A stretch of 64,000 nt of DNA from Nitrospira sp. (GTDB lineage: Bacteria; Nitrospirota; Nitrospiria; Nitrospirales; Nitrospiraceae). Where the stretch lies: the NCBI GenBank assembly GCA_024998565.1, contig JACOEM010000005.1:1-64000 (forward strand), given 5' to 3'. This document shows, in pieces, positions 1-64,000 of this stretch (position 1 is its first letter; every line of letters starts with the position of its first letter). Below the pieces are notes generated by a model. It made no database searches. It was not told the DNA's origin and saw only the letters and a program-made list of their open reading frames with translations. A program made the position numbers and the translations under genes.

Positions 1-68
1 CTCAGCGATGCGGTCGCTCCCTGATACGGCCCAAACCGTCCCTCCGAATTCTTCGGTGTCCTACCGCC

Positions 69-95
69 TTAAGTCTATGCGTCAGCCGCCGATAA
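69..95 (+). promoter_or_regulatory. Candidate sigma-28 (FliA-type) promoter P1
   Basis: The sequence reads TTAAGTCT, an 11-nt spacer, then GCCGATAA. This matches the enterobacterial flagellar sigma-28 consensus (TAAAGTTT-N11-GCCGATAA) at 6 of 8 and 8 of 8 positions. The -10 ends 8 nt before the ATG at 104, so a transcript from here would be nearly leaderless for the lipoprotein gene. Three related sites (1022, 11897, 19379) lie in front of other chemotaxis-island genes, which supports the call. No transcript data are available. Confidence 0.45.
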
Positions 96-103
96 CGGTT
101 GTG

Positions 104-934
104 ATGAATAGTCGTCGTCATCCTGCATGGTATCTTGCCATAGCTCTGACAGGTGTGGTGTGCGGGTGCGCGGGGCAAGCGCCTCCTCCGCGGAGTCATC
201 ATGACGCCACCGCCGGACGGATCGGCGTAGGGGCTGAGTCGCCGAAGTCGGAGAACGGGTTCTCGCCGGTACCCCCGCTTCTGACGGCCGATGAGTATGA
301 GCATCTTGCAGATCGATCCGTGGCCGGGAGGAATTTGACCGTTGCGATGGCGCAGTACGAGAAAGCGTTGCGACTGGACCCGGGGCGCGCACGGGTTCGA
401 GAGAAACGCGGCATCCTGTTTCTTGAGAGGGGATTGGCCGAGGATGCTCTTCTGGAATTCAAGGTCATAGCCGATCAAAACCCGATTTATGCTACGGCGT
501 TCGACGGGGAGGGGCGAGCGCTGGTGAGTCTTGGCCGGTTGGAAGATGCCCAGAAGGCGTTTCGCCGCGCCCTAACTCTAAATCCGCAAGATTGGCGCGC
601 CTATGCGTGGCTGGGCATTGTCGCCTATGTTCAGGAACGGTATCCCGATGCCCTTGCCGCATTTCAAACCGCTTACTCCATCAAGCCGGAGCATCCTGGT
701 CTGGCCAACAACCTTGGGCAAACCTACGTCGCATTGGGGCGCTATGATGACGCGATTGCCAGTTTTCGCCTGGGTGACGCGCATGCGCCGGACCATCCAC
801 GCCTCACCCAGAATCTCATCGGTGCACTGACATTGGCCGGACAACACGATGCGGCGGAGCAGATTCGCCGGCACCGGGACCACGATGTGCCGACGAAAGC
901 TCAGCACAGCCAGAACACACGTTTCAGCGAGTAA
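104..934 (+). CDS. TPR-repeat lipoprotein
   Basis: This is a probable lipoprotein of about 276 residues with tetratricopeptide repeats. The ATG at 104 is chosen because it gives a compact signal peptide: a basic start (MNSRRH), a hydrophobic stretch, then a lipobox-like VCGC with the lipidated Cys near residue 21. Upstream in-frame ATGs at 8 and 77 would put a long hydrophilic tail before the signal. From about residue 65 to 260 there are five or six 34-residue TPR units, for example ALRLDPGRARVREKRGILF and ALTLNPQDWRAYAWLGIVA. TPRs are protein-binding scaffolds, and a pilus or flagellum accessory role is plausible from the neighbours but not shown. A possible sigma-28 promoter lies immediately upstream. 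Confidence 0.75.
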   Translation: MNSRRHPAWYLAIALTGVVCGCAGQAPPPRSHHDATAGRIGVGAESPKSENGFSPVPPLLTADEYEHLADRSVAGRNLTVAMAQYEKALRLDPGRARVREKRGILFLERGLAEDALLEFKVIADQNPIYATAFDGEGRALVSLGRLEDAQKAFRRALTLNPQDWRAYAWLGIVAYVQERYPDALAAFQTAYSIKPEHPGLANNLGQTYVALGRYDDAIASFRLGDAHAPDHPRLTQNLIGALTLAGQHDAAEQIRRHRDHDVPTKAQHSQNTRFSE

Positions 935-1021
935 GACTCCCATCGGAAGCGTCCTCACCGCTGGTAGAGGGCCGTAGAGCCGATCGCCGCGCGTTCCCAA
1001 CCTATGACATCAACAGACCAT

Positions 1022-1049
1022 TCAAGTTTGTGACGGTGTGCACCGATAC
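1022..1049 (+). promoter_or_regulatory. Candidate sigma-28 promoter P2
   Basis: TCAAGTTT, a 12-nt spacer and ACCGATAC precede the small HTH gene and the first chemotaxis operon. The -35 element matches 7 of 8 positions of the FliA consensus, and the -10 keeps the CCGATA core. The same ACCGATAC octamer recurs in P3 and P4. It would place transcription start near the ATG at 1060, leaving almost no leader for that gene, while the main target could be the che genes downstream. Confidence 0.4.
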
Positions 1050-1059
1050 CATATCCATT

Positions 1060-1290
1060 ATGAACGATGCCATCACAGCAACAACCAAAGTGAACCTCGA
1101 CGGTGCATCGCCTTCGGATAGCGAAATTCTAACCGTGTTGGAAGTGGCGCGCTTTCTGCGCGTGCCCAAGTCCACGGTCTATAAGCTCGCGCGCCTCGGA
1201 CAACTGCCGGCGTCAAAAATCGGAAAGCATTGGCGGTTTCTCCGACGCGATATCCACGACTGGATGCACAACCGAACTCAGCAGAACTGA
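1060..1290 (+). CDS. Small excisionase/MerR-like HTH DNA-binding protein
   Basis: The protein has 76 residues. The ATG at 1060 is preferred over a GTG at 1030 because the latter lies inside the candidate sigma-28 promoter. Residues 25-72 form the helix-turn-helix of the excisionase family: LTVLEVARFLRVPKSTVYKLA, a wing region GQLPASKIGKHWRF, then RRDIHDWM. Family members bind DNA; most standalone ones of this size are uncharacterised, and many are not phage excisionases. No integrase or phage gene is nearby, so a local regulator of the chemotaxis genes is more likely than a recombination directionality factor. That role is inference from position only. Confidence 0.75.
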   Translation: MNDAITATTKVNLDGASPSDSEILTVLEVARFLRVPKSTVYKLARLGQLPASKIGKHWRFLRRDIHDWMHNRTQQN

Positions 1291-1337
1291 TCTCTTTCTG
1301 AGAGAGCATCTGCGGGGTTTACAGGAACATGAGTGGC

Positions 1338-1358
1338 TCGGACGGCCTTGCCGTCCGA
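1338..1358 (+). other. Perfect 9-bp hairpin between HTH gene and cheR
   Basis: TCGGACGGC and GCCGTCCGA pair perfectly around a CTT loop. No T-run follows, so it is not a typical intrinsic terminator. It could be a processing or attenuation structure in the leader between the HTH gene and cheR, or a protein-binding palindrome. Confidence 0.5.
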
Positions 1359-1400
1359 TGCTCGGGCCTATCACCACGGACGGGTTAGACGAGGAAATCG

Positions 1401-2264
1401 ATGGCCGACACCAACACGGTAAGAAAAACGGATCTCCCCGCGCCCAAGCTGTCTCCTGACACGTTCAAACAGCTCAGGGATCTGATCTATGAAAAGACGG
1501 GCATCTTCTTTCAGGACAATAAGACCTATCTGCTGGAAAGCCGGCTCCTCCCTCGATTGAAGGCCTGCCACTGTCAGACGTTCGAGAGTTATCTCAACTT
1601 CCTGCGCTTCGATGCATACCGGGACCGTGAGGTCACCGAACTCTATACGGTGATCACCACCAATGAGACCTATTTCTTCCGCGACGAGGCTCAGCTTGAG
1701 AGCTTCATGAAGGTCATGATCCCGGAAGTGATGAAGACGAACGCGGGCACAAAACAGCTCCGGATCTGGAGCGCCGCCTGCTCGACCGGCGACGAGCCCT
1801 ACACCCTTGCTTTGCTGCTGCGGGACTATGCTCCGCTCTCAGGCTGGACCATCGACATCCTGGGAACTGATATCAGCGAAAATGTCCTGAACATTGCGCG
1901 GACCGCGACCTACAGTTCCCACTCCCTGCGGAAAGTCCCGCCGGGCATGCTGGCCAAATATTTCACCGGCAAGAAAGAGCAGCAGACGCTCGTGCCTCAG
2001 GTGAAGGACATGGTGCGGTTCATGAACGTGAACCTCTACGACCGCCCCAGACTCAAGCTGATCCGCGGCATCGACATCGTGTTCTGCCGCAACTGCCTGA
2101 TCTATTTCGACGAAAAAGCCAAAGGGCAGATCGTGTCGGATCTGCGCGACGCCTTGCGGCCCAAAGGCTACTTGATGATCGGATTCTCAGAAACATTGCA
2201 CGACACCACCGGGCTTTTCAGAACCATTCATGCGGGCCGTTCCGTCATTCATGAGAAACAGTAA
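1401..2264 (+). CDS. cheR: Chemotaxis protein methyltransferase CheR (array 1)
   Basis: CheR transfers methyl groups from S-adenosylmethionine to receptor glutamates during adaptation. The 287-residue protein has the N-terminal all-helical domain (about 15-90) and the SAM-binding domain (about 100-285). Seen motifs are TNETYFFRD, the SAM loop RIWSAACSTGDEPYTLA, LGTDISENVLNIAR, and FCRNCLIYFDEKAKGQIV. The ATG at 1401 follows an AGGA element. It opens array 1, with CheY 12 nt downstream, and a second cheR lies at 19950. Length and motifs are complete. Confidence 0.95.
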   Translation: MADTNTVRKTDLPAPKLSPDTFKQLRDLIYEKTGIFFQDNKTYLLESRLLPRLKACHCQTFESYLNFLRFDAYRDREVTELYTVITTNETYFFRDEAQLESFMKVMIPEVMKTNAGTKQLRIWSAACSTGDEPYTLALLLRDYAPLSGWTIDILGTDISENVLNIARTATYSSHSLRKVPPGMLAKYFTGKKEQQTLVPQVKDMVRFMNVNLYDRPRLKLIRGIDIVFCRNCLIYFDEKAKGQIVSDLRDALRPKGYLMIGFSETLHDTTGLFRTIHAGRSVIHEKQ

Positions 2265-2276
2265 GGAGGATGATTC

Positions 2277-2657
2277 ATGCCAGCCGATCCAAATATGAAG
2301 ATTCTCGTCGTCGATGACATGTCCACCATGCGCCGCATCGTGAAGAATATCCTGAAGCAGCTCGGCTTCAACAATTTAGAAGAAGCCGAAAACGGGCAGG
2401 AAGCGCTGACGAAGTTAAAAGCCGACACCTATGGCTTCGTGGTGTCCGACTGGAACATGCCGGTCATGATGGGCATCGACATGCTGCGCGCCATTCGTGC
2501 CGACGAGAAGCTGAAAAAAATCCCCGTCCTGATGGTCACCGCCGAAGCGCAGAAAGAAAATCTGATGGAGGCCGTCCAGGCCGGCGTCAGCAACTATGTC
2601 GTCAAGCCGTTCACCGCCGAGACGATGCAGGAGAAGATCAACAAGATTTTCAAGTAA
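2277..2657 (+). CDS. cheY: Chemotaxis response regulator CheY (array 1)
   Basis: This is a single-domain receiver of 126 residues with the acid pair D13-D14, phosphoacceptor D58 in VVSDWNMP, and the conserved Lys in NYVVKPF. Phospho-CheY binds the flagellar switch to change rotation. An AGGAGG lies 8 nt before the ATG. The gene sits between cheR and cheZ, the order expected of a CheY that is dephosphorylated by CheZ. The sequence [14 protein letters not shown] resembles gammaproteobacterial flagellar CheY. Confidence 0.95.
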
Positions 2658-2683
2658 TCGGCTCTTAACCGGTGAGGGTCACG

Positions 2684-3334
2684 ATGGCACAACCACAGGC
2701 GGCGACAAAAAAACAGATTGCGGTCAATGACGATGAGCAGGAAGCGAAGGCGCCTGACACGAAACTCTACGAGGAGCTGGGAGAACTCGCCCGGTTCATC
2801 GATACCACGATGAAGACGCTCTCCGAATTCAGCGCCCCGGTCAATGCATCGACGGAGCAGTTACCTCAAGCGCAGACCCACCTTCTCAATCTGAAAACCC
2901 AGACCGAACAGGGCACACATCGGGTCATGCTTGAAGTGGAGGCCATCCAGGACAACCATGCCCAGATCAGCAAGATGCTGAAGGAGATGACACAGACCCT
3001 CCAGCAAGCGAAGGTTTCCCCCGCGCTCATACAACAGATGCACACACTGGGGCAGACGCTGGGACAAGACGACAAGCGGTTGCTCGATATTATGACGGCG
3101 CTGTCCTTCCAGGACCTGGTGGCGCAAAGCGTCAACAAACTCGTCACGATTCTGGATGAAGTCGAGCATAAACTCCTTCAACTCGTGGTGGTCTTCGGTC
3201 CCTATCAAAAGCAGGCTGCGAAGGCCGATCAGGGCAAAGCCAGCGAAATGTTGAAGCAACTGGAAGCAACGAAGAATACGTCGATGGATCAGGATCTCGC
3301 GGACGAAATCTTGAAGCAATTCGGTTTTAACTGA
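2684..3334 (+). CDS. cheZ: CheY phosphatase CheZ
   Basis: CheZ speeds loss of phosphate from CheY. The protein has 216 residues and is mostly helical (heptad-rich helices about 25-180). The catalytic helix carries ALSFQDLVAQSVNKLV, where the FQD..Q pattern contains the active-site Gln known from enteric CheZ. The C-terminus, ADEILKQFGFN, resembles the CheY-binding tail (DLLDSLGF) of that family. The ATG at 2684 has GAGGG 5 nt upstream and is preferred to a GTG at 2672. CheZ outside Proteobacteria is patchy, so its presence marks array 1 as the CheZ-type system of this locus. Confidence 0.88.
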   Translation: MAQPQAATKKQIAVNDDEQEAKAPDTKLYEELGELARFIDTTMKTLSEFSAPVNASTEQLPQAQTHLLNLKTQTEQGTHRVMLEVEAIQDNHAQISKMLKEMTQTLQQAKVSPALIQQMHTLGQTLGQDDKRLLDIMTALSFQDLVAQSVNKLVTILDEVEHKLLQLVVVFGPYQKQAAKADQGKASEMLKQLEATKNTSMDQDLADEILKQFGFN

Positions 3335-3342
3335 GGTGGGTT

Positions 3343-5235
3343 ATGAGCGATGAAATGCAGGAAATACTGAACGACTTCCTGACCGAATCCAATGAAATGC
3401 TGGAAGTCTTGGATCAGCGATTCGTCACCCTCGAATCGGATCCCACTAACACGGACCTTCTGAACGAAATCTTTCGTGCGATGCATAGCATGAAAGGATC
3501 CGCCGGTTTTCTCGGTTTTAATCACCTGGTGGACGTCGCGCATCGCGGAGAGAACATTCTCAACAAACTGCGCCAGGCCGAAATGGCCGTCAGCCCGGCG
3601 ATCATCAGCGTGATTCTTGAAACCATCGATGTCATCAAAGCGATCATGGCCGACATTCGGGAGTCGGGTACCGACAACCATGTCGCCACGGCCGTCATTG
3701 CGTCGAAACTCGACGATATCCTCAACGGCACAGCACCGAGCGAGCCTCAGGCCTCGGCACATGTGGAAACATCGCCGGCTGCGCCGAAGGTCGAAACTTC
3801 CACGCCCGCTCAGGAGGCCCCGGCGACCGCGCCGCCGACGCTGGGTGAAATTCTGGTGAACGACGGCCTGGCCTCTAAAGAACAGGTCCTCGATGCGCTG
3901 ACCACCCAACAACATCAGCCGGAGCCCAAGACGCCGCTGGGCGAGATCTTGCTTCAGGCGAAAGCCATTACCGAGCGCGCCCTGGATCAGGCGCTGCACA
4001 AGCAGGAAAAACAGCCGAAGCCTGTGGAAGAGGATGCCACCATCCGCGTGGAAACCAAACGCCTCGACAGCGTGATGAATCTGGTCGGGGAGTTGGTCTT
4101 GGGTCGCAATCGTCTGATCAAAATCGGAACGCAGCTGGAACAGCACCATGAATCCGATCCGCAGGTGCGCGTGTTGAGCGAAACACTCGCGCAACTCAAT
4201 CTGGTGACCACCGACTTACAGCTGGCTGTCATGAAGACGCGCATGCTGCCGATCAAGAAAGTGTTTGCCAAGTTGCCTCGCATGGTGCGTGACCTCTCGC
4301 AGAAGCTGAACAAGCAGGTTCATCTCGAAATGCGCGGAGAGGAAACTGAACTCGACAAGTCCGTCGCCGACGAAATCGGAGACCCGCTCGTGCACTTGGT
4401 GCGCAACGCCATCGATCATGGCATTGAAACTCCGGCAGAACGACAGGCCAAAGGCAAACCGGCCGAAGGTCAGCTGACCATTGCCGCCAGCCAGGAAGGC
4501 AACAGCATCGTGATCCGGATCAACGACGACGGTCGCGGGATTCAAGTCGAGAAGATCAAAGCGAAAGCGTTGGCAAAGGGGCTGATCAGCGAAGCCGAAC
4601 TCGCGACGATGGAGCCTCGCGAAGTCTTGAACCTCATTTTCCTGCCTGGATTCAGCACGGCCGAACAGGTGACCGATGTGTCGGGTCGTGGCGTGGGCAT
4701 GGATGTGGTACGCACCAACATTCGAAAAATCAACGGTAGTGTGGACCTCGAATCCGAAGCCGGCAAAGGCAGCCAGATCATCATCAAGCTGCCGCTCACG
4801 ATTGCGATCATTCAGGCGCTCATGGTGGAAGTTGAACGCTCGATTTTCGCCATCCCGTTGAGCACCGTGATCGAAGCGGTCCGGATCTCACGTTCGGACA
4901 TCAAAACGATCAACGGGCGTGAAGTGTTGCACCTGCGGGATCGAGTCTTGCCGCTAATTCGTCTGGCGCAGGAATTCGACATTCCAACCGACACGGAACG
5001 GGAGCGATTTTATGTGGTCGTCGCCGCGTTGGGCGATCGACGAGTCGGAGTGGTCGTCGACGAACTGCGCTCGCAGGAGGAAGTCGTCATCAAGTCCATC
5101 TGGGATTATCTGGAAACGGTCAAAGGCGTGTCAGGAGCCACCATTACCGGCGAGGGTAAGGTCGTGCTGATTCTGGACACTTCGGAATTGGTCCAGAACG
5201 CCCAAGCTTGGCACAACTCCGGGATAACCGTCTAA
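3343..5235 (+). CDS. cheA: Chemotaxis histidine kinase CheA (array 1)
   Basis: The 630-residue kinase phosphorylates CheY and CheB in response to receptors. Domains are: Hpt (1-110, His48 in AMHSMKGSAGF); a Pro/Ala linker; two LGEIL-type repeats (about 165-230, LGEILVNDGLASKEQVLDAL and LGEILLQAKAITERALDQAL); dimerisation domain (about 235-300); HATPase (about 320-480, N-box LVRNAIDHGIE, DDGRGI, GRGVGMDVV); and a C-terminal CheW-like domain (about 490-625). There is no recognisable P2 CheY-binding domain; the LGEIL repeats occupy its place. These repeats resemble MshEN/T2SSE N-terminal motifs. The spacing to cheZ is 8 nt. Confidence 0.95.
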   Translation: MSDEMQEILNDFLTESNEMLEVLDQRFVTLESDPTNTDLLNEIFRAMHSMKGSAGFLGFNHLVDVAHRGENILNKLRQAEMAVSPAIISVILETIDVIKAIMADIRESGTDNHVATAVIASKLDDILNGTAPSEPQASAHVETSPAAPKVETSTPAQEAPATAPPTLGEILVNDGLASKEQVLDALTTQQHQPEPKTPLGEILLQAKAITERALDQALHKQEKQPKPVEEDATIRVETKRLDSVMNLVGELVLGRNRLIKIGTQLEQHHESDPQVRVLSETLAQLNLVTTDLQLAVMKTRMLPIKKVFAKLPRMVRDLSQKLNKQVHLEMRGEETELDKSVADEIGDPLVHLVRNAIDHGIETPAERQAKGKPAEGQLTIAASQEGNSIVIRINDDGRGIQVEKIKAKALAKGLISEAELATMEPREVLNLIFLPGFSTAEQVTDVSGRGVGMDVVRTNIRKINGSVDLESEAGKGSQIIIKLPLTIAIIQALMVEVERSIFAIPLSTVIEAVRISRSDIKTINGREVLHLRDRVLPLIRLAQEFDIPTDTERERFYVVVAALGDRRVGVVVDELRSQEEVVIKSIWDYLETVKGVSGATITGEGKVVLILDTSELVQNAQAWHNSGITV

Positions 5236-5262
5236 CGGTCGCCCCCGGCGAATAAGCAGAGA

Positions 5263-5283
5263 CAGGTGAGAGATAGTCACCTG
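5263..5283 (+). other. Small hairpin in cheA-cheV gap
   Basis: CAGGTGA and TCACCTG form a perfect 7-bp stem around a 7-nt loop in the 97-nt gap between cheA and cheV. No T-tract follows. It may attenuate or stabilise the mRNA or may be chance. Confidence 0.3.
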
Positions 5284-5332
5284 CGTAGGCTAACGCGATA
5301 GATGAACAGCGACGTGCGAGATCGGAGGAAGT

Positions 5333-6316
5333 ATGTCCACTCTCATCAATGAAATCGATGCTCGAACCAGATTGGCCGGGGCCAATCAGATGGAATTGCT
5401 GCTGTTTAAACTTGGTACTAACGAAATCTTCGGGATCAACGTGTTTAAGGTTCGTGAAGTGATGAAATTGCCCGAGCTCACTCAGATTCCGGAGGCAGAC
5501 AGCCGCATCGTGGGGATGGCCAATATTCGCGGAATCATGGTTCCCGTGGTGGGCCTTAAACGAAGCTTGGGATTGGGAACGGAACACGAGGGTCAGGTGG
5601 GAGGCCCGCCCGGAACAAATCCCTATTTGATCGTGTCGGAATACAACGGGAGCTTGCAAGGATTCCTGGTCGCCGGCGTCGATCGGATCATTCGCTTCTC
5701 ATGGTCAGCCATCAAGACGCCCCCGGCGATTGTCAGAGAAAACAACAAAGGCGCGGTCACAGCCGTCACGATGCTTGAGGACGGTCGGATGGTCCTCATT
5801 TTGGACGTGGAAAAAGTGTTGAACGACATTTGCCCCCGTTCGGACGATGAGGTGTTTGCGGGTATGGTGGCCGCTCCGGCGCTTAAATCGAAGTGCATGT
5901 TGTTCGCCGACGATTCATCCGTCGCCCGGATGCAGATTCGTAAGGCGTTGGAACGTCTCGAGATGTCCTACATCATGGCGACCACCGGAGGAGAAGCCTG
6001 GGCAAAACTGCAAGCACTCGCAGATCAGGCGACGGCGGAAGGCAAGGAGCGAGTGGATCAGATCCAATGTATCCTCAGCGATATTGAGATGCCGGAAATG
6101 GATGGATTCACATTGACCAAGCACATTCGTGCCGACTCGCGGCTGGCGCACTTGCCCGTCATGTTGCACTCCTCCTTAACCGGTGCCTGCAACATGGAAA
6201 AGGGGAGAGCCGTCGGGGCGACCGATTACATCACCAAGTTCGACGCCAAGATGTTGGGTGAGAAACTCGCATTCCATATCGAGGAGTCCAACCAGCAGGC
6301 GCAGAAGGCCGCATAA
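5333..6316 (+). CDS. cheV: CheW-receiver coupling protein CheV
   Basis: CheV joins a CheW-like coupling domain (about 18-170) to a receiver domain (about 185-320) and can act as a phosphorylatable coupling protein or phosphate sink. Visible motifs are FGINVFKVREVMKLPELTQIPE and GMANIRGIMVPVVGL in the CheW part. The receiver has LFADDSSVARMQIRKAL with the acid pair, SDIEMPEMDG with the phosphoacceptor Asp, and ITKFDAK with the Lys. GGAGGAA lies just before the ATG. The 327-residue length is normal for the family. Confidence 0.93.
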   Translation: MSTLINEIDARTRLAGANQMELLLFKLGTNEIFGINVFKVREVMKLPELTQIPEADSRIVGMANIRGIMVPVVGLKRSLGLGTEHEGQVGGPPGTNPYLIVSEYNGSLQGFLVAGVDRIIRFSWSAIKTPPAIVRENNKGAVTAVTMLEDGRMVLILDVEKVLNDICPRSDDEVFAGMVAAPALKSKCMLFADDSSVARMQIRKALERLEMSYIMATTGGEAWAKLQALADQATAEGKERVDQIQCILSDIEMPEMDGFTLTKHIRADSRLAHLPVMLHSSLTGACNMEKGRAVGATDYITKFDAKMLGEKLAFHIEESNQQAQKAA

Positions 6317-6393
6317 GCACAGACTTCATGAACGACCGAAGATCCGGAGGCTTAAGCTTTCGGAATAGACGGCCGATGTATCGGCTAGAGATT

Positions 6394-7491
6394 ATGGCGC
6401 TTCCACAGATACAGGCACAACGTGCAACGAATCCGGTCCGCGTCTTGGTCGTGGACGACTCGGCCTTCATGCGAAAAAGCCTGACGACCATGCTCGAAGA
6501 GGGCAAACAGATTCACGTTGTGGGCGTCGCACGGAACGGCGAAGAAGCGATTCAACAAGTCCAGCAGTTGAAACCCGATGTCGTCACGATGGATGTGGAA
6601 ATGCCGGGGATGACGGGCCTGCAGGCGTTGCAGCAGATCATGTCGAAATTCCCTGTGCCGGTCATTATGGTCAGTTCGATTACCGTCGAAGGCGCTCAAG
6701 AAACCCTGCAGGCGTTGGAATGGGGTGCGGTTGATTTTGTGCCGAAACAACTCGATGGTGTCGTGTCCAAGATTGCGGACATTCAGCAACAGCTGGTCTC
6801 CAAAGTTCTGGCCGCCAGATATGCCGGCGCGAAACTGAAAAGGATGCCGGTGACGGGAAGCGTGAAGCCAGGCGTTATGCCGGCCAAAGCGTTAAGCAGC
6901 CAATCGGTGAGTGTGACTCGTGGCACCAAGCTCATAGCCATCGGCTGTTCGACAGGCGGACCCCAAGCGCTGTTTGAAATCATCCCGACGATTCCTGCGG
7001 ATTTTCCGGCCGGCATCGTCATCGTCCAGCACATGCCGAAGTCCTTTACCAAACCGTTTGCCGAGCGACTGAACAATCTATCCCCATTGGATGTGCGGGA
7101 AGCCGTCGACGGCGATGAAGTGAAACCCGGCCGTGTGCTCGTCGCTCCCGGTGGGATGCAGTTTCGCATCGTCAAGAAAACAATTACGAGTTCAGTCGTC
7201 AAGTTATCGCCCAATGTGGAAAACCATCCTCACGCTCCGTCGGTCGACATCATGTTGAAATCCGTGGCGGCGCTGTACGGCGAACGCACGATCGGGGTGA
7301 TCTTGACCGGGATGGGACACGACGGACTGGAGGGGATGAAAGCGATCAAGGCAGCGAAGGGGCGGACCGTGGCGCAAGACGAGGCATCGAGTGTCGTGTA
7401 CGGCATGCCGAAAGCCGTCGTCGAGGCCGGATGTGCTGAGAAAGTGGTTTCGCTGTCCAAAGTGGTCGGCGAAATCATGAATATGGTGTGA
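6394..7491 (+). CDS. cheB: Protein-glutamate methylesterase CheB (array 1)
   Basis: CheB removes receptor methyl esters when phosphorylated. The receiver (about 15-135) has VRVLVVDDSAFMRKSL, MDVEMPGM and a PKQ lysine. The methylesterase domain (about 165-360) shows the catalytic Ser in IGCSTGGPQAL, the His in IVQHMPKSFTKPFAERL, and the Asp in LTGMGHDGLEGM. The ATG at 6394 puts the receiver 15 residues in; in-frame ATGs at 6328 and 6376 are possible but have no better ribosome site. It lies 77 nt after cheV and before a receptor gene. Confidence 0.94.
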   Translation: MALPQIQAQRATNPVRVLVVDDSAFMRKSLTTMLEEGKQIHVVGVARNGEEAIQQVQQLKPDVVTMDVEMPGMTGLQALQQIMSKFPVPVIMVSSITVEGAQETLQALEWGAVDFVPKQLDGVVSKIADIQQQLVSKVLAARYAGAKLKRMPVTGSVKPGVMPAKALSSQSVSVTRGTKLIAIGCSTGGPQALFEIIPTIPADFPAGIVIVQHMPKSFTKPFAERLNNLSPLDVREAVDGDEVKPGRVLVAPGGMQFRIVKKTITSSVVKLSPNVENHPHAPSVDIMLKSVAALYGERTIGVILTGMGHDGLEGMKAIKAAKGRTVAQDEASSVVYGMPKAVVEAGCAEKVVSLSKVVGEIMNMV

Positions 7492-7539
7492 TAGGGAACC
7501 TCAACTCAATCGTTCACAAATGGAGAGGTAGGAGGAGTT

Positions 7540-9225
7540 ATGGGGAGCATGATGAAGAGTATGACCATTGGACCCAAGTTCATATTGTCGATTTCTGTGG
7601 CGGCGTTCATCGCGATCGCCATCGGACTTTTCGTGTTGTATCAGCAAGAAGAAGATAAGATGGACACCATGCTGGTCGGGCGTGCCCAAGTGTTATCGCA
7701 GCAAATCTTGATCGGGCGGGCCTACATCGCCACCAACTATGCCGCCAAGATTAAGAAATCGAAGGCTGGCTCTGAAATCCAGGTGCTTAAAGAGCATGCG
7801 GGAAACGCGGACGCGATTCCGGTTCCGGCCACCGCGGTTCGAGAAATGGGGGAAGAAGCCACCAGGTCGGGAATGTATAGCGCCAGACTCGTGAGTCAGA
7901 ACCCCATGAACTCCTCAAATTCCCCGAAAGACAATTTCGAGAACGAAGCGATCAGGGCCATTATGGCCGGAGCCGAGAGCTACGCTCGACGGGATGATAT
8001 CAACGGAGTACCGACCTTTCGCCGTGCGGTCGTAGATAAGGCGACGACGGCGGCTTGCCTCAGCTGCCATACGAGCAATCAGGTCGGCGACACGCTCGGC
8101 ATGTTGAGCGTGGCCTTGCCGATGGGCCCCGCCATTGCGCTGTCCAGTAAATCCATGTGGCAGACCGGCGGCCTGATGGCCGGCGTGGTCGTGATCATCA
8201 TGGCGATCACCTATTTCCTGCTCCGCACGATCGTGCTGCAACCTTTGGCAAAAATGAGCGACATTTCTCGCGACATCGCCAAGGGCGAGGGCGACCTTAC
8301 CAAGCGTGTGCCGGCTGAGGGCAACGATGAAATCGCTCACATGGGCAAGTACTTCAATGAGTTCATTGAAAAGTTGCAGAACATGATCAAAAAGGTCGCC
8401 CACGTGACGGACAAAGTGGCGTCCGCCTCGGTGGAATTATCCGCGACCGCTGAAGAGATTTCAAAGGGCACCGACACCTTGACCTCGCGCGCGTCTCAAA
8501 CCGCTGCTGCGGTGGAGGAGATGAATGCGACCGTCGGCCAGGTTGCGCAGAACTCCGGCAAAGCGGCCAGTCTGGCGCAAGACACCGTGAAAACCGCTCA
8601 AGAAGGCGGAACCGTCGTGTCGAGCACCATCTCGGGTATGCAACAGTTGTCTGAAGCCGTGTCGAATTCGGCGACGATTATCTCTGATCTCGGCAAATCG
8701 TCCGACCAAATCGGCGAGATCGTGCGCACGATCGAAGACATCGCCGACCAGACCAATTTGCTGGCCTTGAACGCGGCAATCGAAGCGGCTCGAGCCGGTG
8801 AACAGGGTCGGGGATTCGCCGTGGTGGCCGATGAAGTCCGAAAACTCGCTGAACGGACGACCAAAGCGACCAAGGAAATCGGCGATATGATCCGCCAAAT
8901 CCAGCACGATACACGGGGAGCCGTGGACTCGATGCAACAGGGTACACAGAAAGTCACGGCCGGTGTGGATCTGGTCAATAAGACCGGTGAAGCCCTGTCG
9001 CAGATCGTGCGCATGGTCTCAGAGAGCGCCGATATGATCCGACAGATTGCGGTGGCATCGGAACAGCAGTCGGTCGCGACGCAACAGATCGCAAGCGATA
9101 TTGAAAATGTGGCGAAGGTCACCAAAGAGTCGTCGTCCGGCGCACATGAGTCGGCGAAGGCCAGTCAGGACCTGAGCCAGTTGGCGGTCGAACTGCAGGG
9201 GATCGTGGGTGGATTCAAGCTCTAA
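7540..9225 (+). CDS. Methyl-accepting chemotaxis protein with periplasmic c-type heme site
   Basis: The 561-residue receptor has TM1 (about 10-31), a periplasmic domain (about 32-205), TM2 (about 207-228), HAMP (about 229-282) and a cytoplasmic signalling domain. The periplasmic part resembles DUF3365/Tll0287-like sensors and holds a CxxCH heme motif at C173-C176-H177 (ACLSCHTS). The signalling hairpin is [21 protein letters not shown] CxxCH in the periplasm is the substrate of c-type cytochrome maturation, so redox, oxygen or NO sensing is likely; the ligand is inferred. There is no C-terminal CheR-docking pentapeptide (the end is GIVGGFKL). GGAGGAG precedes the ATG. Confidence 0.92.
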
Positions 9226-9251
9226 GCAGCAACCACGAGAAGGAGCCCAGC

Positions 9252-9770
9252 ATGAGTGCGACTGAACAACAGGTGCAATCTCACTACCAGGCGACCGCAG
9301 ACACGCCTGCGGACCGTCTGGAGGAGAAGACCGGTGACGATCTGCTGCAGTTCGTGATTTGCCTGATCGGTAGCGAAGAGTTCGCGGTGGATGTCCTGAG
9401 TGTACAGGAGATCAACCGGATCGTGGAGGTCACGCGAGTCCCAAAGACGCCTCCCTATGTGGAGGGAGTCATCAATCTGCGGGGCCGCATCATTCCCGTA
9501 CTGGACCTGAGAAAACTGTTTGGCCTGAGCGGAGCCCAACAGACCACGCAGACGCGTATCGTGGTGGTCTCGGTACAGGCACGACTGGTCGGGCTGATCG
9601 TGGATTCAGTGGAAGAGGTCTTGCGGGTGCCGAGAAGCGCCATTGAGCCGCCGCCTTCGGTCGGCACAATGGCCGGGGCTGAATTCACCCAGGGGGTCGG
9701 ACGGATCGATGACCGGCTCCTCATTCTGGTGGATCTGAGTCGGCTGCTCTTAGCCCGGGAAGCAGCGTAG
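9252..9770 (+). CDS. cheW: Coupling protein CheW (array 1)
   Basis: CheW links receptors to CheA. The 172-residue protein has a CheW domain from about residue 30, with DLLQFVICLIGSEEFAVDV, INRIVEVTRVPKTPPYVEGVINLRGRIIPVLDLRK and LVGLIVDSVEEVLRVP. The N-terminal 30 residues are polar and probably disordered. AAGGAG lies before the ATG. It closes the first run of array 1; the small gene after it is on the other strand. Confidence 0.94.
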   Translation: MSATEQQVQSHYQATADTPADRLEEKTGDDLLQFVICLIGSEEFAVDVLSVQEINRIVEVTRVPKTPPYVEGVINLRGRIIPVLDLRKLFGLSGAQQTTQTRIVVVSVQARLVGLIVDSVEEVLRVPRSAIEPPPSVGTMAGAEFTQGVGRIDDRLLILVDLSRLLLAREAA

Positions 9771-9828
9771 GAATCTGCCTGACCATGATGGGTGTACGAC
9801 AGAGGCGTTGTGATCGTCCAGGGGTGGG

Positions 9829-10071
9829 TTAGGAGTTCTGGGGGTCGGAAGAAGGTGGCTGAGAGGGTCCGCGACGGCTTCGGGCGTCAAGGACCCTCTC
9901 AAGCAACTGCAAGGACTCCGTCAACACATCCGATGCGCAACGCAAGGTGACATGAAACTGTTGCATGGCTTCCGGCCAACGCCCCTCCTTCTGCAGGACC
10001 TGAAATTTCCGATGTTGCTCATCGAGAATGGCTTGTTTGGCATCGAGCATCAAGCTATCGGCAGGACCCAC
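9829..10071 (-). CDS. Small hypothetical helical protein, antisense inside the chemotaxis island
   Basis: I do not recognise this 80-residue protein. It is the only minus-strand gene proposed in the first 29 kb. A GTG start at 10071 has GGAGGT 6 nt upstream, a much better ribosome site than the TTG at 10089. Residues 8-65 look amphipathic and helical (LDAKQAILDEQHRKFQVLQ, then ASDVLTESLQLLERVLDAR), followed by a Ser/Pro-rich tail. It fills most of the gap between cheW and motA. Size and helicity are reminiscent of small flagellar chaperones, but there is no motif to support that. A competing + strand reading frame looks less protein-like. Confidence 0.5.
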   Translation of the reverse strand: MGPADSLMLDAKQAILDEQHRKFQVLQKEGRWPEAMQQFHVTLRCASDVLTESLQLLERVLDARSRRGPSQPPSSDPQNS

Positions 10072-10200
10072 GAGAGCACCTCCATGCAAGACAATTGTGA
10101 CTCGATCGCACGCTATCAGAGTGCTTCCGAACGACGCAAGCCCACCATTCTGGGTACGGCGATGCGCGGCGTCCGGAAGCCGTGGTGAGGTAATCGACCC

Positions 10201-10971
10201 GTGGATATCGCAACAATCTTAGGTGTCGTCATCGCGATCGGCTCCATCCTGGGCGGCCAGGCGCTCGAAGGCGGCCATGTCGGATCAGTCCTCCAACTGA
10301 CGGCGTTTATCATCGTCATGGGTGGAACGATCGGCGCCTGTTGCGTTCAGAACCCGCTGTCTGTGGTCTTGAAGTCCATCAGCATGGTCTCGCTGGCGCT
10401 GACCAATCCTCCTCACGACGTGAAAGGGACGATTACACAGATCCTCGACCTGGCCAACGTGTCGCGCAAGCAGGGGTTACTCGCGTTGGAAGGGAAAATA
10501 AAGGACCTGCACGATCCGTTTTTTAAAAAAGGCATCCAGCTGATCGTCGATGGCACCGACCCGAAACTGCTTCAGGAAATCCTGGAAATCGAGGTCGAAC
10601 ACCATGAAGAGGAAGGCGTCCATGCGGCCAAGGTTTGGGAAGCCGCCGGCGGATATGCGCCCACCGTCGGAATTCTCGGGGCCGTCCTCGGGTTGATTCA
10701 CGTGATGGAGAACCTGGCCGACCCGTCAAAACTCGGCGGCGGTATCGCCGTTGCTTTCGTCGCAACGGTCTATGGCGTCGGCGCCGCGAATCTGTTCTTC
10801 CTGCCGATCGGCAACAAGATGAAGTTCAAACTGAAAGAAGAAGCCGGCTTGCGGACCATGGTCATTATGGGGCTCGTCGGCCTGGCTCAGGGCGAAAACC
10901 CCCGGCTCTTACAGGAAAAGCTCGAGAGTTTCCTCCCTCCGCACGAGCGAAGTAAAGAAGACAAGAAATAA
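10201..10971 (+). CDS. motA: Flagellar motor stator protein MotA/PomA
   Basis: MotA forms the ion-conducting stator ring with MotB. The 256-residue protein has a start hairpin of TM segments (about 4-22 and 30-50), a cytoplasmic loop (about 60-145), and TM3-TM4 (about 150-200), with motifs ATILGVVIAIGSILGG, ALLALEGK-type loop residues, EAAGGYAPTVGILGAVLGLIHVM and GIAVAFVATVYGVGAANLFFLPI. Its start (GTG, with GGTGAGG upstream) and architecture are closer to the sodium-type PomA/MotC group than to E. coli MotA, but the ion cannot be decided by eye. motB follows after 81 nt. Confidence 0.92.
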   Translation: MDIATILGVVIAIGSILGGQALEGGHVGSVLQLTAFIIVMGGTIGACCVQNPLSVVLKSISMVSLALTNPPHDVKGTITQILDLANVSRKQGLLALEGKIKDLHDPFFKKGIQLIVDGTDPKLLQEILEIEVEHHEEEGVHAAKVWEAAGGYAPTVGILGAVLGLIHVMENLADPSKLGGGIAVAFVATVYGVGAANLFFLPIGNKMKFKLKEEAGLRTMVIMGLVGLAQGENPRLLQEKLESFLPPHERSKEDKK

Positions 10972-11052
10972 CATCACTGGTCGTGCGGAACCCTATCTCG
11001 TAGCCTTGATCCAGCACTTCACGTTGCACCTGAGACGATTCACGGGCATTCG

Positions 11053-11832
11053 ATGGCGAAGAAGAAACACGAAGAACACGAAAACCACGAACGCTGGCTG
11101 GTGTCCTATGCGGACTTCATCACGTTGCTGTTCGCCTTTTTCGTGGTCATGTATTCCGTCTCGTCCGTCAACGAGGGCAAGTATCGAACGGTGAGCGACT
11201 CGATCAAAGCGGCATTGAATCCGGTGAACAGCACGCCGTCCAGCCGCTTGCCTTTCGCCGTCGGCGACGCGAAGCCGAAGATGATCAATCCCGACATGTC
11301 CAGCGCCAACGAACCGGTCATCAGGCGGATGAAAGAGATCATGAAAAAGATTCATCCGTCGCTCGCGCTGGAAATGCCGGATATCAAAATTATCGAAACC
11401 GGCAACGGGACCATCATGATTTCCCTGCCTGAATCGATTCTCTTTACGAGCGGAGAAGCACGGGTGCGTCCCGAGGCCTTACCGTTTCTGAAATCCCTGG
11501 CTCAGATTCTGATCGAGATGGATCGGCATGTCCGTATCCTGGGTCATACCGACAATGTGCCGATCAGGACCGCGCAATTCCCATCGAACTGGGAACTGTC
11601 GGCGGTCCGGGCCGTCATGGTCGTCCGGATTTTTTCCGAACTCTATGAAGTGCCGATTTCACACCTCTCAGCCACTGGATTCGCCGACTCCAAACCAGTC
11701 GCAAGCAACGACACGCCTGAAGGCCGGACGAAAAACCGTCGGGTTGAAATTATTATTCTGGAGAAGAGCCTGAGCGAGGAGACTCTCGATTCCATGTTGC
11801 CGGGCAATACCCCCCCGGCTCAACCGCTCTAA
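11053..11832 (+). CDS. motB: Flagellar motor stator protein MotB
   Basis: MotB anchors the stator to peptidoglycan. The 259-residue protein has a charged N-terminus (MAKKKHEEHENHERW), one TM segment with the ion-binding Asp (D21 in SYADFITLLFAFFVVMYS), a plug/linker region (about 42-115) and an OmpA-like peptidoglycan-binding domain (about 125-245, ILGHTDNVPI, NWELSAVRA, GRTKNRRVEIII). It pairs with motA upstream. Length and key residues are complete. Confidence 0.93.
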   Translation: MAKKKHEEHENHERWLVSYADFITLLFAFFVVMYSVSSVNEGKYRTVSDSIKAALNPVNSTPSSRLPFAVGDAKPKMINPDMSSANEPVIRRMKEIMKKIHPSLALEMPDIKIIETGNGTIMISLPESILFTSGEARVRPEALPFLKSLAQILIEMDRHVRILGHTDNVPIRTAQFPSNWELSAVRAVMVVRIFSELYEVPISHLSATGFADSKPVASNDTPEGRTKNRRVEIIILEKSLSEETLDSMLPGNTPPAQPL

Positions 11833-11896
11833 GAGCGGTCGGCATCTCCAGTGAGCGGACGGTGACCACGGCGTCTACAGCAACACCCTTAGGTGT

Positions 11897-11923
11897 TAAG
11901 AATTGTCCGACAGTGACCGATAC
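11897..11923 (+). promoter_or_regulatory. Candidate sigma-28 promoter P3
   Basis: TAAGAATT, an 11-nt spacer and ACCGATAC (or TTAAGAAT with 12 nt) lie 40 nt before the STAS gene at 11964. The -10 octamer is identical to P2 and P4. A short palindrome (AACACC-CTTA-GGTGTT, 11882-11897) abuts the -35 element and could be an operator. This would start a second transcription unit after motB. Confidence 0.42.
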
Positions 11924-11963
11924 GTACGTGAGGCGGAGTTCACCTCTCGAAAGGAAGATGTTC

Positions 11964-12194
11964 ATGATCCTCAAGCCGGCTGGTGATTTAACAATATTTG
12001 AAGTCGGTGCGTTGTACGAGGAGCTCAAGCAGGCGGTCACCGCCCATCCTCAAGTCGAACTGGACCTGTCCGAGGTGGACAAACTCGATGCCTCAGCGAT
12101 TCAACTGCTTATTGCCGTCCGTCGGTCCGAACGTATTGTGCTGACAGGGGTGACTGATCCGATGCGATCGCGCATGGCTGAATTAGGCGCGTAA
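11964..12194 (+). CDS. STAS-domain protein (chemotaxis-linked)
   Basis: This 76-residue protein is essentially one STAS domain. The ATG at 11964 is chosen for AAGGA 8 nt upstream; the next ATG at 11958 is too close. Motifs are [21 protein letters not shown] and [23 protein letters not shown], where DASA is the position of the regulatory Ser loop of anti-anti-sigma factors. Short STAS proteins of this type sit beside receptor-like genes in other che clusters, but their role is not well defined. It is followed at once by the one-TM receptor-like gene. Confidence 0.8.
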
Positions 12195-12234
12195 TCATTG
12201 TCCCACTTCGTCACCACGTACGGGAATCAAGCCG

Positions 12235-13350
12235 ATGATGTCATACTTATCAGTCTCTCTGGGAGCCTTCTTCGCCGGTACCTGTGTCGCCTGGATGTGG
12301 TGTCAGCGCCGAACGGCTTCAGCAAGACAGGCGCTCCAGGCCACCCATGACGCCATGCTGAAAGAGCAGGCGGAGCGTACCGCCGCGTGGGAGCAACTCG
12401 GACAGTCCACCATTCCCCTGGTCGCCGTCCTAAACGCTCAAATGAAAAGCGTGATCAGCCAGACCGAGCAGGCTGCCACCGATCTGGGGCAGCGGTTCAG
12501 CATGATCGCGTCGCGCGCCACGGTCCAAGCCAGGGAATCGACGCATCTCTTTGGTGACGGCGAGATGAGCCTCGATACGGTCTTGAAGACCACGGACACC
12601 ATGCTCGAAGGCTTTGTCGGCGACGTCATGAAGTCATCGGAAATGGCGCTTCAGATCGCGACCATTATGGACGAAGTCGAGCGTAGCACCAAGGCGATCA
12701 CCGGCATGATCGGCGAAATTGAGTTTATTGCAGACCAGACCAGATTGCTGGCCCTCAACGCCGCGATCGAAGCCGCACGAGCCGGAGAACATGGTCGCGG
12801 GTTCGCCGTCGTCGCCGATGAAGTGACCAAACTGGCGAACCGTTCAGGACAGGCTGCCAGCAGCATTAACAGCCTGGTCATGGACGTCCAGAAGAACACC
12901 ACGTTAGCGATGGGTACGGTGGAAAGCCTGGCGTCTGTGGATCTGAGCAAAACCTTGTCGATTAAACACCGCCTCGACAAGATGACGCGTGACCTGGCCG
13001 AACGGAATAATACGCTGAAATCGGCCGTGATGAACTCGAAATCCCATGCGGATGAACTGGCGCGGGACGTCGGTCAAATCATCATGGCACTCCAGTTCCA
13101 GGACATCACCAGACAGAAACTGGAACACGTCATCGAACCGCTCACCGAGGTTCGCGCGGTGATGGATGCCCTGATCCAGGGATTTTCGCAGGAGCAGGTG
13201 GCAGCCAAGATGGACTTCCTCACGAAGCTCGACCGCAGCTACACCATGGAAGAAGAACGCGCGGTGTTCCACCAGGCCGCAACCGGGTATGTCCCCGCGC
13301 CATCCCAGGATAGTGCTTCTTCGGAAGACGCCAATGTCACGTTGTTTTAG
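12235..13350 (+). CDS. Receptor-like protein with one TM, MCP signalling hairpin and CheZ-like motif
   Basis: The 371-residue protein has a single N-terminal TM (about 3-21), no periplasmic sensor and no HAMP. A coiled-coil follows, with the receptor tip [23 protein letters not shown] (about 162-185) that contacts CheA/CheW. Near residue 283 it carries [16 protein letters not shown], very similar to the catalytic-helix pattern of CheZ in this locus (ALSFQDLVAQSVNKLV). The last six residues, ANVTLF, match the end of CheD (SNVTLF). It could be a cytoplasmic-facing scaffold or adaptation target rather than an ordinary sensor. Phosphatase activity is only inference. Confidence 0.8.
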
Positions 13351-13387
13351 GTAACGTCCGTTTATCAGAAGAATGAAGGAGTGCGCC

Positions 13388-13759
13388 ATGGCGAAAACAG
13401 TGTTGGTGGTCGACGATTCTCCCACGATGCGACAGATGGTGGCATTCACCCTGACCAGCGCGGGCTATCAGGTTGTGGAAGCCGGCAACGGCAAAGAGGC
13501 GGTCGGCAAAGTGAACGGCGGGGCCAAGCCGGACCTTGTCGTCACCGACCTGAACATGCCCGAGATGGACGGCATCACCCTGATCAAGGAAATCAGGAAG
13601 ATGCCGGCCCTCAAGTTCACCCCGATCTTGATGCTGACGACCGAAGCCTCCGACGACAAGAAAAAGGCGGGACAGGCCGCCGGAGCCACCGGATGGATCG
13701 TGAAGCCGTTCAATCCCGAGCAGATGATGGCCGTCATTAAGAAGGTGCTGCCCGGTTGA
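13388..13759 (+). CDS. cheY: Chemotaxis response regulator CheY (array 2)
   Basis: This 123-residue single-domain receiver has D9-D10, phosphoacceptor D54 in VVTDLNMPEMDG, and the Lys in GWIVKPFNPEQM. The ATG at 13388 follows AAGGAG by 6 nt, so five upstream residues of the open frame are dropped. It opens array 2 and precedes cheA2. Its sequence differs clearly from the array 1 CheY (for example TMRQMVAFTLTSAGYQ), so the two may signal to different targets. Confidence 0.94.
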   Translation: MAKTVLVVDDSPTMRQMVAFTLTSAGYQVVEAGNGKEAVGKVNGGAKPDLVVTDLNMPEMDGITLIKEIRKMPALKFTPILMLTTEASDDKKKAGQAAGATGWIVKPFNPEQMMAVIKKVLPG

Positions 13760-13879
13760 ATCGCGTCACCCGCCGATGGTCACGCGTCATCCGCAATCGG
13801 AACGTGGTAGCGACCAGGCGGGTGTGACTCTTTCATTTCCATCGACGAACGACGATTGACCGATGACGAGGCCCATCAC

Positions 13880-16003
13880 ATGAGCACTGATCTCTCACAC
13901 TTCAAAGACGCCTTTTTCGAAGAGTCCCAGGAACACCTGACGACGATTGAAGAAGGATTGCTCCAGCTCGAACAGCGGCCGGGCGACATCGACCTGCTGA
14001 ATCGAATCTTTCGCGGGGCCCATTCCATCAAGGGCAACAGCGGCATGTTCGGATTCACCGCCGTCTCCCAGTTCACCCACAAGATGGAATCGGTGCTGGA
14101 TCAGCTGCGCAGCAGTCAGATGGTCGTGACGGTCGACATCACGGATTTGCTGCTGCAGTCGCTGGATTGCCTCAAAACCCTGATCGATTGCGCCCGCACC
14201 GGTGCCGCTCCTGACGAAGCCCACGTGGCCGCCCTTGGAGGCAGGCTTGAAGCCTGCCAAGGCACACCGGCTCCCGGCCAACCGACGGCGGTGCCGGCTG
14301 CGGATCAACGTTCGCTGCCGCCGGGCACACATCGTTTCACCATCACCTGGGCGCCGCCGCAGTACCTGTTTCAGCGGGGGCTCGATCCTGCACAGTTCCT
14401 CAAGGAACTGGCCGGCCTGGGTACCGTCACGCATCTCGCTTTGGATGCCGGACGATTACCAGCCCTGGCGGAGTTAGATCCCGAGCAATGTTATCTCGGC
14501 TGGACGCTGGATCTCGAAACCGGCAAAGACCTCAAGGTCATCGACGCAGTCTTTGATTTCGTCCGCGAGGACAGCACCCTGACGATCGTCGACAATCCGG
14601 TCGACACACACGCGACCGCCGCAGTGTCCGAGGGGGCGAAGCCATTGGGCGAAATCCTCGTCGAGACCGGAGTGGTGTCACAGTCTCAGTTGAATCAGGC
14701 CTTGTCCCAACAGAAGAAGGTCGGAGAAATCCTGGTCGAACAGAAAGTGGCCACTCCGGAGCAAATCTCCGAGGCGCTCAAGAAACAATCCGAAGGCGCC
14801 GTACCGGCCAAGAAGGCTGAAACCCCGTCGATCAGAGTCGATACCGTCAAGATCGATCGCCTCATCAACCTGGTCGGGGAGTTGGTCATTACGCAGTCCA
14901 TGTTGAGTGATCTGGGGTCTCGTTTTGAAATGAGCCAGCTCCCGGTTCTGCTCGAACGCGTCGCACAATTGGAACGCAATACCAGGGAAATCCAAGAGCG
15001 CGTCATGGGGATTCGCATGGTCCCGATCGGGAATGCGTTCAGCCGGTTCCCGCGTCTGGTGCGCGACCTGTCCGGCAAGGCTGGAAAGAAAATTCAACTG
15101 ATCCTGTCGGGAGAAGAAACCGAACTCGACAAGACCGTCATCGAATCGATCGGCGATCCGTTGACCCATCTGGTGCGGAACTCAGCAGATCATGGGCTGG
15201 AGCCGCCGGATGAACGCGTAGCCGCGGGAAAGCCGGAACAAGGCATCATCCGCCTCAACGCGTTTCACGAAGGCGGCAGCATCTGCATCACCGTCGAGGA
15301 CGACGGGCGCGGTCTGAATCGGGACAAGATTCTTGCAAAGGGTATTAAGCAGGGATTGATCGCGGAGTCCGACAAACTGTCGGACGAGCAAATCTGGATG
15401 CTCATTTTCAAACCCGGGTTCTCCACCGCTGAAAAAGTCACGGATGTGTCCGGCCGCGGTGTCGGCATGGATGTCGTGAAACGCAACATCGAAGGCTTAG
15501 GCGGGACGGTGAGCATCAAGACCGTCACCGGCAAAGGCACCACGTTCACACTCAAGCTTCCGCTCACGCTCGCGATCATCGAGGGCATGACGGTTCGGGT
15601 CGGTCAGGATACGTACATCGTTCCGCTCCTCTCGATCCTGGAGTCGATTCAGCCTAAACGCGAGATGCTCAAAACCATCGTCGGCAAAGGGGAGTTGGTC
15701 AATGTGCGCGGCACCTATCTTCCTCTCATGCGCCTGTACGACGTGTTTCAGTTGGAGCCGGAACTCTCGGATCCGACGAAGGCCATCCTGTTGATTCTGG
15801 AAACCGAAGGCGAACGCGTCGCCGTGATGGTCGATGAAATTCTCGGCCAACAGCAGGTGGTGATCAAGAGTATGGAACAGAACTTCAGGAAGATCGAAGG
15901 GGTGGCCGGCGCCACCATTCTTGGCGACGGCACGGTCGGCTTTATTCTGGATGTGCGCGGATTGCTCAATATTGCGCGGCAAAGAACCGCAAAGGCGGCG
16001 TAG
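13880..16003 (+). CDS. cheA: Chemotaxis histidine kinase CheA (array 2)
   Basis: The 707-residue kinase has Hpt (1-110, His48 in GAHSIKGNSGMFGF), then a P2-like alpha/beta domain (about 150-245, HRFTITWAPPQYLFQRGLDP and LYLGW-type residues). Two LGEIL-type repeats follow (about 255-305, PLGEILVETGVVSQSQLNQAL and VGEILVEQKVATPEQISEAL). The rest is dimerisation domain, HATPase (LVRNSADHGLE, DDGRGL, GRGVGMDVV) and C-terminal CheW-like domain. The ATG at 13880 has GAGG upstream and places Hpt at the N-terminus. It is longer than CheA1 because of the extra P2-like domain. Confidence 0.95.
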   Translation: MSTDLSHFKDAFFEESQEHLTTIEEGLLQLEQRPGDIDLLNRIFRGAHSIKGNSGMFGFTAVSQFTHKMESVLDQLRSSQMVVTVDITDLLLQSLDCLKTLIDCARTGAAPDEAHVAALGGRLEACQGTPAPGQPTAVPAADQRSLPPGTHRFTITWAPPQYLFQRGLDPAQFLKELAGLGTVTHLALDAGRLPALAELDPEQCYLGWTLDLETGKDLKVIDAVFDFVREDSTLTIVDNPVDTHATAAVSEGAKPLGEILVETGVVSQSQLNQALSQQKKVGEILVEQKVATPEQISEALKKQSEGAVPAKKAETPSIRVDTVKIDRLINLVGELVITQSMLSDLGSRFEMSQLPVLLERVAQLERNTREIQERVMGIRMVPIGNAFSRFPRLVRDLSGKAGKKIQLILSGEETELDKTVIESIGDPLTHLVRNSADHGLEPPDERVAAGKPEQGIIRLNAFHEGGSICITVEDDGRGLNRDKILAKGIKQGLIAESDKLSDEQIWMLIFKPGFSTAEKVTDVSGRGVGMDVVKRNIEGLGGTVSIKTVTGKGTTFTLKLPLTLAIIEGMTVRVGQDTYIVPLLSILESIQPKREMLKTIVGKGELVNVRGTYLPLMRLYDVFQLEPELSDPTKAILLILETEGERVAVMVDEILGQQQVVIKSMEQNFRKIEGVAGATILGDGTVGFILDVRGLLNIARQRTAKAA

Positions 16004-16063
16004 AGACGGCCTCAGAGACAGGATCGATGGGTTGGATACCACGAACAGGGCGAGGAGGATACG

Positions 16064-16573
16064 ATGGCGACTCAGGAGTTGGCGAGCAAAGATTCGAATC
16101 AGCAGATGGGAATTACGACCGACGGCAGTCAATTCCTGACCTTCCAGCTGGGGGAAGAACTGTACGGGGTCGACATTCTCCGGGTTCAGGAAATCAAAGG
16201 CTACACGGCAGTCACTCGCATTCCCAATACGCCGGCCCACATCAAGGGTGTGCTGAACTTGCGCGGCACCATCGTCCCGATCGTCGAGCTACGGACGAAG
16301 TTCGGTATGCCGACGATTGAATACACGATGTTTACCGTGATCGTCGTGGTCGTCGTAAAAGAGAAAATCATGGGCCTCGTGGTGGATGCGGTGTCGGATG
16401 TCCTGGATATCGACAAGAAAGACATCCAGCCCGCTCCGCAGTTCGGAGCGCAGGTGGACGTGAGCTTCTTGAACGGCATCGGCAAGGCCGGGGACAAGCT
16501 GGTGGCCCTACTCGATATGGATCGTCTGTTGACCGATGGAGACATGCAAGAAGCGACGAAAGCCGCAGCCTAA
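16064..16573 (+). CDS. cheW: Coupling protein CheW (array 2)
   Basis: This 169-residue CheW has QFLTFQLGEELYGVDILRVQEIKGY, IPNTPAHIKGVLNLRGTIVPIVELR and IMGLVVDAVSDVLDI. GAGGAGGA lies just upstream of the ATG. It lies between cheA2 and the globin/PAS receptor, so it most likely couples that soluble receptor to CheA2. Confidence 0.94.
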   Translation: MATQELASKDSNQQMGITTDGSQFLTFQLGEELYGVDILRVQEIKGYTAVTRIPNTPAHIKGVLNLRGTIVPIVELRTKFGMPTIEYTMFTVIVVVVVKEKIMGLVVDAVSDVLDIDKKDIQPAPQFGAQVDVSFLNGIGKAGDKLVALLDMDRLLTDGDMQEATKAAA

Positions 16574-16599
16574 CTATTCGAACCAAGGGAGAGCAGGAC

Positions 16600-19278
16600 A
16601 TGGGATTGAACGTGGAATTATTAGAGTCCAGTTTTAAGCTTGTGGCCCCAAAGGGCGAGGCATTAGTGACCCGGTTTTACGAACGGCTGTTCAAGAAGTA
16701 TCCGGCCGTGAAACCGCTATTCAAGAAGACCTCGATCAAGGAACAGAAAAAGAAGCTGTTGGCATCCCTGGTTCTCGTGATTCAGAACCTCCGTCACCCG
16801 GACAAGCTCACCCCCGTGTTGCAGGATATGGGGGCCAGGCATGTCGGCTACGGAGCGAAGCCGGCTCACTACGATGCGGTCGGAGAAAACCTCCTGGCCG
16901 TCCTCGGTGAATGTGCCGGACCGGCATGGACCCCCCAGGTCAAACAAGCCTGGACCGACGCATACGGAGCCATCAAGACCATCATGCTCGCCGGAGCGGA
17001 GCGTGCACATTCCACACAAGGAGACAAGACGATGAGTAAGGCAAAACAGAAGAAGGGCGCGGCGGCTGGAACGGAGATGATGGGGTTCTATCTGGGGGCC
17101 CTCGATCAGTCGCAGAACAACATTCTGTTGTGTGACCGTAACCTGGTCATCACGTATGCCAACGCCACCGCTCAGAAGACGCTGGTCGCGCTCGAGGCGG
17201 AGATCAAGAAGGTGCTGCCGAAATTCAATGCCTCTGCAGTCATCGGCGTCTGCATCGACGACTTCCATGTGGATCCGAGCAAGCAGCGCCGGATCTTATC
17301 GAACCCGGCCAACATGCCGCACAAAGCGGATATTCAGATCGGACCATTGACCCTCAGTCTTCTGGTCACAGCCATTATGAGTCCTACCGGGGAGTACCTG
17401 GGAAATGCGTTGGAGTGGGCCGACGTCACTGAAAAGCGGAAGATGGAGCAACAATCGGCTGCGATCGCCAAGTCTCAGGCGATCATCGAGTTCAACCTCG
17501 ACGGCACCATCGTCACTGCCAACGATAATTTCCTCAATTGTCTCGGCTACACCCTCGAGGAGATCAAAGGGCAGCATCATCGGATGTTCTGCGATCCGGT
17601 CTATGTCAACGGCAGCGAGTATACGGCCCTGTGGGCAAAACTCAATCGCGGCGAGTTCGACTCAGGCGTGTACAGACGCATCGGGAAGGGCGGCAAGGAA
17701 ATCTGGATTCAAGCCGTCTACAACCCGATTCTGAACGCTGCCGGCAAACCGCAGAAAGTGGTGAAGTTCGCCACCGAAATTACGGAACAAAAGAACAAGG
17801 CGGCGGAGTTCGAAGGGAAATTGGCCGCAGTCAGCAAGGCACAAGCTGTCATCGAATTCAACCTCGACGGCACTATCGTCACTGCGAACGACAACTTCTT
17901 GGGATGTTTAGGTTATAGCCTGGACGAGATCAAGGGCAAACACCACCGGATGTTCGCTGAACCGGGCTATGCCGCCAGCGGCGAGTATCAGGCCTTCTGG
18001 GCGAAACTCAACCGCGGCGAGTTCGATGCCGGCGTGTACAAGCGGATCGGAAAGGGTGGCAAGGAGATCTGGATTCAGGCTTCCTACAACCCCATCTTCG
18101 ACGCCAGCGGAAAACCGTACAAGGTGGTGAAGTTCGCAACCGATATCACCGCTCAAAAACAGTCGCAGGCCGAAATGGAGAAACTTGTCGCTGAAGCCCA
18201 GGCTGTCCTCGGTCGGCTCGCGAGCAACGATCTCACGCAGGAAATGACGAACACCTATCGCGGCGATCTGGACAAGGTCAAGACCAGCATCAATGCCGTG
18301 GTGCAAAACCTCAGCCAGACCATCACCACGGTGCGGGAGGCTGTACAAGCCGTGTCGGCCGGCGCCGAGCAGATCACCAAGGGGAACGAAGATCTGTCTC
18401 AACGCACGTCGGAACAGGCGAGTGCGCTGGAGGAGACATCGGCCTCGATGGAAGAGATGACCTCGACCGTGAAGCAAAACGCAGACAACGCGAAACAGGC
18501 CAATCAATTGGCCATCGCGGCACGCGACATCGCCGACAAGGGCGGATCCGTCACCGTCCGCGCAGTGGAAGCCATGGGCGAGATCAATAAGAGCAGCAAG
18601 AAGATCGCGGACATCATCACCGTGATCGACGAGATCGCGTTCCAGACCAATCTGCTGGCCTTGAATGCCGCGGTGGAAGCGGCCAGGGCAGGGGAACATG
18701 GTCGCGGATTCGCAGTCGTGGCCGCCGAGGTACGCAACCTCGCACAACGGTCGGCGACGGCCGCGAAGGAGATCAAGGGCTTGATCAACGAATCGATCCA
18801 GCGCGTGAACGACGGCAGCGAGTTGGTCAATCAATCCGGCAAGACACTGGAAGAGATCGTCAGCTCGGTTAAACGTGTGACGGACATCATCGCCGAAATC
18901 ACGGCTGCCTCGCAGGAACAGGCTCAGGGCATCGACCAGGTCAACAAGGCCATCATGCAGATGGACGAGACGACCCAGCAGAACGCGGCGTTGGTAGAGG
19001 AAACCACGTCGGCCAGTCAGTCGATGAAGGACCAGGCCAAGGAACTGATGACTCAGATCGAAGTGTTCGTGGTGAACTCGGCAGGAACACAAGCCCCTGC
19101 GCGACACACGGGCTCGTCGGTCAAGACGCCGGTCAAGTCGGGTGCCGCCGCCCCGAAACCGGCGCTGAAGAAGCCGGGCTTCTCGTCCAAACCGGGTGAC
19201 GCCAAGGAGCCCGCCGGGGTTGGAGCCGGAAACGGTCACGACCGCCGAAAGAAGGACGACGACTTCGAAGAATTCTAG
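16600..19278 (+). CDS. Soluble globin-PAS-PAS-PAS chemoreceptor
   Basis: The 892-residue receptor has no TM segment. Residues 1-145 form an M-type (flavohemoglobin-like) globin, with the proximal His in ARHVGYGAKPAHYDAVGENL. Three PAS domains follow (about 165-285, 288-405 and 410-530); the last two are near-identical repeats (FNLDGTIVTANDNFL, GKGGKEIWIQA). A HAMP-like segment and the MCP signalling domain come next (tip [23 protein letters not shown]). A Pro/Lys/Gly linker ends in DDDFEEF, which resembles the CheR/CheB-tethering pentapeptide (NWETF in E. coli). Oxygen or NO sensing is inferred from the globin. AGGGAGAGCAGG precedes the ATG. Confidence 0.92.
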   Translation: MGLNVELLESSFKLVAPKGEALVTRFYERLFKKYPAVKPLFKKTSIKEQKKKLLASLVLVIQNLRHPDKLTPVLQDMGARHVGYGAKPAHYDAVGENLLAVLGECAGPAWTPQVKQAWTDAYGAIKTIMLAGAERAHSTQGDKTMSKAKQKKGAAAGTEMMGFYLGALDQSQNNILLCDRNLVITYANATAQKTLVALEAEIKKVLPKFNASAVIGVCIDDFHVDPSKQRRILSNPANMPHKADIQIGPLTLSLLVTAIMSPTGEYLGNALEWADVTEKRKMEQQSAAIAKSQAIIEFNLDGTIVTANDNFLNCLGYTLEEIKGQHHRMFCDPVYVNGSEYTALWAKLNRGEFDSGVYRRIGKGGKEIWIQAVYNPILNAAGKPQKVVKFATEITEQKNKAAEFEGKLAAVSKAQAVIEFNLDGTIVTANDNFLGCLGYSLDEIKGKHHRMFAEPGYAASGEYQAFWAKLNRGEFDAGVYKRIGKGGKEIWIQASYNPIFDASGKPYKVVKFATDITAQKQSQAEMEKLVAEAQAVLGRLASNDLTQEMTNTYRGDLDKVKTSINAVVQNLSQTITTVREAVQAVSAGAEQITKGNEDLSQRTSEQASALEETSASMEEMTSTVKQNADNAKQANQLAIAARDIADKGGSVTVRAVEAMGEINKSSKKIADIITVIDEIAFQTNLLALNAAVEAARAGEHGRGFAVVAAEVRNLAQRSATAAKEIKGLINESIQRVNDGSELVNQSGKTLEEIVSSVKRVTDIIAEITAASQEQAQGIDQVNKAIMQMDETTQQNAALVEETTSASQSMKDQAKELMTQIEVFVVNSAGTQAPARHTGSSVKTPVKSGAAAPKPALKKPGFSSKPGDAKEPAGVGAGNGHDRRKKDDDFEEF

Positions 19279-19288
19279 GGTTCATGCC

Positions 19289-19319
19289 GCGGGAGTGGGC
19301 AGATTTTGCCCACTCCCGC
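19289..19319 (+). terminator. Strong hairpin terminator after globin receptor
   Basis: A perfect 13-bp stem (GCGGGAGTGGGCA and its complement) encloses the loop GATTT, starting 11 nt after the receptor stop codon. The following 40 nt are C/T-rich with short T runs rather than one long T tract. It likely ends the array 2 transcript before the DUF420-cheR unit. Confidence 0.65.
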
Positions 19320-19378
19320 AGCGCGCCTCACTTCCTCGTGCCTGTACTTCTCCTTCTTTCTCCCGAACCGGGTCCCCC

Positions 19379-19406
19379 TTAAGAAACAAGTCAGAACGAC
19401 CGATAC
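19379..19406 (+). promoter_or_regulatory. Candidate sigma-28 promoter P4
   Basis: TTAAGAAA, a 12-nt spacer and ACCGATAC (alternatively TAAGAAAC with 11 nt) lie just after the terminator and 77 nt before the DUF420 gene. The -10 is identical to P2 and P3. It would drive the DUF420-cheR-cheD-cheB unit. Confidence 0.4.
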
Positions 19407-19483
19407 AAGATGGTGCGGGTGTGCGCGAGCTGGATCAGCGTGGATAGTCCCGGTTGATACCACCTCTAGCCCAGGGACGGATC

Positions 19484-19945
19484 ATGGACCTAAAAACAAT
19501 TCTCTGGTACCTCGTCCTCTCCAGCCTGACTGTCGCCTATCTGGTTGTGTTGGCCGGTGTGCGAGCCGCCAAGTCGCACGATGTCTCGCATCATTCACAT
19601 CGCATGATCGTAGGCTGCACGATCGTCGGGATCTGGCTGGTGGCCTACGTCCTCAAACAAGCGATCTTCGGGCGCGAATCGTTCAAAGGCCCTGACAGCG
19701 CCTATTGGAGCGTCTATGTGCCGGTGTTCGTCACGCACATGCTGCTCGCAGTCACGACCATAGGGTTGGGCGCCTACAACCTCTATATGGGCCTCCACCG
19801 CCTGCGGTACGGAAGCGTCGGGGCCATGGTGGCCGGCATGACGACCCACCGGCGGATGGGCAATGCACTGGTCTGGACGTTCAGCGGCACGATGGTCACC
19901 GCGTATCTCGTCTATTTGATGTTGTTTGTCTGGTACCGGAGCTAA
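19484..19945 (+). CDS. DUF420-family membrane protein
   Basis: The 153-residue protein has four predicted TM helices (about 5-25, 43-62, 78-100, 122-146). It shows DUF420 features: a His pair region (VSHHSHRMIVGC), VAYVLKQAIFG, VFVTHMLLAVTTIGLGAYNLY and THRRMGNALVWTFSGTMVTAYLVYLML. DUF420 proteins are linked to heme-copper oxidase assembly in some bacteria. No oxidase gene is nearby; here it sits between a globin chemoreceptor and cheR. The ATG at 19484 follows AGGGA. The gene ends 4 nt before cheR2, so it is in that operon. Confidence 0.75.
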   Translation: MDLKTILWYLVLSSLTVAYLVVLAGVRAAKSHDVSHHSHRMIVGCTIVGIWLVAYVLKQAIFGRESFKGPDSAYWSVYVPVFVTHMLLAVTTIGLGAYNLYMGLHRLRYGSVGAMVAGMTTHRRMGNALVWTFSGTMVTAYLVYLMLFVWYRS

Positions 19946-19949
19946 CACG

Positions 19950-20768
19950 ATGGATTATGCCATTACGAAGCAGGAGTATGAGCGCATCCGCACCTTGTTG
20001 TACGACGAAAGCGGCATCTCACTGGGGGACAGCAAGCAATCCTTAGTGGTGTCCCGTCTCACCAAACGTTTGCGCGACCTCCAAATGGAGGATTTTTCCT
20101 CGTACTACGAGTACGTCACCCGGGATGAGAGCGGGGAAGAATTCACGCGGATGCTGGATCTGCTGTCCACGAACAAGACCGACTTTTTCCGCGAACCCAA
20201 ACATTTCCATTTTCTGCGCGAGCGCATTCTCCCCACGTTGGAACAGGAGAAGCGCATTCGCATCTGGTCTTCCGCCTGCTCGACCGGGGAGGAGCCGTAC
20301 ACCATCGCCATGACGTTGCACGAGGCCGTGAAGAATCCGGCCTTGTGGAACTTTCAGATTCTGGCGTCAGACATCTCCACCCGTGTGTTGGCCCACGCCG
20401 CCAAAGGGCTCTATGCCGAAGAGCGTGTGCGCGAAGTTCCGGAAGAGATTGTGAAACGCCATTTCCTCCAGGGACGCGGGGACAGCGCCGGACTGGTCAA
20501 GGTGAAGCCGCACCTCTCCGCCATCATCAAGTTTCGCCGTATGAACCTGATGGACGACCGTTTTCCGATCAAAGCGCCGCTGGATCTCATCTTCTGCCGG
20601 AATGTGATGATCTATTTCGACCGTCCGACGCAGGAACGGCTGGTCAACAAGTTCTATCACCATCTCAAACCCGGCGGGTATCTCTTCATTGGTCATTCGG
20701 AAAGCCTGCAGTGGGTATCCCACCCGTTCAAGACCATCGCGCCGACGATTTACTGGAAGGAAGCCTGA
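19950..20768 (+). CDS. cheR: Chemotaxis protein methyltransferase CheR (array 2)
   Basis: The 272-residue methyltransferase has the N-terminal helical domain (YERIRTLLYDESGISLG, TNKTDFFREPKHF) and the SAM-binding domain (RIWSSACSTGEEPYTIA, ILASDISTRVL, FCRNVMIYFDRPTQERLV, GGYLFIGHSESL). The ATG at 19950 follows GGAG and gives the usual N-terminus; the open frame begins earlier at 19926 inside the previous gene. It is probably the methyltransferase for the globin receptor, whose C-terminus carries a docking-like peptide. Confidence 0.95.
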   Translation: MDYAITKQEYERIRTLLYDESGISLGDSKQSLVVSRLTKRLRDLQMEDFSSYYEYVTRDESGEEFTRMLDLLSTNKTDFFREPKHFHFLRERILPTLEQEKRIRIWSSACSTGEEPYTIAMTLHEAVKNPALWNFQILASDISTRVLAHAAKGLYAEERVREVPEEIVKRHFLQGRGDSAGLVKVKPHLSAIIKFRRMNLMDDRFPIKAPLDLIFCRNVMIYFDRPTQERLVNKFYHHLKPGGYLFIGHSESLQWVSHPFKTIAPTIYWKEA

Positions 20769-20773
20769 CCTGC

Positions 20774-21391
20774 ATGGCTCGTATCGACACCGACACCTTC
20801 TCTCACATCCGGCGGATGAACGACAACCGTTTCCCGACCGAGGTCGCCTGTATTCTCCCGGGTGAGTTTTTCGTGAGCCGAGAACCCATGGTGGTCTATA
20901 CCGTCCTCGGTTCCTGCATCTCAGCCTGTGTCCGGGACCCGATCGCGGGAGTCGGGGGCATGAATCATTTCATGCTCCCGGCACCGAAGGAGCATCAGTC
21001 GGGCGATGCCTGGGGAGGGGAATCCACACGCTATGGTTCTTTCGCCATGGAGCAGTTGATCAACGAGATCCTCAAGCGCGGTGGCATGAAACACCGGCTG
21101 GAGGTGAAGTTGTTCGGCGCCGGACGGATTTATGACGGCAATATCGATGTCGGGGCCCGGAATACAGAATGGGTCCTGCAGTACCTCAAGACCGAAGGTT
21201 ACACGCTCGCGAAGAGCGATCTGGGCGACGTGTTCCCGAGAAAGGTCTACTACTTTACCGACTCAGGCCGAGTACTGATGAAAAAACTCGAGCGGGTGAA
21301 GAATCGGACGATTGTCGATCGAGAAACCGAATACCAGCATCGGATCGAAGTCGAACCGATTGCACAAGAGAGCAATGTCACACTTTTCTGA
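20774..21391 (+). CDS. cheD: Receptor glutamine deamidase CheD
   Basis: CheD deamidates receptor glutamines and interacts with CheC-type phosphatases in some bacteria. The 205-residue protein shows the catalytic Cys in [13 protein letters not shown], the His in [11 protein letters not shown], and [24 protein letters not shown]. The ATG at 20774 starts the normal family N-terminus. Its frame stays open far upstream, overlapping cheR2 in another frame. The end, QESNVTLF, is shared with the receptor-like protein ending at 13350. No cheC or cheX gene is seen in the window. Confidence 0.94.
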
Positions 21392-21453
21392 CATCAGACG
21401 ACTGGTGGCGGCAGGCGATAGGCCCTCACCATACAACCAGGAGATTCCTCGCC

Positions 21454-22503
21454 ATGGCTAAGATCCGGGTTCTGACGATCGACGATTCTGCGCTGATGCG
21501 GCAAGTACTGGCCGAACTGCTTTCCAAGGATCCTGCCATCGAAGTGATCGGCAGCGCGCCGGATCCCTATGTGGCCAGAGAAAAAATCAAAGCGCTCAAC
21601 CCCGACGTGCTCACGCTGGACGTGGAAATGCCGAAGATGGACGGGCTGACGTTTCTCGAGAAACTCATGCGCGGGCGCCCCATGCCTGTGATTATGGTGA
21701 GTTCGCTGACGGAAGCCGGTTGCCAAACCACACTGCGGGCATTGGAACTGGGCGCCGTCGACTTCATTACCAAACCCAAGATCGATCTCCGTGAGGGGAT
21801 GGACAATCTCGCCGACGATCTGATCGCAAAAGTCAAAGGCGCTGCCACAGCCTGCATTCGGCGGGGAGCCCCGGTGTCCGGCCCGGACGGCGCCCGGCCG
21901 GCGGTCTTGAGTTCGGCCATGATCAAGACCACGGATATGATCATCGCCATCGGCGCTTCAACCGGAGGCACCGAGGCGGTCAAGGAGGTGCTGCAAGTCC
22001 TGCCACCCAACACTCCTCCGGTCCTGATCACCCAGCACATGCCGGAGCGGTTCACCAAAACCTGGGCCGACCGGATGAACCAACTCTGCCGCATCTCCGT
22101 CAAGGAGGCCGAGGACGGAGACAGCGTCCTGCCGGGGCATGCGCTGATTGCTCCCGGCAATTACCACATGACGCTGGTCCGCAGCGGCGCGCGCTATTCG
22201 GTCCGCATCAACCAAAACGAACCGGTCAATCGCCATCGCCCCTCGGTCGACGTCATGTTCGACTCCGTCGCGCAATATGCCGGCGGCAACGCGGTGGGTG
22301 TGATCCTGACCGGAATGGGCGGAGACGGCGCCAAGGGACTGCTGCGGATGAAGGAAGCCGGCGCCTATACCATCGCCCAGGACGAGGCCTCATGTGTGGT
22401 GTTCGGGATGCCGAAAGAGGCCATTAAGCTCGGCGCCGCCGAGATCGTCCGGCCGCTCAACGAGATTGCGTCGACTATTTTGAACCATGTCACCCGTGCC
22501 TGA
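21454..22503 (+). CDS. cheB: Protein-glutamate methylesterase CheB (array 2)
   Basis: This is a 349-residue CheB. The receiver has [30 protein letters not shown] and ITKPK. The methylesterase domain has the Ser in [11 protein letters not shown], the His in [17 protein letters not shown], and the Asp in [12 protein letters not shown]. The ATG at 21454 has CAGGAG 10 nt upstream. It closes the array 2 adaptation genes cheR-cheD-cheB. Confidence 0.94.
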
Positions 22504-22533
22504 TCGTTCACCTTTGCGCAGAGAGGAGCCATC

Positions 22534-22872
22534 ATGAAAATTTCCCAGGAAACGAATAATAGGAAAGCGACCCTGAGACTCGAAGGAAACTTTACCTACA
22601 CCCAGCGCAAAGCGTTTCAAGAGATGCTGAAGACTGTCTGCACCGATCAAGTGGAAGAAGTCGTGATCGACCTGTCCCAGGTGGCGTTTCTCGACAGCGC
22701 GGCATTGGGGTTGCTGATGATCAGCCACCGGCAATTGGAAGCCGAACGACGCAAGCTCTCGTTGGCCTATCCTCAGCCGACGGTTCGCCAGATTATCGAA
22801 CTGGCGAATTTGCATAAGACGATCCCGATGATCGATGCCGGCGTGTCGACCCTGGCTAAGAAAAGCGCCTAA
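22534..22872 (+). CDS. STAS anti-sigma-factor-antagonist-type protein A
   Basis: The 112-residue STAS protein has LRLEGNFTYTQRKAFQEML and VVIDLSQVAFLDSAALGLLMI. The Ser of DSAALG is at the position phosphorylated by RsbW-type kinases in anti-anti-sigma factors. GAGAGGAG precedes the ATG. With its neighbour STAS protein, the PP2C phosphatase (23279) and the ATPase-type protein (24900), it makes a partner-switching module. Its binding partner is unknown. Confidence 0.87.
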   Translation: MKISQETNNRKATLRLEGNFTYTQRKAFQEMLKTVCTDQVEEVVIDLSQVAFLDSAALGLLMISHRQLEAERRKLSLAYPQPTVRQIIELANLHKTIPMIDAGVSTLAKKSA

Positions 22873-22904
22873 GATCGGGACTCAGCTCGGGGGAGGAGCC
22901 GTGT

Positions 22905-23255
22905 ATGCAGATCACTGAACGCCGTATCGGGCAGTCCATCATTCTCGATCTGACGGGTGAACTCAGCTACGCCAATCGCACCACGTTCAAAGCGGCGGTG
23001 GAACGGAGTAAGCGAGCGGGCTGTCGGCATCTGATTTTGAACATGCAAGGGGTTCGCTTTCTGGACAGTTCGGCGCTCGGCACATTGGCGCTGCTGGCCC
23101 AGAGTTTTCCGGCCGCGCAAGGCATGGTCAGCCTGCTGAACCCCCAGAGCTATGTCAAAGAAATCATCACCCTGGCGAATCTCCACCAGATCCTGCCGGT
23201 TTATAATTCGGAACAGGATGCCCTTGCCGGGAGCCGTCTTCCGGCGGCCGGATAA
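22905..23255 (+). CDS. STAS anti-sigma-factor-antagonist-type protein B
   Basis: This 116-residue STAS protein is a paralogue of the preceding one. It has IILDLTGELSYANRTTFKAAV and LILNMQGVRFLDSSALGTLALLAQ with the phosphorylatable Ser in DSSALG. GGGGGAGGAG lies upstream. The shared C-terminal motif (IITLANLHQILPVY, compare IIELANLHKTIPMI in STAS A) shows tandem duplication and divergence. One copy may bind the kinase and the other a different target. Confidence 0.87.
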   Translation: MQITERRIGQSIILDLTGELSYANRTTFKAAVERSKRAGCRHLILNMQGVRFLDSSALGTLALLAQSFPAAQGMVSLLNPQSYVKEIITLANLHQILPVYNSEQDALAGSRLPAAG

Positions 23256-23278
23256 CACCGGGATCAGGAGCAGCAGAC

Positions 23279-24544
23279 GTGGCTGAGTCAGCACATCGCA
23301 TCGTGGATGAATCTCTTGCCGGGAAGGCCGCCAAGCCTGTGCCGGTCATCCTTCTCGTCGACGACGATGAGATTACCCGTATCAGTATGGCCGGCCGGCT
23401 GAAACGATTGGGCTACCGTGTCATCGAAGCCGGCGATGGAGTCGCCGGATTGGCCGCCATCCGCGCACAACGTCCCGATCTGGTGATTCTCGATTGGATG
23501 ATGCCGGGTCTCGACGGCCCCAGCGTCTGCGAGGCGATCCGTGCGGACGGGGAGTTACGGTCCAGCCAGGTCGTCCTCATGACCGCGCACGACAAGCCCG
23601 AACAGATTGCGGAGGGGCTCTCGCGTGGCGCCGACGATTTTCTCAGCAAAGCGGCGAGCAAGCAGGAAGTTCTGGCACGGGTGCAGGCCAGCCTCCGATC
23701 CAGTGCGCTGGTCCGTGAAATCGAACGTACGCGCGACGATCTCGATCGCTCTCATCGGTTGCTCTCCGCGAAGCAAGCGGAATTGGAGAGCGAGCTGCAA
23801 TCGGCCGCGGACTTTGTGCGTGCCCAGCTTCCTCTCCCCGGCATGCCGGCTCCCGGAATCAGCATGCAGTGGGCCTATCAACCGTCTCTCGCCTTGGGCG
23901 GCGACCTGTTCCAGGTCAGTGTCTGGGGTTCCGAAACGCTCGGTCTTTATATTCTGGATGCGTCGGGCCACGGGGTGTCCGCTGCCTTGCGTGCCGTGGC
24001 GCTGATGAGTTTCCTCCGCGAGGACAATCTCGCGAAAGTCGTCGGAAGTTTCGATCCGGGGGCCATCATCACGGAAGCGAACCATCGGTTTCCGCTCACC
24101 CAGGACGGGGAATATTTCACCCTGTGGGTCGGGCGTCTGCATCTTCCGTCGCGCACCCTCTCGTATGCAGCAGCGGGACACTCCGGCGCTTTTCTCCATT
24201 CCCTCCAAGGGGACTCGCAATGGTTGTCTTCGGCGAGCCTGCCGCTCGGGTTCGACCCGGCGATCTCGTTCGACAGTGCGACCGCACAATTGCGGCCTCG
24301 GGATCGTCTGTATCTCCTGAGTGATGGGATCTATGAAGCTCCGTCGCCGGCCGGGGAGTTGTGGGGGAGGGATCGTTTGCAGGCCACACTGGAAAGCCAC
24401 CGGGCGCACACATTGGCGCACAGCATCGGTGATACCATGACCACGGCCCGACAATGGCTAGAGGGCGACATTTTCCCCGACGATGTGGCGCTCCTCGGCG
24501 TCGAACTGCTCGACAGCACGGCTTCGGCAAAGGAGAAGTCATAA
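23279..24544 (+). CDS. Response regulator with PP2C (RsbU/HsbR-type) phosphatase output
   Basis: The 421-residue protein has a receiver (about 18-135; ILLVDDDEITRISMAGRL, VILDWMMPGLDGP, the Lys in FLSKAASK), a short coiled coil (about 140-180) and a SpoIIE/PP2C domain (about 195-415; GGDLFQVSVWG, ILDASGHGVSAALRAVALMSFL, YLLSDGIYEA, PDDVALLGVEL). Such proteins dephosphorylate STAS antagonists when their receiver is phosphorylated. The GTG start has AGGAG about 8 nt upstream. It overlaps the Hpt gene by one base (TAATG). Confidence 0.9.
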   Translation: MAESAHRIVDESLAGKAAKPVPVILLVDDDEITRISMAGRLKRLGYRVIEAGDGVAGLAAIRAQRPDLVILDWMMPGLDGPSVCEAIRADGELRSSQVVLMTAHDKPEQIAEGLSRGADDFLSKAASKQEVLARVQASLRSSALVREIERTRDDLDRSHRLLSAKQAELESELQSAADFVRAQLPLPGMPAPGISMQWAYQPSLALGGDLFQVSVWGSETLGLYILDASGHGVSAALRAVALMSFLREDNLAKVVGSFDPGAIITEANHRFPLTQDGEYFTLWVGRLHLPSRTLSYAAAGHSGAFLHSLQGDSQWLSSASLPLGFDPAISFDSATAQLRPRDRLYLLSDGIYEAPSPAGELWGRDRLQATLESHRAHTLAHSIGDTMTTARQWLEGDIFPDDVALLGVELLDSTASAKEKS

Positions 24545-24903
24545 TGGACGCTCACCCCGTCATGGACCTGGCAGCCGCCATGGAACGGTTCGACGGCGAT
24601 CAGGACTTATTTCTGACCCTGGCCGAGATGTTTCTTGAGCGTTCGCCGGCCGCACTCGCGGCAATCCAAACCGCCCTCGCAGACAAGAATCTTCCGATGC
24701 TGGCCAAGGAAGCGCACAAATTAAAAGGTTCGGCGATGGAGTTCTGCGCTCGCCCGACGGTAGCCGCGGCAGCGCAGCTTGAGGAATCAGCCAGGCAGTC
24801 GGCCGTGAGCGAGATGGCGGCGATCGGAGAACAGGTCCATGCCGAAGTGCAGCGGCTGACGGCCGCCCTGCAGATCATCATCGAGAAGGGATTTCCGGCG
24901 TGA
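24544..24903 (+). CDS. Histidine phosphotransfer (Hpt) protein
   Basis: The 119-residue single Hpt domain has FLTLAEMFLERSPAALAAI and the phosphorylatable His in KEAHKLKGSAMEF. It overlaps the phosphatase gene by one base and the next gene by four (GTGA), so the three are translationally coupled. The arrangement resembles HptB with HsbR/HsbA of Pseudomonas, where an Hpt protein feeds phosphate to a REC-PP2C regulator controlling motility and biofilm. The donor kinase would be elsewhere or one of the CheA proteins. Confidence 0.9.
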   Translation: MDAHPVMDLAAAMERFDGDQDLFLTLAEMFLERSPAALAAIQTALADKNLPMLAKEAHKLKGSAMEFCARPTVAAAAQLEESARQSAVSEMAAIGEQVHAEVQRLTAALQIIIEKGFPA

Positions 24904-25799
24904 CACGTCCCGCCGCATCCAGAACGCTGTTGGTCGTGGAACCTTGTGCCGAGACGCTGGCCATGGTCCTGGAGCAGGCGAAGACTCGCGACCTCTCGAC
25001 CATGACAGCCCCTGATCCGCATGTGGCTTTGGCCATGATGGACATGGCCTCGCCGGATCTGCTCATGACCGACCTGTTTCTCCCTGAGCCGAACGGACTG
25101 GGGCTGATCCGCGAAGCGCTTAAACGAAACGCGCGAACGGCGGTGATTGCGACCACCCAGGCGGGGAATGAACAGGCTGTTCTGGATGCCGTTCGAGCCG
25201 GCGCGGGAGATTGTCTGTACAAACCGGCCCGGGCAGAAGAACTCGGCGTGGCGTTGGATCGGGCGCTCCGGAGAATTCCTCACACCATCGATGATGTGCC
25301 GGGCATCGAGCAGTTGGAGTATCGCCTGGTCATCGGAACCGATCCCGGCGACGTTGAATCCTGTGTGACCTGGCTGATGGAGAGTACGGCCATGGAACTG
25401 CCCGAAACCCAACGGCTGCACCTTCGCACAACCTTGATCGAGCTGATCGTCAATGCGGTGGAACACGGCAGCCTGGAAATCTACTATCGGGAAAAACATG
25501 AGGCGTTGAGTACCGACCGGTTTGATGCCCTGATCGATGAACGGCGCCGCAACCCGCGCTTCGCCCAACGGCGCGTCATCGTCCGGGCGCTGTATGATAA
25601 GTTCCACCGTCGCATGCGGTATGCCATCACGGATGAAGGAAACGGCTTCACCTGGAACCGCTTCCTGACGCGATCGGATCAACCCTGCGACAATCGCGAC
25701 GCAAACGGCCGCGGCGTATTCCTCGCCAAGGCGTTCTTTCCCGATCTCACCTACAACGAGCGCGGAACCGAGGTCACGTTTTCTGTGCCGCTGCCGTAG
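24900..25799 (+). CDS. Degenerate receiver fused to RsbW-type ATPase
   Basis: The 299-residue protein has an N-terminal receiver-like domain (about 8-120) and a GHKL ATPase (about 140-299). The receiver lacks the usual acid pair (LLVVEPCAETL in place of VDD) but keeps an Asp in LMTDLFLPEPNG and a Lys in LYKPAR. The ATPase has the N-box LIELIVNAVEHGSLEI, DEGNGF and GRGVFLAKAFF. RsbW-type ATPases phosphorylate STAS proteins or sequester sigma factors, so this is the likely partner switch for the two STAS proteins. It starts with GTG overlapping the Hpt stop codon. Confidence 0.86.
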   Translation: MTRPAASRTLLVVEPCAETLAMVLEQAKTRDLSTMTAPDPHVALAMMDMASPDLLMTDLFLPEPNGLGLIREALKRNARTAVIATTQAGNEQAVLDAVRAGAGDCLYKPARAEELGVALDRALRRIPHTIDDVPGIEQLEYRLVIGTDPGDVESCVTWLMESTAMELPETQRLHLRTTLIELIVNAVEHGSLEIYYREKHEALSTDRFDALIDERRRNPRFAQRRVIVRALYDKFHRRMRYAITDEGNGFTWNRFLTRSDQPCDNRDANGRGVFLAKAFFPDLTYNERGTEVTFSVPLP

Positions 25800-25824
25800 G
25801 GCGCTCAGTCGCCGGCAGTCCGGC

Positions 25825-25854
25825 TTGACGTGCACCGTAACCACGGTTTATCTT
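25825..25854 (+). promoter_or_regulatory. Candidate sigma-70-type promoter
   Basis: TTGACG, an 18-nt spacer and TATCTT match 5 of 6 and 4 of 6 positions of the housekeeping consensus. It lies 50 nt before the small lipoprotein gene at 25904. Confidence 0.4.
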
Positions 25855-25903
25855 CCCGTCGTCCATCTCATTTTCCTGTGACACGCTCACTTGTGAGGCA
25901 CCC

Positions 25904-26143
25904 ATGACTCGTTGCATGCGCCTGACGCTCTCCCTCGTATTCCTCTCCCTGTCAGCTGGGTGCAGTACCAGCGAATGGGTGCATCCGAACCGACCGAAGG
26001 ATCAATTCACCCAGGATTACAACAAGTGTCAAGCCGACACGCTGCGCGATCCCAAACTCCAACAGGGGATCCAATTGCTCATCATTCAGGCCACCGAGCG
26101 CTGCGTCCAGAAACAGGGATGGCGCTTGGTCGAAAAAGAGTAG
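25904..26143 (+). CDS. Small lipoprotein of unknown function
   Basis: The 79-residue protein has a signal peptide (MTRCMRLTLSLVFLSLSAGC) with the lipobox LSAGC, giving a mature lipoprotein of about 60 residues. The mature part has two further Cys (CQADT and ERCVQKQGW) that could form a disulfide and resembles small lipoproteins annotated only as hypothetical. It stands alone between the partner-switching module and wecB. Confidence 0.72.
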   Translation: MTRCMRLTLSLVFLSLSAGCSTSEWVHPNRPKDQFTQDYNKCQADTLRDPKLQQGIQLLIIQATERCVQKQGWRLVEKE

Positions 26144-26528
26144 CCGCCCGCGCCTGTATCGTTTCCGAGCCGATCGAGCCCACTCCGGAATGATTCGCTC
26201 CACATGCCTGTTCGCCCGGCTGAGCTTCAACGGGTGAACGGTTCGACTCGCAACACCGCACCCCGGTATCAATGCCCGCCCGCTCGTGAACAGAGCCGTT
26301 TTTGTTGACTGACGGGTCCGGCTCCGCTATGTACATGATGAGACGCCCCTCGCCATAACATTCCGTCGGTTTCACCATGTGCTTCCCGGATCAGCCGGGG
26401 CCGTGCACCGGTATCGGGCCGTCGTTCAACTCATCGTCGCTTGAGCATGTACGCATTGAACCTCATGGCCCTGCCTCGCCGGCGAGGGCTGAATCGCAGC
26501 CGGCCCAAACCCAGACAGGATTAGACTT
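26144..26528 (+). other. 385-bp gap before wecB
   Basis: No convincing gene is seen. A possible housekeeping promoter (TTGACT, 17-nt spacer, TATGTA; 26305-26333) would give a leader of about 190 nt to wecB. Short reading frames here have no ribosome site or family resemblance. No terminator-like hairpin with a T run was found after the lipoprotein gene. Confidence 0.35.
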
Positions 26529-27629
26529 ATGAAACGTATCGATCTCATCGCCGGCGCCCGGCCGAATTTCATGAAAATTGCGCCGATTATCGACGCTTTG
26601 AATGCCGCTCGCTCGAACGGCAGCGACCTGCGCTTCCGCCTCATCCATACGGGACAACACTACGATCGAGCCATGTCGGGAAGCTTTTTCGAAGAGCTCG
26701 GTATACCGGATCCGGACATCAATCTGGAGGTGGGGTCGGGGACGCAGGCTGAGCAAACGGCCGGTATTATGGTGAACTACGAGCGGGTCCTGACGAAAGA
26801 GAAGAGCGACCTCTGCCTGGTCGTCGGGGACGTCACCTCAACCATGGCCTGTTCGATCGTGGCGCGCAAGATGGGCATTCCCGTGGCCCATGTGGAAGGC
26901 GGCATCCGCTCGAACGACTGGACCATGCCGGAGGAGATCAACCGAGTCGTGACGGATTCCATTACCAATTGGTTCTTCACCACCAGCGACACCGCCAACG
27001 AAAATCTGCGCCGGGCCGGTGTCACGGATGACCGGATCTTCTTCGTCGGCAACACCATGATCGACACGTTATTGAAGCAACTCCCGCGTTTGCGTCCACC
27101 GGCCTGTTGGAGTTCCCTCGCGCTGGAACCGAACCGCTACTTCGTTGTGACCCTGCACCGTCCAGCGAATGTGGACGGCGAGCAGCAACTGCTCGGACTG
27201 TTGAAGGCGATTGCAGACGGCACCCACGGGTTGCCGGTAGTCTTTCCGGTGCACCCGCGTACCGCCAAGAATTTGCGCGAAGCCGGCAAGATGCTTCCTT
27301 CCATGCACTATGTCGATCCGTTGGGCTACCTCGAATTCAACTATCTCGTGAAACACGCCCGCGGGGTGATTACCGATTCAGGCGGCATCACTGAAGAAAC
27401 GACCGTGCTCGGAGTGCCCTGTCTGACCTTGCGCGATAACACCGAACGGCCGGAGACCGTGACGATCGGGACCAACGAGTTGATCGGAACCGATCCGCGC
27501 AAACTCCCTCCCGCCCTTGCGCGCTTGATGGCCGGGCAATGGAAGAAGGGCGCCATTCCGCCGAAATGGGACGGGAAAGCGGCGGAGCGAATCGTGGCAC
27601 AGTTAGAAACGCTGCTACTCTCATCATGA
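26529..27629 (+). CDS. wecB: UDP-N-acetylglucosamine 2-epimerase (non-hydrolysing)
   Basis: WecB converts UDP-GlcNAc to UDP-ManNAc for surface polysaccharide synthesis. The 366-residue protein shows the GT-B-like fold motifs: AGARPNFMKIAPI, RLIHTGQHYD, GDVTSTMACSIVARKMGIPVAHVEGG, MPEEINRVVTDSI, VTLHRPANVD, GVITDSGGITEETTVLGVPCLTLRDNTERPETV. Key acidic and His residues are present. AGGA lies upstream. It is separated from the main exopolysaccharide locus by an accessory belt, and a fragment of a second copy lies at 28351. Confidence 0.94.
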   Translation: MKRIDLIAGARPNFMKIAPIIDALNAARSNGSDLRFRLIHTGQHYDRAMSGSFFEELGIPDPDINLEVGSGTQAEQTAGIMVNYERVLTKEKSDLCLVVGDVTSTMACSIVARKMGIPVAHVEGGIRSNDWTMPEEINRVVTDSITNWFFTTSDTANENLRRAGVTDDRIFFVGNTMIDTLLKQLPRLRPPACWSSLALEPNRYFVVTLHRPANVDGEQQLLGLLKAIADGTHGLPVVFPVHPRTAKNLREAGKMLPSMHYVDPLGYLEFNYLVKHARGVITDSGGITEETTVLGVPCLTLRDNTERPETVTIGTNELIGTDPRKLPPALARLMAGQWKKGAIPPKWDGKAAERIVAQLETLLLSS

Positions 27630-27661
27630 GTGCATTCCAAGCCTACGAACAGACGAAGACC

Positions 27662-27694
27662 TTGCGACACTCCACTCATTACGGTAAAGTAATG
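27662..27694 (+). promoter_or_regulatory. Promoter with overlapping palindrome for the AbrB/PIN pair
   Basis: TTGCGA, a 17-nt spacer and TAAAGT form a weak promoter. A palindrome CATTAC-ggtaaa-GTAATG (27677-27694) covers the -10, as expected for autoregulation by an AbrB/MazE-type antitoxin. Confidence 0.4.
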
Positions 27695-27720
27695 AAACCC
27701 GTTTTATGTAAGGAGCAAGG

Positions 27721-27960
27721 ATGTCCACGTCGACGTTGACCAGCAAAGGCCAGACCACCATACCGAAAGACGTCCGTGAACGGCTCAATCTCCATCCGGG
27801 GGATCGTCTAGAATTTGTCATCGACGAGGACGGACGGGTGGTTGTGCTTCCCGCGAGTGTCGATGCCTCGGAGCTTGCCGGCATGCTCAAGCGGCCGGCA
27901 AAGCCGGTCACTGTCGAGGAGATGAATCAAGTGATTCGCAAGCGGGGGGGGCGGCGATGA
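27721..27960 (+). CDS. AbrB/MazE-type (VapB-like) antitoxin
   Basis: The 79-residue protein has an N-terminal swapped-hairpin DNA-binding domain: STLTSKGQTTIPKDVRERLNLHPGDRLEFVIDEDGRVVVLP. The C-terminal half (KRPAKPVTVEEMNQVIRKRGG) would bind and block the toxin. An AAGGAG precedes the ATG. It overlaps the PIN toxin gene by 4 nt (ATGA). Standalone AbrB-type antitoxins paired with PIN toxins form a common VapBC subgroup. Confidence 0.9.
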   Translation: MSTSTLTSKGQTTIPKDVRERLNLHPGDRLEFVIDEDGRVVVLPASVDASELAGMLKRPAKPVTVEEMNQVIRKRGGRR

Positions 27961-28352
27961 TCGGGATCGATACGAATGTGCTCGTCAGGCACTTGGTACA
28001 AGACGACCCCCGCCAGTCACACGCAGCCACACAGGTCATCACGAAGCAATGTACGCGAAATAACCCCGGATTTATCAACCGCATCGTCCTCTGCGAGCTA
28101 GTCTGGGTCTTGGAGAGCGCCTACGGATATTCGAAAGATACGATCGTGAATGTCCTGGATCGTCTGCTGCGAACGAGCCAACTCAGAGTGGAGGATGCAC
28201 AGACAGCATGGACAGCCTATCGCCTGTATCAAAAAGGGAAGGCGGATTTTGCGGATTGCCTCCTGGGATCAACGAACCGGCTGGGGGGCTGTGAGTCGAC
28301 CGTCACCTTTGATCGAGCCGCCGGCAGGCTCGAAGGATTCCAGTTGCTGTAG
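27957..28352 (+). CDS. PIN-domain (VapC-type) toxin
   Basis: The 131-residue PIN ribonuclease has the acidic residues expected in the active site: IGIDTNVLVRHLV (Asp near 4), VLCELVWVLES (Glu), KADFADCLLG (two Asp) and TFDRAA (Asp). VapC toxins cut tRNA or rRNA. The reading frame is complete and no damage is visible, so the pair is probably active. The stop codon abuts the wecB relic at 28351. Confidence 0.9.
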   Translation: MIGIDTNVLVRHLVQDDPRQSHAATQVITKQCTRNNPGFINRIVLCELVWVLESAYGYSKDTIVNVLDRLLRTSQLRVEDAQTAWTAYRLYQKGKADFADCLLGSTNRLGGCESTVTFDRAAGRLEGFQLL

Positions 28353-28442
28353 TGGTCCTGCCGATCTTGTGCGATGACACCGAATGGCTGGAGACCGTCA
28401 CGATCGGGACCAACGAACTCATCAGCACCCACCAGGGCAAAT
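28351..28442 (+). pseudogene. Fragment of a second wecB
   Basis: The stretch matches wecB 27413-27504 at roughly 85% over its best 59 bases. In translation it reads DDTEWLETVTIGTNELISTHQGK, against DNTERPETVTIGTNELIGTDPRK in the intact gene. It begins directly at the toxin stop codon and ends in TAA. It is a relic of a diverged paralogue or of a duplication associated with arrival of the TA pair. Confidence 0.8.
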
Positions 28443-28606
28443 AACCTATAGTCCCTGCCGCGAGTGATGATCGGGCACCAGAGCGGATCATCGAGACAAA
28501 GAGCCTCCAAGGCCGACACTCGATAGGCCCACGCGCGAGGGGTTATCTGACTCCAAGACCCCGCTTGTTATTCTATACTGGTTGTCGCCACTGAATATCT
28601 GATGGC

Positions 28607-28849
28607 ATGGAGAAAACCCTGAAGGAATTCAAGCGTATCACCATGGACCCAGCGGTCATGGGAGGGAAACCCTGTATCCGGGGTATGCGAGTGACCGTTG
28701 GGACAATCGTGGGTTTAAGGGCGGCGGGAAAAGCGATTGAGTAGGTGTTGGCGGCCTATCCCTACATCGAACGGGAAGATATTTTGCAGTCCGCAACCTA
28801 CGCAGCATGGCGCTCAGAGGAAAAAGACCTTCCTTTGGTCTCCGTGTGA
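28607..28849 (+). pseudogene. DUF433 antitoxin-like gene broken by TAG
   Basis: The frame from the ATG at 28607 encodes a DUF433 protein (FKRITMDPAVMGGKPCIRGMRVTVG... then VLAAYPYIEREDILQSATYAAWR) but is interrupted by TAG at 28742-28744, where family members have Glu or similar before VLAAYP. The remainder is intact to TGA at 28847. DUF433 proteins usually pair with DUF5615 toxins, as here. It overlaps the next remnant by GTGA. Confidence 0.82.
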
Positions 28850-28998
28850 AATTTCTCCTCGACATGAATCCTGCGCCTGACTGGCTCGGTGTGCTCACTG
28901 CGGAAGGGTGAGACGCCATCCACTGGTCGAGCATCGGCGATCATCGCGCCACGGACGAAGTCATGATGGCATAGGCCAGAGACAATGCCTATGTAACG
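28846..28998 (+). pseudogene. DUF5615 PIN-like toxin remnant
   Basis: From GTG at 28846 the frame reads MKFLLDMNPAPDWLGVLTAEG, stop (28909), DAIHWSSIGDHRATDEVMMA, stop (28972), ARDNAYV, then loses similarity. This is the start of a DUF5615 toxin (typical MKFLVDMNLP... and VHWSSVGDP...). Two stop codons and a truncation show that it is dead, together with its antitoxin. The remaining bases to 29067 hold no gene. Confidence 0.78.
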
Positions 28999-29067
28999 GA
29001 AAACAAGGGCAAGAGTCACCCCATCGATCAATACTCAGCTTGCCCCATTATTCCACGACTGAGCGCT

Positions 29068-29322
29068 TCAGTAATGGAAACGCAGCTGAGCGATCATCAG
29101 AGCATCACTCTCGACGCAGTACACCATGCGATGTTCATCGGTTATTCGGCGCGACCAGAATCCTGAAAGCGCATGCTTCAATGGTTCAGGCTTGCCCATG
29201 CCCACGAATGGCTGACGCTGAGTCTCGCGTATCAGCTTGTTGATTCGCTCGACCATGCGCTTGTCTTGCTGTTGCCAGTACAGATAATCTTCCCAGGCCT
29301 CGTCGGCGAAGATCAGCTTCAC
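29068..29322 (-). CDS. yoeB: YoeB-type mRNA interferase toxin
   Basis: The 84-residue RelE/YoeB-family toxin reads MKLIFADEAWEDYLYWQQQDKRMVERINKLI, KPEPLKHALSGFWSRRITDEHRMVYCV and AQLRFHY. The Glu/Arg/His residues of the YoeB active site (EPLK, SRRITDEHR, terminal HY) are present. YoeB cleaves mRNA on the ribosome. It overlaps the antitoxin gene by 4 nt, the normal antitoxin-first order. Confidence 0.93.
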   Translation of the reverse strand: MKLIFADEAWEDYLYWQQQDKRMVERINKLIRETQRQPFVGMGKPEPLKHALSGFWSRRITDEHRMVYCVESDALMIAQLRFHY

Positions 29323-29570
29323 TTGGCCAACTTCCGCTGAACGCCTTTGCCGGCGTTCAGCTGTGCCGCGGCAGCAAGAAGACGTGTGGCGTTGGCGGGG
29401 GTGCGCAAGAGATAGGCCGTTTCTTCAAGCGCCTTATAGTCTTCGAGCGAGAGCATGACGACGGACTGTTCTCCGTTGCGAGTAATGATCAAGGCTTCAT
29501 GGTCGTCGCACACGCGGTCCATGGCGCTCGCGAGGTTTGCACGAACGGCAGTATAGGTAATCGCATCCAT
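29319..29570 (-). CDS. yefM: YefM/Phd-type antitoxin
   Basis: The 83-residue protein has the Phd/YefM fold (MDAITYTAVRANLASAMDRVCDDHEALIITR then GEQSVVMLSLEDYKALEETAYLL). It binds YoeB through its C-terminal part and represses its own operon. AAGGAG lies 7 nt before the ATG. The promoter and operator lie directly upstream (29587-29625). Confidence 0.92.
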   Translation of the reverse strand: MDAITYTAVRANLASAMDRVCDDHEALIITRNGEQSVVMLSLEDYKALEETAYLLRTPANATRLLAAAAQLNAGKGVQRKLAK

Positions 29571-29586
29571 GGCAGGGCTCCTTATA

Positions 29587-29625
29587 TGTACGTCTTACTG
29601 TACATTTGTAGCAGTCGAATGTCTA
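29587..29625 (-). promoter_or_regulatory. yefM-yoeB promoter and operator
   Basis: On the minus strand, TAGACA, a 17-nt spacer and TACAGT form a promoter (5 of 6 and 4 of 6 matches). The palindrome TGTAC-N8-GTACA (29587-29604) overlaps the -10 and start region; TGTACA-type repeats are the known operators of YefM-YoeB systems. Confidence 0.55.
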
Positions 29626-29791
29626 GCCTTCCGGACAAACTCTCATCCTGACATCGCGAAACTGACCCTGTGCCGGAGTCTGTGCATGACGAGCACGGCA
29701 CTCATCAGCCCTGTAGTCATTGGCCAATCGGAATAAAGGAGGCTTGAACGCCCTGAGACGGGAGAAGAAGCGATCGCCGGGACAGACTCCG

Positions 29792-29942
29792 AGCCCGGAT
29801 TATTCATGAATGCCGTCGCGAGGCGTTTGAGATCAAGGCCGACGTAGGCGTACTCGCAGTCCGTCGAGAAGGCCGAACGAGAACAGCCACGCCGGGCGAG
29901 AGGATCGGAAGACAGAGCAGGCATTCATGAATAGTTTGGGCT
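29792..29942. repeat. MITE-like inverted-repeat element, copy A
   Basis: A 151-bp unit with 23-bp ends that match at 20 positions as inverted repeats (left AGCCCGGATTATTCATGA... at 29792; right ends in TTTGGGCT at 29942). The core sequence CATTATTCATGA/TCATGAATA also bounds copy B at 57363-57488. There is no transposase gene inside. The right end supplies the last bases of the heparinase stop codon (29941-29943). The rest of the 370-bp gap between yefM and this gene holds only the yefM promoter. Confidence 0.65.
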
Positions 29943-31812
29943 ACACGAAGCGCAGACGAGTCATGAATTCATGTGGGATAGCACCGGTATATTCGACCCG
30001 TAGCGTCGTGATCGGATGCTTTGACCCATACCGTGTCGACGCCCATCCGCCCACCGGTTGCACACTGCCTTCACAGAGAGTACTCGCGCCACCTTCAACG
30101 GTGAGCAGGAGCGGGTGCTCGAACCCTTCCAAACGATACCCTCCATCCACGGGAATCGGCCGGCAACCCAAATGCCAATTGAGCTCTACCTGGTGCGTGC
30201 CGGTTCCGGTGAGCCAGTCCCAAATCATCCAGGAGCCGGGCGGCTCATACGACACCCCGCGTAAATGGGTCACGCCCAATCGATCTTTGTATCCATAGTG
30301 CCTGGCGATCACGGTGATTTTCCCTTCAGGCGTCTCATCTCTGTAAACCAGGTGGGTATCAAAGGGCCGTGACCAGGCGAGCGGACCGTCCTGCACGGCC
30401 TGATCCAGCCCATCGATGGTCACCGTATTGTGGGCACGCGTACTGCGAAAATACGTCCGCCACTCTTCATTGCCGGTGCAGGTATAAGTGCCCGGGTCGA
30501 TCAACACATCGCGCGATCCGACCTGAAGGAACAGAGAGAGCGCATCGGCATGGCCGTGCGTATACCGTGGAGCCATGCCCAATGCGCCATGATCGAAAAT
30601 CGCCTTGTCTTGCATCCGGCCGCGAATAATCGAATAGCCGGAGAGATGAAAGGTGGTCAGCCCGGGGGCATGCGGCTTGTGGGGGTGACCGAAATGCATG
30701 TACGGCGAGAGCGCCTGTTCATCCTCACCTTCCCCGATCGGCGGAAGGCTCCCGTCAATGGAGTTGCGGAACTCGTCCAGAAAATCGCGACTGCGCGCGA
30801 ACACCGGGCGGATCTTCTCCGCCACCGGCGACTGCCGATGATCGAGGAGCGCCAGCACCATCCCATAGAGATCCGTGCAAAACTGAAGGTACCCCACTCC
30901 CTGCTCCTGACTGCCGCCGTCATGACTGATGTACCGGGGAGTCTCTGCCTCCAACAGGTAATGGCCGAACGCGAGCCATCGCTCAGCCATCTCCATTTCC
31001 GGGAAAAGACTGCCGGCATAGATCAACGCCACCGCAGCCGCCAATGTGTCATGAGGGGTGGTCAAGCGAAGCGACAGGCGTTTCCGAATCAATTCCGCAT
31101 GGTCGGAAACGAGGGTCAGCACGGCAGGCCATACTCGCGCCGGGGAGAGCAACCACGGACGGAGGCCATCCATCGCATGACAGACAGCCAGCAGCCGAAG
31201 AGCGCATTCCGTCGGGGAAATATAGTGAATACCGGTCAAAAACGGATTCGCCTCCACCCAGGAGACGAGCTGTGCTTCCACCGCCGACACGGCGCCTGTG
31301 CGTGCGGCGGGTTCAGCCTGTTGCGCCAACATAGCCAGGAGCACCAGGTGCTGAAGCCGTGAGGGCTCCCACGCCATGCGAATATCCCCGCAGGAGTTAC
31401 CGGCATGAATCGGAATGTCGGCAAAAAACCGGCGCGGCCACAGGGCGCCGGTATCCGGCGCTCTATGCCAGCAGGAGCCATCGGGTTGCCAGACCCAGGG
31501 ATACCCGAACACCGTCACGACACCTTTGAGCAAGGTGTCCAGCTGTCCGTCGGCTGCCGGGAGATGCCAGGGTAAGGGCGGGAGAACAGGCGATGGGCTC
31601 GTGCAGAATGAATAGTGGGAAACATCCGGCGCGGTAAATTGCCGGTGCAGCGATCGCTTACCGAGCCCCTGCCGCAGGTGCAGCAACGAAAACAGCGCGC
31701 GTTCCCTCGCGTGGCTCCACCACTCCAAACGTCCTGGCGCAGCGAGCGCCTTCAGCGACGAGGCGAGGCGTTGGGGGAGGGCATTGGAATTGAATGACAG
31801 CGTTACGCGCAA
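29941..31812 (-). CDS. Heparinase II/III-family (alginate-lyase-like) protein
   Basis: The protein of about 623 residues has an alpha-helical toroid (about 120-370; IHYISPTECALRLLAVCHAMDGL, HDTLAAAVALIYAGSLFP, HDGGSQEQGVGYLQF) and a C-terminal Heparinase_II_III beta domain (about 390-610; GMAPRYTHGHADALSLFL, LIDPGTYTCTG, RAHNTVTIDG). The His/Tyr residues of the lyase family are present. In exopolysaccharide loci these lyases often accompany the bi-domain oxidoreductase seen here at 49756. The start is uncertain: the frame opens with TTG at 31812 just after a stop, and no good ribosome site is seen. Confidence 0.88.
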   Translation of the reverse strand: MRVTLSFNSNALPQRLASSLKALAAPGRLEWWSHARERALFSLLHLRQGLGKRSLHRQFTAPDVSHYSFCTSPSPVLPPLPWHLPAADGQLDTLLKGVVTVFGYPWVWQPDGSCWHRAPDTGALWPRRFFADIPIHAGNSCGDIRMAWEPSRLQHLVLLAMLAQQAEPAARTGAVSAVEAQLVSWVEANPFLTGIHYISPTECALRLLAVCHAMDGLRPWLLSPARVWPAVLTLVSDHAELIRKRLSLRLTTPHDTLAAAVALIYAGSLFPEMEMAERWLAFGHYLLEAETPRYISHDGGSQEQGVGYLQFCTDLYGMVLALLDHRQSPVAEKIRPVFARSRDFLDEFRNSIDGSLPPIGEGEDEQALSPYMHFGHPHKPHAPGLTTFHLSGYSIIRGRMQDKAIFDHGALGMAPRYTHGHADALSLFLQVGSRDVLIDPGTYTCTGNEEWRTYFRSTRAHNTVTIDGLDQAVQDGPLAWSRPFDTHLVYRDETPEGKITVIARHYGYKDRLGVTHLRGVSYEPPGSWMIWDWLTGTGTHQVELNWHLGCRPIPVDGGYRLEGFEHPLLLTVEGGASTLCEGSVQPVGGWASTRYGSKHPITTLRVEYTGAIPHEFMTRLRFV

Positions 31813-33183
<1,371 letters not shown>

Positions 33184-33197
33184 CGCTTAAGAAGAGC

Positions 33198-33669
33198 ACT
33201 GAGGCTGAGGTAAAAGTTCAGAGATCGATATTCGGCCAGAAAGCCTGAGCGTGAGCCATTCCTGAGGGAGAAGCGGTGTATCGCTCATTCGAGGAGATGC
33301 CGGTCTGGAAGAAAGCGATGGACCTGGCTCAACAGATATTTGCGTTGACCGAGGGGCTTCCCAAACAGGAAGACTACGGATTGACCTCACAGGTCAGGCG
33401 ATCGGCGCTCTCTGTCTCTGGGAATCTAGCCGAAGGATTTGGCCGTCATCATACAAAGGACAAGATTAATGTTTACTATGCTTCCCGTGCCTCGCTGACG
33501 GAGACCAAAAGCCACCTCATCTATGCCCAGAGGATTGGCTACCTGAAAAGGGATGATCACCGTCTCGCCCTGAAACTCATCGATGACATCTGGAAAGAGC
33601 TGAATGCGTTGATCCGTTCGCTTAGAAACAAAACTTCCCCTCAACCTTAGCCTTGACCTAAGCCTGAGT
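33198..33669. repeat. Inverted-repeat-bounded element carrying the S23 gene
   Basis: The arm at 33198-33216 (ACTGAGGCTGAGGTAAAAG) and the arm at 33651-33669 (CCTTGACCTAAGCCTGAGT) are complementary at 15 of 19 positions. They enclose the four-helix-bundle gene and split the gmd-fcl pair. The arms belong to a family also seen at 47405-47471 (arms with a 25-nt loop) and 51976-51995 (one arm). In spirochetes and Coxiella, S23 genes lie in 23S rRNA intervening sequences bounded by complementary stems; the architecture here is similar but outside rRNA. Confidence 0.55.
33276..33650 (+). CDS. S23-type four-helix-bundle protein
   Basis: The 124-residue protein is a member of the four-helix-bundle (23S rRNA intervening-sequence, bAvd-like) family: [60 protein letters not shown]. 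Family members may bind nucleic acids; no enzymatic activity is known. It starts with GTG after GAGGGAGAAGCG. Its place between gmd and fcl suggests insertion into a sugar-nucleotide operon. Confidence 0.9.
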
Positions 33670-33675
33670 TTGCCT

Positions 33676-34638
33676 ATGCCATCTTTCTTTTCGGACAAGC
33701 GCGTCGTCGTCACCGGAGGTGCCGGGTTCCTGGGTTCAGTCGTCGTGGCACAGCTCCGGGAGCAGGGCTGCCGAAGTATCTGGGTGCCCAGAAGTCAGGA
33801 CTATGATCTCGTCCAGATGGAGGCCGTCCAGCGACTGTACGACGATGCGGCACCGGACATCGTGTTGCACTTGGCGGCACGGGTCGGAGGCATAGGAGCC
33901 AATCAAGCCAATGCCGGCCGCTTCTTCTACGATAACCTCATGATGGGTACACAGTTGATGGAAGTGGGGCGTCAACGGGGGCTGGAGAAGTTTGTCGCGC
34001 TGGCCACCATCTGCGCGTATCCCAAATACACCCCGGTTCCTTTTCGTGAAGAAGATCTATGGGCGGGATATCCGGAGGAAACCAATGCTCCTTACGGTCT
34101 GGCAAAAAAGATGATGTTGGTCCAGGCTCAAGCCTACCGGCAGCAATATGGGTTTAACGCCATTGTGCTTTTTCCAGTGAACCTCTATGGTCCCGGCGAC
34201 AACTTCGACATGCAAACCTCGCATGTCATCCCGGCCCTCATCAGGAAATGTGTCGAGGCTCAAGCCAAGGGCGAGCAGCAGGTCATGCTGTGGGGAGATG
34301 GTTCACCATCGCGAGAGTTCCTCTATGTGGATGATGCAGCCCGCGCCATTCTGTTAGCGGCTGAACACTACAATGGCGACGAGCCGGTGAACATCGGAAC
34401 AGGGGAAGAGATCACAATCCAAGATCTGGCTCATCTGATCGCCAATGAGGTGGGATTCAAGGGTGAACTCGTGTGGGATACGGCGAAACCGAATGGGCAA
34501 CCCCGGCGATGCCTTGATACAAGACGCGCTAAGCAGCTGTTTGGGTTTGAGGCGGAAACGAAATTGCGAAATGGAATACAGGGGACAGTTGCCTGGTTTC
34601 ATACGAACCGGGAGTCATTTCGTGAGGTCGCATTCTAG
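33676..34638 (+). CDS. fcl: GDP-L-fucose synthase
   Basis: This 320-residue epimerase/reductase makes GDP-L-fucose from the Gmd product. It has [65 protein letters not shown], the catalytic [17 protein letters not shown] and [18 protein letters not shown]. The ATG at 33676 is preferred to a TTG 6 nt upstream. The right arm of the S23 element ends 7 nt before the start. Confidence 0.95.
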
Positions 34639-34931
34639 GGCCATCGATGCTCGCCGAAAACGGTCGAGGCGGGACGGCCAGGTGGAGAAGGTTGTCACAA
34701 CCGCATGGTTTCTCAATCGGCAGGCCGGGGTGAGTTTGCATCGATAGCTCGAAGCGTAAGTTGGTAGCAACGGTTGCCGAAGATCCGGCACACTCACGAA
34801 CAGGCGACCTACCCCCTCGCCGCGCTGCGCGTTTTGGCACGTCCAGGGTTTTGTCGTACCTAAATTAGATGCATGCAAAAGCCCGCCGGCTGATTGCGTA
34901 CCCCGAATACTGGTGACCAGAAAAGTTCTCT

Positions 34932-37900
34932 ATGAAGCATGCCTTCCAAGGATTTGACGGTAAAGACGCAATTCTCGTTTCTTTGTTCGCAATCGTCTCC
35001 GGCGTAGTGTTCTACATGATGTATGGTCTTCACGACGAAACACTTGTGAGCAGCATCAACGATGTGTGGTTTCAAAGTGATCTCAAACGAGTTTTTGAGA
35101 ACATGACAGACCGACATGCACGCGGGCACTACCGGGTCAAAGTGCACCCCCTCCATTCACTTTTCACCTTCCCCCCCACCTTGGCCTTAAGAAAACTGGG
35201 AGTTACGCCGTTCAAAGCAGTTCAAATAGTAACGGCAAGCATAGCTTCTGGATACGTAGTCGCGATGTTTCTACTACTCAGAGCACTGGGATGCATCCGC
35301 TTTGATGCCGTGGTGTTTTCCGTCCTCGGCTCGGTCAGCTCGGCGGCCTTGTTCTGGCTTTCTGTGCCGGAGTGTTATGCGCTGGGTGCGACGGGTATTG
35401 CCGTTGGTCTTCTTCTGGCGGCACTGGCGAGCGAGAAGAAACAGGCCGGATGGAAATACGTCGCGGCCAGTGCGTTCTCCCTCAGCGCCACCGTTACCAA
35501 CTGGATGACCGGGATACTCAGCACGTTCGTCGGGAACCATTGGAAACGCACAGTCGTTCTGACCGTCCTTGCACTGTCGACTGTGGCACTGTTATGGGGC
35601 CTGGAGAAACACTTTTTCCCGAACGCTGTGTTTTTTATCGGAGACCGAGAAGAGGGGCGATATCTGTTTTCTCCGACCTTTGGGCGAGTAGTTGAAGTTT
35701 TCAACACCTTCGTATTCCACACCATTGTGTCCCCGGCAGTTACCATGGCAGGAACGACTCAAACAGGGTGGCCGCTCTTGAGTATGCAATCGTCATGGCC
35801 CGGTTCGTCGGGACTACTCGGGCAAATCGGCGTGATCGTGTGGAGTCCGCTTCTAGCAATAGGGATCTGGGCTTTTTTCACTCTCAAAACCCTCGCAGGG
35901 CTTCGAATCGTTCTTGGACTGACAGTCCTCGGCCAGCTTGGCCTACACCTGCTTTACGGTAGCGAAACCTTCCTCTACGCCCTCCATTTCTTGCCTCTTC
36001 TGGTAACGGTTGCCGCTCTGGGTACACGCAGTCATCTGCGTATTCCCGCCCTTGCCCTGGCACTTGTATTGATACCCGTCGCGGGGATGAACAACTGGTG
36101 GCAATTCAATGCGGCGATCGCTCGGGCGGCGACGCCGCGCCACGAGGTCAAAACCCAAATGCGATTGCGGCCCCATGATTCCTGGCCGCGTAGCACGGGG
36201 CATGTCCTCCTGGCTTCCTCAGGTAGTCGGGAAGAACAGAAGGCTTATCACGAGCCCGGTGGCGGCTTTAGTCCAGGTGTAGGCACCTTCGGCATATCGG
36301 TATGGCTCAGTTCCCCGGACGGGAGGGAGTTCATAACAAGCGAAAACATCCCCCTTAACGATATGGTTCAATCATTTTCCTGGCGGGACAATGAACCGCT
36401 TCCCGGATTGAGAACCGTTACACCGTACTACTCTACCGAATGGACGCAATCTGATTGGGGGAAATGGCGACTCCATCTCAACCTACAGGACAATGTCACT
36501 CTCGACCCAGCGCTGCTGATCCGAAGTGCCGGCCCGGCAGGAGGGCCCATTCACAAGATGCACTGGGATGGCCACGCACTCTGGATAAATGAGCGCTGGT
36601 CAGTGACCATCCAGCCGGCTCCTACGGCTGTGAACCTCGGGGAGGAAGGGGCCTCCGACTGGCATCGAAGTGGGGATGCGGACCGAAAAGTAATCAGTGC
36701 GTCGGGATGGGCGTTTGCGCGCATACAGCTTGAGCGGGGTACACCGTGGACCATCAATGTCCATGACGCACATCCGGGCCTCCCCCCGGAGAGTGCATTC
36801 GAGCGGACCTCCGCCCAACTGAACGTGGATCTCCCAGACCCTCGGTTTCAACAGAGCCTGAATGCCCAAGCTGCGCATCTGATAATGGGCTTGGTGGGAA
36901 GAGAAACCAGACCAGGGGATCCCACAAACTATCCGCTAGCCTGGCAACGAGACGGGGCGTATGTCATAACCGCGCTGGCCAGATCAGGCAGGGTTGAGAC
37001 GGCACGCATTCTTTCAAAGGACCTTGCAGAAAGGGATTTCTTCGGCGGGTTTGGGCCGGAGGCGGATGCCCCGGGCTTGGCCCTGTGGGCGCTCAGCATG
37101 GTCGCTCGCCAGTTACGCGACCAGGAATTCGACCGCTGGTTATGGCCGCACATGCAGCGAAAAGTGGGCCTTATCGAGGAAATGCTGACTGCCACTTCAC
37201 CGATTCACAAAACGGTTGAAGGACCGATAGTGCCCAAGCATCTGGGGAAACCAGATTTGTCATTGATTGCGGAGCCTGCGCGAGACGGGCTGATCATTGG
37301 GAAAATGGATCACCATCGGCCAACACTCTTTATCAACGCCATAAGCTACCGCGGACTAGTGGAAGCAGCGGCGATGGCCCATCGCCTTGACCATCCCGAG
37401 GAGGAACGCCATTGGCTGAAGACCGCCGCAGACCTCAAAAGCAACTGGCAGAAAGCCTTTGCTACACCCCTAACAGACAATGACCGGACATACATCAGCG
37501 CGCTGTGGCCAAGCTGGGTGGCAGGTGAGCAACGTCAGACTCTCGCCGATCGTGCCGAACGCAGATGGCAGAGCCGTCGGGATGCAATTGGCAATTACAA
37601 GACGGCACCGTTGTGGACCTATTTCGAATTAGCAGAAGCGCATCAGTGGCTGTTCCTCGATCATCCGGATCGCGCATGGTCCACGATGCAGTGGTTTTGG
37701 GACCACCAGAGTTCACCCGGATTCTATACCTGGTGGGAAGGTGAGGGCGAGGAAAACTCATTTGAAAAATGGGTTCATATACGAGGATGGGTCAATCCTC
37801 CTCATGTCACGCCTCATTACTGGACTGCTGCAGAAATGGCGCTGCTCCAGATAGACATGCTTGGCTATCTCGATGAGGGAGCAACGGAGCCGGTACTCGT

Positions 37901-38102
37901 TATCGGTGGAGGAATCCCCCGAAGTTGGCTGCCCACCCCGATGGATGTCCGGGGGCTCAGAGTTGGAGATATACGTCTCGACTGGCATTGGAACGGCCAT
38001 AATATGGTGGCCGTGGTCCACGGTGAATCGCGCGTAAAGGTGAAGTTAGGGGCCAGCTTTCCAGAGACTGCAGATCTGAGGGTCACCTATCAAAACACCT
38101 GA
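34932..38102 (+). CDS. Large membrane protein with C-terminal six-hairpin glycosidase-like domain
   Basis: I do not recognise this 1056-residue protein as a whole. Residues 1-390 hold about ten TM segments and look like a GT-C/ArnT-type glycosyltransferase or related integral membrane module (for example MKHAFQGFDGKDAILVSLF and a TM near LGSVSSAALFWLSVPECYALG). Residues about 440-620 are beta-rich. Residues about 640-970 look like an (alpha/alpha)6 glycosidase fold: YPLAWQRDGAYVITALARSG, FGPEADAPGLALWALS, LWPSWVAGEQRQ, FYTWWEGEGEENSFEKW, PPHVTPHYWTAAEMALLQ. The order suggests an extracytoplasmic trimming or lyase module tethered to the membrane. Function is unknown; the fusion is unusual. Confidence 0.75.
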   Translation: MKHAFQGFDGKDAILVSLFAIVSGVVFYMMYGLHDETLVSSINDVWFQSDLKRVFENMTDRHARGHYRVKVHPLHSLFTFPPTLALRKLGVTPFKAVQIVTASIASGYVVAMFLLLRALGCIRFDAVVFSVLGSVSSAALFWLSVPECYALGATGIAVGLLLAALASEKKQAGWKYVAASAFSLSATVTNWMTGILSTFVGNHWKRTVVLTVLALSTVALLWGLEKHFFPNAVFFIGDREEGRYLFSPTFGRVVEVFNTFVFHTIVSPAVTMAGTTQTGWPLLSMQSSWPGSSGLLGQIGVIVWSPLLAIGIWAFFTLKTLAGLRIVLGLTVLGQLGLHLLYGSETFLYALHFLPLLVTVAALGTRSHLRIPALALALVLIPVAGMNNWWQFNAAIARAATPRHEVKTQMRLRPHDSWPRSTGHVLLASSGSREEQKAYHEPGGGFSPGVGTFGISVWLSSPDGREFITSENIPLNDMVQSFSWRDNEPLPGLRTVTPYYSTEWTQSDWGKWRLHLNLQDNVTLDPALLIRSAGPAGGPIHKMHWDGHALWINERWSVTIQPAPTAVNLGEEGASDWHRSGDADRKVISASGWAFARIQLERGTPWTINVHDAHPGLPPESAFERTSAQLNVDLPDPRFQQSLNAQAAHLIMGLVGRETRPGDPTNYPLAWQRDGAYVITALARSGRVETARILSKDLAERDFFGGFGPEADAPGLALWALSMVARQLRDQEFDRWLWPHMQRKVGLIEEMLTATSPIHKTVEGPIVPKHLGKPDLSLIAEPARDGLIIGKMDHHRPTLFINAISYRGLVEAAAMAHRLDHPEEERHWLKTAADLKSNWQKAFATPLTDNDRTYISALWPSWVAGEQRQTLADRAERRWQSRRDAIGNYKTAPLWTYFELAEAHQWLFLDHPDRAWSTMQWFWDHQSSPGFYTWWEGEGEENSFEKWVHIRGWVNPPHVTPHYWTAAEMALLQIDMLGYLDEGATEPVLVIGGGIPRSWLPTPMDVRGLRVGDIRLDWHWNGHNMVAVVHGESRVKVKLGASFPETADLRVTYQNT

Positions 38103-38133
38103 GTCAGGGCGGCCTCATGGAGAATGCAGTATC

Positions 38134-39285
38134 GTGCAGAGCAACGGTGTAGCCGGCGGCCATCCAGTAGCGATGTTGTGCAAAGGTGACGACGGGTACG
38201 GAGTGGCGTCCGTATTGAAGCTCTATGCCCGCAACGCGCCTGAGTTGCAGTTTGTCTGTCTACAGCCAGGGGCCATGTTCGATTGGCTGAAACACAATGG
38301 AAACCGCGTTCATTTGGTAGAGGGGTTGTCGAGTTTCACGGCCACAAGTTCAGCCCGCACGCTCATGCAATTACCTGCGGTCATGGCCAAGGCGTATCAA
38401 TCCGCGACAACCTTGCACCAGCTTTTCAAGCAGCTAGGTATACGCGTCGTCCACGCGCATTGGCTGCCGCAACACATCATTGCCGGGCATCTGCGGAAAC
38501 TCGGCTACACATCGGTGTGGCACATCCACGGAAATATGAGCCAGCGCCGACTTTTCGGCTTGGGGTCGAAGTTCAACCATCTGCTGGCTAAATGGGGGGC
38601 CGATCTGTTGATTCCCGTGAGCGACTTCATTGGATCCAACTGGAAAGGCGCGGGTGTCCCGATACGAGTCATTCACAACGCAGCACCCAAATTATTTGAA
38701 GGCCCGAATGAACGACGCGAAGACTACATTCGCTGTGTCATCGCCGGGCGTCTGACGGAAGACAAAGGGCACCACCTGGCGATTCAAGCCGTGCTGAATG
38801 CGAGAACTGCTGGGCACGATGTACGCCTCGATGTGTTCGGAGGCCCACTCGAACGGAATCCATATTATGAAGAGTTGGAGCGCCTGGTAAGTCACTTCAA
38901 TGCTGCGGAAAGCATTCGCTTCATGGGGTTTTCGGACACACTCAGGCAGCAGCATCAGTTTTATGATCTGGGGCTGCAATGTCGCATCAGTCCTGAGCCC
39001 TGCAGCATGTGGGTCTGTGAAACGCTGGTGGATGGCCTCCCGTTGATCGCAGCCGATACCGGCGGGACGGCGGAACTCATCGAAGATGAGGTCACCGGAT
39101 TGCTTTTCAGAGGTGGTGATGTCGGCGACCTCACGTCAAAACTGCTAACGTTGATCGAGGATCGTCACCGCCTCCGAATCATGCGGCGCGCGGCCTATGA
39201 ACGAGGGCGACGCCAATTCGGAGTTGAGCGGTTTATCTCGGAAACCTATGATGCTTACGCCGTATCGTTCTCCCAATCGGGCTGA
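38134..39285 (+). CDS. GT4-type glycosyltransferase
   Basis: The 383-residue retaining glycosyltransferase has a GT-B fold: HPVAMLCKGDDGYGVASVLKLY at the N-terminus, VVHAHWLPQHIIAGHL, the C-terminal donor site AGRLTEDKGHHLAIQAVLNA, DVFGGPLERNPYY and EPCSMWVCETLVDGLPLIAADTGGTAELI (E-x7-E region). The GTG start lies 31 nt after the preceding gene. Substrate unknown. Confidence 0.88.
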   Translation: MQSNGVAGGHPVAMLCKGDDGYGVASVLKLYARNAPELQFVCLQPGAMFDWLKHNGNRVHLVEGLSSFTATSSARTLMQLPAVMAKAYQSATTLHQLFKQLGIRVVHAHWLPQHIIAGHLRKLGYTSVWHIHGNMSQRRLFGLGSKFNHLLAKWGADLLIPVSDFIGSNWKGAGVPIRVIHNAAPKLFEGPNERREDYIRCVIAGRLTEDKGHHLAIQAVLNARTAGHDVRLDVFGGPLERNPYYEELERLVSHFNAAESIRFMGFSDTLRQQHQFYDLGLQCRISPEPCSMWVCETLVDGLPLIAADTGGTAELIEDEVTGLLFRGGDVGDLTSKLLTLIEDRHRLRIMRRAAYERGRRQFGVERFISETYDAYAVSFSQSG

Positions 39286-39300
39286 GGAATTCGTCGAAGA

Positions 39301-41277
39301 ATGGAAGCAAGACCGACAGTGCCATGCAGCGCCGAACCATACGGACCGTCATCCGTGCATGCCGGCCAAGACTCCGCGAAACGCTTGGGAAGCAGAATCA
39401 CCTCCGGGCTCTTCTGGTCGGTATTGAGTATTGCAGTGGGTAAGGGCGCAAGTCTCATCGCCCAGCTCATCCTCGGATGGCTTCTCGCCAAAGAAGATTT
39501 TGCGCTGTACGCCATCGCCATCTCCTGGTCGACCATCGTGATGGCGCTGAGAAACGGCGGGACCCAACGCCTTCTGATACAGAAGGGGACACAATATTCA
39601 GACCTGGCCGTGATGTATTTGAAGTTCGCCCTCCTGTTCAACGTCGTTGGCTTCGCGATCCTCATGGCGGCGGCTCCGATCCTCTCCGGCCTGTACGACA
39701 GTCATTCCCTGCGCGTAATGGTGTGGATTCTCGGGTTGTCGCTGCCCTTGAGTACGGCTGCCATGATTTTCCAAGCGAAACTGTCAGCCGATCTGGAATT
39801 CGCCAAGGTTTCCCGCCTGATCATCCTGTCATCGCTCGCCCGGCATGGGTCTATGGTCGTGTTTGCGTGGCTGGGCCTCGGGCCGCTGAGCTTCGTGTTG
39901 CCGCTGTGTGTCGTGGCCCTGGTGGAAACGGCGCTTGGATGGTACTGGGCTAGACGCTGGCCGCCGAACCGGCCACTGACCTGGCCTTCCATCTGTGGGA
40001 TTTTCCAGGACAGCCGGTGGGTGATGCTCACCGCATTGGCAAGTGCACTCACCATCAACGGTGATTATCTTGCAATTAGTCTCCTCCAGAGCAAAGAACT
40101 GTTGGGTGTCTATTTTTTTGGGTATCAGTTGAGCCTCGCCCTAGTGGCATTGGTCACAAGCAGCCTGGACACCGTCATGATGCCGACGTTCTCCTCCCTG
40201 GGCCACGAAACCTCTCGCCAAACGGACCTGTTTGTAAGAGGAACTCGTCTCCTTGCCGTGGTGTCGACCTTTGCCTGTTTCGGCCTTGCGCTGGCCGCTC
40301 CGGCGGCGATTCACGGTCTCTGGGGAGGAAAATGGGACGAGGCGATTCCGGTGGTGCAGATCTTGTCGCTGGCAATGCCGGTGCGCCTCATGATTCCGCT
40401 GTGTCGAGCCATGTTGGAGGCCCGCGGGCAGTGGAGGCTCGTGTCGGTCCTTTCTATATCCGACGGCATAGGGATCACTATGGCGGGCGCCGTTGGTGCC
40501 CTTGAAGCCGTCATCGTGATCTACGGGATACAGGCGGTGATGGTGGGCCTCGCCTATCTTCTGCGCTGGCAATCCGATACCCTGATTTTTGCCATGTATG
40601 GCGCCTTTGCCACGGCCATGTTCGCCCTGTTCGTCACAACTGAGCGGCGCCGTGTTCCGTTGTCTGTTTCATCGAGCGGACGTGTCCTCTCCGACACCAA
40701 ACTGGCCAGGGCAGGATTGTGGCTCAGCGATATGGCCCCGAGATTTCTGGCCGTCGTTGTGCCGTTTTTTTTGGTCGCCAATGTCTTCCTGCCCGGGCAC
40801 GTGCCAACGGATGTCGGATTCGCTGCCATCAGTCTCTTTGTGGTCGTCATGGCAGGTCCATGGTTCATGCCCCAGTATCGCTCCCATTTTGTACGAGGAG
40901 GGCTGTATGTGGGTAGCGCCTTTCTGATGTATATGGGCGAACAATCCGGCATGTCCGACATCTGGCCTATCTACGTCACTTACAATACGCTCTTGGCCCT
41001 GATTGCCCTCCTGGTGTTGTTGAGCATGCGCTTCAGCCGTGGTAATCGATTTCAAACTACACCGTTGGATTATCTGATGGTATTTTTCGCCTTGATCGTC
41101 CCCCTGCTGCCCGAAATGCGTGCCGATATGCCGACTCTGAGCATTCTGGCGGCCAAACTCATTGTGTTGTATTTCTCATTTGAACTGTTGCTCCATACGT
41201 TTACAGATCGAGTCAAGCAATTGGGGTTCCTGTCTTTATGGGTCCTATTCGGATTGGGTGTAAAGGCATGGCTCTAG
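39301..41277 (+). CDS. Wzx/MATE-type polysaccharide flippase with C-terminal membrane extension
   Basis: The first 440 residues are an oligosaccharide flippase of the Wzx type (SGLFWSVLSIAVGKGASLIAQLILG, LGWLLAKEDFALYAIAISWSTIV, RLLIQKGTQYSDLAV, MIFQAKLSADLEFAKVSRL), with about 12 TM segments. Residues 460-658 add roughly six more TM segments (FLAVVVPFFLVANVFLP, DVGFAAISLFVVVMAGPWFM, PLDYLMVFFALIVPLLPEM) with no family I can name. Normal flippases are about 480 residues, so this is a fusion or extension. It lies between the glycosyltransferase and the TPR lipoprotein. Confidence 0.8.
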   Translation: MEARPTVPCSAEPYGPSSVHAGQDSAKRLGSRITSGLFWSVLSIAVGKGASLIAQLILGWLLAKEDFALYAIAISWSTIVMALRNGGTQRLLIQKGTQYSDLAVMYLKFALLFNVVGFAILMAAAPILSGLYDSHSLRVMVWILGLSLPLSTAAMIFQAKLSADLEFAKVSRLIILSSLARHGSMVVFAWLGLGPLSFVLPLCVVALVETALGWYWARRWPPNRPLTWPSICGIFQDSRWVMLTALASALTINGDYLAISLLQSKELLGVYFFGYQLSLALVALVTSSLDTVMMPTFSSLGHETSRQTDLFVRGTRLLAVVSTFACFGLALAAPAAIHGLWGGKWDEAIPVVQILSLAMPVRLMIPLCRAMLEARGQWRLVSVLSISDGIGITMAGAVGALEAVIVIYGIQAVMVGLAYLLRWQSDTLIFAMYGAFATAMFALFVTTERRRVPLSVSSSGRVLSDTKLARAGLWLSDMAPRFLAVVVPFFLVANVFLPGHVPTDVGFAAISLFVVVMAGPWFMPQYRSHFVRGGLYVGSAFLMYMGEQSGMSDIWPIYVTYNTLLALIALLVLLSMRFSRGNRFQTTPLDYLMVFFALIVPLLPEMRADMPTLSILAAKLIVLYFSFELLLHTFTDRVKQLGFLSLWVLFGLGVKAWL

Positions 41278-41300
41278 GAGTGAGACAACCAGTGCATCGT

Positions 41301-43718
41301 ATGTTCCCCATGACCGGACTCCAGCCTGCCCCCCGCAGGCTGGTCACCATCATCATCGGGCTGGCGTTGATACTCACCTCGTCGGCCTGTGGGGGCCCGC
41401 AGGAGCGCAAGGCCCAATACCGCGCCAAGGCGCAGGATTACATCCAGGCGGGGAACTTTCCGAAGGCCCGTGTAGCATTGCGAAACGTACTGAAGATCGA
41501 TCCCAAAGACGCCGACGCCTATTTTATCGTGGCACAGGTCGAAGAAAAGGAAGAGAACTGGCGCAATGCGGTCGCCAACTACCAGCAGGTCATCGATATC
41601 GTACCGGACCACAAAGAGGCCCTCATTATCTTGGCCAAGTACTACCTCGAGGCCAAACTCGCGGATGAGGTAGGGCGGACGGCCGACAAGGTTCTCAAAA
41701 AACATCCGCAAGACCCACAGGCCCAGGCCCTGAAGATCGCCTTGCTCGCGCAGCAGGACAAGATGGATCAGGCGATGGTCCGGGCGGAGGAACTCAGTAA
41801 AAAGTACCCGACCGAGCCGGATGTCGCAATTCTCCTGGCCACGCTATATGGTCAGAACCATCGCTTGCAGGATGCTAGAGCGACGTTGCAACGTGCACTC
41901 CAGGCACATCCACATCACCTGGATCTCCTGCACAATTTGAAAACTATCCTCGTCGAAGCTCACGACGACAAGGCCACGGAGCAGGTGTTGCGCCAGATCA
42001 TTCAGGAAGAGCCCACGATATATGACCATCGGCTGAAACTGGCCAGATTTTTCGAACAGCTCAAGGCGACTGATCAGGCCGAAGCCGTGCTGCGCGACGC
42101 GCTCAAGGTGTTCCCTGAGAACGACCAGGCCTGGTTGGCCTTGGCTGATTTTTTAAACATGCGCCGGGGAAAGGAGGCAGCACGGGTTGCACTTCGACAA
42201 GCTGCCGAACTGCTGCCATATTCGACTCAAATACCATTCGCATTGGCAGCGCTGTATGAGTCTCATAAGGATCTCGCGGAAGCCAAGCGGGTCTATGAAA
42301 CACTTGCGAAGGACTACGTCAGGAAGCCGGCGGGGTTGGATGCGGAGGTCAAAATCGCACAGCTCGACTTCCACGCCGGACGTCAGGCGGAAGCCGAGCA
42401 ACGACTGTCGGAAGTCTTGCGGCAGAATCCTCGTTCGGCTCAGGGATTGATCCTGCAGGGAAAGATGGCCTTGATCGGACGAAACGGCAAGGACGCGGTG
42501 CAAGCATTTCGGACGGTGCTTCGCGATCAGCCGGAACTCGCCCATGTGCAGTACCTGCTCGGCCAAGCGTACTTAATGACGGGTGACTCATCGTTAGCCC
42601 GTGAGAGTTTCGAACGGTCCGTGGCACTTCAGCCCAGTCTGGTCGAGGCTCGATTCGCTCTGGCTATGATGGAGAGTCGAAGTGGACAACCGCAAAGCGC
42701 CAGGGCGCGCTTGAAGGCCATCCTGACATCTCATCCCGATCATCGGGAGGCGATGGAGCTCTTGTTCGGTTTGGACCTTGCGGCCGGAGATTGGAATCAC
42801 GCCGCGTCGATTCTAAGTCGCCTACGGCAATTGCAGGGAGAAAGCGCCGCTGTCCTTATGGCGGAGGGTAGATTATTCGAGAGCCGCAAGGATTTTGCCG
42901 GGGCCATCGCGGCCTATGAGCGTGCGGCGACAATGGCAGTCGATGCTCAGGGACCTCTGGTGGCCGTCATCCGACTCGATCTTCAACAGAAGCAACCCGA
43001 ACGTGCAAGACGCCGCCTAGAGGGTATCATTGCCGCACATCCCAATCATCCCTACGCCCATGGCCTGATGGGAGAAGTCTTGACCCTCATTGGACGGCGG
43101 GATTCGGCCATGGCCCAATTCCGTGAAGCGATCAGAATCAATCCGCGCTGGCTCACCCCTTGGCTGGACGCGGCGACACTCTCAATGGCACAGGGACAGG
43201 CAGACAACGCGGTTCGAACCCTGAAAGAGGGCTTAACCGCAAACCCCGCCAGTGAAGAGTTACACATGTTGTTGGCGTCCGTGTTGGCGAGCCAAAATTC
43301 AGTTGATGAGGCCATTGCGGCCTATGACGCCGTACTCCGCATGAATCCGCGCAATATTTTCTCGGCCAACAATCTGGCGGCACTGTTGGCGGATCACAAA
43401 CACGACGCGCCGAACCTGGAGCGTGCGTTTTTGTTGAGCCGTGAATTCGAAAAAGACGCCCCGTACCCACTGTTTCTCGATACGCTGGCATGGGTGCGAC
43501 TAAAAATGGGGCATCTCGAAGAAGCGCTACGCATCATGCGACAAGCGATTGTGAAAGCCCCGGATCTCCCGACACTTAATTACCACCTTGGCGCGGCGCT
43601 CTATCAGTCGGGCCGAAATGTGGAAGCCAAGGTGTATCTCGCAAAAGCGCTCAAGAGCACAGAACAATTCCAAGGGCGACGTGAAGCGCAAGAATTGTTC
43701 GCCCGAACGAGCGGATAG
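41301..43718 (+). CDS. TPR lipoprotein of PEP-CTERM/XrtA-type exopolysaccharide loci (PrsT-like)
   Basis: The 805-residue protein begins with a lipoprotein signal peptide (MFPMTGLQPAPRRLVTIIIG..., lipobox SSAC). More than fifteen TPR units follow, for example ALRNVLKIDPKDADAYFIVAQ and AYDAVLRMNPRNIFSANNLAA. The ATG at 41301 gives a normal signal peptide; the frame opens upstream at 41238 inside the flippase gene. Length and position match the PEP-CTERM system TPR lipoprotein PrsT. It probably assists assembly or export of the polysaccharide. Confidence 0.82.
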   Translation: MFPMTGLQPAPRRLVTIIIGLALILTSSACGGPQERKAQYRAKAQDYIQAGNFPKARVALRNVLKIDPKDADAYFIVAQVEEKEENWRNAVANYQQVIDIVPDHKEALIILAKYYLEAKLADEVGRTADKVLKKHPQDPQAQALKIALLAQQDKMDQAMVRAEELSKKYPTEPDVAILLATLYGQNHRLQDARATLQRALQAHPHHLDLLHNLKTILVEAHDDKATEQVLRQIIQEEPTIYDHRLKLARFFEQLKATDQAEAVLRDALKVFPENDQAWLALADFLNMRRGKEAARVALRQAAELLPYSTQIPFALAALYESHKDLAEAKRVYETLAKDYVRKPAGLDAEVKIAQLDFHAGRQAEAEQRLSEVLRQNPRSAQGLILQGKMALIGRNGKDAVQAFRTVLRDQPELAHVQYLLGQAYLMTGDSSLARESFERSVALQPSLVEARFALAMMESRSGQPQSARARLKAILTSHPDHREAMELLFGLDLAAGDWNHAASILSRLRQLQGESAAVLMAEGRLFESRKDFAGAIAAYERAATMAVDAQGPLVAVIRLDLQQKQPERARRRLEGIIAAHPNHPYAHGLMGEVLTLIGRRDSAMAQFREAIRINPRWLTPWLDAATLSMAQGQADNAVRTLKEGLTANPASEELHMLLASVLASQNSVDEAIAAYDAVLRMNPRNIFSANNLAALLADHKHDAPNLERAFLLSREFEKDAPYPLFLDTLAWVRLKMGHLEEALRIMRQAIVKAPDLPTLNYHLGAALYQSGRNVEAKVYLAKALKSTEQFQGRREAQELFARTSG

Positions 43719-43730
43719 GAGTCGTGAACC

Positions 43731-44342
43731 ATGCAGCTGAGTTTCAAGATCGTTCAGAGAATTACGTTAGGATTGCTCATAGGAATGTTTCTGACTGCCA
43801 CTGTAAGCTGCCAATCCGCTGACGTGCGCGGGGCCTCTCAGGAGGTATCCAATTCCGACCAGGGGTACCAGCTCGGCCCTGAAGATGTCCTGCTCATTTC
43901 CGTCTGGAAAGATGAGCACCTGACAAGAGAGGTGGTCGTCCGGCCGGATGGCATGATTTCTTTTCCACTGGTCGGAGATGTCTCGGCCGAAGGTCGAACG
44001 GTGGAGGAACTGCGCATAGACCTCGCCAAACGATTGATTAAATATATTCCTGCCGTCAACATCACGGTGGCCGTTCTCAAACCGCTGAGTTACAAGGTCT
44101 ATGTCGTAGGACGGGTAGCGAAGCCCGGCGAATTCCTGGTCGGCCACTATACCGATGTCCTTCAAGCTTTGAGCCTCGCCGGCGGATTGACCCCCTTTGC
44201 GGCGGAAAACGATATCAAGGTCGTGCGCCGGGTCATGGGACAGCAGCAGACCTTTCCGTTCCGGTACGGTGATGTGCGGAAGGGCATTGATCTGGAACAG
44301 AATATCATCTTGCAGCGCGGCGACGTCGTGATGGTGCCGTAA
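43731..44342 (+). CDS. Polysaccharide export lipoprotein (Wza/OPX family)
   Basis: The 203-residue protein has a lipoprotein signal (LLIGMFLTATVSC), a Poly_export domain (about 45-125; YQLGPEDVLLISVWKDEHLTREVVVRPDG and FPLVGDVSAEGRTVEEL) and one SLBB-type domain (about 130-200; VYVVGRVAKPGEFLVGHYTDVLQALSLAGGLTPFA). It is shorter than Wza (about 380 residues). It probably forms the periplasmic/outer-membrane part of the export channel. AGGAG precedes the ATG. Confidence 0.92.
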   Translation: MQLSFKIVQRITLGLLIGMFLTATVSCQSADVRGASQEVSNSDQGYQLGPEDVLLISVWKDEHLTREVVVRPDGMISFPLVGDVSAEGRTVEELRIDLAKRLIKYIPAVNITVAVLKPLSYKVYVVGRVAKPGEFLVGHYTDVLQALSLAGGLTPFAAENDIKVVRRVMGQQQTFPFRYGDVRKGIDLEQNIILQRGDVVMVP

Positions 44343-44345
44343 CTC

Positions 44346-45581
44346 GTGAAGTTGTCGTTGCTGAGTTGCAAGAGGGTGTTGAGAGATTCGACGTCGAGAA
44401 GACATCTGTCTGATTTTTCGATTGCGGCTCTGGTCTTGGCCATCACCGTTCCATGTCTGGCGGCCGAATGGTCAGTGGTGCCGTCATTGAGCACGAAGGC
44501 CTACTATAACGACAATCTTTTGCTGACCCCGTTACCCCATGATCCAACATATGGATACTGGATTTCCCCGGGGGCCGAATTTGCCGGTAAGACCGAGCGT
44601 CTGGAGGTGAGCGGCAGAGCCGCACTCGATTTCGTCGACTACTATGGTGGAGAAACGACTAGATTCACCAATGTGTTCCTACCTCTTAAAGTGCGATATC
44701 GGACCGAGAAGGACGAATGGGGTTTCAAAGGAGGCTTTACCAGAGATAATACCTTGATGGGCGAGTTGTTGACGACCGGCATCGTACTACGATTTACCCA
44801 ACGGAATCTCTGGAATCTCACCCCCAGCTGGACCAGAATGATCACCGAAAAATTGGCTTTTCAAAGTACATTTCAATTCACCGATGCTAGTTACCAGGAC
44901 GGCGTGCGGTTCGGCTTAGTCGACTACCAAGTGTTCGGTGGTTCAGCCGGCTTTTTATATCACTTCACGGAACGTGATGATGTCCAGGTAGCGGCCACCT
45001 ATACCAATTTTCATACAACGAATGCTCCGTTTGGATTAAGGGCCTATTACCCTGGAACCCTCTTCTCTTTCAATCACGCGTTCACCGAAGGCCTAAAGGT
45101 CACGGGCTACGGAGGCCCACGTTTTCTTAGTTCCACTAGCCAGTTGGGTGGACTGAATCAAACTACAAAGGACACGATCTGGGTCTATGGTGCCAATTTG
45201 ACGCAAGAGTTTGAAAAGGCCAGTGTGCAACTGAGTATAACAAGGGACATATTCCCCAGCGGCTTCGGCAGTTTAGTTAAAACTGATCGTCTCGGGGCAG
45301 TAATTTCTTACGATGTCACGGAAAGTCTTACCGTTTCTTTAGATGCTGCAGGATACATTGTGTCTGGAGCCAGTTCTCAGGTCGGAGGAAGGTCACTCTC
45401 CGAACAACGGCTTATCTATCTTTCACCGAAATTGATGTGGAACATATCAGAATGGTGGAAGGCCGAAGCCTCCTATGGTTATCGGTGGCGGGACATCGAT
45501 ACACTCAGCGAACCGGTGATGTCCAACATGCTCATGTTTATGTTGACGTACTATCCGCCAAAACTCGCGATCTCGTATTAG
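44346..45581 (+). CDS. Outer-membrane beta-barrel protein of the exopolysaccharide locus
   Basis: The 411-residue protein has a signal-like N-terminus (about 1-38, ending CLAAEWSVVPSLS) and alternating beta-strand sequence to the end (YYNDNLLLTPLPH, LEVSGRAALDFVDYYGG, VQVAATYTNFHTTNAPFGL, WWKAEASYGYRWRD). It resembles PEP-CTERM-associated outer-membrane proteins (TIGR03016-type) and would form the export pore with the OPX lipoprotein 3 nt upstream. Base composition is less GC-rich than its neighbours. Confidence 0.78.
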   Translation: MKLSLLSCKRVLRDSTSRRHLSDFSIAALVLAITVPCLAAEWSVVPSLSTKAYYNDNLLLTPLPHDPTYGYWISPGAEFAGKTERLEVSGRAALDFVDYYGGETTRFTNVFLPLKVRYRTEKDEWGFKGGFTRDNTLMGELLTTGIVLRFTQRNLWNLTPSWTRMITEKLAFQSTFQFTDASYQDGVRFGLVDYQVFGGSAGFLYHFTERDDVQVAATYTNFHTTNAPFGLRAYYPGTLFSFNHAFTEGLKVTGYGGPRFLSSTSQLGGLNQTTKDTIWVYGANLTQEFEKASVQLSITRDIFPSGFGSLVKTDRLGAVISYDVTESLTVSLDAAGYIVSGASSQVGGRSLSEQRLIYLSPKLMWNISEWWKAEASYGYRWRDIDTLSEPVMSNMLMFMLTYYPPKLAISY

Positions 45582-45593
45582 AAGGATATTTCT

Positions 45594-47363
45594 ATGCAGG
45601 ACCAACAACGGTTGCAGGACTCAGAATCCTCTGTGACCCTTCAGGATTACCTCAAGGTAGTTCGTCGAAGAAGCACAATCATTCTGCTCGTTGCGGGACT
45701 TTTTCTGACCTTGAGCATCGCTGCGGCTATGCTGTGGCCGCCGACGTTTAGGTCTACCGCCACCATTCTGATCGAAGAACAAGAAGTGCCTGCAGAGTTG
45801 GTCCATAGCACCATTACGAGCTACGCCGATCAGCGGATCGAAATGATCAAACAACAGGTGATGAGCCGCTCCAGCCTTTGGAAGGTCGTGGAGCAGTACA
45901 ATCTGTATCCCGAAATGAGACGCGACAACCCCACCGAAGGGGTCATCAAACGTTTCATCAAGGACATCGAAGTTGAAGTCATCAGCGCCGATGTGATCGA
46001 CAAACGGACGCAACATCCGACCAAGGCCACCATAGCCTTCACTGTTTCCTATAATAGCGGATCGCCTGAAACGGCCCAACGGGTGGCCAATGAGTTGACG
46101 AGCCTGTTTCTCGGCGAGAATCTCAAAAGCCGCGAACGGCAGGCGCAGGAAACCACCACGTTCCTCAAGCAGGAGGCGGAGAGCCTCGCGGCCCATATCG
46201 AAGAGGTTGAAGCCAAGTTATCCAAGTTCAAACAACGAGCGGCAGGTGCGTTGCCCGAGTTAATGCCCCTGAATCTCCAGATGATGAACCAGGCCGATCG
46301 TGAACTGATGGACCTCGACCAGCAAATTCGCAGCCTCGAGGAACGCAAGTCGTATCTTGATGGGGAACTGGCAACCATCAAGCCGAATACCCCCATCCTC
46401 TCCGTCACGGGAGAACGTATCCTCGATAGCGTAGAGCGGTTGCGCGGGCTCAGGGCCGAATACGCCGGAGTGGCCGCGAATCTTTCACCCGATCATCCGG
46501 ACGTGATTAAGATGAAACAGGAAATCACAGCGCTGGAAAGGGACACCGGTGCGAACCCGGAAACCGAAGAGATCGCCAAACAATTGACCGATGCCCGGGC
46601 CAGGCAGGCCACGCTCGCCGACCGCCTCGGGCAGGATCATCCGGACGTGCTCCAGACGAAACGCACGATCGTCGCGCTGGAACGGGAATTCCGCCGGATC
46701 GGCACCAGTGCCGGCAACAAGCCGTTGCAGCGACCGGAGAATCCGGCTTACATCAATATCCAGGCTCAACTCAATTCTGTGAATTCTTCCCTGCAAGCCT
46801 TGAAAACCAGTCGCGCGACCGTCAAACATAGGCTTCAAGATTATGCGCAACGCATTGAGCGGACACCGGCACTGGAACCGGACTATTTGACGCTCGCGCG
46901 CGACCGCGACACCTCCTCTCAAAAGTACCAGGACATTCGCTCCCGGCTTCTGGAAGCAAAGGTGTCGGAGGGCCTCGAAGTTCAGCGAAAGGGCGAGCGA
47001 TTTTCTCTTATCGATCCGCCGGGACTGCCGGAGTCGCCCGAGAAGCCCAACCGGAAAGCTATTGTGCTGTTGGGATTCATCCTGGCGCTGGCGGGAGGAG
47101 CGGGGGCCGCCGCGCTCACGGAGCATCTCGACCATTCAATTCGTACCCCTGAACAACTGGCGCGAGTGTCGCAGGCCTTCCCCCTGGCGGTCATTCCTTA
47201 CATGCCCAATCGGGCAGATCTGGCTCGTGCACTCGCCAGAAGAAACAGGATTCGTCTCGCGGGCCTGGGAACGGTGGCCCTGTTGTTGCTCATCTGCCAT
47301 CTGTTTTGGACCCCGTTAGATGTGGTGTGGTACGCAGCGCTTAGAAAATTCGGTATCGAGTAG
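45594..47363 (+). CDS. Wzz/GumC-type chain-length and export protein
   Basis: The 589-residue inner-membrane protein has TM1 (about 28-49), a large coiled-coil periplasmic domain (about 55-500) and TM2 (about 565-583). Visible are the Wzz motif (TFRSTATILIEEQEVPAELVHS) and long coiled-coil segments with two repeats (LSPDHPDVIKMKQEITALER and LGQDHPDVLQTKRTIVALER). Its C-terminus (WYAALRKFGIE) has only one Tyr and no Tyr cluster. It partners the CpsD-type kinase downstream. Confidence 0.9.
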   Translation: MQDQQRLQDSESSVTLQDYLKVVRRRSTIILLVAGLFLTLSIAAAMLWPPTFRSTATILIEEQEVPAELVHSTITSYADQRIEMIKQQVMSRSSLWKVVEQYNLYPEMRRDNPTEGVIKRFIKDIEVEVISADVIDKRTQHPTKATIAFTVSYNSGSPETAQRVANELTSLFLGENLKSRERQAQETTTFLKQEAESLAAHIEEVEAKLSKFKQRAAGALPELMPLNLQMMNQADRELMDLDQQIRSLEERKSYLDGELATIKPNTPILSVTGERILDSVERLRGLRAEYAGVAANLSPDHPDVIKMKQEITALERDTGANPETEEIAKQLTDARARQATLADRLGQDHPDVLQTKRTIVALEREFRRIGTSAGNKPLQRPENPAYINIQAQLNSVNSSLQALKTSRATVKHRLQDYAQRIERTPALEPDYLTLARDRDTSSQKYQDIRSRLLEAKVSEGLEVQRKGERFSLIDPPGLPESPEKPNRKAIVLLGFILALAGGAGAAALTEHLDHSIRTPEQLARVSQAFPLAVIPYMPNRADLARALARRNRIRLAGLGTVALLLLICHLFWTPLDVVWYAALRKFGIE

Positions 47364-47404
47364 GAGCAGGATGGTGAAAACGCCCACCAGCTTTCTCAAA
47401 GGTT

Positions 47405-47471
47405 TAGGCTCAGGCCGAGGCTGAGATTGCAAGAGTCTGCTGAGCTCACTCTTGACCTCGACCTCAGCCTA
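47405..47471. repeat. Inverted-repeat arms without an S23 gene
   Basis: The arms TAGGCTCAGGCCGAGGCTGAG (47405-47425) and CTTGACCTCGACCTCAGCCTA (47451-47471) pair at 16 of 21 positions around a 25-nt loop. They are similar in composition to the arms of the S23 element at 33198-33669. They lie in the gap before the CpsD gene. Confidence 0.5.
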
Positions 47472-47488
47472 GCATGAAAGGGATTACC

Positions 47489-48313
47489 ATGGAATGGTTT
47501 CAAGCTGCGCTTGATCGATACAAACAGCAACAACACCAGGGCCATGCCGCTCCTAAGCCCGAACGTACCCACTCCATGCGATCCGTGCCGGCCCCTATCG
47601 TCTACACACGTACGCGATCGGTACAGGTTCCCGAGCCGGTGTTGCGTGAACAGCGCATTATGGCCGGATTCGACGCCGGGCCATTCGTAGATGCCTTCAA
47701 GATTTTGCGCACACAAGTCATGCATCGGATCCGGGAAAAAGGCTGGAATGTCATCGGCGTGACCAGCCCGGGCGAGGGGGAGGGAAAGACCTTCACCGCG
47801 GTTAATCTGGCCGCCAGTCTGGCCATGGACGTGACGCAATCCGTGCTGCTGGTCGACGCGAATCTCCGGCACCCCAGCGTGCATGAGATGTTCGATCTGG
47901 GTGAGTGCCAGGGACTGGCCGACTATTTGCTGGACGATGTGCCGATCGAACAATTACTGGTGCATCCCGGTATCGGCCGCTTCGTTCTTCTGCCCGGAGG
48001 ACGGGCTGTGTCGCACTCGGCGGAAGCATTGACGTCACCGAAGATGTTGGCCCTGGTCGAGGAGTGCAAGCACCGCTACCAATCGCGTATGATCCTGTTC
48101 GACCTACCGCCGCTCTTGAAGACCTCGGACGTCCTGGCTTTTGCACCCCATCTGGACGCTCTTTTGTTGGTGGTGGAAGAGGGGCGTACAAAAGCGGAAG
48201 ATGTGGAACGAGCGCTATCGCTCATCAAACCGTCGACACCTGTGCTGGGGACGGTCGTCAACAAAGTGGGCCACGCGACGGCCACGCCGGCGACCATGAA
48301 GAGAATGATATAG
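47489..48313 (+). CDS. CpsD/CapB-type tyrosine autokinase (XrtA-associated)
   Basis: The 274-residue P-loop protein has the Walker A variant SPGEGEGKTFTAVNLAA, Walker A' LLVDANLRHPS and Walker B MILFDLPPLL. It would sense or control Wzz and polymer length. The ATG at 47489 follows AAAGGG. The C-terminus (VGHATATPATMKRMI) has no Tyr cluster, unlike canonical CpsD/Wzc kinases, so autophosphorylation on C-terminal tyrosines is doubtful. The N-terminal 60 residues are polar (RYKQQQHQGH). Confidence 0.85.
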   Translation: MEWFQAALDRYKQQQHQGHAAPKPERTHSMRSVPAPIVYTRTRSVQVPEPVLREQRIMAGFDAGPFVDAFKILRTQVMHRIREKGWNVIGVTSPGEGEGKTFTAVNLAASLAMDVTQSVLLVDANLRHPSVHEMFDLGECQGLADYLLDDVPIEQLLVHPGIGRFVLLPGGRAVSHSAEALTSPKMLALVEECKHRYQSRMILFDLPPLLKTSDVLAFAPHLDALLLVVEEGRTKAEDVERALSLIKPSTPVLGTVVNKVGHATATPATMKRMI

Positions 48314-48320
48314 GCCATCG

Positions 48321-49721
48321 ATGTATAAAAGCTTCTACCGCCTCCACAGCAAACCGTTCTCGCTGCTGCCGGACAGTGAGTTTCTCTATCTTGGTTCGAC
48401 TCACCGCACCGCCTACAGCCTGTTGGAGTACGGCCTCCTCACCGAAGCCCCATTCATGGTGCTGACCGGCGATCCCGGAATGGGTAAGACCTCGCTGCTT
48501 CAAAAATTGATCGCGGATACCCGCGACGCCTTTTCGATCGGCTTCCTCACCAATGCCCGCTACGATGTGGATCATCTGCTGCCGTGGATTCTCTTTGCGC
48601 TTGGTCTGAATAACAAACAAGTCGATCCGGTCGAAGCCCAGCATCTCTTCGCCAATTTTCTTGCCCAGGAAAGGGCACGACACCGGCGGGTGGTACTGAT
48701 CATGGACGAGGCGCAAAATCTGGGCGTCAAACTACTCGAGGAGTTGCGGTTGCTCTCCAATTTGAATCAGGAAAAGACGCTGCAACTACAAATTATCCTC
48801 TCCGGCCAGCCGGATCTGCAAACACTCCTGCGCCGGGTCGATATGACCCAGTTCGCGCAGCGGGTCGTGGTCGATTACCATCTGCAACCTTTCACGGAGG
48901 AAGAAGTCGCGCACTATATTCGCCACCGTATCCAGCTCGCAGGATCGACGCAACCGCTCTTTAGCGCCCCGGCTTGTGCCTTGACCTACCGTTTGAGCCA
49001 GGGAAATCCACGTTTGATCAACCAAGTGTGCGAAATGGCCTTGACCTATGGGTATGCGCAGCAGGCCGCGCGGATCACCGCGAAACTGCTGGCGCAGGCG
49101 GCGCTCGATCGACGAAAGAATCGAATCCTGCCGCTGGCGGAACTGGACGATCTGGAAGAGCTCGCGGCAGGGAAGGATGCGGAGGAGCCCGATGCACAGG
49201 AATCCATCGCGCACTCTCTGCCATCGCGTGAGTCTCCACCGCAAATCGAGAGCCAACAACCTGTCGGCGCGGCAGAACCCTACTATCAGCGGGGAATGAC
49301 GCTCCGGAAATCTCAGGACTATATCGCCGCGATCGCCCAGTTCGAGCAGGCCGCACGCGACCCGGCCTACCACCTTCGGGCATTTGGACAGATCGGGCTC
49401 TGCTACCGGGCGCTTGGTCTTGTCCCCCAGGCCGTGGCGGCATTTCGAAAGGCCTGCACGGATTACAGCGCGCCGCGCACGCAAAGTTTAAGCGTACGGT
49501 ATCTGTTGGGGCGAACCTTGGAACAGTTGGGAGAAAAACCGGAGGCTCTTGAGCAATATCGCCTGATTTTCCGCACCGACCGGACTTTCAAGGACACGGC
49601 CGTTCGCCTCTCAAGTCTGGAAGGGGATCAGACCCGCGAGGCAGGGCAGCCGGGTACCCACTCCTGGGGATTCGGACAAGCCTGGAAACACGTCCGGCAG
49701 TTGCTGAAGGGAAACAGTTGA
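48321..49721 (+). CDS. XrtA-associated AAA ATPase with C-terminal TPR
   Basis: The 466-residue ExeA/GspA-like ATPase has MYKSFYRLHSKPFSLLPDSEFLYLG, Walker A GDPGMGKTSLLQ, Walker B VVLIMDEAQNLG and sensor SGQPDLQTLLRR. About 170 further residues with TPR-like repeats end it (AEPYYQRGMTLRKSQDYIAAI, ALGLVPQAVAAFRKAC). It resembles the PEP-CTERM-associated ATPase family TIGR03015. A paralogue at 52071 is frameshifted. It lies 7 nt after the kinase gene. Confidence 0.88.
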   Translation: MYKSFYRLHSKPFSLLPDSEFLYLGSTHRTAYSLLEYGLLTEAPFMVLTGDPGMGKTSLLQKLIADTRDAFSIGFLTNARYDVDHLLPWILFALGLNNKQVDPVEAQHLFANFLAQERARHRRVVLIMDEAQNLGVKLLEELRLLSNLNQEKTLQLQIILSGQPDLQTLLRRVDMTQFAQRVVVDYHLQPFTEEEVAHYIRHRIQLAGSTQPLFSAPACALTYRLSQGNPRLINQVCEMALTYGYAQQAARITAKLLAQAALDRRKNRILPLAELDDLEELAAGKDAEEPDAQESIAHSLPSRESPPQIESQQPVGAAEPYYQRGMTLRKSQDYIAAIAQFEQAARDPAYHLRAFGQIGLCYRALGLVPQAVAAFRKACTDYSAPRTQSLSVRYLLGRTLEQLGEKPEALEQYRLIFRTDRTFKDTAVRLSSLEGDQTREAGQPGTHSWGFGQAWKHVRQLLKGNS

Positions 49722-49755
49722 TCACAGAACCATTCCGGCGCCGGCCGTCTCTTCC

Positions 49756-51906
49756 ATGAAACAAATTCTTCAACATAAACGGTCCGGAGCGGTGAAGGTA
49801 GAGGAGGTCCCTCCGCCTTCACTGCGAGGTTGCGGGCTGCTCGTGCTCAATGAAGCCTCCCTCATCAGCCCGGGAACCGAGAAGTCCACGATTCAGAGCA
49901 CGAAAAAGTCGCTGGTGGGTAAGGCCATGGAACGCCCGGAGAAGATCAAGAAGGTCCTCTCCGCGATTCAAACAGACGGACTCGCGCTCACGCTCTCCCG
50001 CGTGTTCGATAAACTGGACTCGCCGGCCTCGTTGGGCTACAGCTGCGCGGGCACCGTGCTGGAGGCTGCTCGCGACGCGGGATCCTTTACGGTCGGGGAC
50101 CGCGTTGCCTGTGCCGGGCAAAACTATGCGTCCCATGCCGAAATGATCTACGTGCCGAAACATCTCTGCGTGAAAATTCCGGACGGCGTGGATTCCGAGG
50201 ATGCGTCTTTTGTGACGCTCGGAGCCATCGCTCTGCAGGGCGTTCGTCAGGCGGAGCCCAGGCTGGGAGACCGGATCGCCGTGATCGGCCTTGGACTGCT
50301 CGGCCAACTGACCGTGCAATTGTTGAAGGCCTCCGGTTGCCGTGTGCTGGGATCCGATGTCGATCAATCCAAGTTGCAGTTGGCGAGTGAGTCGGGAGCG
50401 GATATGGTAGCGCTGTCCTCCGATCTTGCGGATGCTGCCGCCGCCTTTTCAGACGGCCACGGCGTCGATGCGGTGATCGTCACGGCCAGCACCAAGGATA
50501 ACGGCCCCATTGAGGCCGCGGGCGAGATCGCGAGAAAAAAGGGGAGGGTGGTGGTGGTCGGCGCGGTGGGAATGAATGTGCCCCGTGAACCGTACTATCA
50601 GAAGGAGTTGGACCTGCGCCTCTCCATGTCCTACGGCCCCGGACGCTACGACACGGCCTACGAGGAACATGGGCACGATTACCCGTTCGGATACGTACGC
50701 TGGACAGAACAGCGTAACATGCAGGCGTTTCTCGAACTCGTTGCGACAGGGAAGGTGCGCCTCAAGCCGCTGATCACCCATCGCTTTCCCATCGAGCAGG
50801 CGGAGTCGGCCTATGCGTTGATGATGGAGGGCTCGACACCCTATATCGCAATGGTCATCACATATCCCTCCGATCGGGCTCGTCCTTTACCGCGAACCAT
50901 TGCCGTCGGGACAGCGCAGGCCGCTCGCCCGGTCATGCTGGGAATCATCGGAGCTGGAAACCACGTAAAGGATATGTTGCTCCCGCCGCTGCAAAACATG
51001 GAACACGTCGGCATTCGCGGCATCTGTACCGCCTCGGGAATCACAGCGAAGACCCTGGCCGGGAAAATCACTGCCGCCTATTGCACGAGCGACAGCCAGT
51101 CCATTCTGGATGACCCGGCCATCAACACGGTGCTGATCGGAACCCGCCATGACAGCCACGCCGCCCTGACGATCAAAGCACTGCTTGCGGGCAAGCATGT
51201 GTTCGTAGAGAAACCGCTCTGCCTGACGGAAGATGAACTGAAGGACATCCGCTCCGTCTATGAGAAGAAGGCACCCGACGGGTTGCATCTGATGGTGGGC
51301 TTCAACCGGCGGTTTTCTCCACATGCACAGGAAGCCGGGAGGTTTTTCGCATCGCGCGTGAATCCGCTCGTCATGCTGTATCGAGTCAACGCAGGACGCA
51401 TTCCAGCCGATCATTGGGTACAACATCCGGAGATAGGAGGCGGGCGCCTCATCGGCGAAATGTGTCATTTCGTCGATTACATGCAAGCGCTCTCGGCCTC
51501 GCCGCCCACTTCGGTGTATGCATCCAGAATCGGACGTCATAGCTCCGGCATCACTGACGACCAATGCAGTATCGTGGTGAATTTTGCAGACGGATCCATC
51601 GGCACCATCATCTACACGGCAGAGGGAAGCAGCGAACTTCCGAAAGAACGCTTTGAGGCCCATGCGGACGGCAAGTCGCTCGTCATGAACGACTTCATAG
51701 AAACGCAGACGTATAAAGACGGCAAGAGTACCGTGTTCAAGACCGCAAAACGGGACAAGGGGTTTACAGAAGAAATGTCGCGGTTTGTCAAATCCGTTGC
51801 GGGAGGACAAGCCCCGGTCATCCCGTTTGAGCAGATCGACGCCGTGACACGGGCCTGCTTCCTGGCCTTACAAAGCCTGCGCTCCGGTGTTGCTTACCCC
51901 CTCTGA
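49756..51906 (+). CDS. Bi-domain oxidoreductase (zinc-type dehydrogenase plus Gfo/Idh/MocA)
   Basis: The 716-residue protein fuses a medium-chain dehydrogenase (about 1-380; NEASLISPGTEKSTIQSTKKSL, LGYSCAGTVLEAA, IAVIGLGLLGQLTVQLLKASG, GRVVVVGAVGMNV) to a Gfo/Idh/MocA domain (about 393-716; VMLGIIGAGNHVKDMLLPPL, NTVLIGTRHDSHAALTIKALLAGKHVFVEKPL, GFNRRFSPHAQ). Such fusions occur in exopolysaccharide loci, often next to heparinase-type lyases, and may process uronic or related sugars. The substrate is unknown. The lyase here is at 29941. Confidence 0.88.
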   Translation: MKQILQHKRSGAVKVEEVPPPSLRGCGLLVLNEASLISPGTEKSTIQSTKKSLVGKAMERPEKIKKVLSAIQTDGLALTLSRVFDKLDSPASLGYSCAGTVLEAARDAGSFTVGDRVACAGQNYASHAEMIYVPKHLCVKIPDGVDSEDASFVTLGAIALQGVRQAEPRLGDRIAVIGLGLLGQLTVQLLKASGCRVLGSDVDQSKLQLASESGADMVALSSDLADAAAAFSDGHGVDAVIVTASTKDNGPIEAAGEIARKKGRVVVVGAVGMNVPREPYYQKELDLRLSMSYGPGRYDTAYEEHGHDYPFGYVRWTEQRNMQAFLELVATGKVRLKPLITHRFPIEQAESAYALMMEGSTPYIAMVITYPSDRARPLPRTIAVGTAQAARPVMLGIIGAGNHVKDMLLPPLQNMEHVGIRGICTASGITAKTLAGKITAAYCTSDSQSILDDPAINTVLIGTRHDSHAALTIKALLAGKHVFVEKPLCLTEDELKDIRSVYEKKAPDGLHLMVGFNRRFSPHAQEAGRFFASRVNPLVMLYRVNAGRIPADHWVQHPEIGGGRLIGEMCHFVDYMQALSASPPTSVYASRIGRHSSGITDDQCSIVVNFADGSIGTIIYTAEGSSELPKERFEAHADGKSLVMNDFIETQTYKDGKSTVFKTAKRDKGFTEEMSRFVKSVAGGQAPVIPFEQIDAVTRACFLALQSLRSGVAYPL

Positions 51907-51975
51907 CAAGGCCACAAACAGTGGGCTTTCTAATCGAATACGTTGCTCCCTACGGGCTATCGGTCCAATACACTG

Positions 51976-51995
51976 CTTGGCCTCGGCCTCAGCGT
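51976..51995 (+). repeat. Single arm of the S23-type repeat family
   Basis: CTTGGCCTCGGCCTCAGCGT matches the right arm at 47451-47470 at 17 of 20 positions. It lies in the 164-nt gap between the oxidoreductase and the second AAA gene. No partner arm was found nearby. Confidence 0.4.
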
Positions 51996-52070
51996 CTCAC
52001 TCACGGTGAAACTAAATTCTGAAGACGAATGTAGTTGACCTCTCCTTCCTTATTCCGTAAGTAGGAAGCT

Positions 52071-53496
52071 ATGTACGAACGTTTCTACAATCTGACGCTC
52101 AAACCGTTTACCCTGGTTCCGAACCCTGATTTCCTCTATCGAGGCGAGACCCATCGTCTTGCGCTGATACGGGATCCTTGCCCATCCCGGGTTCGTCGTA
52201 CTCACCGGAGAACCCGGGATGGGCAAGACCACGCTCATCCAGCAGATCCTTGCCGAGCATCGGAACCATTTCACGACCGGACTCATCACGAATACCCATG
52301 CAGGAATGGAAACACTCCTGCCCTGGATCCTGCTGGCCTTCGGTCAGAATGAGAAGAGTCTGGATAAGCTGGAAGGGTTTCATGCCTTGCAGCAGTTTCT
52401 GGACAAGGAAGCTTCTGCCAAGCGACGCGTGTTGTTGATCGTCGATGAAGCACAGAATCTCGGCGCGAATCTCTTGGAGGAACTGCGCCTGCTCTCCAAC
52501 CTCAATAAAGACAAGGCGCCCATCCTCCAGATTATTCTCTCCGGACAGCCGGATTTACGACAGCTCCTCCAACGCAAGGACCTGACACAGTTCGCCCAGC
52601 GCGTGATGGTGGACTACAGCCTCGAACCCTTCAAAGAAGAAGACAGTCTGGGTTACATTGCCCACCGCCTGCGAGTCGCGGGCCGCGAGGAACCGATCTT
52701 CACGCACCATGCCACTCGTATGATTCATCGGCTGACCGGCGGCATCCCACGCCTGATCAACCAACTGTGCGATACGGCCCTGACCTATGGTTTCGCAGAG
52801 GAGGCCCCGTTTCTTTCAACCAAGATCGTGGCGCAGGCGGCGAAAGACCGGAGCAAAGGGGGCATTCTCCCGCTCACGGACACCGATGCTCTCACGGCGA
52901 TGACTCCGGAACAGGATGCGGCAGAACAGGCTCAGCTCGCCACCTTCGCATCCCGAACCGCTTCCACTCCAAGCCTCGGCGACCGATCAGTCAAGACCGT
53001 GGAGGCTACCACAGCAGCCCATCCGCCAAGCCATGACGCGGGGGAGGCCTACGAACGTGGCCTGGCGCTCAAGAAAGTCGGGTTGCATAAAGATGCGCTG
53101 CAACAGTTTTCCCTCGCCGCCCAGGATGCGGCTCTGACATTCAGGGCCATGGCGCAAGTCGGCATTTGCCTGAAATCCATCGGCCAGTCTGAGGAAGCAG
53201 CCATCGCATTTCGAAAAGCCCTGCAGGCACAACGTGTCGCGTCCGCCGACACCATCCAGGTGCGGTACCTGCTCGCGCGCACACTCGAATCCTTGGGACG
53301 AATCGACGATACACTTGAGCATTACCGCTGGATCAGGCGGGAAGAACCCACGTTCAAGGACGTCGCCGAACGCATCGATCGTCTGAGCGGTCGCCAGGCT
53401 TCATCGCCTCGTGGCGGCGAGAAGAACGGCGAGTCCACTGGATCGAACATCCCCTGGTTCAAACACCTGCACCGTATTTTGGGCGCCTCGAAATAG
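52071..53496 (+). pseudogene. Second XrtA-type AAA ATPase, frameshifted before Walker A
   Basis: The start (MYERFYNLTLKPFTLVPNPDFLYRGETHR) and the rest (YGILAHPGFVVLTGEPGMGKT onward) are in different frames. The join lies near 52167; against the paralogue at 48321 the gap is consistent with loss of about 11 nt. In the second frame a TGA lies directly upstream, and the first start codon is the ATG at 52219, inside Walker A (the M of GMGKT). A protein from there (425 residues) would lack the P-loop. Downstream it keeps VLLIVDEAQNLG and SGQPDLRQLLQR and a TPR-like tail. Confidence 0.75.
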
Positions 53497-53985
53497 CCGC
53501 TTTCTGCCTCGCCCAGTCCGCCGACCGTTCGCTTTCTGCGTATGTCTGCCGTCCACCAGCCCATGGTTGATCTCGTTCCGGGGTAGCGATTCGTACGCTT
53601 TCCCCAATCTGAAACGGTCTGAAGGGAAAACGTTCTGGTTACGGTGCATGGCCTTCCGGTTAGACCGTACCGTGGACGCAAGTCCACGCGATGAAGATCC
53701 GCCTGAGACGCGCCGGGCATCGCAGTCGCTATCGGCTGCGACAGCAGGTGGTCGAATCCCGTATTTGGCCAGATTGTGTCTTCTGATCAAACCAGCCACC
53801 AGCATGCTGCAAATCAGTCACCTGTAATGCTCGAACGCTGCCACCCACAATGCCCGAAACCAACCACTGGAATGGCCGGCAGAGTGTTCATTCAATCCAT
53901 TTTCAATGTTCTCACGAGGCATTGAATGACAATTCTTGCTATTATATGCCATTCGTGGCATCGTGGACGCGAAAGGAGGTGCGCC
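53497..53985 (+). promoter_or_regulatory. 489-bp gap with parD operator region
   Basis: No gene is seen between the broken ATPase and parD. Near the end are two inverted repeats: TTCAATG-N11-CATTGAA (53902-53926) and ATGCCA-TTCG-TGGCAT (53946-53961). An AT-rich TATTATAT (53940-53947) lies between them and could be the -10 region. Such repeats before a ParD/ParE pair are typical of autoregulation. Confidence 0.45.
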
Positions 53986-54246
53986 GTGCAGAGCATGAAC
54001 ATTTCTTTACCCGACCCCTTGAAGCAGTTCGTGGATGGGCAGATCGCCGAAGGCCGCTATAGCAGCGTGAGCGAATATGTGCGCGAGCTGATCCGCGCCG
54101 ACGAGAAACGCAAAGCCGAAGCACAACTCGAAGCGAAACTATTGGAAGGACTGAACAGCCGCGAGAGTGAAATGACACCAGCTGACTGGAGTGCCATTCG
54201 CCAAGAGGCCTTGGCGAAGCTGGGAGCACGAAAGAAGCAGCGCTAA
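53986..54246 (+). CDS. parD: ParD-type antitoxin (ribbon-helix-helix)
   Basis: The 86-residue protein has an RHH domain (MNISLPDPLKQFVDGQIAEGRYSSVSEYVRELIRADEKR) and a charged toxin-binding tail. The GTG at 53986 lies 6 nt after AAGGAGG; the ATG at 53995 is an alternative with worse spacing. The stop codon overlaps the parE start by one base (TAATG). Confidence 0.92.
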   Translation: MQSMNISLPDPLKQFVDGQIAEGRYSSVSEYVRELIRADEKRKAEAQLEAKLLEGLNSRESEMTPADWSAIRQEALAKLGARKKQR

Positions 54247-54692
54247 TGCCGACGGCCTACCAGCGGGCGGGAGCCAGGCGCGACCTGGTTGAGCATTTCG
54301 TCTACCTGACGGACAACGTGGGATTGGACACCGCGGAACGCTTCCTGGCCAACGCCGAAGCCAGCTTCAATGATCTCGCTGAACAGCCCATGATGGGTGC
54401 ACCGCTGACACTGCAGCATCCCGCCCTGGCGAACATGCGCAAATGGCGCATCAAGGACTTCGACAACTACCTGATCTTCTACCTCCCGCATCCTGACAGT
54501 GTGTCGATCATACGTGTGCTGCATGCGGCACGAGACTGGTGGAGCTTGGACGTAGCTGGGCATGGAGTGAGAGCGCACAGCGCCTCGTGCAAGACGCCGG
54601 ATACACGTGATGGATTGCGATGTGAAAGACTACAGCAGCGATTCTTGAAGCCGTCCACGGCACGGCGAGGGGACGGCATAAGGCCGGCGTGA
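54246..54692 (+). CDS. parE: ParE-type toxin with atypical C-terminal tail
   Basis: The first 100 residues are a RelE/ParE toxin (RRDLVEHFVYLTDNVGLDTAERFLANAEASFNDLAEQPMMG, ANMRKWRIKDFDNYLIFYLPHPDSVSIIRVLHAARDWWSL). Family proteins usually stop soon after this point, near 98 residues. Here about 47 extra residues of low-complexity, Arg-rich sequence follow and overlap an antitoxin relic in another frame, so the original stop was probably lost. ParE poisons DNA gyrase in the studied cases. Whether the tail affects activity is unknown. Confidence 0.85.
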   Translation: MPTAYQRAGARRDLVEHFVYLTDNVGLDTAERFLANAEASFNDLAEQPMMGAPLTLQHPALANMRKWRIKDFDNYLIFYLPHPDSVSIIRVLHAARDWWSLDVAGHGVRAHSASCKTPDTRDGLRCERLQQRFLKPSTARRGDGIRPA

Positions 54693-54742
54693 TGGAGCCG
54701 CTCACGCTGAGCGAATTGGCCGATGCCATGCTCGGTCGGTGA
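54620..54742 (+). pseudogene. Remnant of an XRE-type antitoxin gene
   Basis: In the frame ATG-TGA-AAG... at 54620, codon 2 is a stop, followed by KTTAAILEAVHGTARGRHKAGVM then EPLTLSELADAMLGR and TGA at 54740. This resembles the N-terminus of small XRE/HigA-type antitoxin regulators (for example AILEAVHETA... GVM). The DNA-binding domain is missing. The rest of the gap to 55021 holds no gene. Confidence 0.5.
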
Positions 54743-55021
54743 GTGAGTGGGGCCATCCGGATCACACTGTGTGAGGAGTCCATGCGGAAGTTACGCACGC
54801 AAGGGGAAGTCGGCCAGGTAGAGGACGAGACCACTCCCGCGTTAGCCAGGAGCGGTGGCTAAATCTCGTCAGAATGCCTGGCTGGCTTCGAGTAGAACAG
54901 ATGGCTGCTTTGGAGCATGACGAATGCCTGGTGTGACCGGCATACGCCCACGTTCTCCGTATCCTTCTCCGTCTCAAGTTTCTCCTTCGCTGAGCCGATC
55001 ATTCATTTGAGGACTGTCTCC

Positions 55022-55744
55022 ATGGGTTTAGAAATCATCGAAATTGTCGAAGATGACCAGGGTCAGGCTAAGCTGTTGGATCAGGTCCTTCGGCAAGCGT
55101 CGTTCCGGACGAATGTCGCATTCGATGGCCCGTCCGCGATGCAGGACGTGTGGCGTATCAAGCCCTCCTTGATCATGGCCGACGATAACTTGCCCGGCTT
55201 GACCGGACGGGAAATGTGCAAACGCCTCCGGCAGGACCCTTCCACAAAATACATTCCCATCATTCTCATGTCCGGCTATTCATCTGAAGAACGTCGTGTC
55301 GAGGCACTCGATGGCGGAGCCGATGACTTCATCGTCAAACCCTATGCAGCGGGCGAACTGGTCGCGCGCGTGAGGGCGCTGCTGCGCCGATCTCAGCAGG
55401 GACAAGGACAGGAGGAGGAACTCGGTGAGGATCTCGCCTTGACGGAGAGTCTGTACGTGGCGGTGTACCGCGGGCAGAAGTTGACGCTATCCGCTCATGA
55501 ATGGAAATCACTGCGGCGACTGACCAGTACGGTCGGAAGCGTGGTCCCGCGCGAAGAACTCAGCACGCTCCTCTGGGGGGACGACGCCCTGATGCATGAC
55601 GGGGAAATCGACCGGTGCATGGAGCAACTGAATAAAAAACTGGCCGGGGAGAGCCCGGCGGCGGGACACATCAAAATGGTTCCCGGCGGCTTTCGTCTGA
55701 TCATCCCTTCCTCAGAGAAGTCGGACATTGTCCAGGCTCAGTAA
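55022..55744 (+). CDS. OmpR/PhoB-type response regulator
   Basis: The 240-residue regulator has a receiver (about 1-120; IIEIVEDDQGQAKLLDQVLR, the Asp in IMADDNLPGLTG, the Lys in DFIVKPYAAG) and a winged-helix domain (about 140-235; QKLTLSAHEWKSLRRLTSTVGSVVPREELSTLLWG, DRCMEQLNKKLAG). The ATG at 55022 gives the usual N-terminus, and the frame opens earlier at 54917. No histidine kinase gene is adjacent. It could control the phosphate genes nearby, but that is only positional inference. Its 3' end overlaps the CHAD gene by 33 nt on the other strand. Confidence 0.88.
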   Translation: MGLEIIEIVEDDQGQAKLLDQVLRQASFRTNVAFDGPSAMQDVWRIKPSLIMADDNLPGLTGREMCKRLRQDPSTKYIPIILMSGYSSEERRVEALDGGADDFIVKPYAAGELVARVRALLRRSQQGQGQEEELGEDLALTESLYVAVYRGQKLTLSAHEWKSLRRLTSTVGSVVPREELSTLLWGDDALMHDGEIDRCMEQLNKKLAGESPAAGHIKMVPGGFRLIIPSSEKSDIVQAQ

Positions 55745-56575
55745 CGCGCCTTTCCGATCGCCCTCGCTCCACAGCCGGCCTGCGGCCAGTGCGTCCAGCA
55801 ACCAGGCCAACTCTTCCGGCACTCGTCTGGCTCGGCGACGAGCCCGCTTCCAATCCCGTTCGATTCGTGTCTGCACGGTGAGGTTCAGCTTCTTGCCCCA
55901 GCGCCTGAAATCCGCCCTTTCCTCATACCGCCCCAATAGGGCCTGCACCTGTTTGATCCGTTTCAGCCCATCCTGTTTGGTTGCCCCTTGTCCCGGCAGC
56001 CATTCCGTCTGATAGCGGACCGTCTTCAGGGCGAGGCGCAGAGCATGGAGACGTTTTCGACGAGGCTTCTCCGAGGCCTTCTCGATCAGCCGCGAGAGGA
56101 CGCGCTCATGCTCGTGCCTCAAGACTTCCAGTCGGTGCTTCAGGGAAAGACCCGGGGAAGTGATCAGCGGAAGCGCCTGCTTCCAGACTGCCTGTTCAAT
56201 CTTGCGATAGGCCTGCGCGCGAGTCAGCTTGTGTTCCCGTCCGACGATCCAGGCCTCGACGGCTGTGATGTCCGACTCGGGTGCTTCAATCTTCATCAGA
56301 TATTGCCGGAAGACTTGCAAAGCCCTCAGCCGACTCAAGCGACTCACGGTCTGAGCCATCACCGCGGCGCGGTTACGATTGTCACAGAGCTCCAGTAATG
56401 CTTGAAGTCTACGGCAGTGGGTGCGAATCGAGTGGATGGTATCAGCGGTGCCGTCGCCCGCCATCGCGTGGCGTATCAAACGAAGCACCGTGGCTTGGTA
56501 GGTGGCAGCCGCCTGAACGACTTCTTGCCCGAGACTGGCCGGTGCTGTATGAATAGGGGAGCGTGGTCTTCTCAT
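55712..56575 (-). CDS. CHAD-domain protein
   Basis: The 287-residue protein is a CHAD (conserved histidine alpha-helical) domain: HSIRTHCRRLQALLELCD, LSRLRALQVFRQYLM and RLHALRLALKTVRYQTEWL. Conserved His and Arg/Lys residues bind polyphosphate in the family. Its position beside SixA and the ppx-phoU-pst genes fits a polyphosphate-related role. The start is at 56575. It overlaps the response regulator gene convergently by 33 nt. Confidence 0.86.
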   Translation of the reverse strand: MRRPRSPIHTAPASLGQEVVQAAATYQATVLRLIRHAMAGDGTADTIHSIRTHCRRLQALLELCDNRNRAAVMAQTVSRLSRLRALQVFRQYLMKIEAPESDITAVEAWIVGREHKLTRAQAYRKIEQAVWKQALPLITSPGLSLKHRLEVLRHEHERVLSRLIEKASEKPRRKRLHALRLALKTVRYQTEWLPGQGATKQDGLKRIKQVQALLGRYEERADFRRWGKKLNLTVQTRIERDWKRARRRARRVPEELAWLLDALAAGRLWSEGDRKGALLSLDNVRLL

Positions 56576-56694
56576 GGCAGCCTCACAGTGGAAGTGAGAG
56601 AGGCCGGCCGGAGAGCAGCGGCAAGACTTCGAGTACCGATTGAACTAGTAACGGCCACCTGACCACCGACTTTCTTCCTGCCGGAGGATGCCCG

Positions 56695-57192
56695 ATGGAC
56701 TGCCTCTTCTTTCGACATGGTATCGCGATCGAGCGTCAGGAGTGGAGCGGGCAGGAACAGGACCGTCCACTGACCGACAAAGGCGCAGCGCGAACCCGAG
56801 AATCCGGCAAGGGACTGCTCAATCTGCGCATCAAACCGACGCATATCCTTTCAAGTCCCCTGGCGCGTGCGCACGACACCGCCGCCATTCTTCAACCCTT
56901 GATTCGTTCCAACCCGAAGATCCGGATCTGCAGCGAACTCGATCCAACAGCGGCACCTCGCACCCTGTTTGCGCTGCTGGATGCGCTGCCGCCGGACGCC
57001 GTCGCGCTCTGTATCGGCCATGAACCTCACCTGAGCCTGGCCGCGGGAATCCTGCTCACGGGAAAGCCCTGCAGCGGCCTGTCACTCAAAAAAGCAGGAG
57101 CCTGCCTGATCCACATCGAAGAGTCCGTGAGGCCCGCGGCAGGACGACTCGAATGGTGGCTGACGGCAGCACAACTGCGGGCTCTCGCATGA
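56695..57192 (+). CDS. sixA: SixA-type phosphohistidine phosphatase
   Basis: The 165-residue histidine-phosphatase-superfamily protein has the RHG motif (CLFFRHGIAIE), ILSSPLARAHDTAAIL and the second His in CIGHEPHLSLAAG. SixA removes phosphate from Hpt proteins in E. coli. The Hpt protein at 24544 is a possible but unproven target. Many SixA-like genes sit beside CHAD and Ppx genes, as here. It ends 171 nt before copy B of the inverted-repeat element. Confidence 0.88.
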   Translation: MDCLFFRHGIAIERQEWSGQEQDRPLTDKGAARTRESGKGLLNLRIKPTHILSSPLARAHDTAAILQPLIRSNPKIRICSELDPTAAPRTLFALLDALPPDAVALCIGHEPHLSLAAGILLTGKPCSGLSLKKAGACLIHIEESVRPAAGRLEWWLTAAQLRALA

Positions 57193-57362
57193 TCACCAGC
57201 CGACTCACAAGCCAATCCAACAAGTAGCGAATACCGGTTGCGCATCGTGAAACCGGATCTGCCGGGATACTCGAGACTGCTCATAGAGACAGACAGGGCT
57301 TCGCACATGCGCACCGTGCGAGGGAGGGCGGAGGAAACAGAGGCCGACGCGGCAGACGCTTT

Positions 57363-57488
57363 AGCCCGCATTATTCATGACGGTTCGTCGCGAAATTGTC
57401 GAGCCACGTCGCGAGACCGGCGGCCGAAGGCTCGTCGCAGCAGCGGATCGGCGATTGCAGCAGAAGCGCTCATGAATAATGCGGGTTA
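57363..57488. repeat. MITE-like inverted-repeat element, copy B
   Basis: A 126-bp unit with perfect 16-bp inverted ends (CCCGCATTATTCATGA and its complement) that extend with one mismatch to about 19 bp. The left end, AGCCCGCATTATTCATGA, differs at one base from the left end of copy A. There is no coding sequence. Its right end coincides with the ppx stop codon (57486-57488). It fills most of the 293-bp gap between convergent sixA and ppx and could also act as a bidirectional terminator. Confidence 0.75.
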
Positions 57489-59039
57489 GGTGACGTCGTC
57501 TTCCTGGCTTGTGGTGACGAACTGAACCGGCCGCTTGAACACCTTCTCGAAGAGATCGCTGCGACCCCGCGCCGCCCAGATTTCCAGCTCGGCATCACCC
57601 GACACGTCCACCGTGATGACGACGGTCTTGCCGATTTTGACCTCGACATTCCGCACCACCGAAAACTGGCTTCGATCCAATCCGTCGGCAATACGGAGCA
57701 GGGCCGACAGCACGTTGATGATGCGCTGATTCCCTTCCGGCAACGCGGTGAACTCACTGTGCTTCCGCGTCGGTACCGAGCGGCGGTGATACCGCGAGAC
57801 ATTCGCCACCAGATCGATTTCCTCGGCGGTGAATCCGGAAAGATCGCTGTTCTTGATCAAGTAGTAGGCATGTTTGTGATGCTGGCGTGAATTGATCAAA
57901 TATCCGATGTCGTGCAGGATGGCCGCGAACTCCAGCCACTCACGCTCCCGCTGCCCGAATCCGTGCAACGACGTGGTTTGATCGAACAGGCGTAAGGCGA
58001 GTCCGGCGACATGGAGCGCATGCGTCTCGGAGACATGGCACCGGCGAGCCAGGGCCAGAATGTTCCGCTTCCGGACATCGGGAATGTCCCGCTCCGCCTG
58101 AATACCCTCGTGGTGCCGCTGAATAAAATCGTAAATGATCCCTTCCCGGATCGCCTTGTCGCAAATCGTCAGCTCATCTTTCCGTAACAGGTCGAGCAGA
58201 ATTCGAAACACCATCGTCGCAGGAAGCAGCGTATCCACGCGTTTGGGATCAAGCCCCGGCATGGCCAGCCGGGTTTTCAGCGTGGCGTCGGCCAGACGTT
58301 TTTCAACGGCGGCAATTTCTTTCGCCGAAATTTTCGTGAGGTTCAGCTGCTGGAGCGGGCGGCCCGTGCGCTGCAGATAAATGACTTCGGCCAGGTTGCC
58401 CGCCATCCCGGAAGTGGCGATGATCTGCTCCACGCGTTTTGTCTTATAGGTACCGAGCGCCTGCTTGAGTTGACCGGTCACAGCCTCTTCGAGTTCGTGC
58501 AGCATCGCCTTAGAGGGCGGCGTCTTGGTCAGATACAAATCTTTGAGCCGAATCGCTCCCAACTTGAGGCTGCGAGCCTGATAGATCGTTTCCCGGTTCC
58601 CGACGATCACCTCGACCGAACCGCCTCCGATATCGATCACGAGGGTAGGCGGCTCAGGGAGAGCGACGCTGTTCTGCACGCCAAGGAAGATTAAGCGGGC
58701 TTCCTCTGCGCCTGTGATGACCCGGACCGTCAACCCGGTTTGTTGTGCGACATGATCGAGAAATTCCCCGCCGTTTCGCGCCTCTCGTACCGCGCTGGTC
58801 GCCACGCCTTCGATCCGCTCGTAGCCCTTGTTCCTGGCCAGCGTGACCAGGTTCCGGATGACTTCGAGTCCGCGCATCATCGCCTGGTCGGAGAGGCGGC
58901 GTGACGTGAACACCCCGTCACCGAGACGGGTCATGTCTTTGAAGCGGTCGAGAATCTTATAGGTGTAGTCCGGCTGAACTTCCGCCAGGACCATATGAAT
59001 GGAATTGGTGCCGATATCGAGGACGGCCAGTTTGGGCAT
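57486..59039 (-). CDS. ppx: Exopolyphosphatase/guanosine pentaphosphate phosphatase family protein
   Basis: Ppx/GppA removes terminal phosphate from polyphosphate or pppGpp. The 517-residue protein has the ASKHA N-terminus (LAVLDIGTNSIHMVLAEVQ, the Asp/Glu in GVATSAVREARNGGEFL, VIDIGGGSVEVIVGN) and a C-terminal HD-like domain (RCHVSETHALHVAGLALRLF, FAAILHDIGYLI). It directly abuts phoU with no gap, so it shares the pst-phoU transcript. Which of the two substrates it prefers cannot be told. Confidence 0.92.
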   Translation of the reverse strand: MPKLAVLDIGTNSIHMVLAEVQPDYTYKILDRFKDMTRLGDGVFTSRRLSDQAMMRGLEVIRNLVTLARNKGYERIEGVATSAVREARNGGEFLDHVAQQTGLTVRVITGAEEARLIFLGVQNSVALPEPPTLVIDIGGGSVEVIVGNRETIYQARSLKLGAIRLKDLYLTKTPPSKAMLHELEEAVTGQLKQALGTYKTKRVEQIIATSGMAGNLAEVIYLQRTGRPLQQLNLTKISAKEIAAVEKRLADATLKTRLAMPGLDPKRVDTLLPATMVFRILLDLLRKDELTICDKAIREGIIYDFIQRHHEGIQAERDIPDVRKRNILALARRCHVSETHALHVAGLALRLFDQTTSLHGFGQREREWLEFAAILHDIGYLINSRQHHKHAYYLIKNSDLSGFTAEEIDLVANVSRYHRRSVPTRKHSEFTALPEGNQRIINVLSALLRIADGLDRSQFSVVRNVEVKIGKTVVITVDVSGDAELEIWAARGRSDLFEKVFKRPVQFVTTSQEDDVT

Positions 59040-59708
59040 CTACATGCTCGCAGAGGGAGCTACGTGCCGGATGTTCTTGCCTTCAACCATGTAGACGACA
59101 AGCTCCGCAATATTGGTGGCATGATCGGCAATCCGTTCGAGCGACTTCGCCACGAAGGTGAGCCGGATCGCGCGGGTAATGGTCCGCGTATCTTCCAGCA
59201 TAAAGGAGAGCAGTTCTCGAAACAACTGCTCGTTCACCTCATCGACAAAGTCGTCGTCCGCGCACACCTTCCGCGCCAGCACCGGATCTGAATTCACGAA
59301 GGCATCCAGACAGTCCTTGACCATACGCATCGTCCAATTGGCCATGCGCGGAATGTCGATATAGGGCTTCAGCTGCGGCTCGCCGTTCAGCTCCAGGGCT
59401 CGCTGCGCGATGTTGTCGGCCAGATCGCCCATCCGTTCCAGTTCAGACGAAATCTTCATCCCCGTCGTCACGAAGCGGAGATCGCGAGCCGTCGGCTGTT
59501 GCAGCGCCAGCAATTGAATGCAGAGTTCGTCGATCTCGACATCCAACGCGTTGACATCGTGGTCCTGCTTGATGACATCGACCGCCAGATCGGAATCCCG
59601 ATCCACCAGCGCCTGCAGGGCCTGTTGAATCTGCGATTCGACGAGCCCGCCCATACGGAGCAATGTCTGCTTGAGATGCGCGAGGTCTTGATCGAAATGT
59701 CGTTGCAT
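59040..59708 (-). CDS. phoU: Phosphate signalling protein PhoU
   Basis: PhoU connects the Pst transporter to the PhoR/PhoB system and limits phosphate uptake. The 222-residue protein has two three-helix bundles with metal-binding motifs: EIDELCIQLLALQQPTARDLRFVTTGMKISSELERMGDLADNIA and AIRLTFVAKSLERIADHATNIAELVVYMVEG. It lies between pstB and ppx. Confidence 0.95.
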   Translation of the reverse strand: MQRHFDQDLAHLKQTLLRMGGLVESQIQQALQALVDRDSDLAVDVIKQDHDVNALDVEIDELCIQLLALQQPTARDLRFVTTGMKISSELERMGDLADNIAQRALELNGEPQLKPYIDIPRMANWTMRMVKDCLDAFVNSDPVLARKVCADDDFVDEVNEQLFRELLSFMLEDTRTITRAIRLTFVAKSLERIADHATNIAELVVYMVEGKNIRHVAPSASM

Positions 59709-59728
59709 GGTCGGGCTCCTCCCGCGAT

Positions 59729-60592
59729 TTATCCAAACCGCCCGGTGATGTAGTCTTCCGTTCGTTTATCGTGCGGGGTCGTAAAAATCGTCTTGGTATC
59801 GCCGAACTCTACCAATTCGCCCATCAGAAAAAAACCGCATTGATCCGACACGCGCGCGGCCTGCTGCATGTTGTGCGTCACGATCACCACGGTGTAGGTG
59901 TCCTTCAAAGTATAGATGAGTTCTTCGATCTTGCCGGTCGCGATGGGGTCCAGGGCCGAACAGGGCTCATCCATCAGGATGACGTCGGGCTGGACCGCCA
60001 GCGCGCGCGCGATGCACAACCGCTGTTGCTGTCCGCCTGACAGTCCCAGGGCACTTTGCATCAACCGGTCCTTTACCTCATCCCAGAGTCCGGCGCCCTG
60101 CAGACTATGCTGCACGAGTTTATCCAGAGACCGCTTATCCTTGGTGCCGTGCAGACGCGGCCCATACGCGACATTGTCGTAGATCGATTTGGGAAACGGG
60201 TTCGATTTCTGAAAGACCATCCCCACACGCTTCCTGAGATCGGTGACGTCGATGGCGGGGTCGTAGATGTCGACACCGTCCAGTGCCACACGTCCCACCG
60301 CGCGCGCCCCTTCCACCAGATCGTTCATACGATTCAGACATCGCAGCAACGTGGATTTTCCGCACCCCGATGGCCCGATGAAGGAGGTGACCGAATGGGT
60401 CCGTACCGTCAGTGAGACCCGAAAGAGGGCCTGTCGTTGGCCATAATAAAAGTCGAGATTGCGGACCAGCATTTTTGCATCGACGGAAGTTCCTTGCGCC
60501 TCGTGGGAACGAGTGAGACGCGGTTGCGGAACGGTCGGACGCAGTGACAATGCCGGCGCCGTCGGCGACAGACTACAAGTCTGGATATCCAT
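59729..60592 (-). CDS. pstB: Phosphate ABC transporter ATPase PstB
   Basis: The 287-residue ATPase has Walker [10 protein letters not shown], the signature LSGGQQQR, Walker [14 protein letters not shown] and the H-loop [13 protein letters not shown]. The N-terminal 38 residues (to about DAKML) are longer than in E. coli PstB, so a later start is possible. The gene lies 18 nt after pstA and 20 nt before phoU. Confidence 0.95.
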
Positions 60593-60610
60593 GCGTAATC
60601 CTTTCTGTGA

Positions 60611-62260
60611 TCACACTGCCGATGCGGTAAATCGTCGCCGTAAACGGTTGCGTAGCCGCACGGCCGCCCAATTCAGCAACACGACCACGAGGATCAGAAT
60701 CAGCGTGGTCATATACACCATCGGCTTCGCCGCCTCGACGTTCGGGGACTGAAATCCGACGTCGTAAATATGGAATCCCAAGTGCATGAACTTTCGATCG
60801 AGATGCAGAAAGGGAAGGTATTCGTCCAGCGGGAGGGCAGGGGCCAATTTCACCACCCCGGTCAGCATCAAGGGCGCCACTTCCCCGGCCGCCCTCGCCA
60901 TGGCCAGGATCAGTCCCGTCAAAATTCCCGGTAACGCACAGGGGAGGATCACATGCCGGAGCGTTTCAAATTTGGTCGCGCCCAGTCCGAGCGAACCTTC
61001 CCGGAAATCCCGTGGGACCGCAGACAGTCCTTCCTCCGTCGCCACGATCACGACCGGGACGGTGAGGAGCGCCAGGGTCAAAGAAGCCCACAGGATGCCG
61101 CCCGTGCCGAAGGTGGGATTCGGGAGCGCCTCGGGAAACAACCATTGGTCGATCGTGCCACCCAGCGCGTAGACAAAAAAGGCGAGGCCGAAGACCCCGA
61201 AGACAATGGACGGCACACCGGCCAGGTTGTTCACCGCAATCCGGACCAGCCTCACCAACGGACCCTGTTGCGCATATTCCCGCAAATAGACGGCCGCCAT
61301 CACACCGAACGGCATCACAGCCAAGGTCATCAGAAAGACCATCAGCACCGTGCCGAAGATCGCCGGGAAGATGCCGCCCTCCGTGTTCGCTTCACGGGGT
61401 TCGCTGGAAACAAACAGCCACAGATTGTGGACATAGGCCAGGAGCTTCTCAACCCAATGCATCCCGTTCGGCCGACTGACGGCCAACACCTGATCGAGAG
61501 AGAGCCGCACCGTCCGTCCGGTGGAGACGGTCAAAAACAAGACCTCCTGCCCGGCCTCCTTATGCAGCCGCTCAAGCGCCTCAGCCTTGGCGAGATAGTC
61601 TCGTTCCAACGCGGTAATCTGATCGATGAGACGCTGGTCTTGTTCGGCATCGCCAGGGCTAAGTCGACCGCTCAGCGTCAACGCATGTCGGGCAAGCCTG
61701 GCCTTCTCAATCCGATAGTTGATGGATCCAATGTCTTCTCGCTCCAGATGTTCGATCCGCCGACGTAACTGATTGGCCCGCTCCACCAGCGTCTTCACCG
61801 TCGACCATGAACTCCCGCTTGCGCTTCCTGCTGCTGCCCCCTCCACGCCGACCGTGATCCGACCGAAGGCAGGCCCCCACTCACGCCGCTCGACAACCGT
61901 GAGATCCTCGGAACGCGCGCTCGACACAATATCCGCGGCATTGATCCAACGATATTCGGACCCGAACACATCCCGATTGCCGACCCGATACCGAAAACGG
62001 CGTTGTCCGGACGGCGAGTCCGGCGTGACCGAATTGGGGATGACTTCTTCTCCCACCACCTGACCGATCACCGTCTCCTGCGTCCTCAGCGTCGTTTCCT
62101 GCAATGCACCGGGCCAGAATTGTCCCAGGCCGTTGATCATAATTAAGGCAAGCATCCCGGCCACCATCAACAGGCTGAGCGCCACACCGGAGGCCGTCAT
62201 CCAGACGAACAGTTCCCCGCCTCGCCAAAAGTCCTTCATGAGCTTCGACCGTTCACCCAT
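60611..62260 (-). CDS. pstA: Phosphate ABC transporter permease PstA, long form
   Basis: The 549-residue permease is about twice the E. coli length. It has TM1 near residue 22-44, then a periplasmic insert (about 50-270) with a coiled coil (LVERANQLRRRIEHLERED, QRLIDQITALERDYLAKAEALERLHKEAG). The permease core follows, with TMs and the EAA-like loop (EEGLSAVPRDFREGSLGLGATKFETLRHVILPCALPGILTG). Long PstA proteins of this kind are known in Pseudomonas and other groups. The ATG at 62260 overlaps the pstC stop by 8 nt and is preferred over an earlier frame opening at 62377. Confidence 0.92.
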   Translation of the reverse strand: MGERSKLMKDFWRGGELFVWMTASGVALSLLMVAGMLALIMINGLGQFWPGALQETTLRTQETVIGQVVGEEVIPNSVTPDSPSGQRRFRYRVGNRDVFGSEYRWINAADIVSSARSEDLTVVERREWGPAFGRITVGVEGAAAGSASGSSWSTVKTLVERANQLRRRIEHLEREDIGSINYRIEKARLARHALTLSGRLSPGDAEQDQRLIDQITALERDYLAKAEALERLHKEAGQEVLFLTVSTGRTVRLSLDQVLAVSRPNGMHWVEKLLAYVHNLWLFVSSEPREANTEGGIFPAIFGTVLMVFLMTLAVMPFGVMAAVYLREYAQQGPLVRLVRIAVNNLAGVPSIVFGVFGLAFFVYALGGTIDQWLFPEALPNPTFGTGGILWASLTLALLTVPVVIVATEEGLSAVPRDFREGSLGLGATKFETLRHVILPCALPGILTGLILAMARAAGEVAPLMLTGVVKLAPALPLDEYLPFLHLDRKFMHLGFHIYDVGFQSPNVEAAKPMVYMTTLILILVVVLLNWAAVRLRNRLRRRFTASAV

Positions 62261-64000
62261 GGCTGTACTTATCCCGGAGCCGCTGACGAATGAGTTCCGC
62301 CAACGAGTTGATGACAAACGTGACGATGAACAAGAGCAAGGCGGCGAGGAACAACACCCGATAGAGACTTCCGCCATGCGGAGCTTCCGGAATTTCCACG
62401 GCGATATTGGCCGACAGCGTCCGAAAGCCGTTCGCCCAATTCCAATCGAGAATGGGAGTATTCCCCGTGGCCATCAGGACGATCATGGTTTCCCCGATCG
62501 CACGCCCGAACCCGATCATCACGGCGGAGAATATTCCCGGGCTGGCGGACAACAGCACCAGATACAGAACGGTTTGCCAACGAGTCGCGCCCAGCGCGAG
62601 CGACCCGGCGATTTGGATCTTCGGCACATTGGACAGCGCCTCTTCGGCAATACTGTAGATGACCGGGACGATGGCAAACCCCATCATGATACCGACGATC
62701 AGCGCGTTGCGCTGATCGTATTCGATACCGAGCCGGGTTGAGAGCCAGGCCTTGACGTTCCCATCGAACCACCAGCCTTCGATGGTGGAATTGGCCCAGA
62801 GGCAGCCGACGATTCCGAGAGCCATGATGGGGAGCAGCAGCAATGCTTCCTGACCCTGCGGGAGGTGGCGTTTCACGGACAACGGACAGAGGTACCAGGC
62901 GAACGAGGCCACGACAACCAGCAGAGGCAACACCAGCGCCATACCGGCCACCGCCGGGAGCATTCGTTCAAGAAGAGGGGCCAGCCAGAGCCCGGCAAGG
63001 AAACCGAGCACCACGGTCGGCAACGCCGCCATGACTTCAATAATAGGTTTAATTTTCGCGCGCAGGTCCTGATGCATGAATTGCGAGGTGCACAGCGCCG
63101 CCAGAATGGCAATCGGCACGGCGAGAAACAGGGCGTACATCGTCCCCTTGAGAGTTCCGAATGCCAGCGGAAGCAGACCGAGCTTCGGCTCAACATCATC
63201 CGACCCGGAGGAGGATTGCCACACATGCGCCGGCTGATCGTACCCCTCGTACCAGATCTTGCCGAACAACGTCTCGAGCGTCACTTCTGGATAGGCATTC
63301 TGCACCTGGTACAGAGTCAGTTGCCCGGCCCCGTCCAACGCGATCAACCCGTCGCCTTTCGGCGCGAACGCCACGGCGCGGATCGGAAACTCACTGTTGG
63401 CCAGCCGCAACAACGTTTGAGAAGAGGTCGCATGGTGCAGGAACAGATTGCCCTTCATATCGCCGGTCACGAACCCCTTGACCCGTTGCGACGGAGCAAA
63501 CGCGGTGACCGGCGCATTGTGAGGGCGGAGGGTATGGATTTGGGTCAGTTTCCAACCGGACGGGGCATCGGCGCGTCGCACAAGTCCCCAGGTCGAGACC
63601 GCACCGTCCTCAGACATGACCACCAGGCTACGATCGCCACTCAGAAACCCCAACGTCGTGACGGCCGTCGAGGATGCGGCGACAGTATAGGCGGCCCTCA
63701 TCTCCGGCGACTCCGTCTCGGACAAGGCGACATGCACCACCTGTCCGTCCGCGGTTCCCACATACAGATTTTCAAGTAACGCATCCAGGGCGAGAGCCGT
63801 CACCGCACCTTTCGGTTGCGGCAGTTCCGTGATGATCGGATGGTCGCCCGCCACGTCATCCGCCGCTATGCGCACGACGAGCAGCCGGCCGCCCTTCGAC
63901 AGGAGGGCCAGCAGACTTCCTTGATCATTGGCCCGGTAGGCCAGCCGGACGATGGGGCTCTTCGTCAGTGGAATAGGTTGACCGGCGCGAATATGCGGGC
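62253..64000 (-). CDS. pstC: Phosphate ABC transporter permease PstC, long form, partial
   Basis: The frame is open to the right edge (the upstream codons read PHIRAGQPIPLTKSPIVRLAYRA), so the start lies outside the window. At least 582 residues are present. The N-terminal half is a beta-rich, WD40-like periplasmic region (LYVGTADGQVVHVAL, SGDRSLVVMSEDGAVSTWGLV). The C-terminal half is the permease, with LKGTMYALFLAVPIAILAALCTSQF and the cytoplasmic loop EEALSNVPKIQIAGSLALGATRWQTVL. Long PstC proteins occur with long PstA proteins. pstS and any Pho box would be beyond the edge. Confidence 0.9.
   Translation of the reverse strand, partial: PHIRAGQPIPLTKSPIVRLAYRANDQGSLLALLSKGGRLLVVRIAADDVAGDHPIITELPQPKGAVTALALDALLENLYVGTADGQVVHVALSETESPEMRAAYTVAASSTAVTTLGFLSGDRSLVVMSEDGAVSTWGLVRRADAPSGWKLTQIHTLRPHNAPVTAFAPSQRVKGFVTGDMKGNLFLHHATSSQTLLRLANSEFPIRAVAFAPKGDGLIALDGAGQLTLYQVQNAYPEVTLETLFGKIWYEGYDQPAHVWQSSSGSDDVEPKLGLLPLAFGTLKGTMYALFLAVPIAILAALCTSQFMHQDLRAKIKPIIEVMAALPTVVLGFLAGLWLAPLLERMLPAVAGMALVLPLLVVVASFAWYLCPLSVKRHLPQGQEALLLLPIMALGIVGCLWANSTIEGWWFDGNVKAWLSTRLGIEYDQRNALIVGIMMGFAIVPVIYSIAEEALSNVPKIQIAGSLALGATRWQTVLYLVLLSASPGIFSAVMIGFGRAIGETMIVLMATGNTPILDWNWANGFRTLSANIAVEIPEAPHGGSLYRVLFLAALLLFIVTFVINSLAELIRQRLRDKYSHG

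Follow-up and report, generated by a model that had tools for sequence, protein, structure and literature searches.

The window, by which we mean the whole stretch of 64,000 nucleotides analysed here from a Nitrospira sp. contig, holds the gene of a long fused protein, P0001, with sugar-nucleotide genes upstream and polysaccharide export genes downstream (Table 1), as the sequence-only reading had described. The MOP-type flippase could act on a donor lipid or, alternatively, be a Wzx. The genes further downstream (PrsT, polysaccharide export, chain-length, tyrosine kinase and ATPase genes) are like those of XrtA/PEP-CTERM loci, and the source genome has an exosortase; the window differs from such loci in that most of these neighbours score below the equivalog cut-offs and the exosortase lies on a different contig. 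An exosortase was also seen near a proteobacterial homologue of P0001 (L046). The GC content of the P0001 gene (0.558) is similar to that of the neighbouring genes, and therefore we make no claim of recent horizontal transfer.

Table 1. P0001, its domains and candidate residues, and the neighbouring genes (positions in the window)
Feature	Position	Strand	Basis
gmd, GDP-mannose 4,6-dehydratase	32173..33183	+	TIGR01472, 555 bits, above cut-off
GDP-L-fucose-synthase-like epimerase/reductase	33670..34638	+	NF047922, 307.5 bits, below equivalog cut-off of 500
P0001, whole fused gene, 1056 aa	34932..38102	+	ORF, AlphaFold2 model, homologues
GT-C glycosyltransferase domain (residues 1-405), 11 predicted transmembrane helices, periplasmic first loop	34932..36146	+	Fold matches to ALG12/PMT/ArnT/AftB; family alignment A7
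Asp50, candidate GT-C catalytic base, loop after TM1	35079..35081	+	Alignment A7 and fused rows
Linker and super beta-sandwich (residues 406-636)	36147..36839	+	DSSP of model; aligns with N-terminal beta domains of GH15/GH65/GH94
(alpha/alpha)6 glycosidase-like domain (residues 637-981)	36840..37874	+	Fold comparison; homologous secreted module L019
Asp674 in WxRDG motif (GH15-like sugar-binding Arg-Asp); Gln in class B	36951..36953	+	Class alignment; weak PF00723 match at 664-690
Asp793, candidate general acid (position inferred); Gly in class B	37308..37310	+	Class alignment
Glu936, Glu940, Glu941, candidate general base loop WWEGxGEEN; set lost in class B	37737..37754	+	Class alignment
Glu968 (PHYWTAAEM), restricted to class A	37833..37835	+	Class alignment
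Small C-terminal beta domain (residues 982-1056)	37875..38099	+	Model and fold comparison
GT4 glycosyltransferase, 31 bp downstream of P0001	38134..39285	+	PF00534
MOP-type flippase	39301..41277	+	PF13440, 128 bits
PrsT-like TPR protein of XrtA/PEP-CTERM systems	41238..43718	+	TIGR02917, 312.6 bits, cut-off 312.2
Polysaccharide export protein, Wza/EpsY-like	43731..44342	+	PF02563
XrtA-type chain-length determinant, tyrosine kinase and ATPase genes	45594..49721	+	TIGR03007, TIGR03018, TIGR03015, below cut-offs

The open reading frame has an ATG start and no internal stop, and its limits and length are exactly those first read from the sequence. The AlphaFold2 model (mean pLDDT 81.2, pTM 0.70) places 11 helices of membrane length within residues 10-399, where about ten transmembrane segments had been estimated. 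According to DSSP these are followed by strands at about 425-633, an (alpha/alpha)6 region at 638-977 and C-terminal strands up to residue 1054, so that the beta-rich and (alpha/alpha)6-like parts proposed earlier are both found in the model; the beta-sandwich proper begins at about residue 421. As modelled, P0001 is a membrane transferase and a glycosidase-like module in one polypeptide, and fold comparison agrees with this reading for both halves. Searches of Pfam, NCBIfam and PDB sequences with P0001 gave no match and no family covering its full length, which bears out the earlier view that it fits no single family.

Relatives with the same domain order, the search for which had been suggested, do exist. 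The source genome has two full-length paralogues of equal length, and further full-length homologues occur in other Nitrospira, in Cyanobacteria and in one Proteobacterium; the fusion is therefore real, and neither a chance product nor a mis-assembly. A search of genome contigs for close relatives with P0001 alone found none, and the homologues outside Nitrospira came from a profile search of genome contigs. Stand-alone members of the GT-C family exist as well (e.g. L083, L086, L092, L087, L088 and L090), and one natural fission was counted (L056), in which two adjacent reading frames lie 22 bp apart and the second leaves the contig end. L054/G018, split into a pair of overlapping frames, and L043/L050, with breaks, were excluded from this count because these interruptions may be frameshifts in draft sequence. 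A secreted module homologous to the (alpha/alpha)6 domain was also seen (L019). Another candidate, L015, was rejected as a working stand-alone glycosidase: it is N-terminally truncated, has unrelated neighbours and has lost E936, and its genome is without the phosphoribosyltransferase fusion.

Residues 6-404, approximately, match ALG12 (9s6t; Z 21.8, rmsd 3.5, 321 residues aligned), Pmt1-Pmt2 (Z 21.1), ArnT (Z 19.7) and AftB (Z 19.3). The 7-13 helices and the extracytoplasmic loop after TM1 that characterize the GT-C fold are thus found, with Z of 19-22 over about 320-360 residues. The acidic residue of this loop is kept, since D50 is invariant in 20/20 GT-C rows of alignment A7, as are H72 and F347, while R53, H66, R68 and P73 are nearly so. 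The motif around the candidate base reads [WF]Fx2D50x2R53..H66YR68x2VH72P, and D50, R53, H66, R68 and H72 are invariant in all fused rows. No GT-C family of Pfam or NCBIfam scored above its curated cut-off with P0001. Among the further GT-C homologues scanned in Pfam, stand-alone ones included, there was no GT family match; a homologue in L048 reached DUF6080 at E 0.0046, under the cut-off. Judged by these profile scans, the GT-C half is a member of a family without a Pfam model, of a GT-C type outside the family libraries searched.

Residues 421-1056 have the fold of six-hairpin glycosidases and phosphorylases, with matches to 5z3c (Z 23.6), GH65 7fe3 (Z 22.6), the bacterial glucoamylase 1lf6 (Z 21.8, 477 aligned) and GH94 1v7v (Z 20.4, 520 aligned); the best Foldseek match was a dextran dextrinase. 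The super beta-sandwich and (alpha/alpha)6 pair of GH15 is present, as the 1lf6 match indicates, and the order of beta-sandwich, (alpha/alpha)6 and C-terminal beta domain, aligned across the whole region, is that of GH65 and GH94. The module is thus like GH15 bacterial glucoamylase and dextran dextrinase, and the GH65/GH94 phosphorylases, in fold and domain order, and like GH15 in its WxRDG. It differs from them in showing no significant sequence similarity, in being fused to a membrane transferase and in having a branch devoid of the acids. In fact, PF00723 (GH15) scored only 14.1 bits on residues 664-690, below its gathering score of 22, no GH65 or GH94 profile of Pfam was found at E <= 0.1, and a profile of the class A module (defined below) had no significant match among PDB sequences and so no solved glycosidase. 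Since, in addition, the candidate base lies at or inside a loop of low pLDDT (residues 939-947), we regard hydrolysis as putative only; for the acid and base sites of GH15, both Glu there, the candidates in P0001 are D793 and E936.

The modules fall into two classes, A with P0001, the Cyanobacteria and the Proteobacteria, and B with the Nitrospira paralogues. D674, D793, E936, E940, E941 and E968 are retained in all nine class A full-length rows, from Nitrospirota, Cyanobacteria and Proteobacteria; in class B, the positions of D674, D793, E936, E940 and E968 are acidic in 0/15, and that of E941 merely as scattered D or E. The sequence-only reading had made its proposal depend on catalytic acids in the C-terminal part, and P0001 keeps the candidate ones. 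Despite the loss of these acids, the class B module is under purifying selection, with a dN/dS of 0.07-0.19, close to the value for the class B GT-C half. Trees of the two halves have the same main groups, and the branch leading to class B is 1.37 changes per column long in the glycosidase tree against 0.6 in the GT-C tree. Because class B has lost the acids and its module is still conserved, binding or positioning of a polymer is at least as likely a role as cutting. Such residue patterns suggest that the module probably binds polymer, and that cutting may be limited to class A.

Of the alternatives to a cutting class A module, the one that survives best is that this half never cuts and serves, in both classes, as a carbohydrate-binding platform on which the acceptor polymer is held, like the CBMs of Emb, AftD and GT136. 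The selective maintenance of class B argues for it, and there are known cases of GT-C enzymes that carry a binding domain at the C-terminus (PMC11127046). Moreover, in the cyclic beta-1,2-glucan synthase Cgs, made up of GT84 and GH94, the GH94 part both trims and scaffolds the product, being required as a scaffold while its catalytic acid is nearly dispensable (PMC10901819). Nevertheless, we consider this alternative rather doubtful, given the six acids kept in every class A full-length row across the three phyla and the long class B branch, which is what would be expected if an enzymatic constraint had been relaxed.

The GT-C family is linked to decaprenyl-phosphate phosphoribosyltransferases, a donor pathway absent from the sequence-only reading. 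In the cyanobacterial loci L032, L033 and L060, such a gene (NF008978, above cut-off) and one for a YqeG-like HAD phosphatase lie directly upstream, and the same pair occurs in L034. The stand-alone members listed above also adjoin a phosphoribosyltransferase gene, accompanied by HAD in L083, L086 and L092, and in the Nitrospirota genome G274 this gene lies about 2.6 kb from the GT-C gene. Among 295 Nitrospirota genomes, a HAD-phosphoribosyltransferase fusion above cut-off was found in 16/16 with a clear GT-C match, 14 of these being from one genus, against 13/279 others. The source genome encodes such a HAD-UbiA fusion outside the window (L063; NF006088, 669 bits, cut-off 351). The fused gene has no phosphoribosyltransferase beside it in the window or at the Nitrospira fusion loci that were read, and the link there is one of genome-wide co-occurrence only; no neighbouring one was found at L048, L089, L091, L084, L059, L061 and L046 either. 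The UbiA-like gene found close to L084 was not accepted as a phosphoribosyltransferase, as it is a weak match (about 48 bits) and resembles quinone-pathway prenyltransferases. GMC oxidoreductases near some cyanobacterial loci and that of G274 were likewise rejected as a conserved partner, their mutual kinship being only distant.

Gene adjacency and the 16/16 co-occurrence suggest that the donor is probably a polyprenyl-phosphate pentofuranose, by analogy with the Citrobacter GT136 enzyme discussed below. Since no DprE1-type or GMC oxidoreductase was found in the source genome, ribofuranose would be the simplest donor sugar and is the probable one in this organism. It is conceivable that the donor is instead a lipid-linked hexose or another sugar that is not a pentofuranose, the phosphoribosyltransferase adjacency concerning the cyanobacterial relatives only. 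This would agree with gmd and the GDP-fucose-synthase-like gene close upstream, with a window that has no phosphoribosyltransferase adjoining the gene, and with the genes of GT87, another GT-C family, that adjoin genes of class B and, in one case, a cyanobacterial member. However, GDP-deoxyhexoses and similar nucleotide sugars supply Leloir enzymes, and a GT4 gene is at hand; together with the separate linkages in Cyanobacteria and G274 and the complete co-occurrence at the genome level, this makes such a donor unlikely. Quite improbable is a third alternative, that the C-terminal module is not a hydrolase but a phosphorylase or transglycosylase of the GH94, GH65 or dextran-dextrinase kind that sets chain length or shifts a glycosyl unit, for although it is suggested by the domain order, by the Foldseek match and by the cyclic glucan synthase, a membrane transferase whose GH94 domain controls chain length (PMC10901819), GH94 requires free phosphate and is cytoplasmic in that synthase, whereas the P0001 module should face the periplasm and has both a candidate acid and a candidate base, in GH15 fashion.

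We found no description of a GT-C enzyme fused to a glycosidase in the open-access literature. The closest precedents, by analogy, are GT-C enzymes that carry a carbohydrate-binding domain at the C-terminus, and the cyclic glucan synthase, in which a transferase is joined to GH94. In Citrobacter youngae, ORF15 (PRP-PPPRS), a MATE flippase and a GT136 GT-C enzyme make up a three-component pentofuranose system (Kelly et al. 2024, PMC11127046), and there is biochemical proof for the set of HAD-PPPRS, MATE flippase and GT-C with a C-terminal carbohydrate-binding domain (PMC11127046). P0001 is like GT136 in architecture: in both, an 11-helix GT-C part precedes a C-terminal domain that is rich in beta strands and periplasmic, by prediction in P0001. 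This domain is a CBM in GT136 and a glycosidase-like module of about 640 residues in P0001. The phosphatase and phosphoribosyltransferase are fused in the same order in Citrobacter and in L063, while in Cyanobacteria they are separate, adjacent UbiA and HAD genes; unlike in Citrobacter, the phosphoribosyltransferase gene of Nitrospira is not beside that of P0001.

The mycobacterial arabinofuranosyltransferases EmbA/B/C, AftA, AftB and AftD share the GT-C fold, use polyprenyl-phosphate pentofuranose donors as proposed for P0001 and, in Emb and AftD, have carbohydrate-binding domains. P0001 differs from them in having no match to their Pfam families, a glycosidase-like module in place of a CBM and a genome without DprE1-type oxidase. 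Cgs also combines a glycosyltransferase and a six-hairpin domain in one membrane polypeptide, and its structure 8rf0 is among the fold matches of class B. Nevertheless, its GT84 part is a cytoplasmic UDP-glucose enzyme and not a GT-C, its GH94 part is cytoplasmic and no sequence relation was found; P0001 has no GT84-type profile match, and its transferase half is GT-C by fold.

We propose that P0001 works in exopolysaccharide assembly, as an enzyme of two modules that faces the periplasm. The fused HAD-phosphatase/phosphoribosyltransferase encoded elsewhere in the genome would make polyprenyl-phosphate pentofuranose, and the GT-C domain would move the pentofuranose, most likely ribofuranose, onto an exported polysaccharide or a lipid-linked precursor. 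The beta-sandwich and (alpha/alpha)6 module would keep the polymer next to the GT-C site; in class A it would probably also use acid/base catalysis to hydrolyse or transglycosylate a terminal sugar, and in the class B paralogues it would bind only. As a whole, this combination of pentofuranosyl transfer with a polymer-holding module has, in our view, an even chance of being right. The earlier idea that P0001 couples transfer or export to trimming stands in part: coupling of transfer and trimming is plausible for this class A protein, but export is the work of the neighbouring genes. More tentatively, and with somewhat less than even confidence, P0001 could be a self-editing glycan assembler, in which the GT-C half adds pentofuranose outside the membrane, the six-hairpin half, which would belong to a glycosidase family with no known member, acts on the same chain by removing or rearranging its terminal sugars, and a paralogous lineage has decayed to a binding platform.

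GT-C enzymes that add pentofuranose have been worked out recently and in few systems, and our data add a GT-C family without a Pfam model across Nitrospirota, Cyanobacteria and some Proteobacteria. If the proposal holds, nitrifiers and biofilm cyanobacteria should have polysaccharides with side chains of the ribofuranose type. The catalytic-looking class A and the acid-less class B, both conserved, provide a natural experiment on glycosidase-like domains joined to a transferase. For this Nitrospira, P0001 probably adds a sugar of the ribose type to a polysaccharide that the cell exports, and afterwards holds on to that polymer or trims it.

We found that the fusion of a membrane transferase-like and a six-hairpin glycosidase-like region in one 1056-residue protein, as proposed by the sequence-only reading, is real and shared across lineages. 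The ORF is intact, and an AlphaFold2 model built from 27 homologous rows (mean pLDDT 81) gave eleven membrane helices, where about ten had been counted. In VIA-align comparisons, the membrane part resembled ALG12, Pmt1-Pmt2, ArnT, oligosaccharyltransferase and AftB (Z 19-22) and the remainder six-hairpin glycosidases and phosphorylases (Z 20-24), with GH94/GH65 folds extending across most of residues 421-1056 and GH15 across 418-984. As anticipated, the protein could not be assigned to a single family: Pfam, NCBIfam and PDB sequence searches returned no significant match, the sole trace in the profile search being a GH15 match of 14 bits, below threshold, at residues 664-690. The odd helix number and the usual GT-C orientation would place both the GT-C site and the glycosidase module in the periplasm; the loop charges leave the orientation undecided.

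Features of the fused protein, its locus and related loci (L-numbers, loci or contig stretches in the same or other genomes; G-numbers, genomes)
Feature	Position	Remarks
Fused ORF	34932-38102 (+)
Membrane helices, outer loop after helix 1	residues 10-399	AlphaFold2 model
Beta-sandwich	residues about 421-636	AlphaFold2 model
(alpha/alpha)6 domain	residues 637-981	AlphaFold2 model
Small beta domain	residues 982-1056	AlphaFold2 model
Heparinase II/III-like gene	29941-31812 (-)	flanks EPS locus
23S rRNA-intervening-sequence / four-helix-bundle protein (PF05635)	33276-33650 (+)	between gmd and fucose-synthase-like gene
Two XrtA-associated ATPases (TIGR03015-like)	48321-49721, 52219-53496 (+)	TPR tails, same EPS locus
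Fused zinc-dehydrogenase / GFO-IDH-MocA oxidoreductase	49756-51906 (+)	flanks EPS locus
Phosphate-regulon cluster	57486-62377 (-)	Ppx/GppA, PhoU, ABC ATPase, permease
HAD-phosphoribosyltransferase fusion	L063:790-2298	same genome as the window
Secreted-looking protein, F5/8C domain	L019:145-3234	Nitrospirota, G250
Isolated class A glycosidase half	L085:9054-10328	G149; N-terminally truncated, 57% identical, looks like a remnant
617-aa ORF, GH15/trehalase-type by eye	L059:6583-8436	about 1.5 kb upstream of stand-alone proteobacterial GT-C
GT87 GT-C gene, divergent	L052:8138-9499, L093:7781-9142; L045, L055, L040, L041, L044, L047, L054	beside one class B subgroup
GT87 GT-C gene	L083:9600-10883	beside stand-alone GT-C of cyanobacterial-group genome G490

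Full-length homologues with the same domain order, the check suggested earlier, occur as two paralogues (42% identity) on other contigs of the same genome, in many Nitrospira genomes, in the cyanobacteria Leptolyngbya, Scytonema, Brasilonema, Kaiparowitsia and Calothrix (45-49%) and in a proteobacterial MAG (40%). The cyanobacterial homologues are closer to the fused protein than the Nitrospira paralogues are. The two halves are adjacent genes on one proteobacterial contig (L056), the GT-C half stands alone in cyanobacteria and Nitrospirota, and the F5/8C protein of G250 has a C-terminal half homologous to the module (hhalign E 6.7e-18). GT-C and glycosidase trees agree on the main groups: one uniting the fused protein and UBC2, one of filamentous cyanobacteria, and a single class B clade.

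This last clade, on a long branch in the glycosidase tree, contains the Nitrospira paralogues, the fused protein belonging to class A. Candidate catalytic acids, on which the earlier reading of the C-terminal part hinged, are kept in class A: D674, D793, E936, E940, E941 and E968 are present in all nine full-length rows, from three phyla. In all 15 class B rows D674 is replaced by Gln, D793 by Gly and E968 by Leu, positions 936 and 940 hold mixed non-acidic residues, and position 941 holds a mixture including D and one E. The structural residues W671, R673, D702, E710, D712, W947, W953, P961, Y963 and D975 are still fixed in class B, whose model retains the fold (best Z 21.7), with low-confidence stretches at model residues 448-483 and 525-551. 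Class B pairs gave dN/dS values of 0.07-0.19 over the (alpha/alpha)6 domain and 0.13-0.17 over the GT-C half, so the class B module is not in decay. Most simply, the basic job of the module would be to bind polymer, to which class A would add, or once have added, a catalytic one. Judged from the residue ranges of the fold matches, the register would put E936, in a poorly modelled loop, at about the site of the GH15-type catalytic base.

The GT-C family, with the signature [WF]Fx2Dx2RV...HYRx2VHP and invariant D50 and H72, is covered by no Pfam model, as judged from a Pfam search of the fused protein and other GT-C homologues. Genes for a decaprenyl-phosphate phosphoribosyltransferase and a HAD phosphatase lie immediately upstream in four of the five fused cyanobacterial loci for which upstream sequence is available, and six of eight stand-alone members of the cyanobacterial group adjoin the phosphoribosyltransferase, three of them with the HAD gene too. 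In G274, a Nitrospirota genome, a stand-alone member of 405 aa and a fused HAD-phosphoribosyltransferase are about 2.6 kb apart, and a further GT-C-type gene (PMT_2) lies in between. Among 295 Nitrospirota genomes, the HAD-phosphoribosyltransferase fusion scored above cut-off in 16/16 with a clear GT-C match (one a fragment only) and in 13/279 without (Fisher p 6.5e-19, which overstates independence because the genomes are related, 14 of the 16 being from one genus). The same enzyme arrangement, common to the window genome and Citrobacter, makes in the latter undecaprenyl-phosphate ribofuranose, which is used there by a GT-C that carries a binding domain at its C-terminus (PMC11127046). Since searches of the window genome gave no DprE1-type (PF04030) and no GMC oxidoreductase, ribofuranose is the simplest prediction for the donor sugar.

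The sugar-nucleotide and export genes reported alongside are gmd and a GDP-fucose-synthase-like gene upstream and, closely spaced downstream, genes for GT4, a MOP flippase, a PrsT-like TPR protein, a polysaccharide export protein, a chain-length determinant, a tyrosine kinase and XrtA-associated ATPases. The UBC2 orthologue is surrounded by gmd-like, flippase, Wzy-like and GT genes; an exosortase gene and EPS genes are found a few kb from the proteobacterial homologue (L046). Class B genes are placed elsewhere; several adjoin a GT87 GT-C, also a neighbour of a cyanobacterial GT-C member, and these GT87 neighbours are about 40% identical across phyla.

Most likely, a lipid-linked pentofuranose would be flipped outward and passed by the GT-C half to a growing or finished polysaccharide, donor and acceptor both being putative, and the module would hold the chain, which in class A it may also trim or rearrange, a putative activity. 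In cyclic glucan synthase, a GH94 domain controls length and is also a scaffold when catalytically dead, a precedent for the coupling of transfer to trimming proposed by the sequence-only reading (PMC10901819). The fused protein represents a variant among those GT-C enzymes that bear additional outer domains, and its architecture is widely shared but apparently undescribed.
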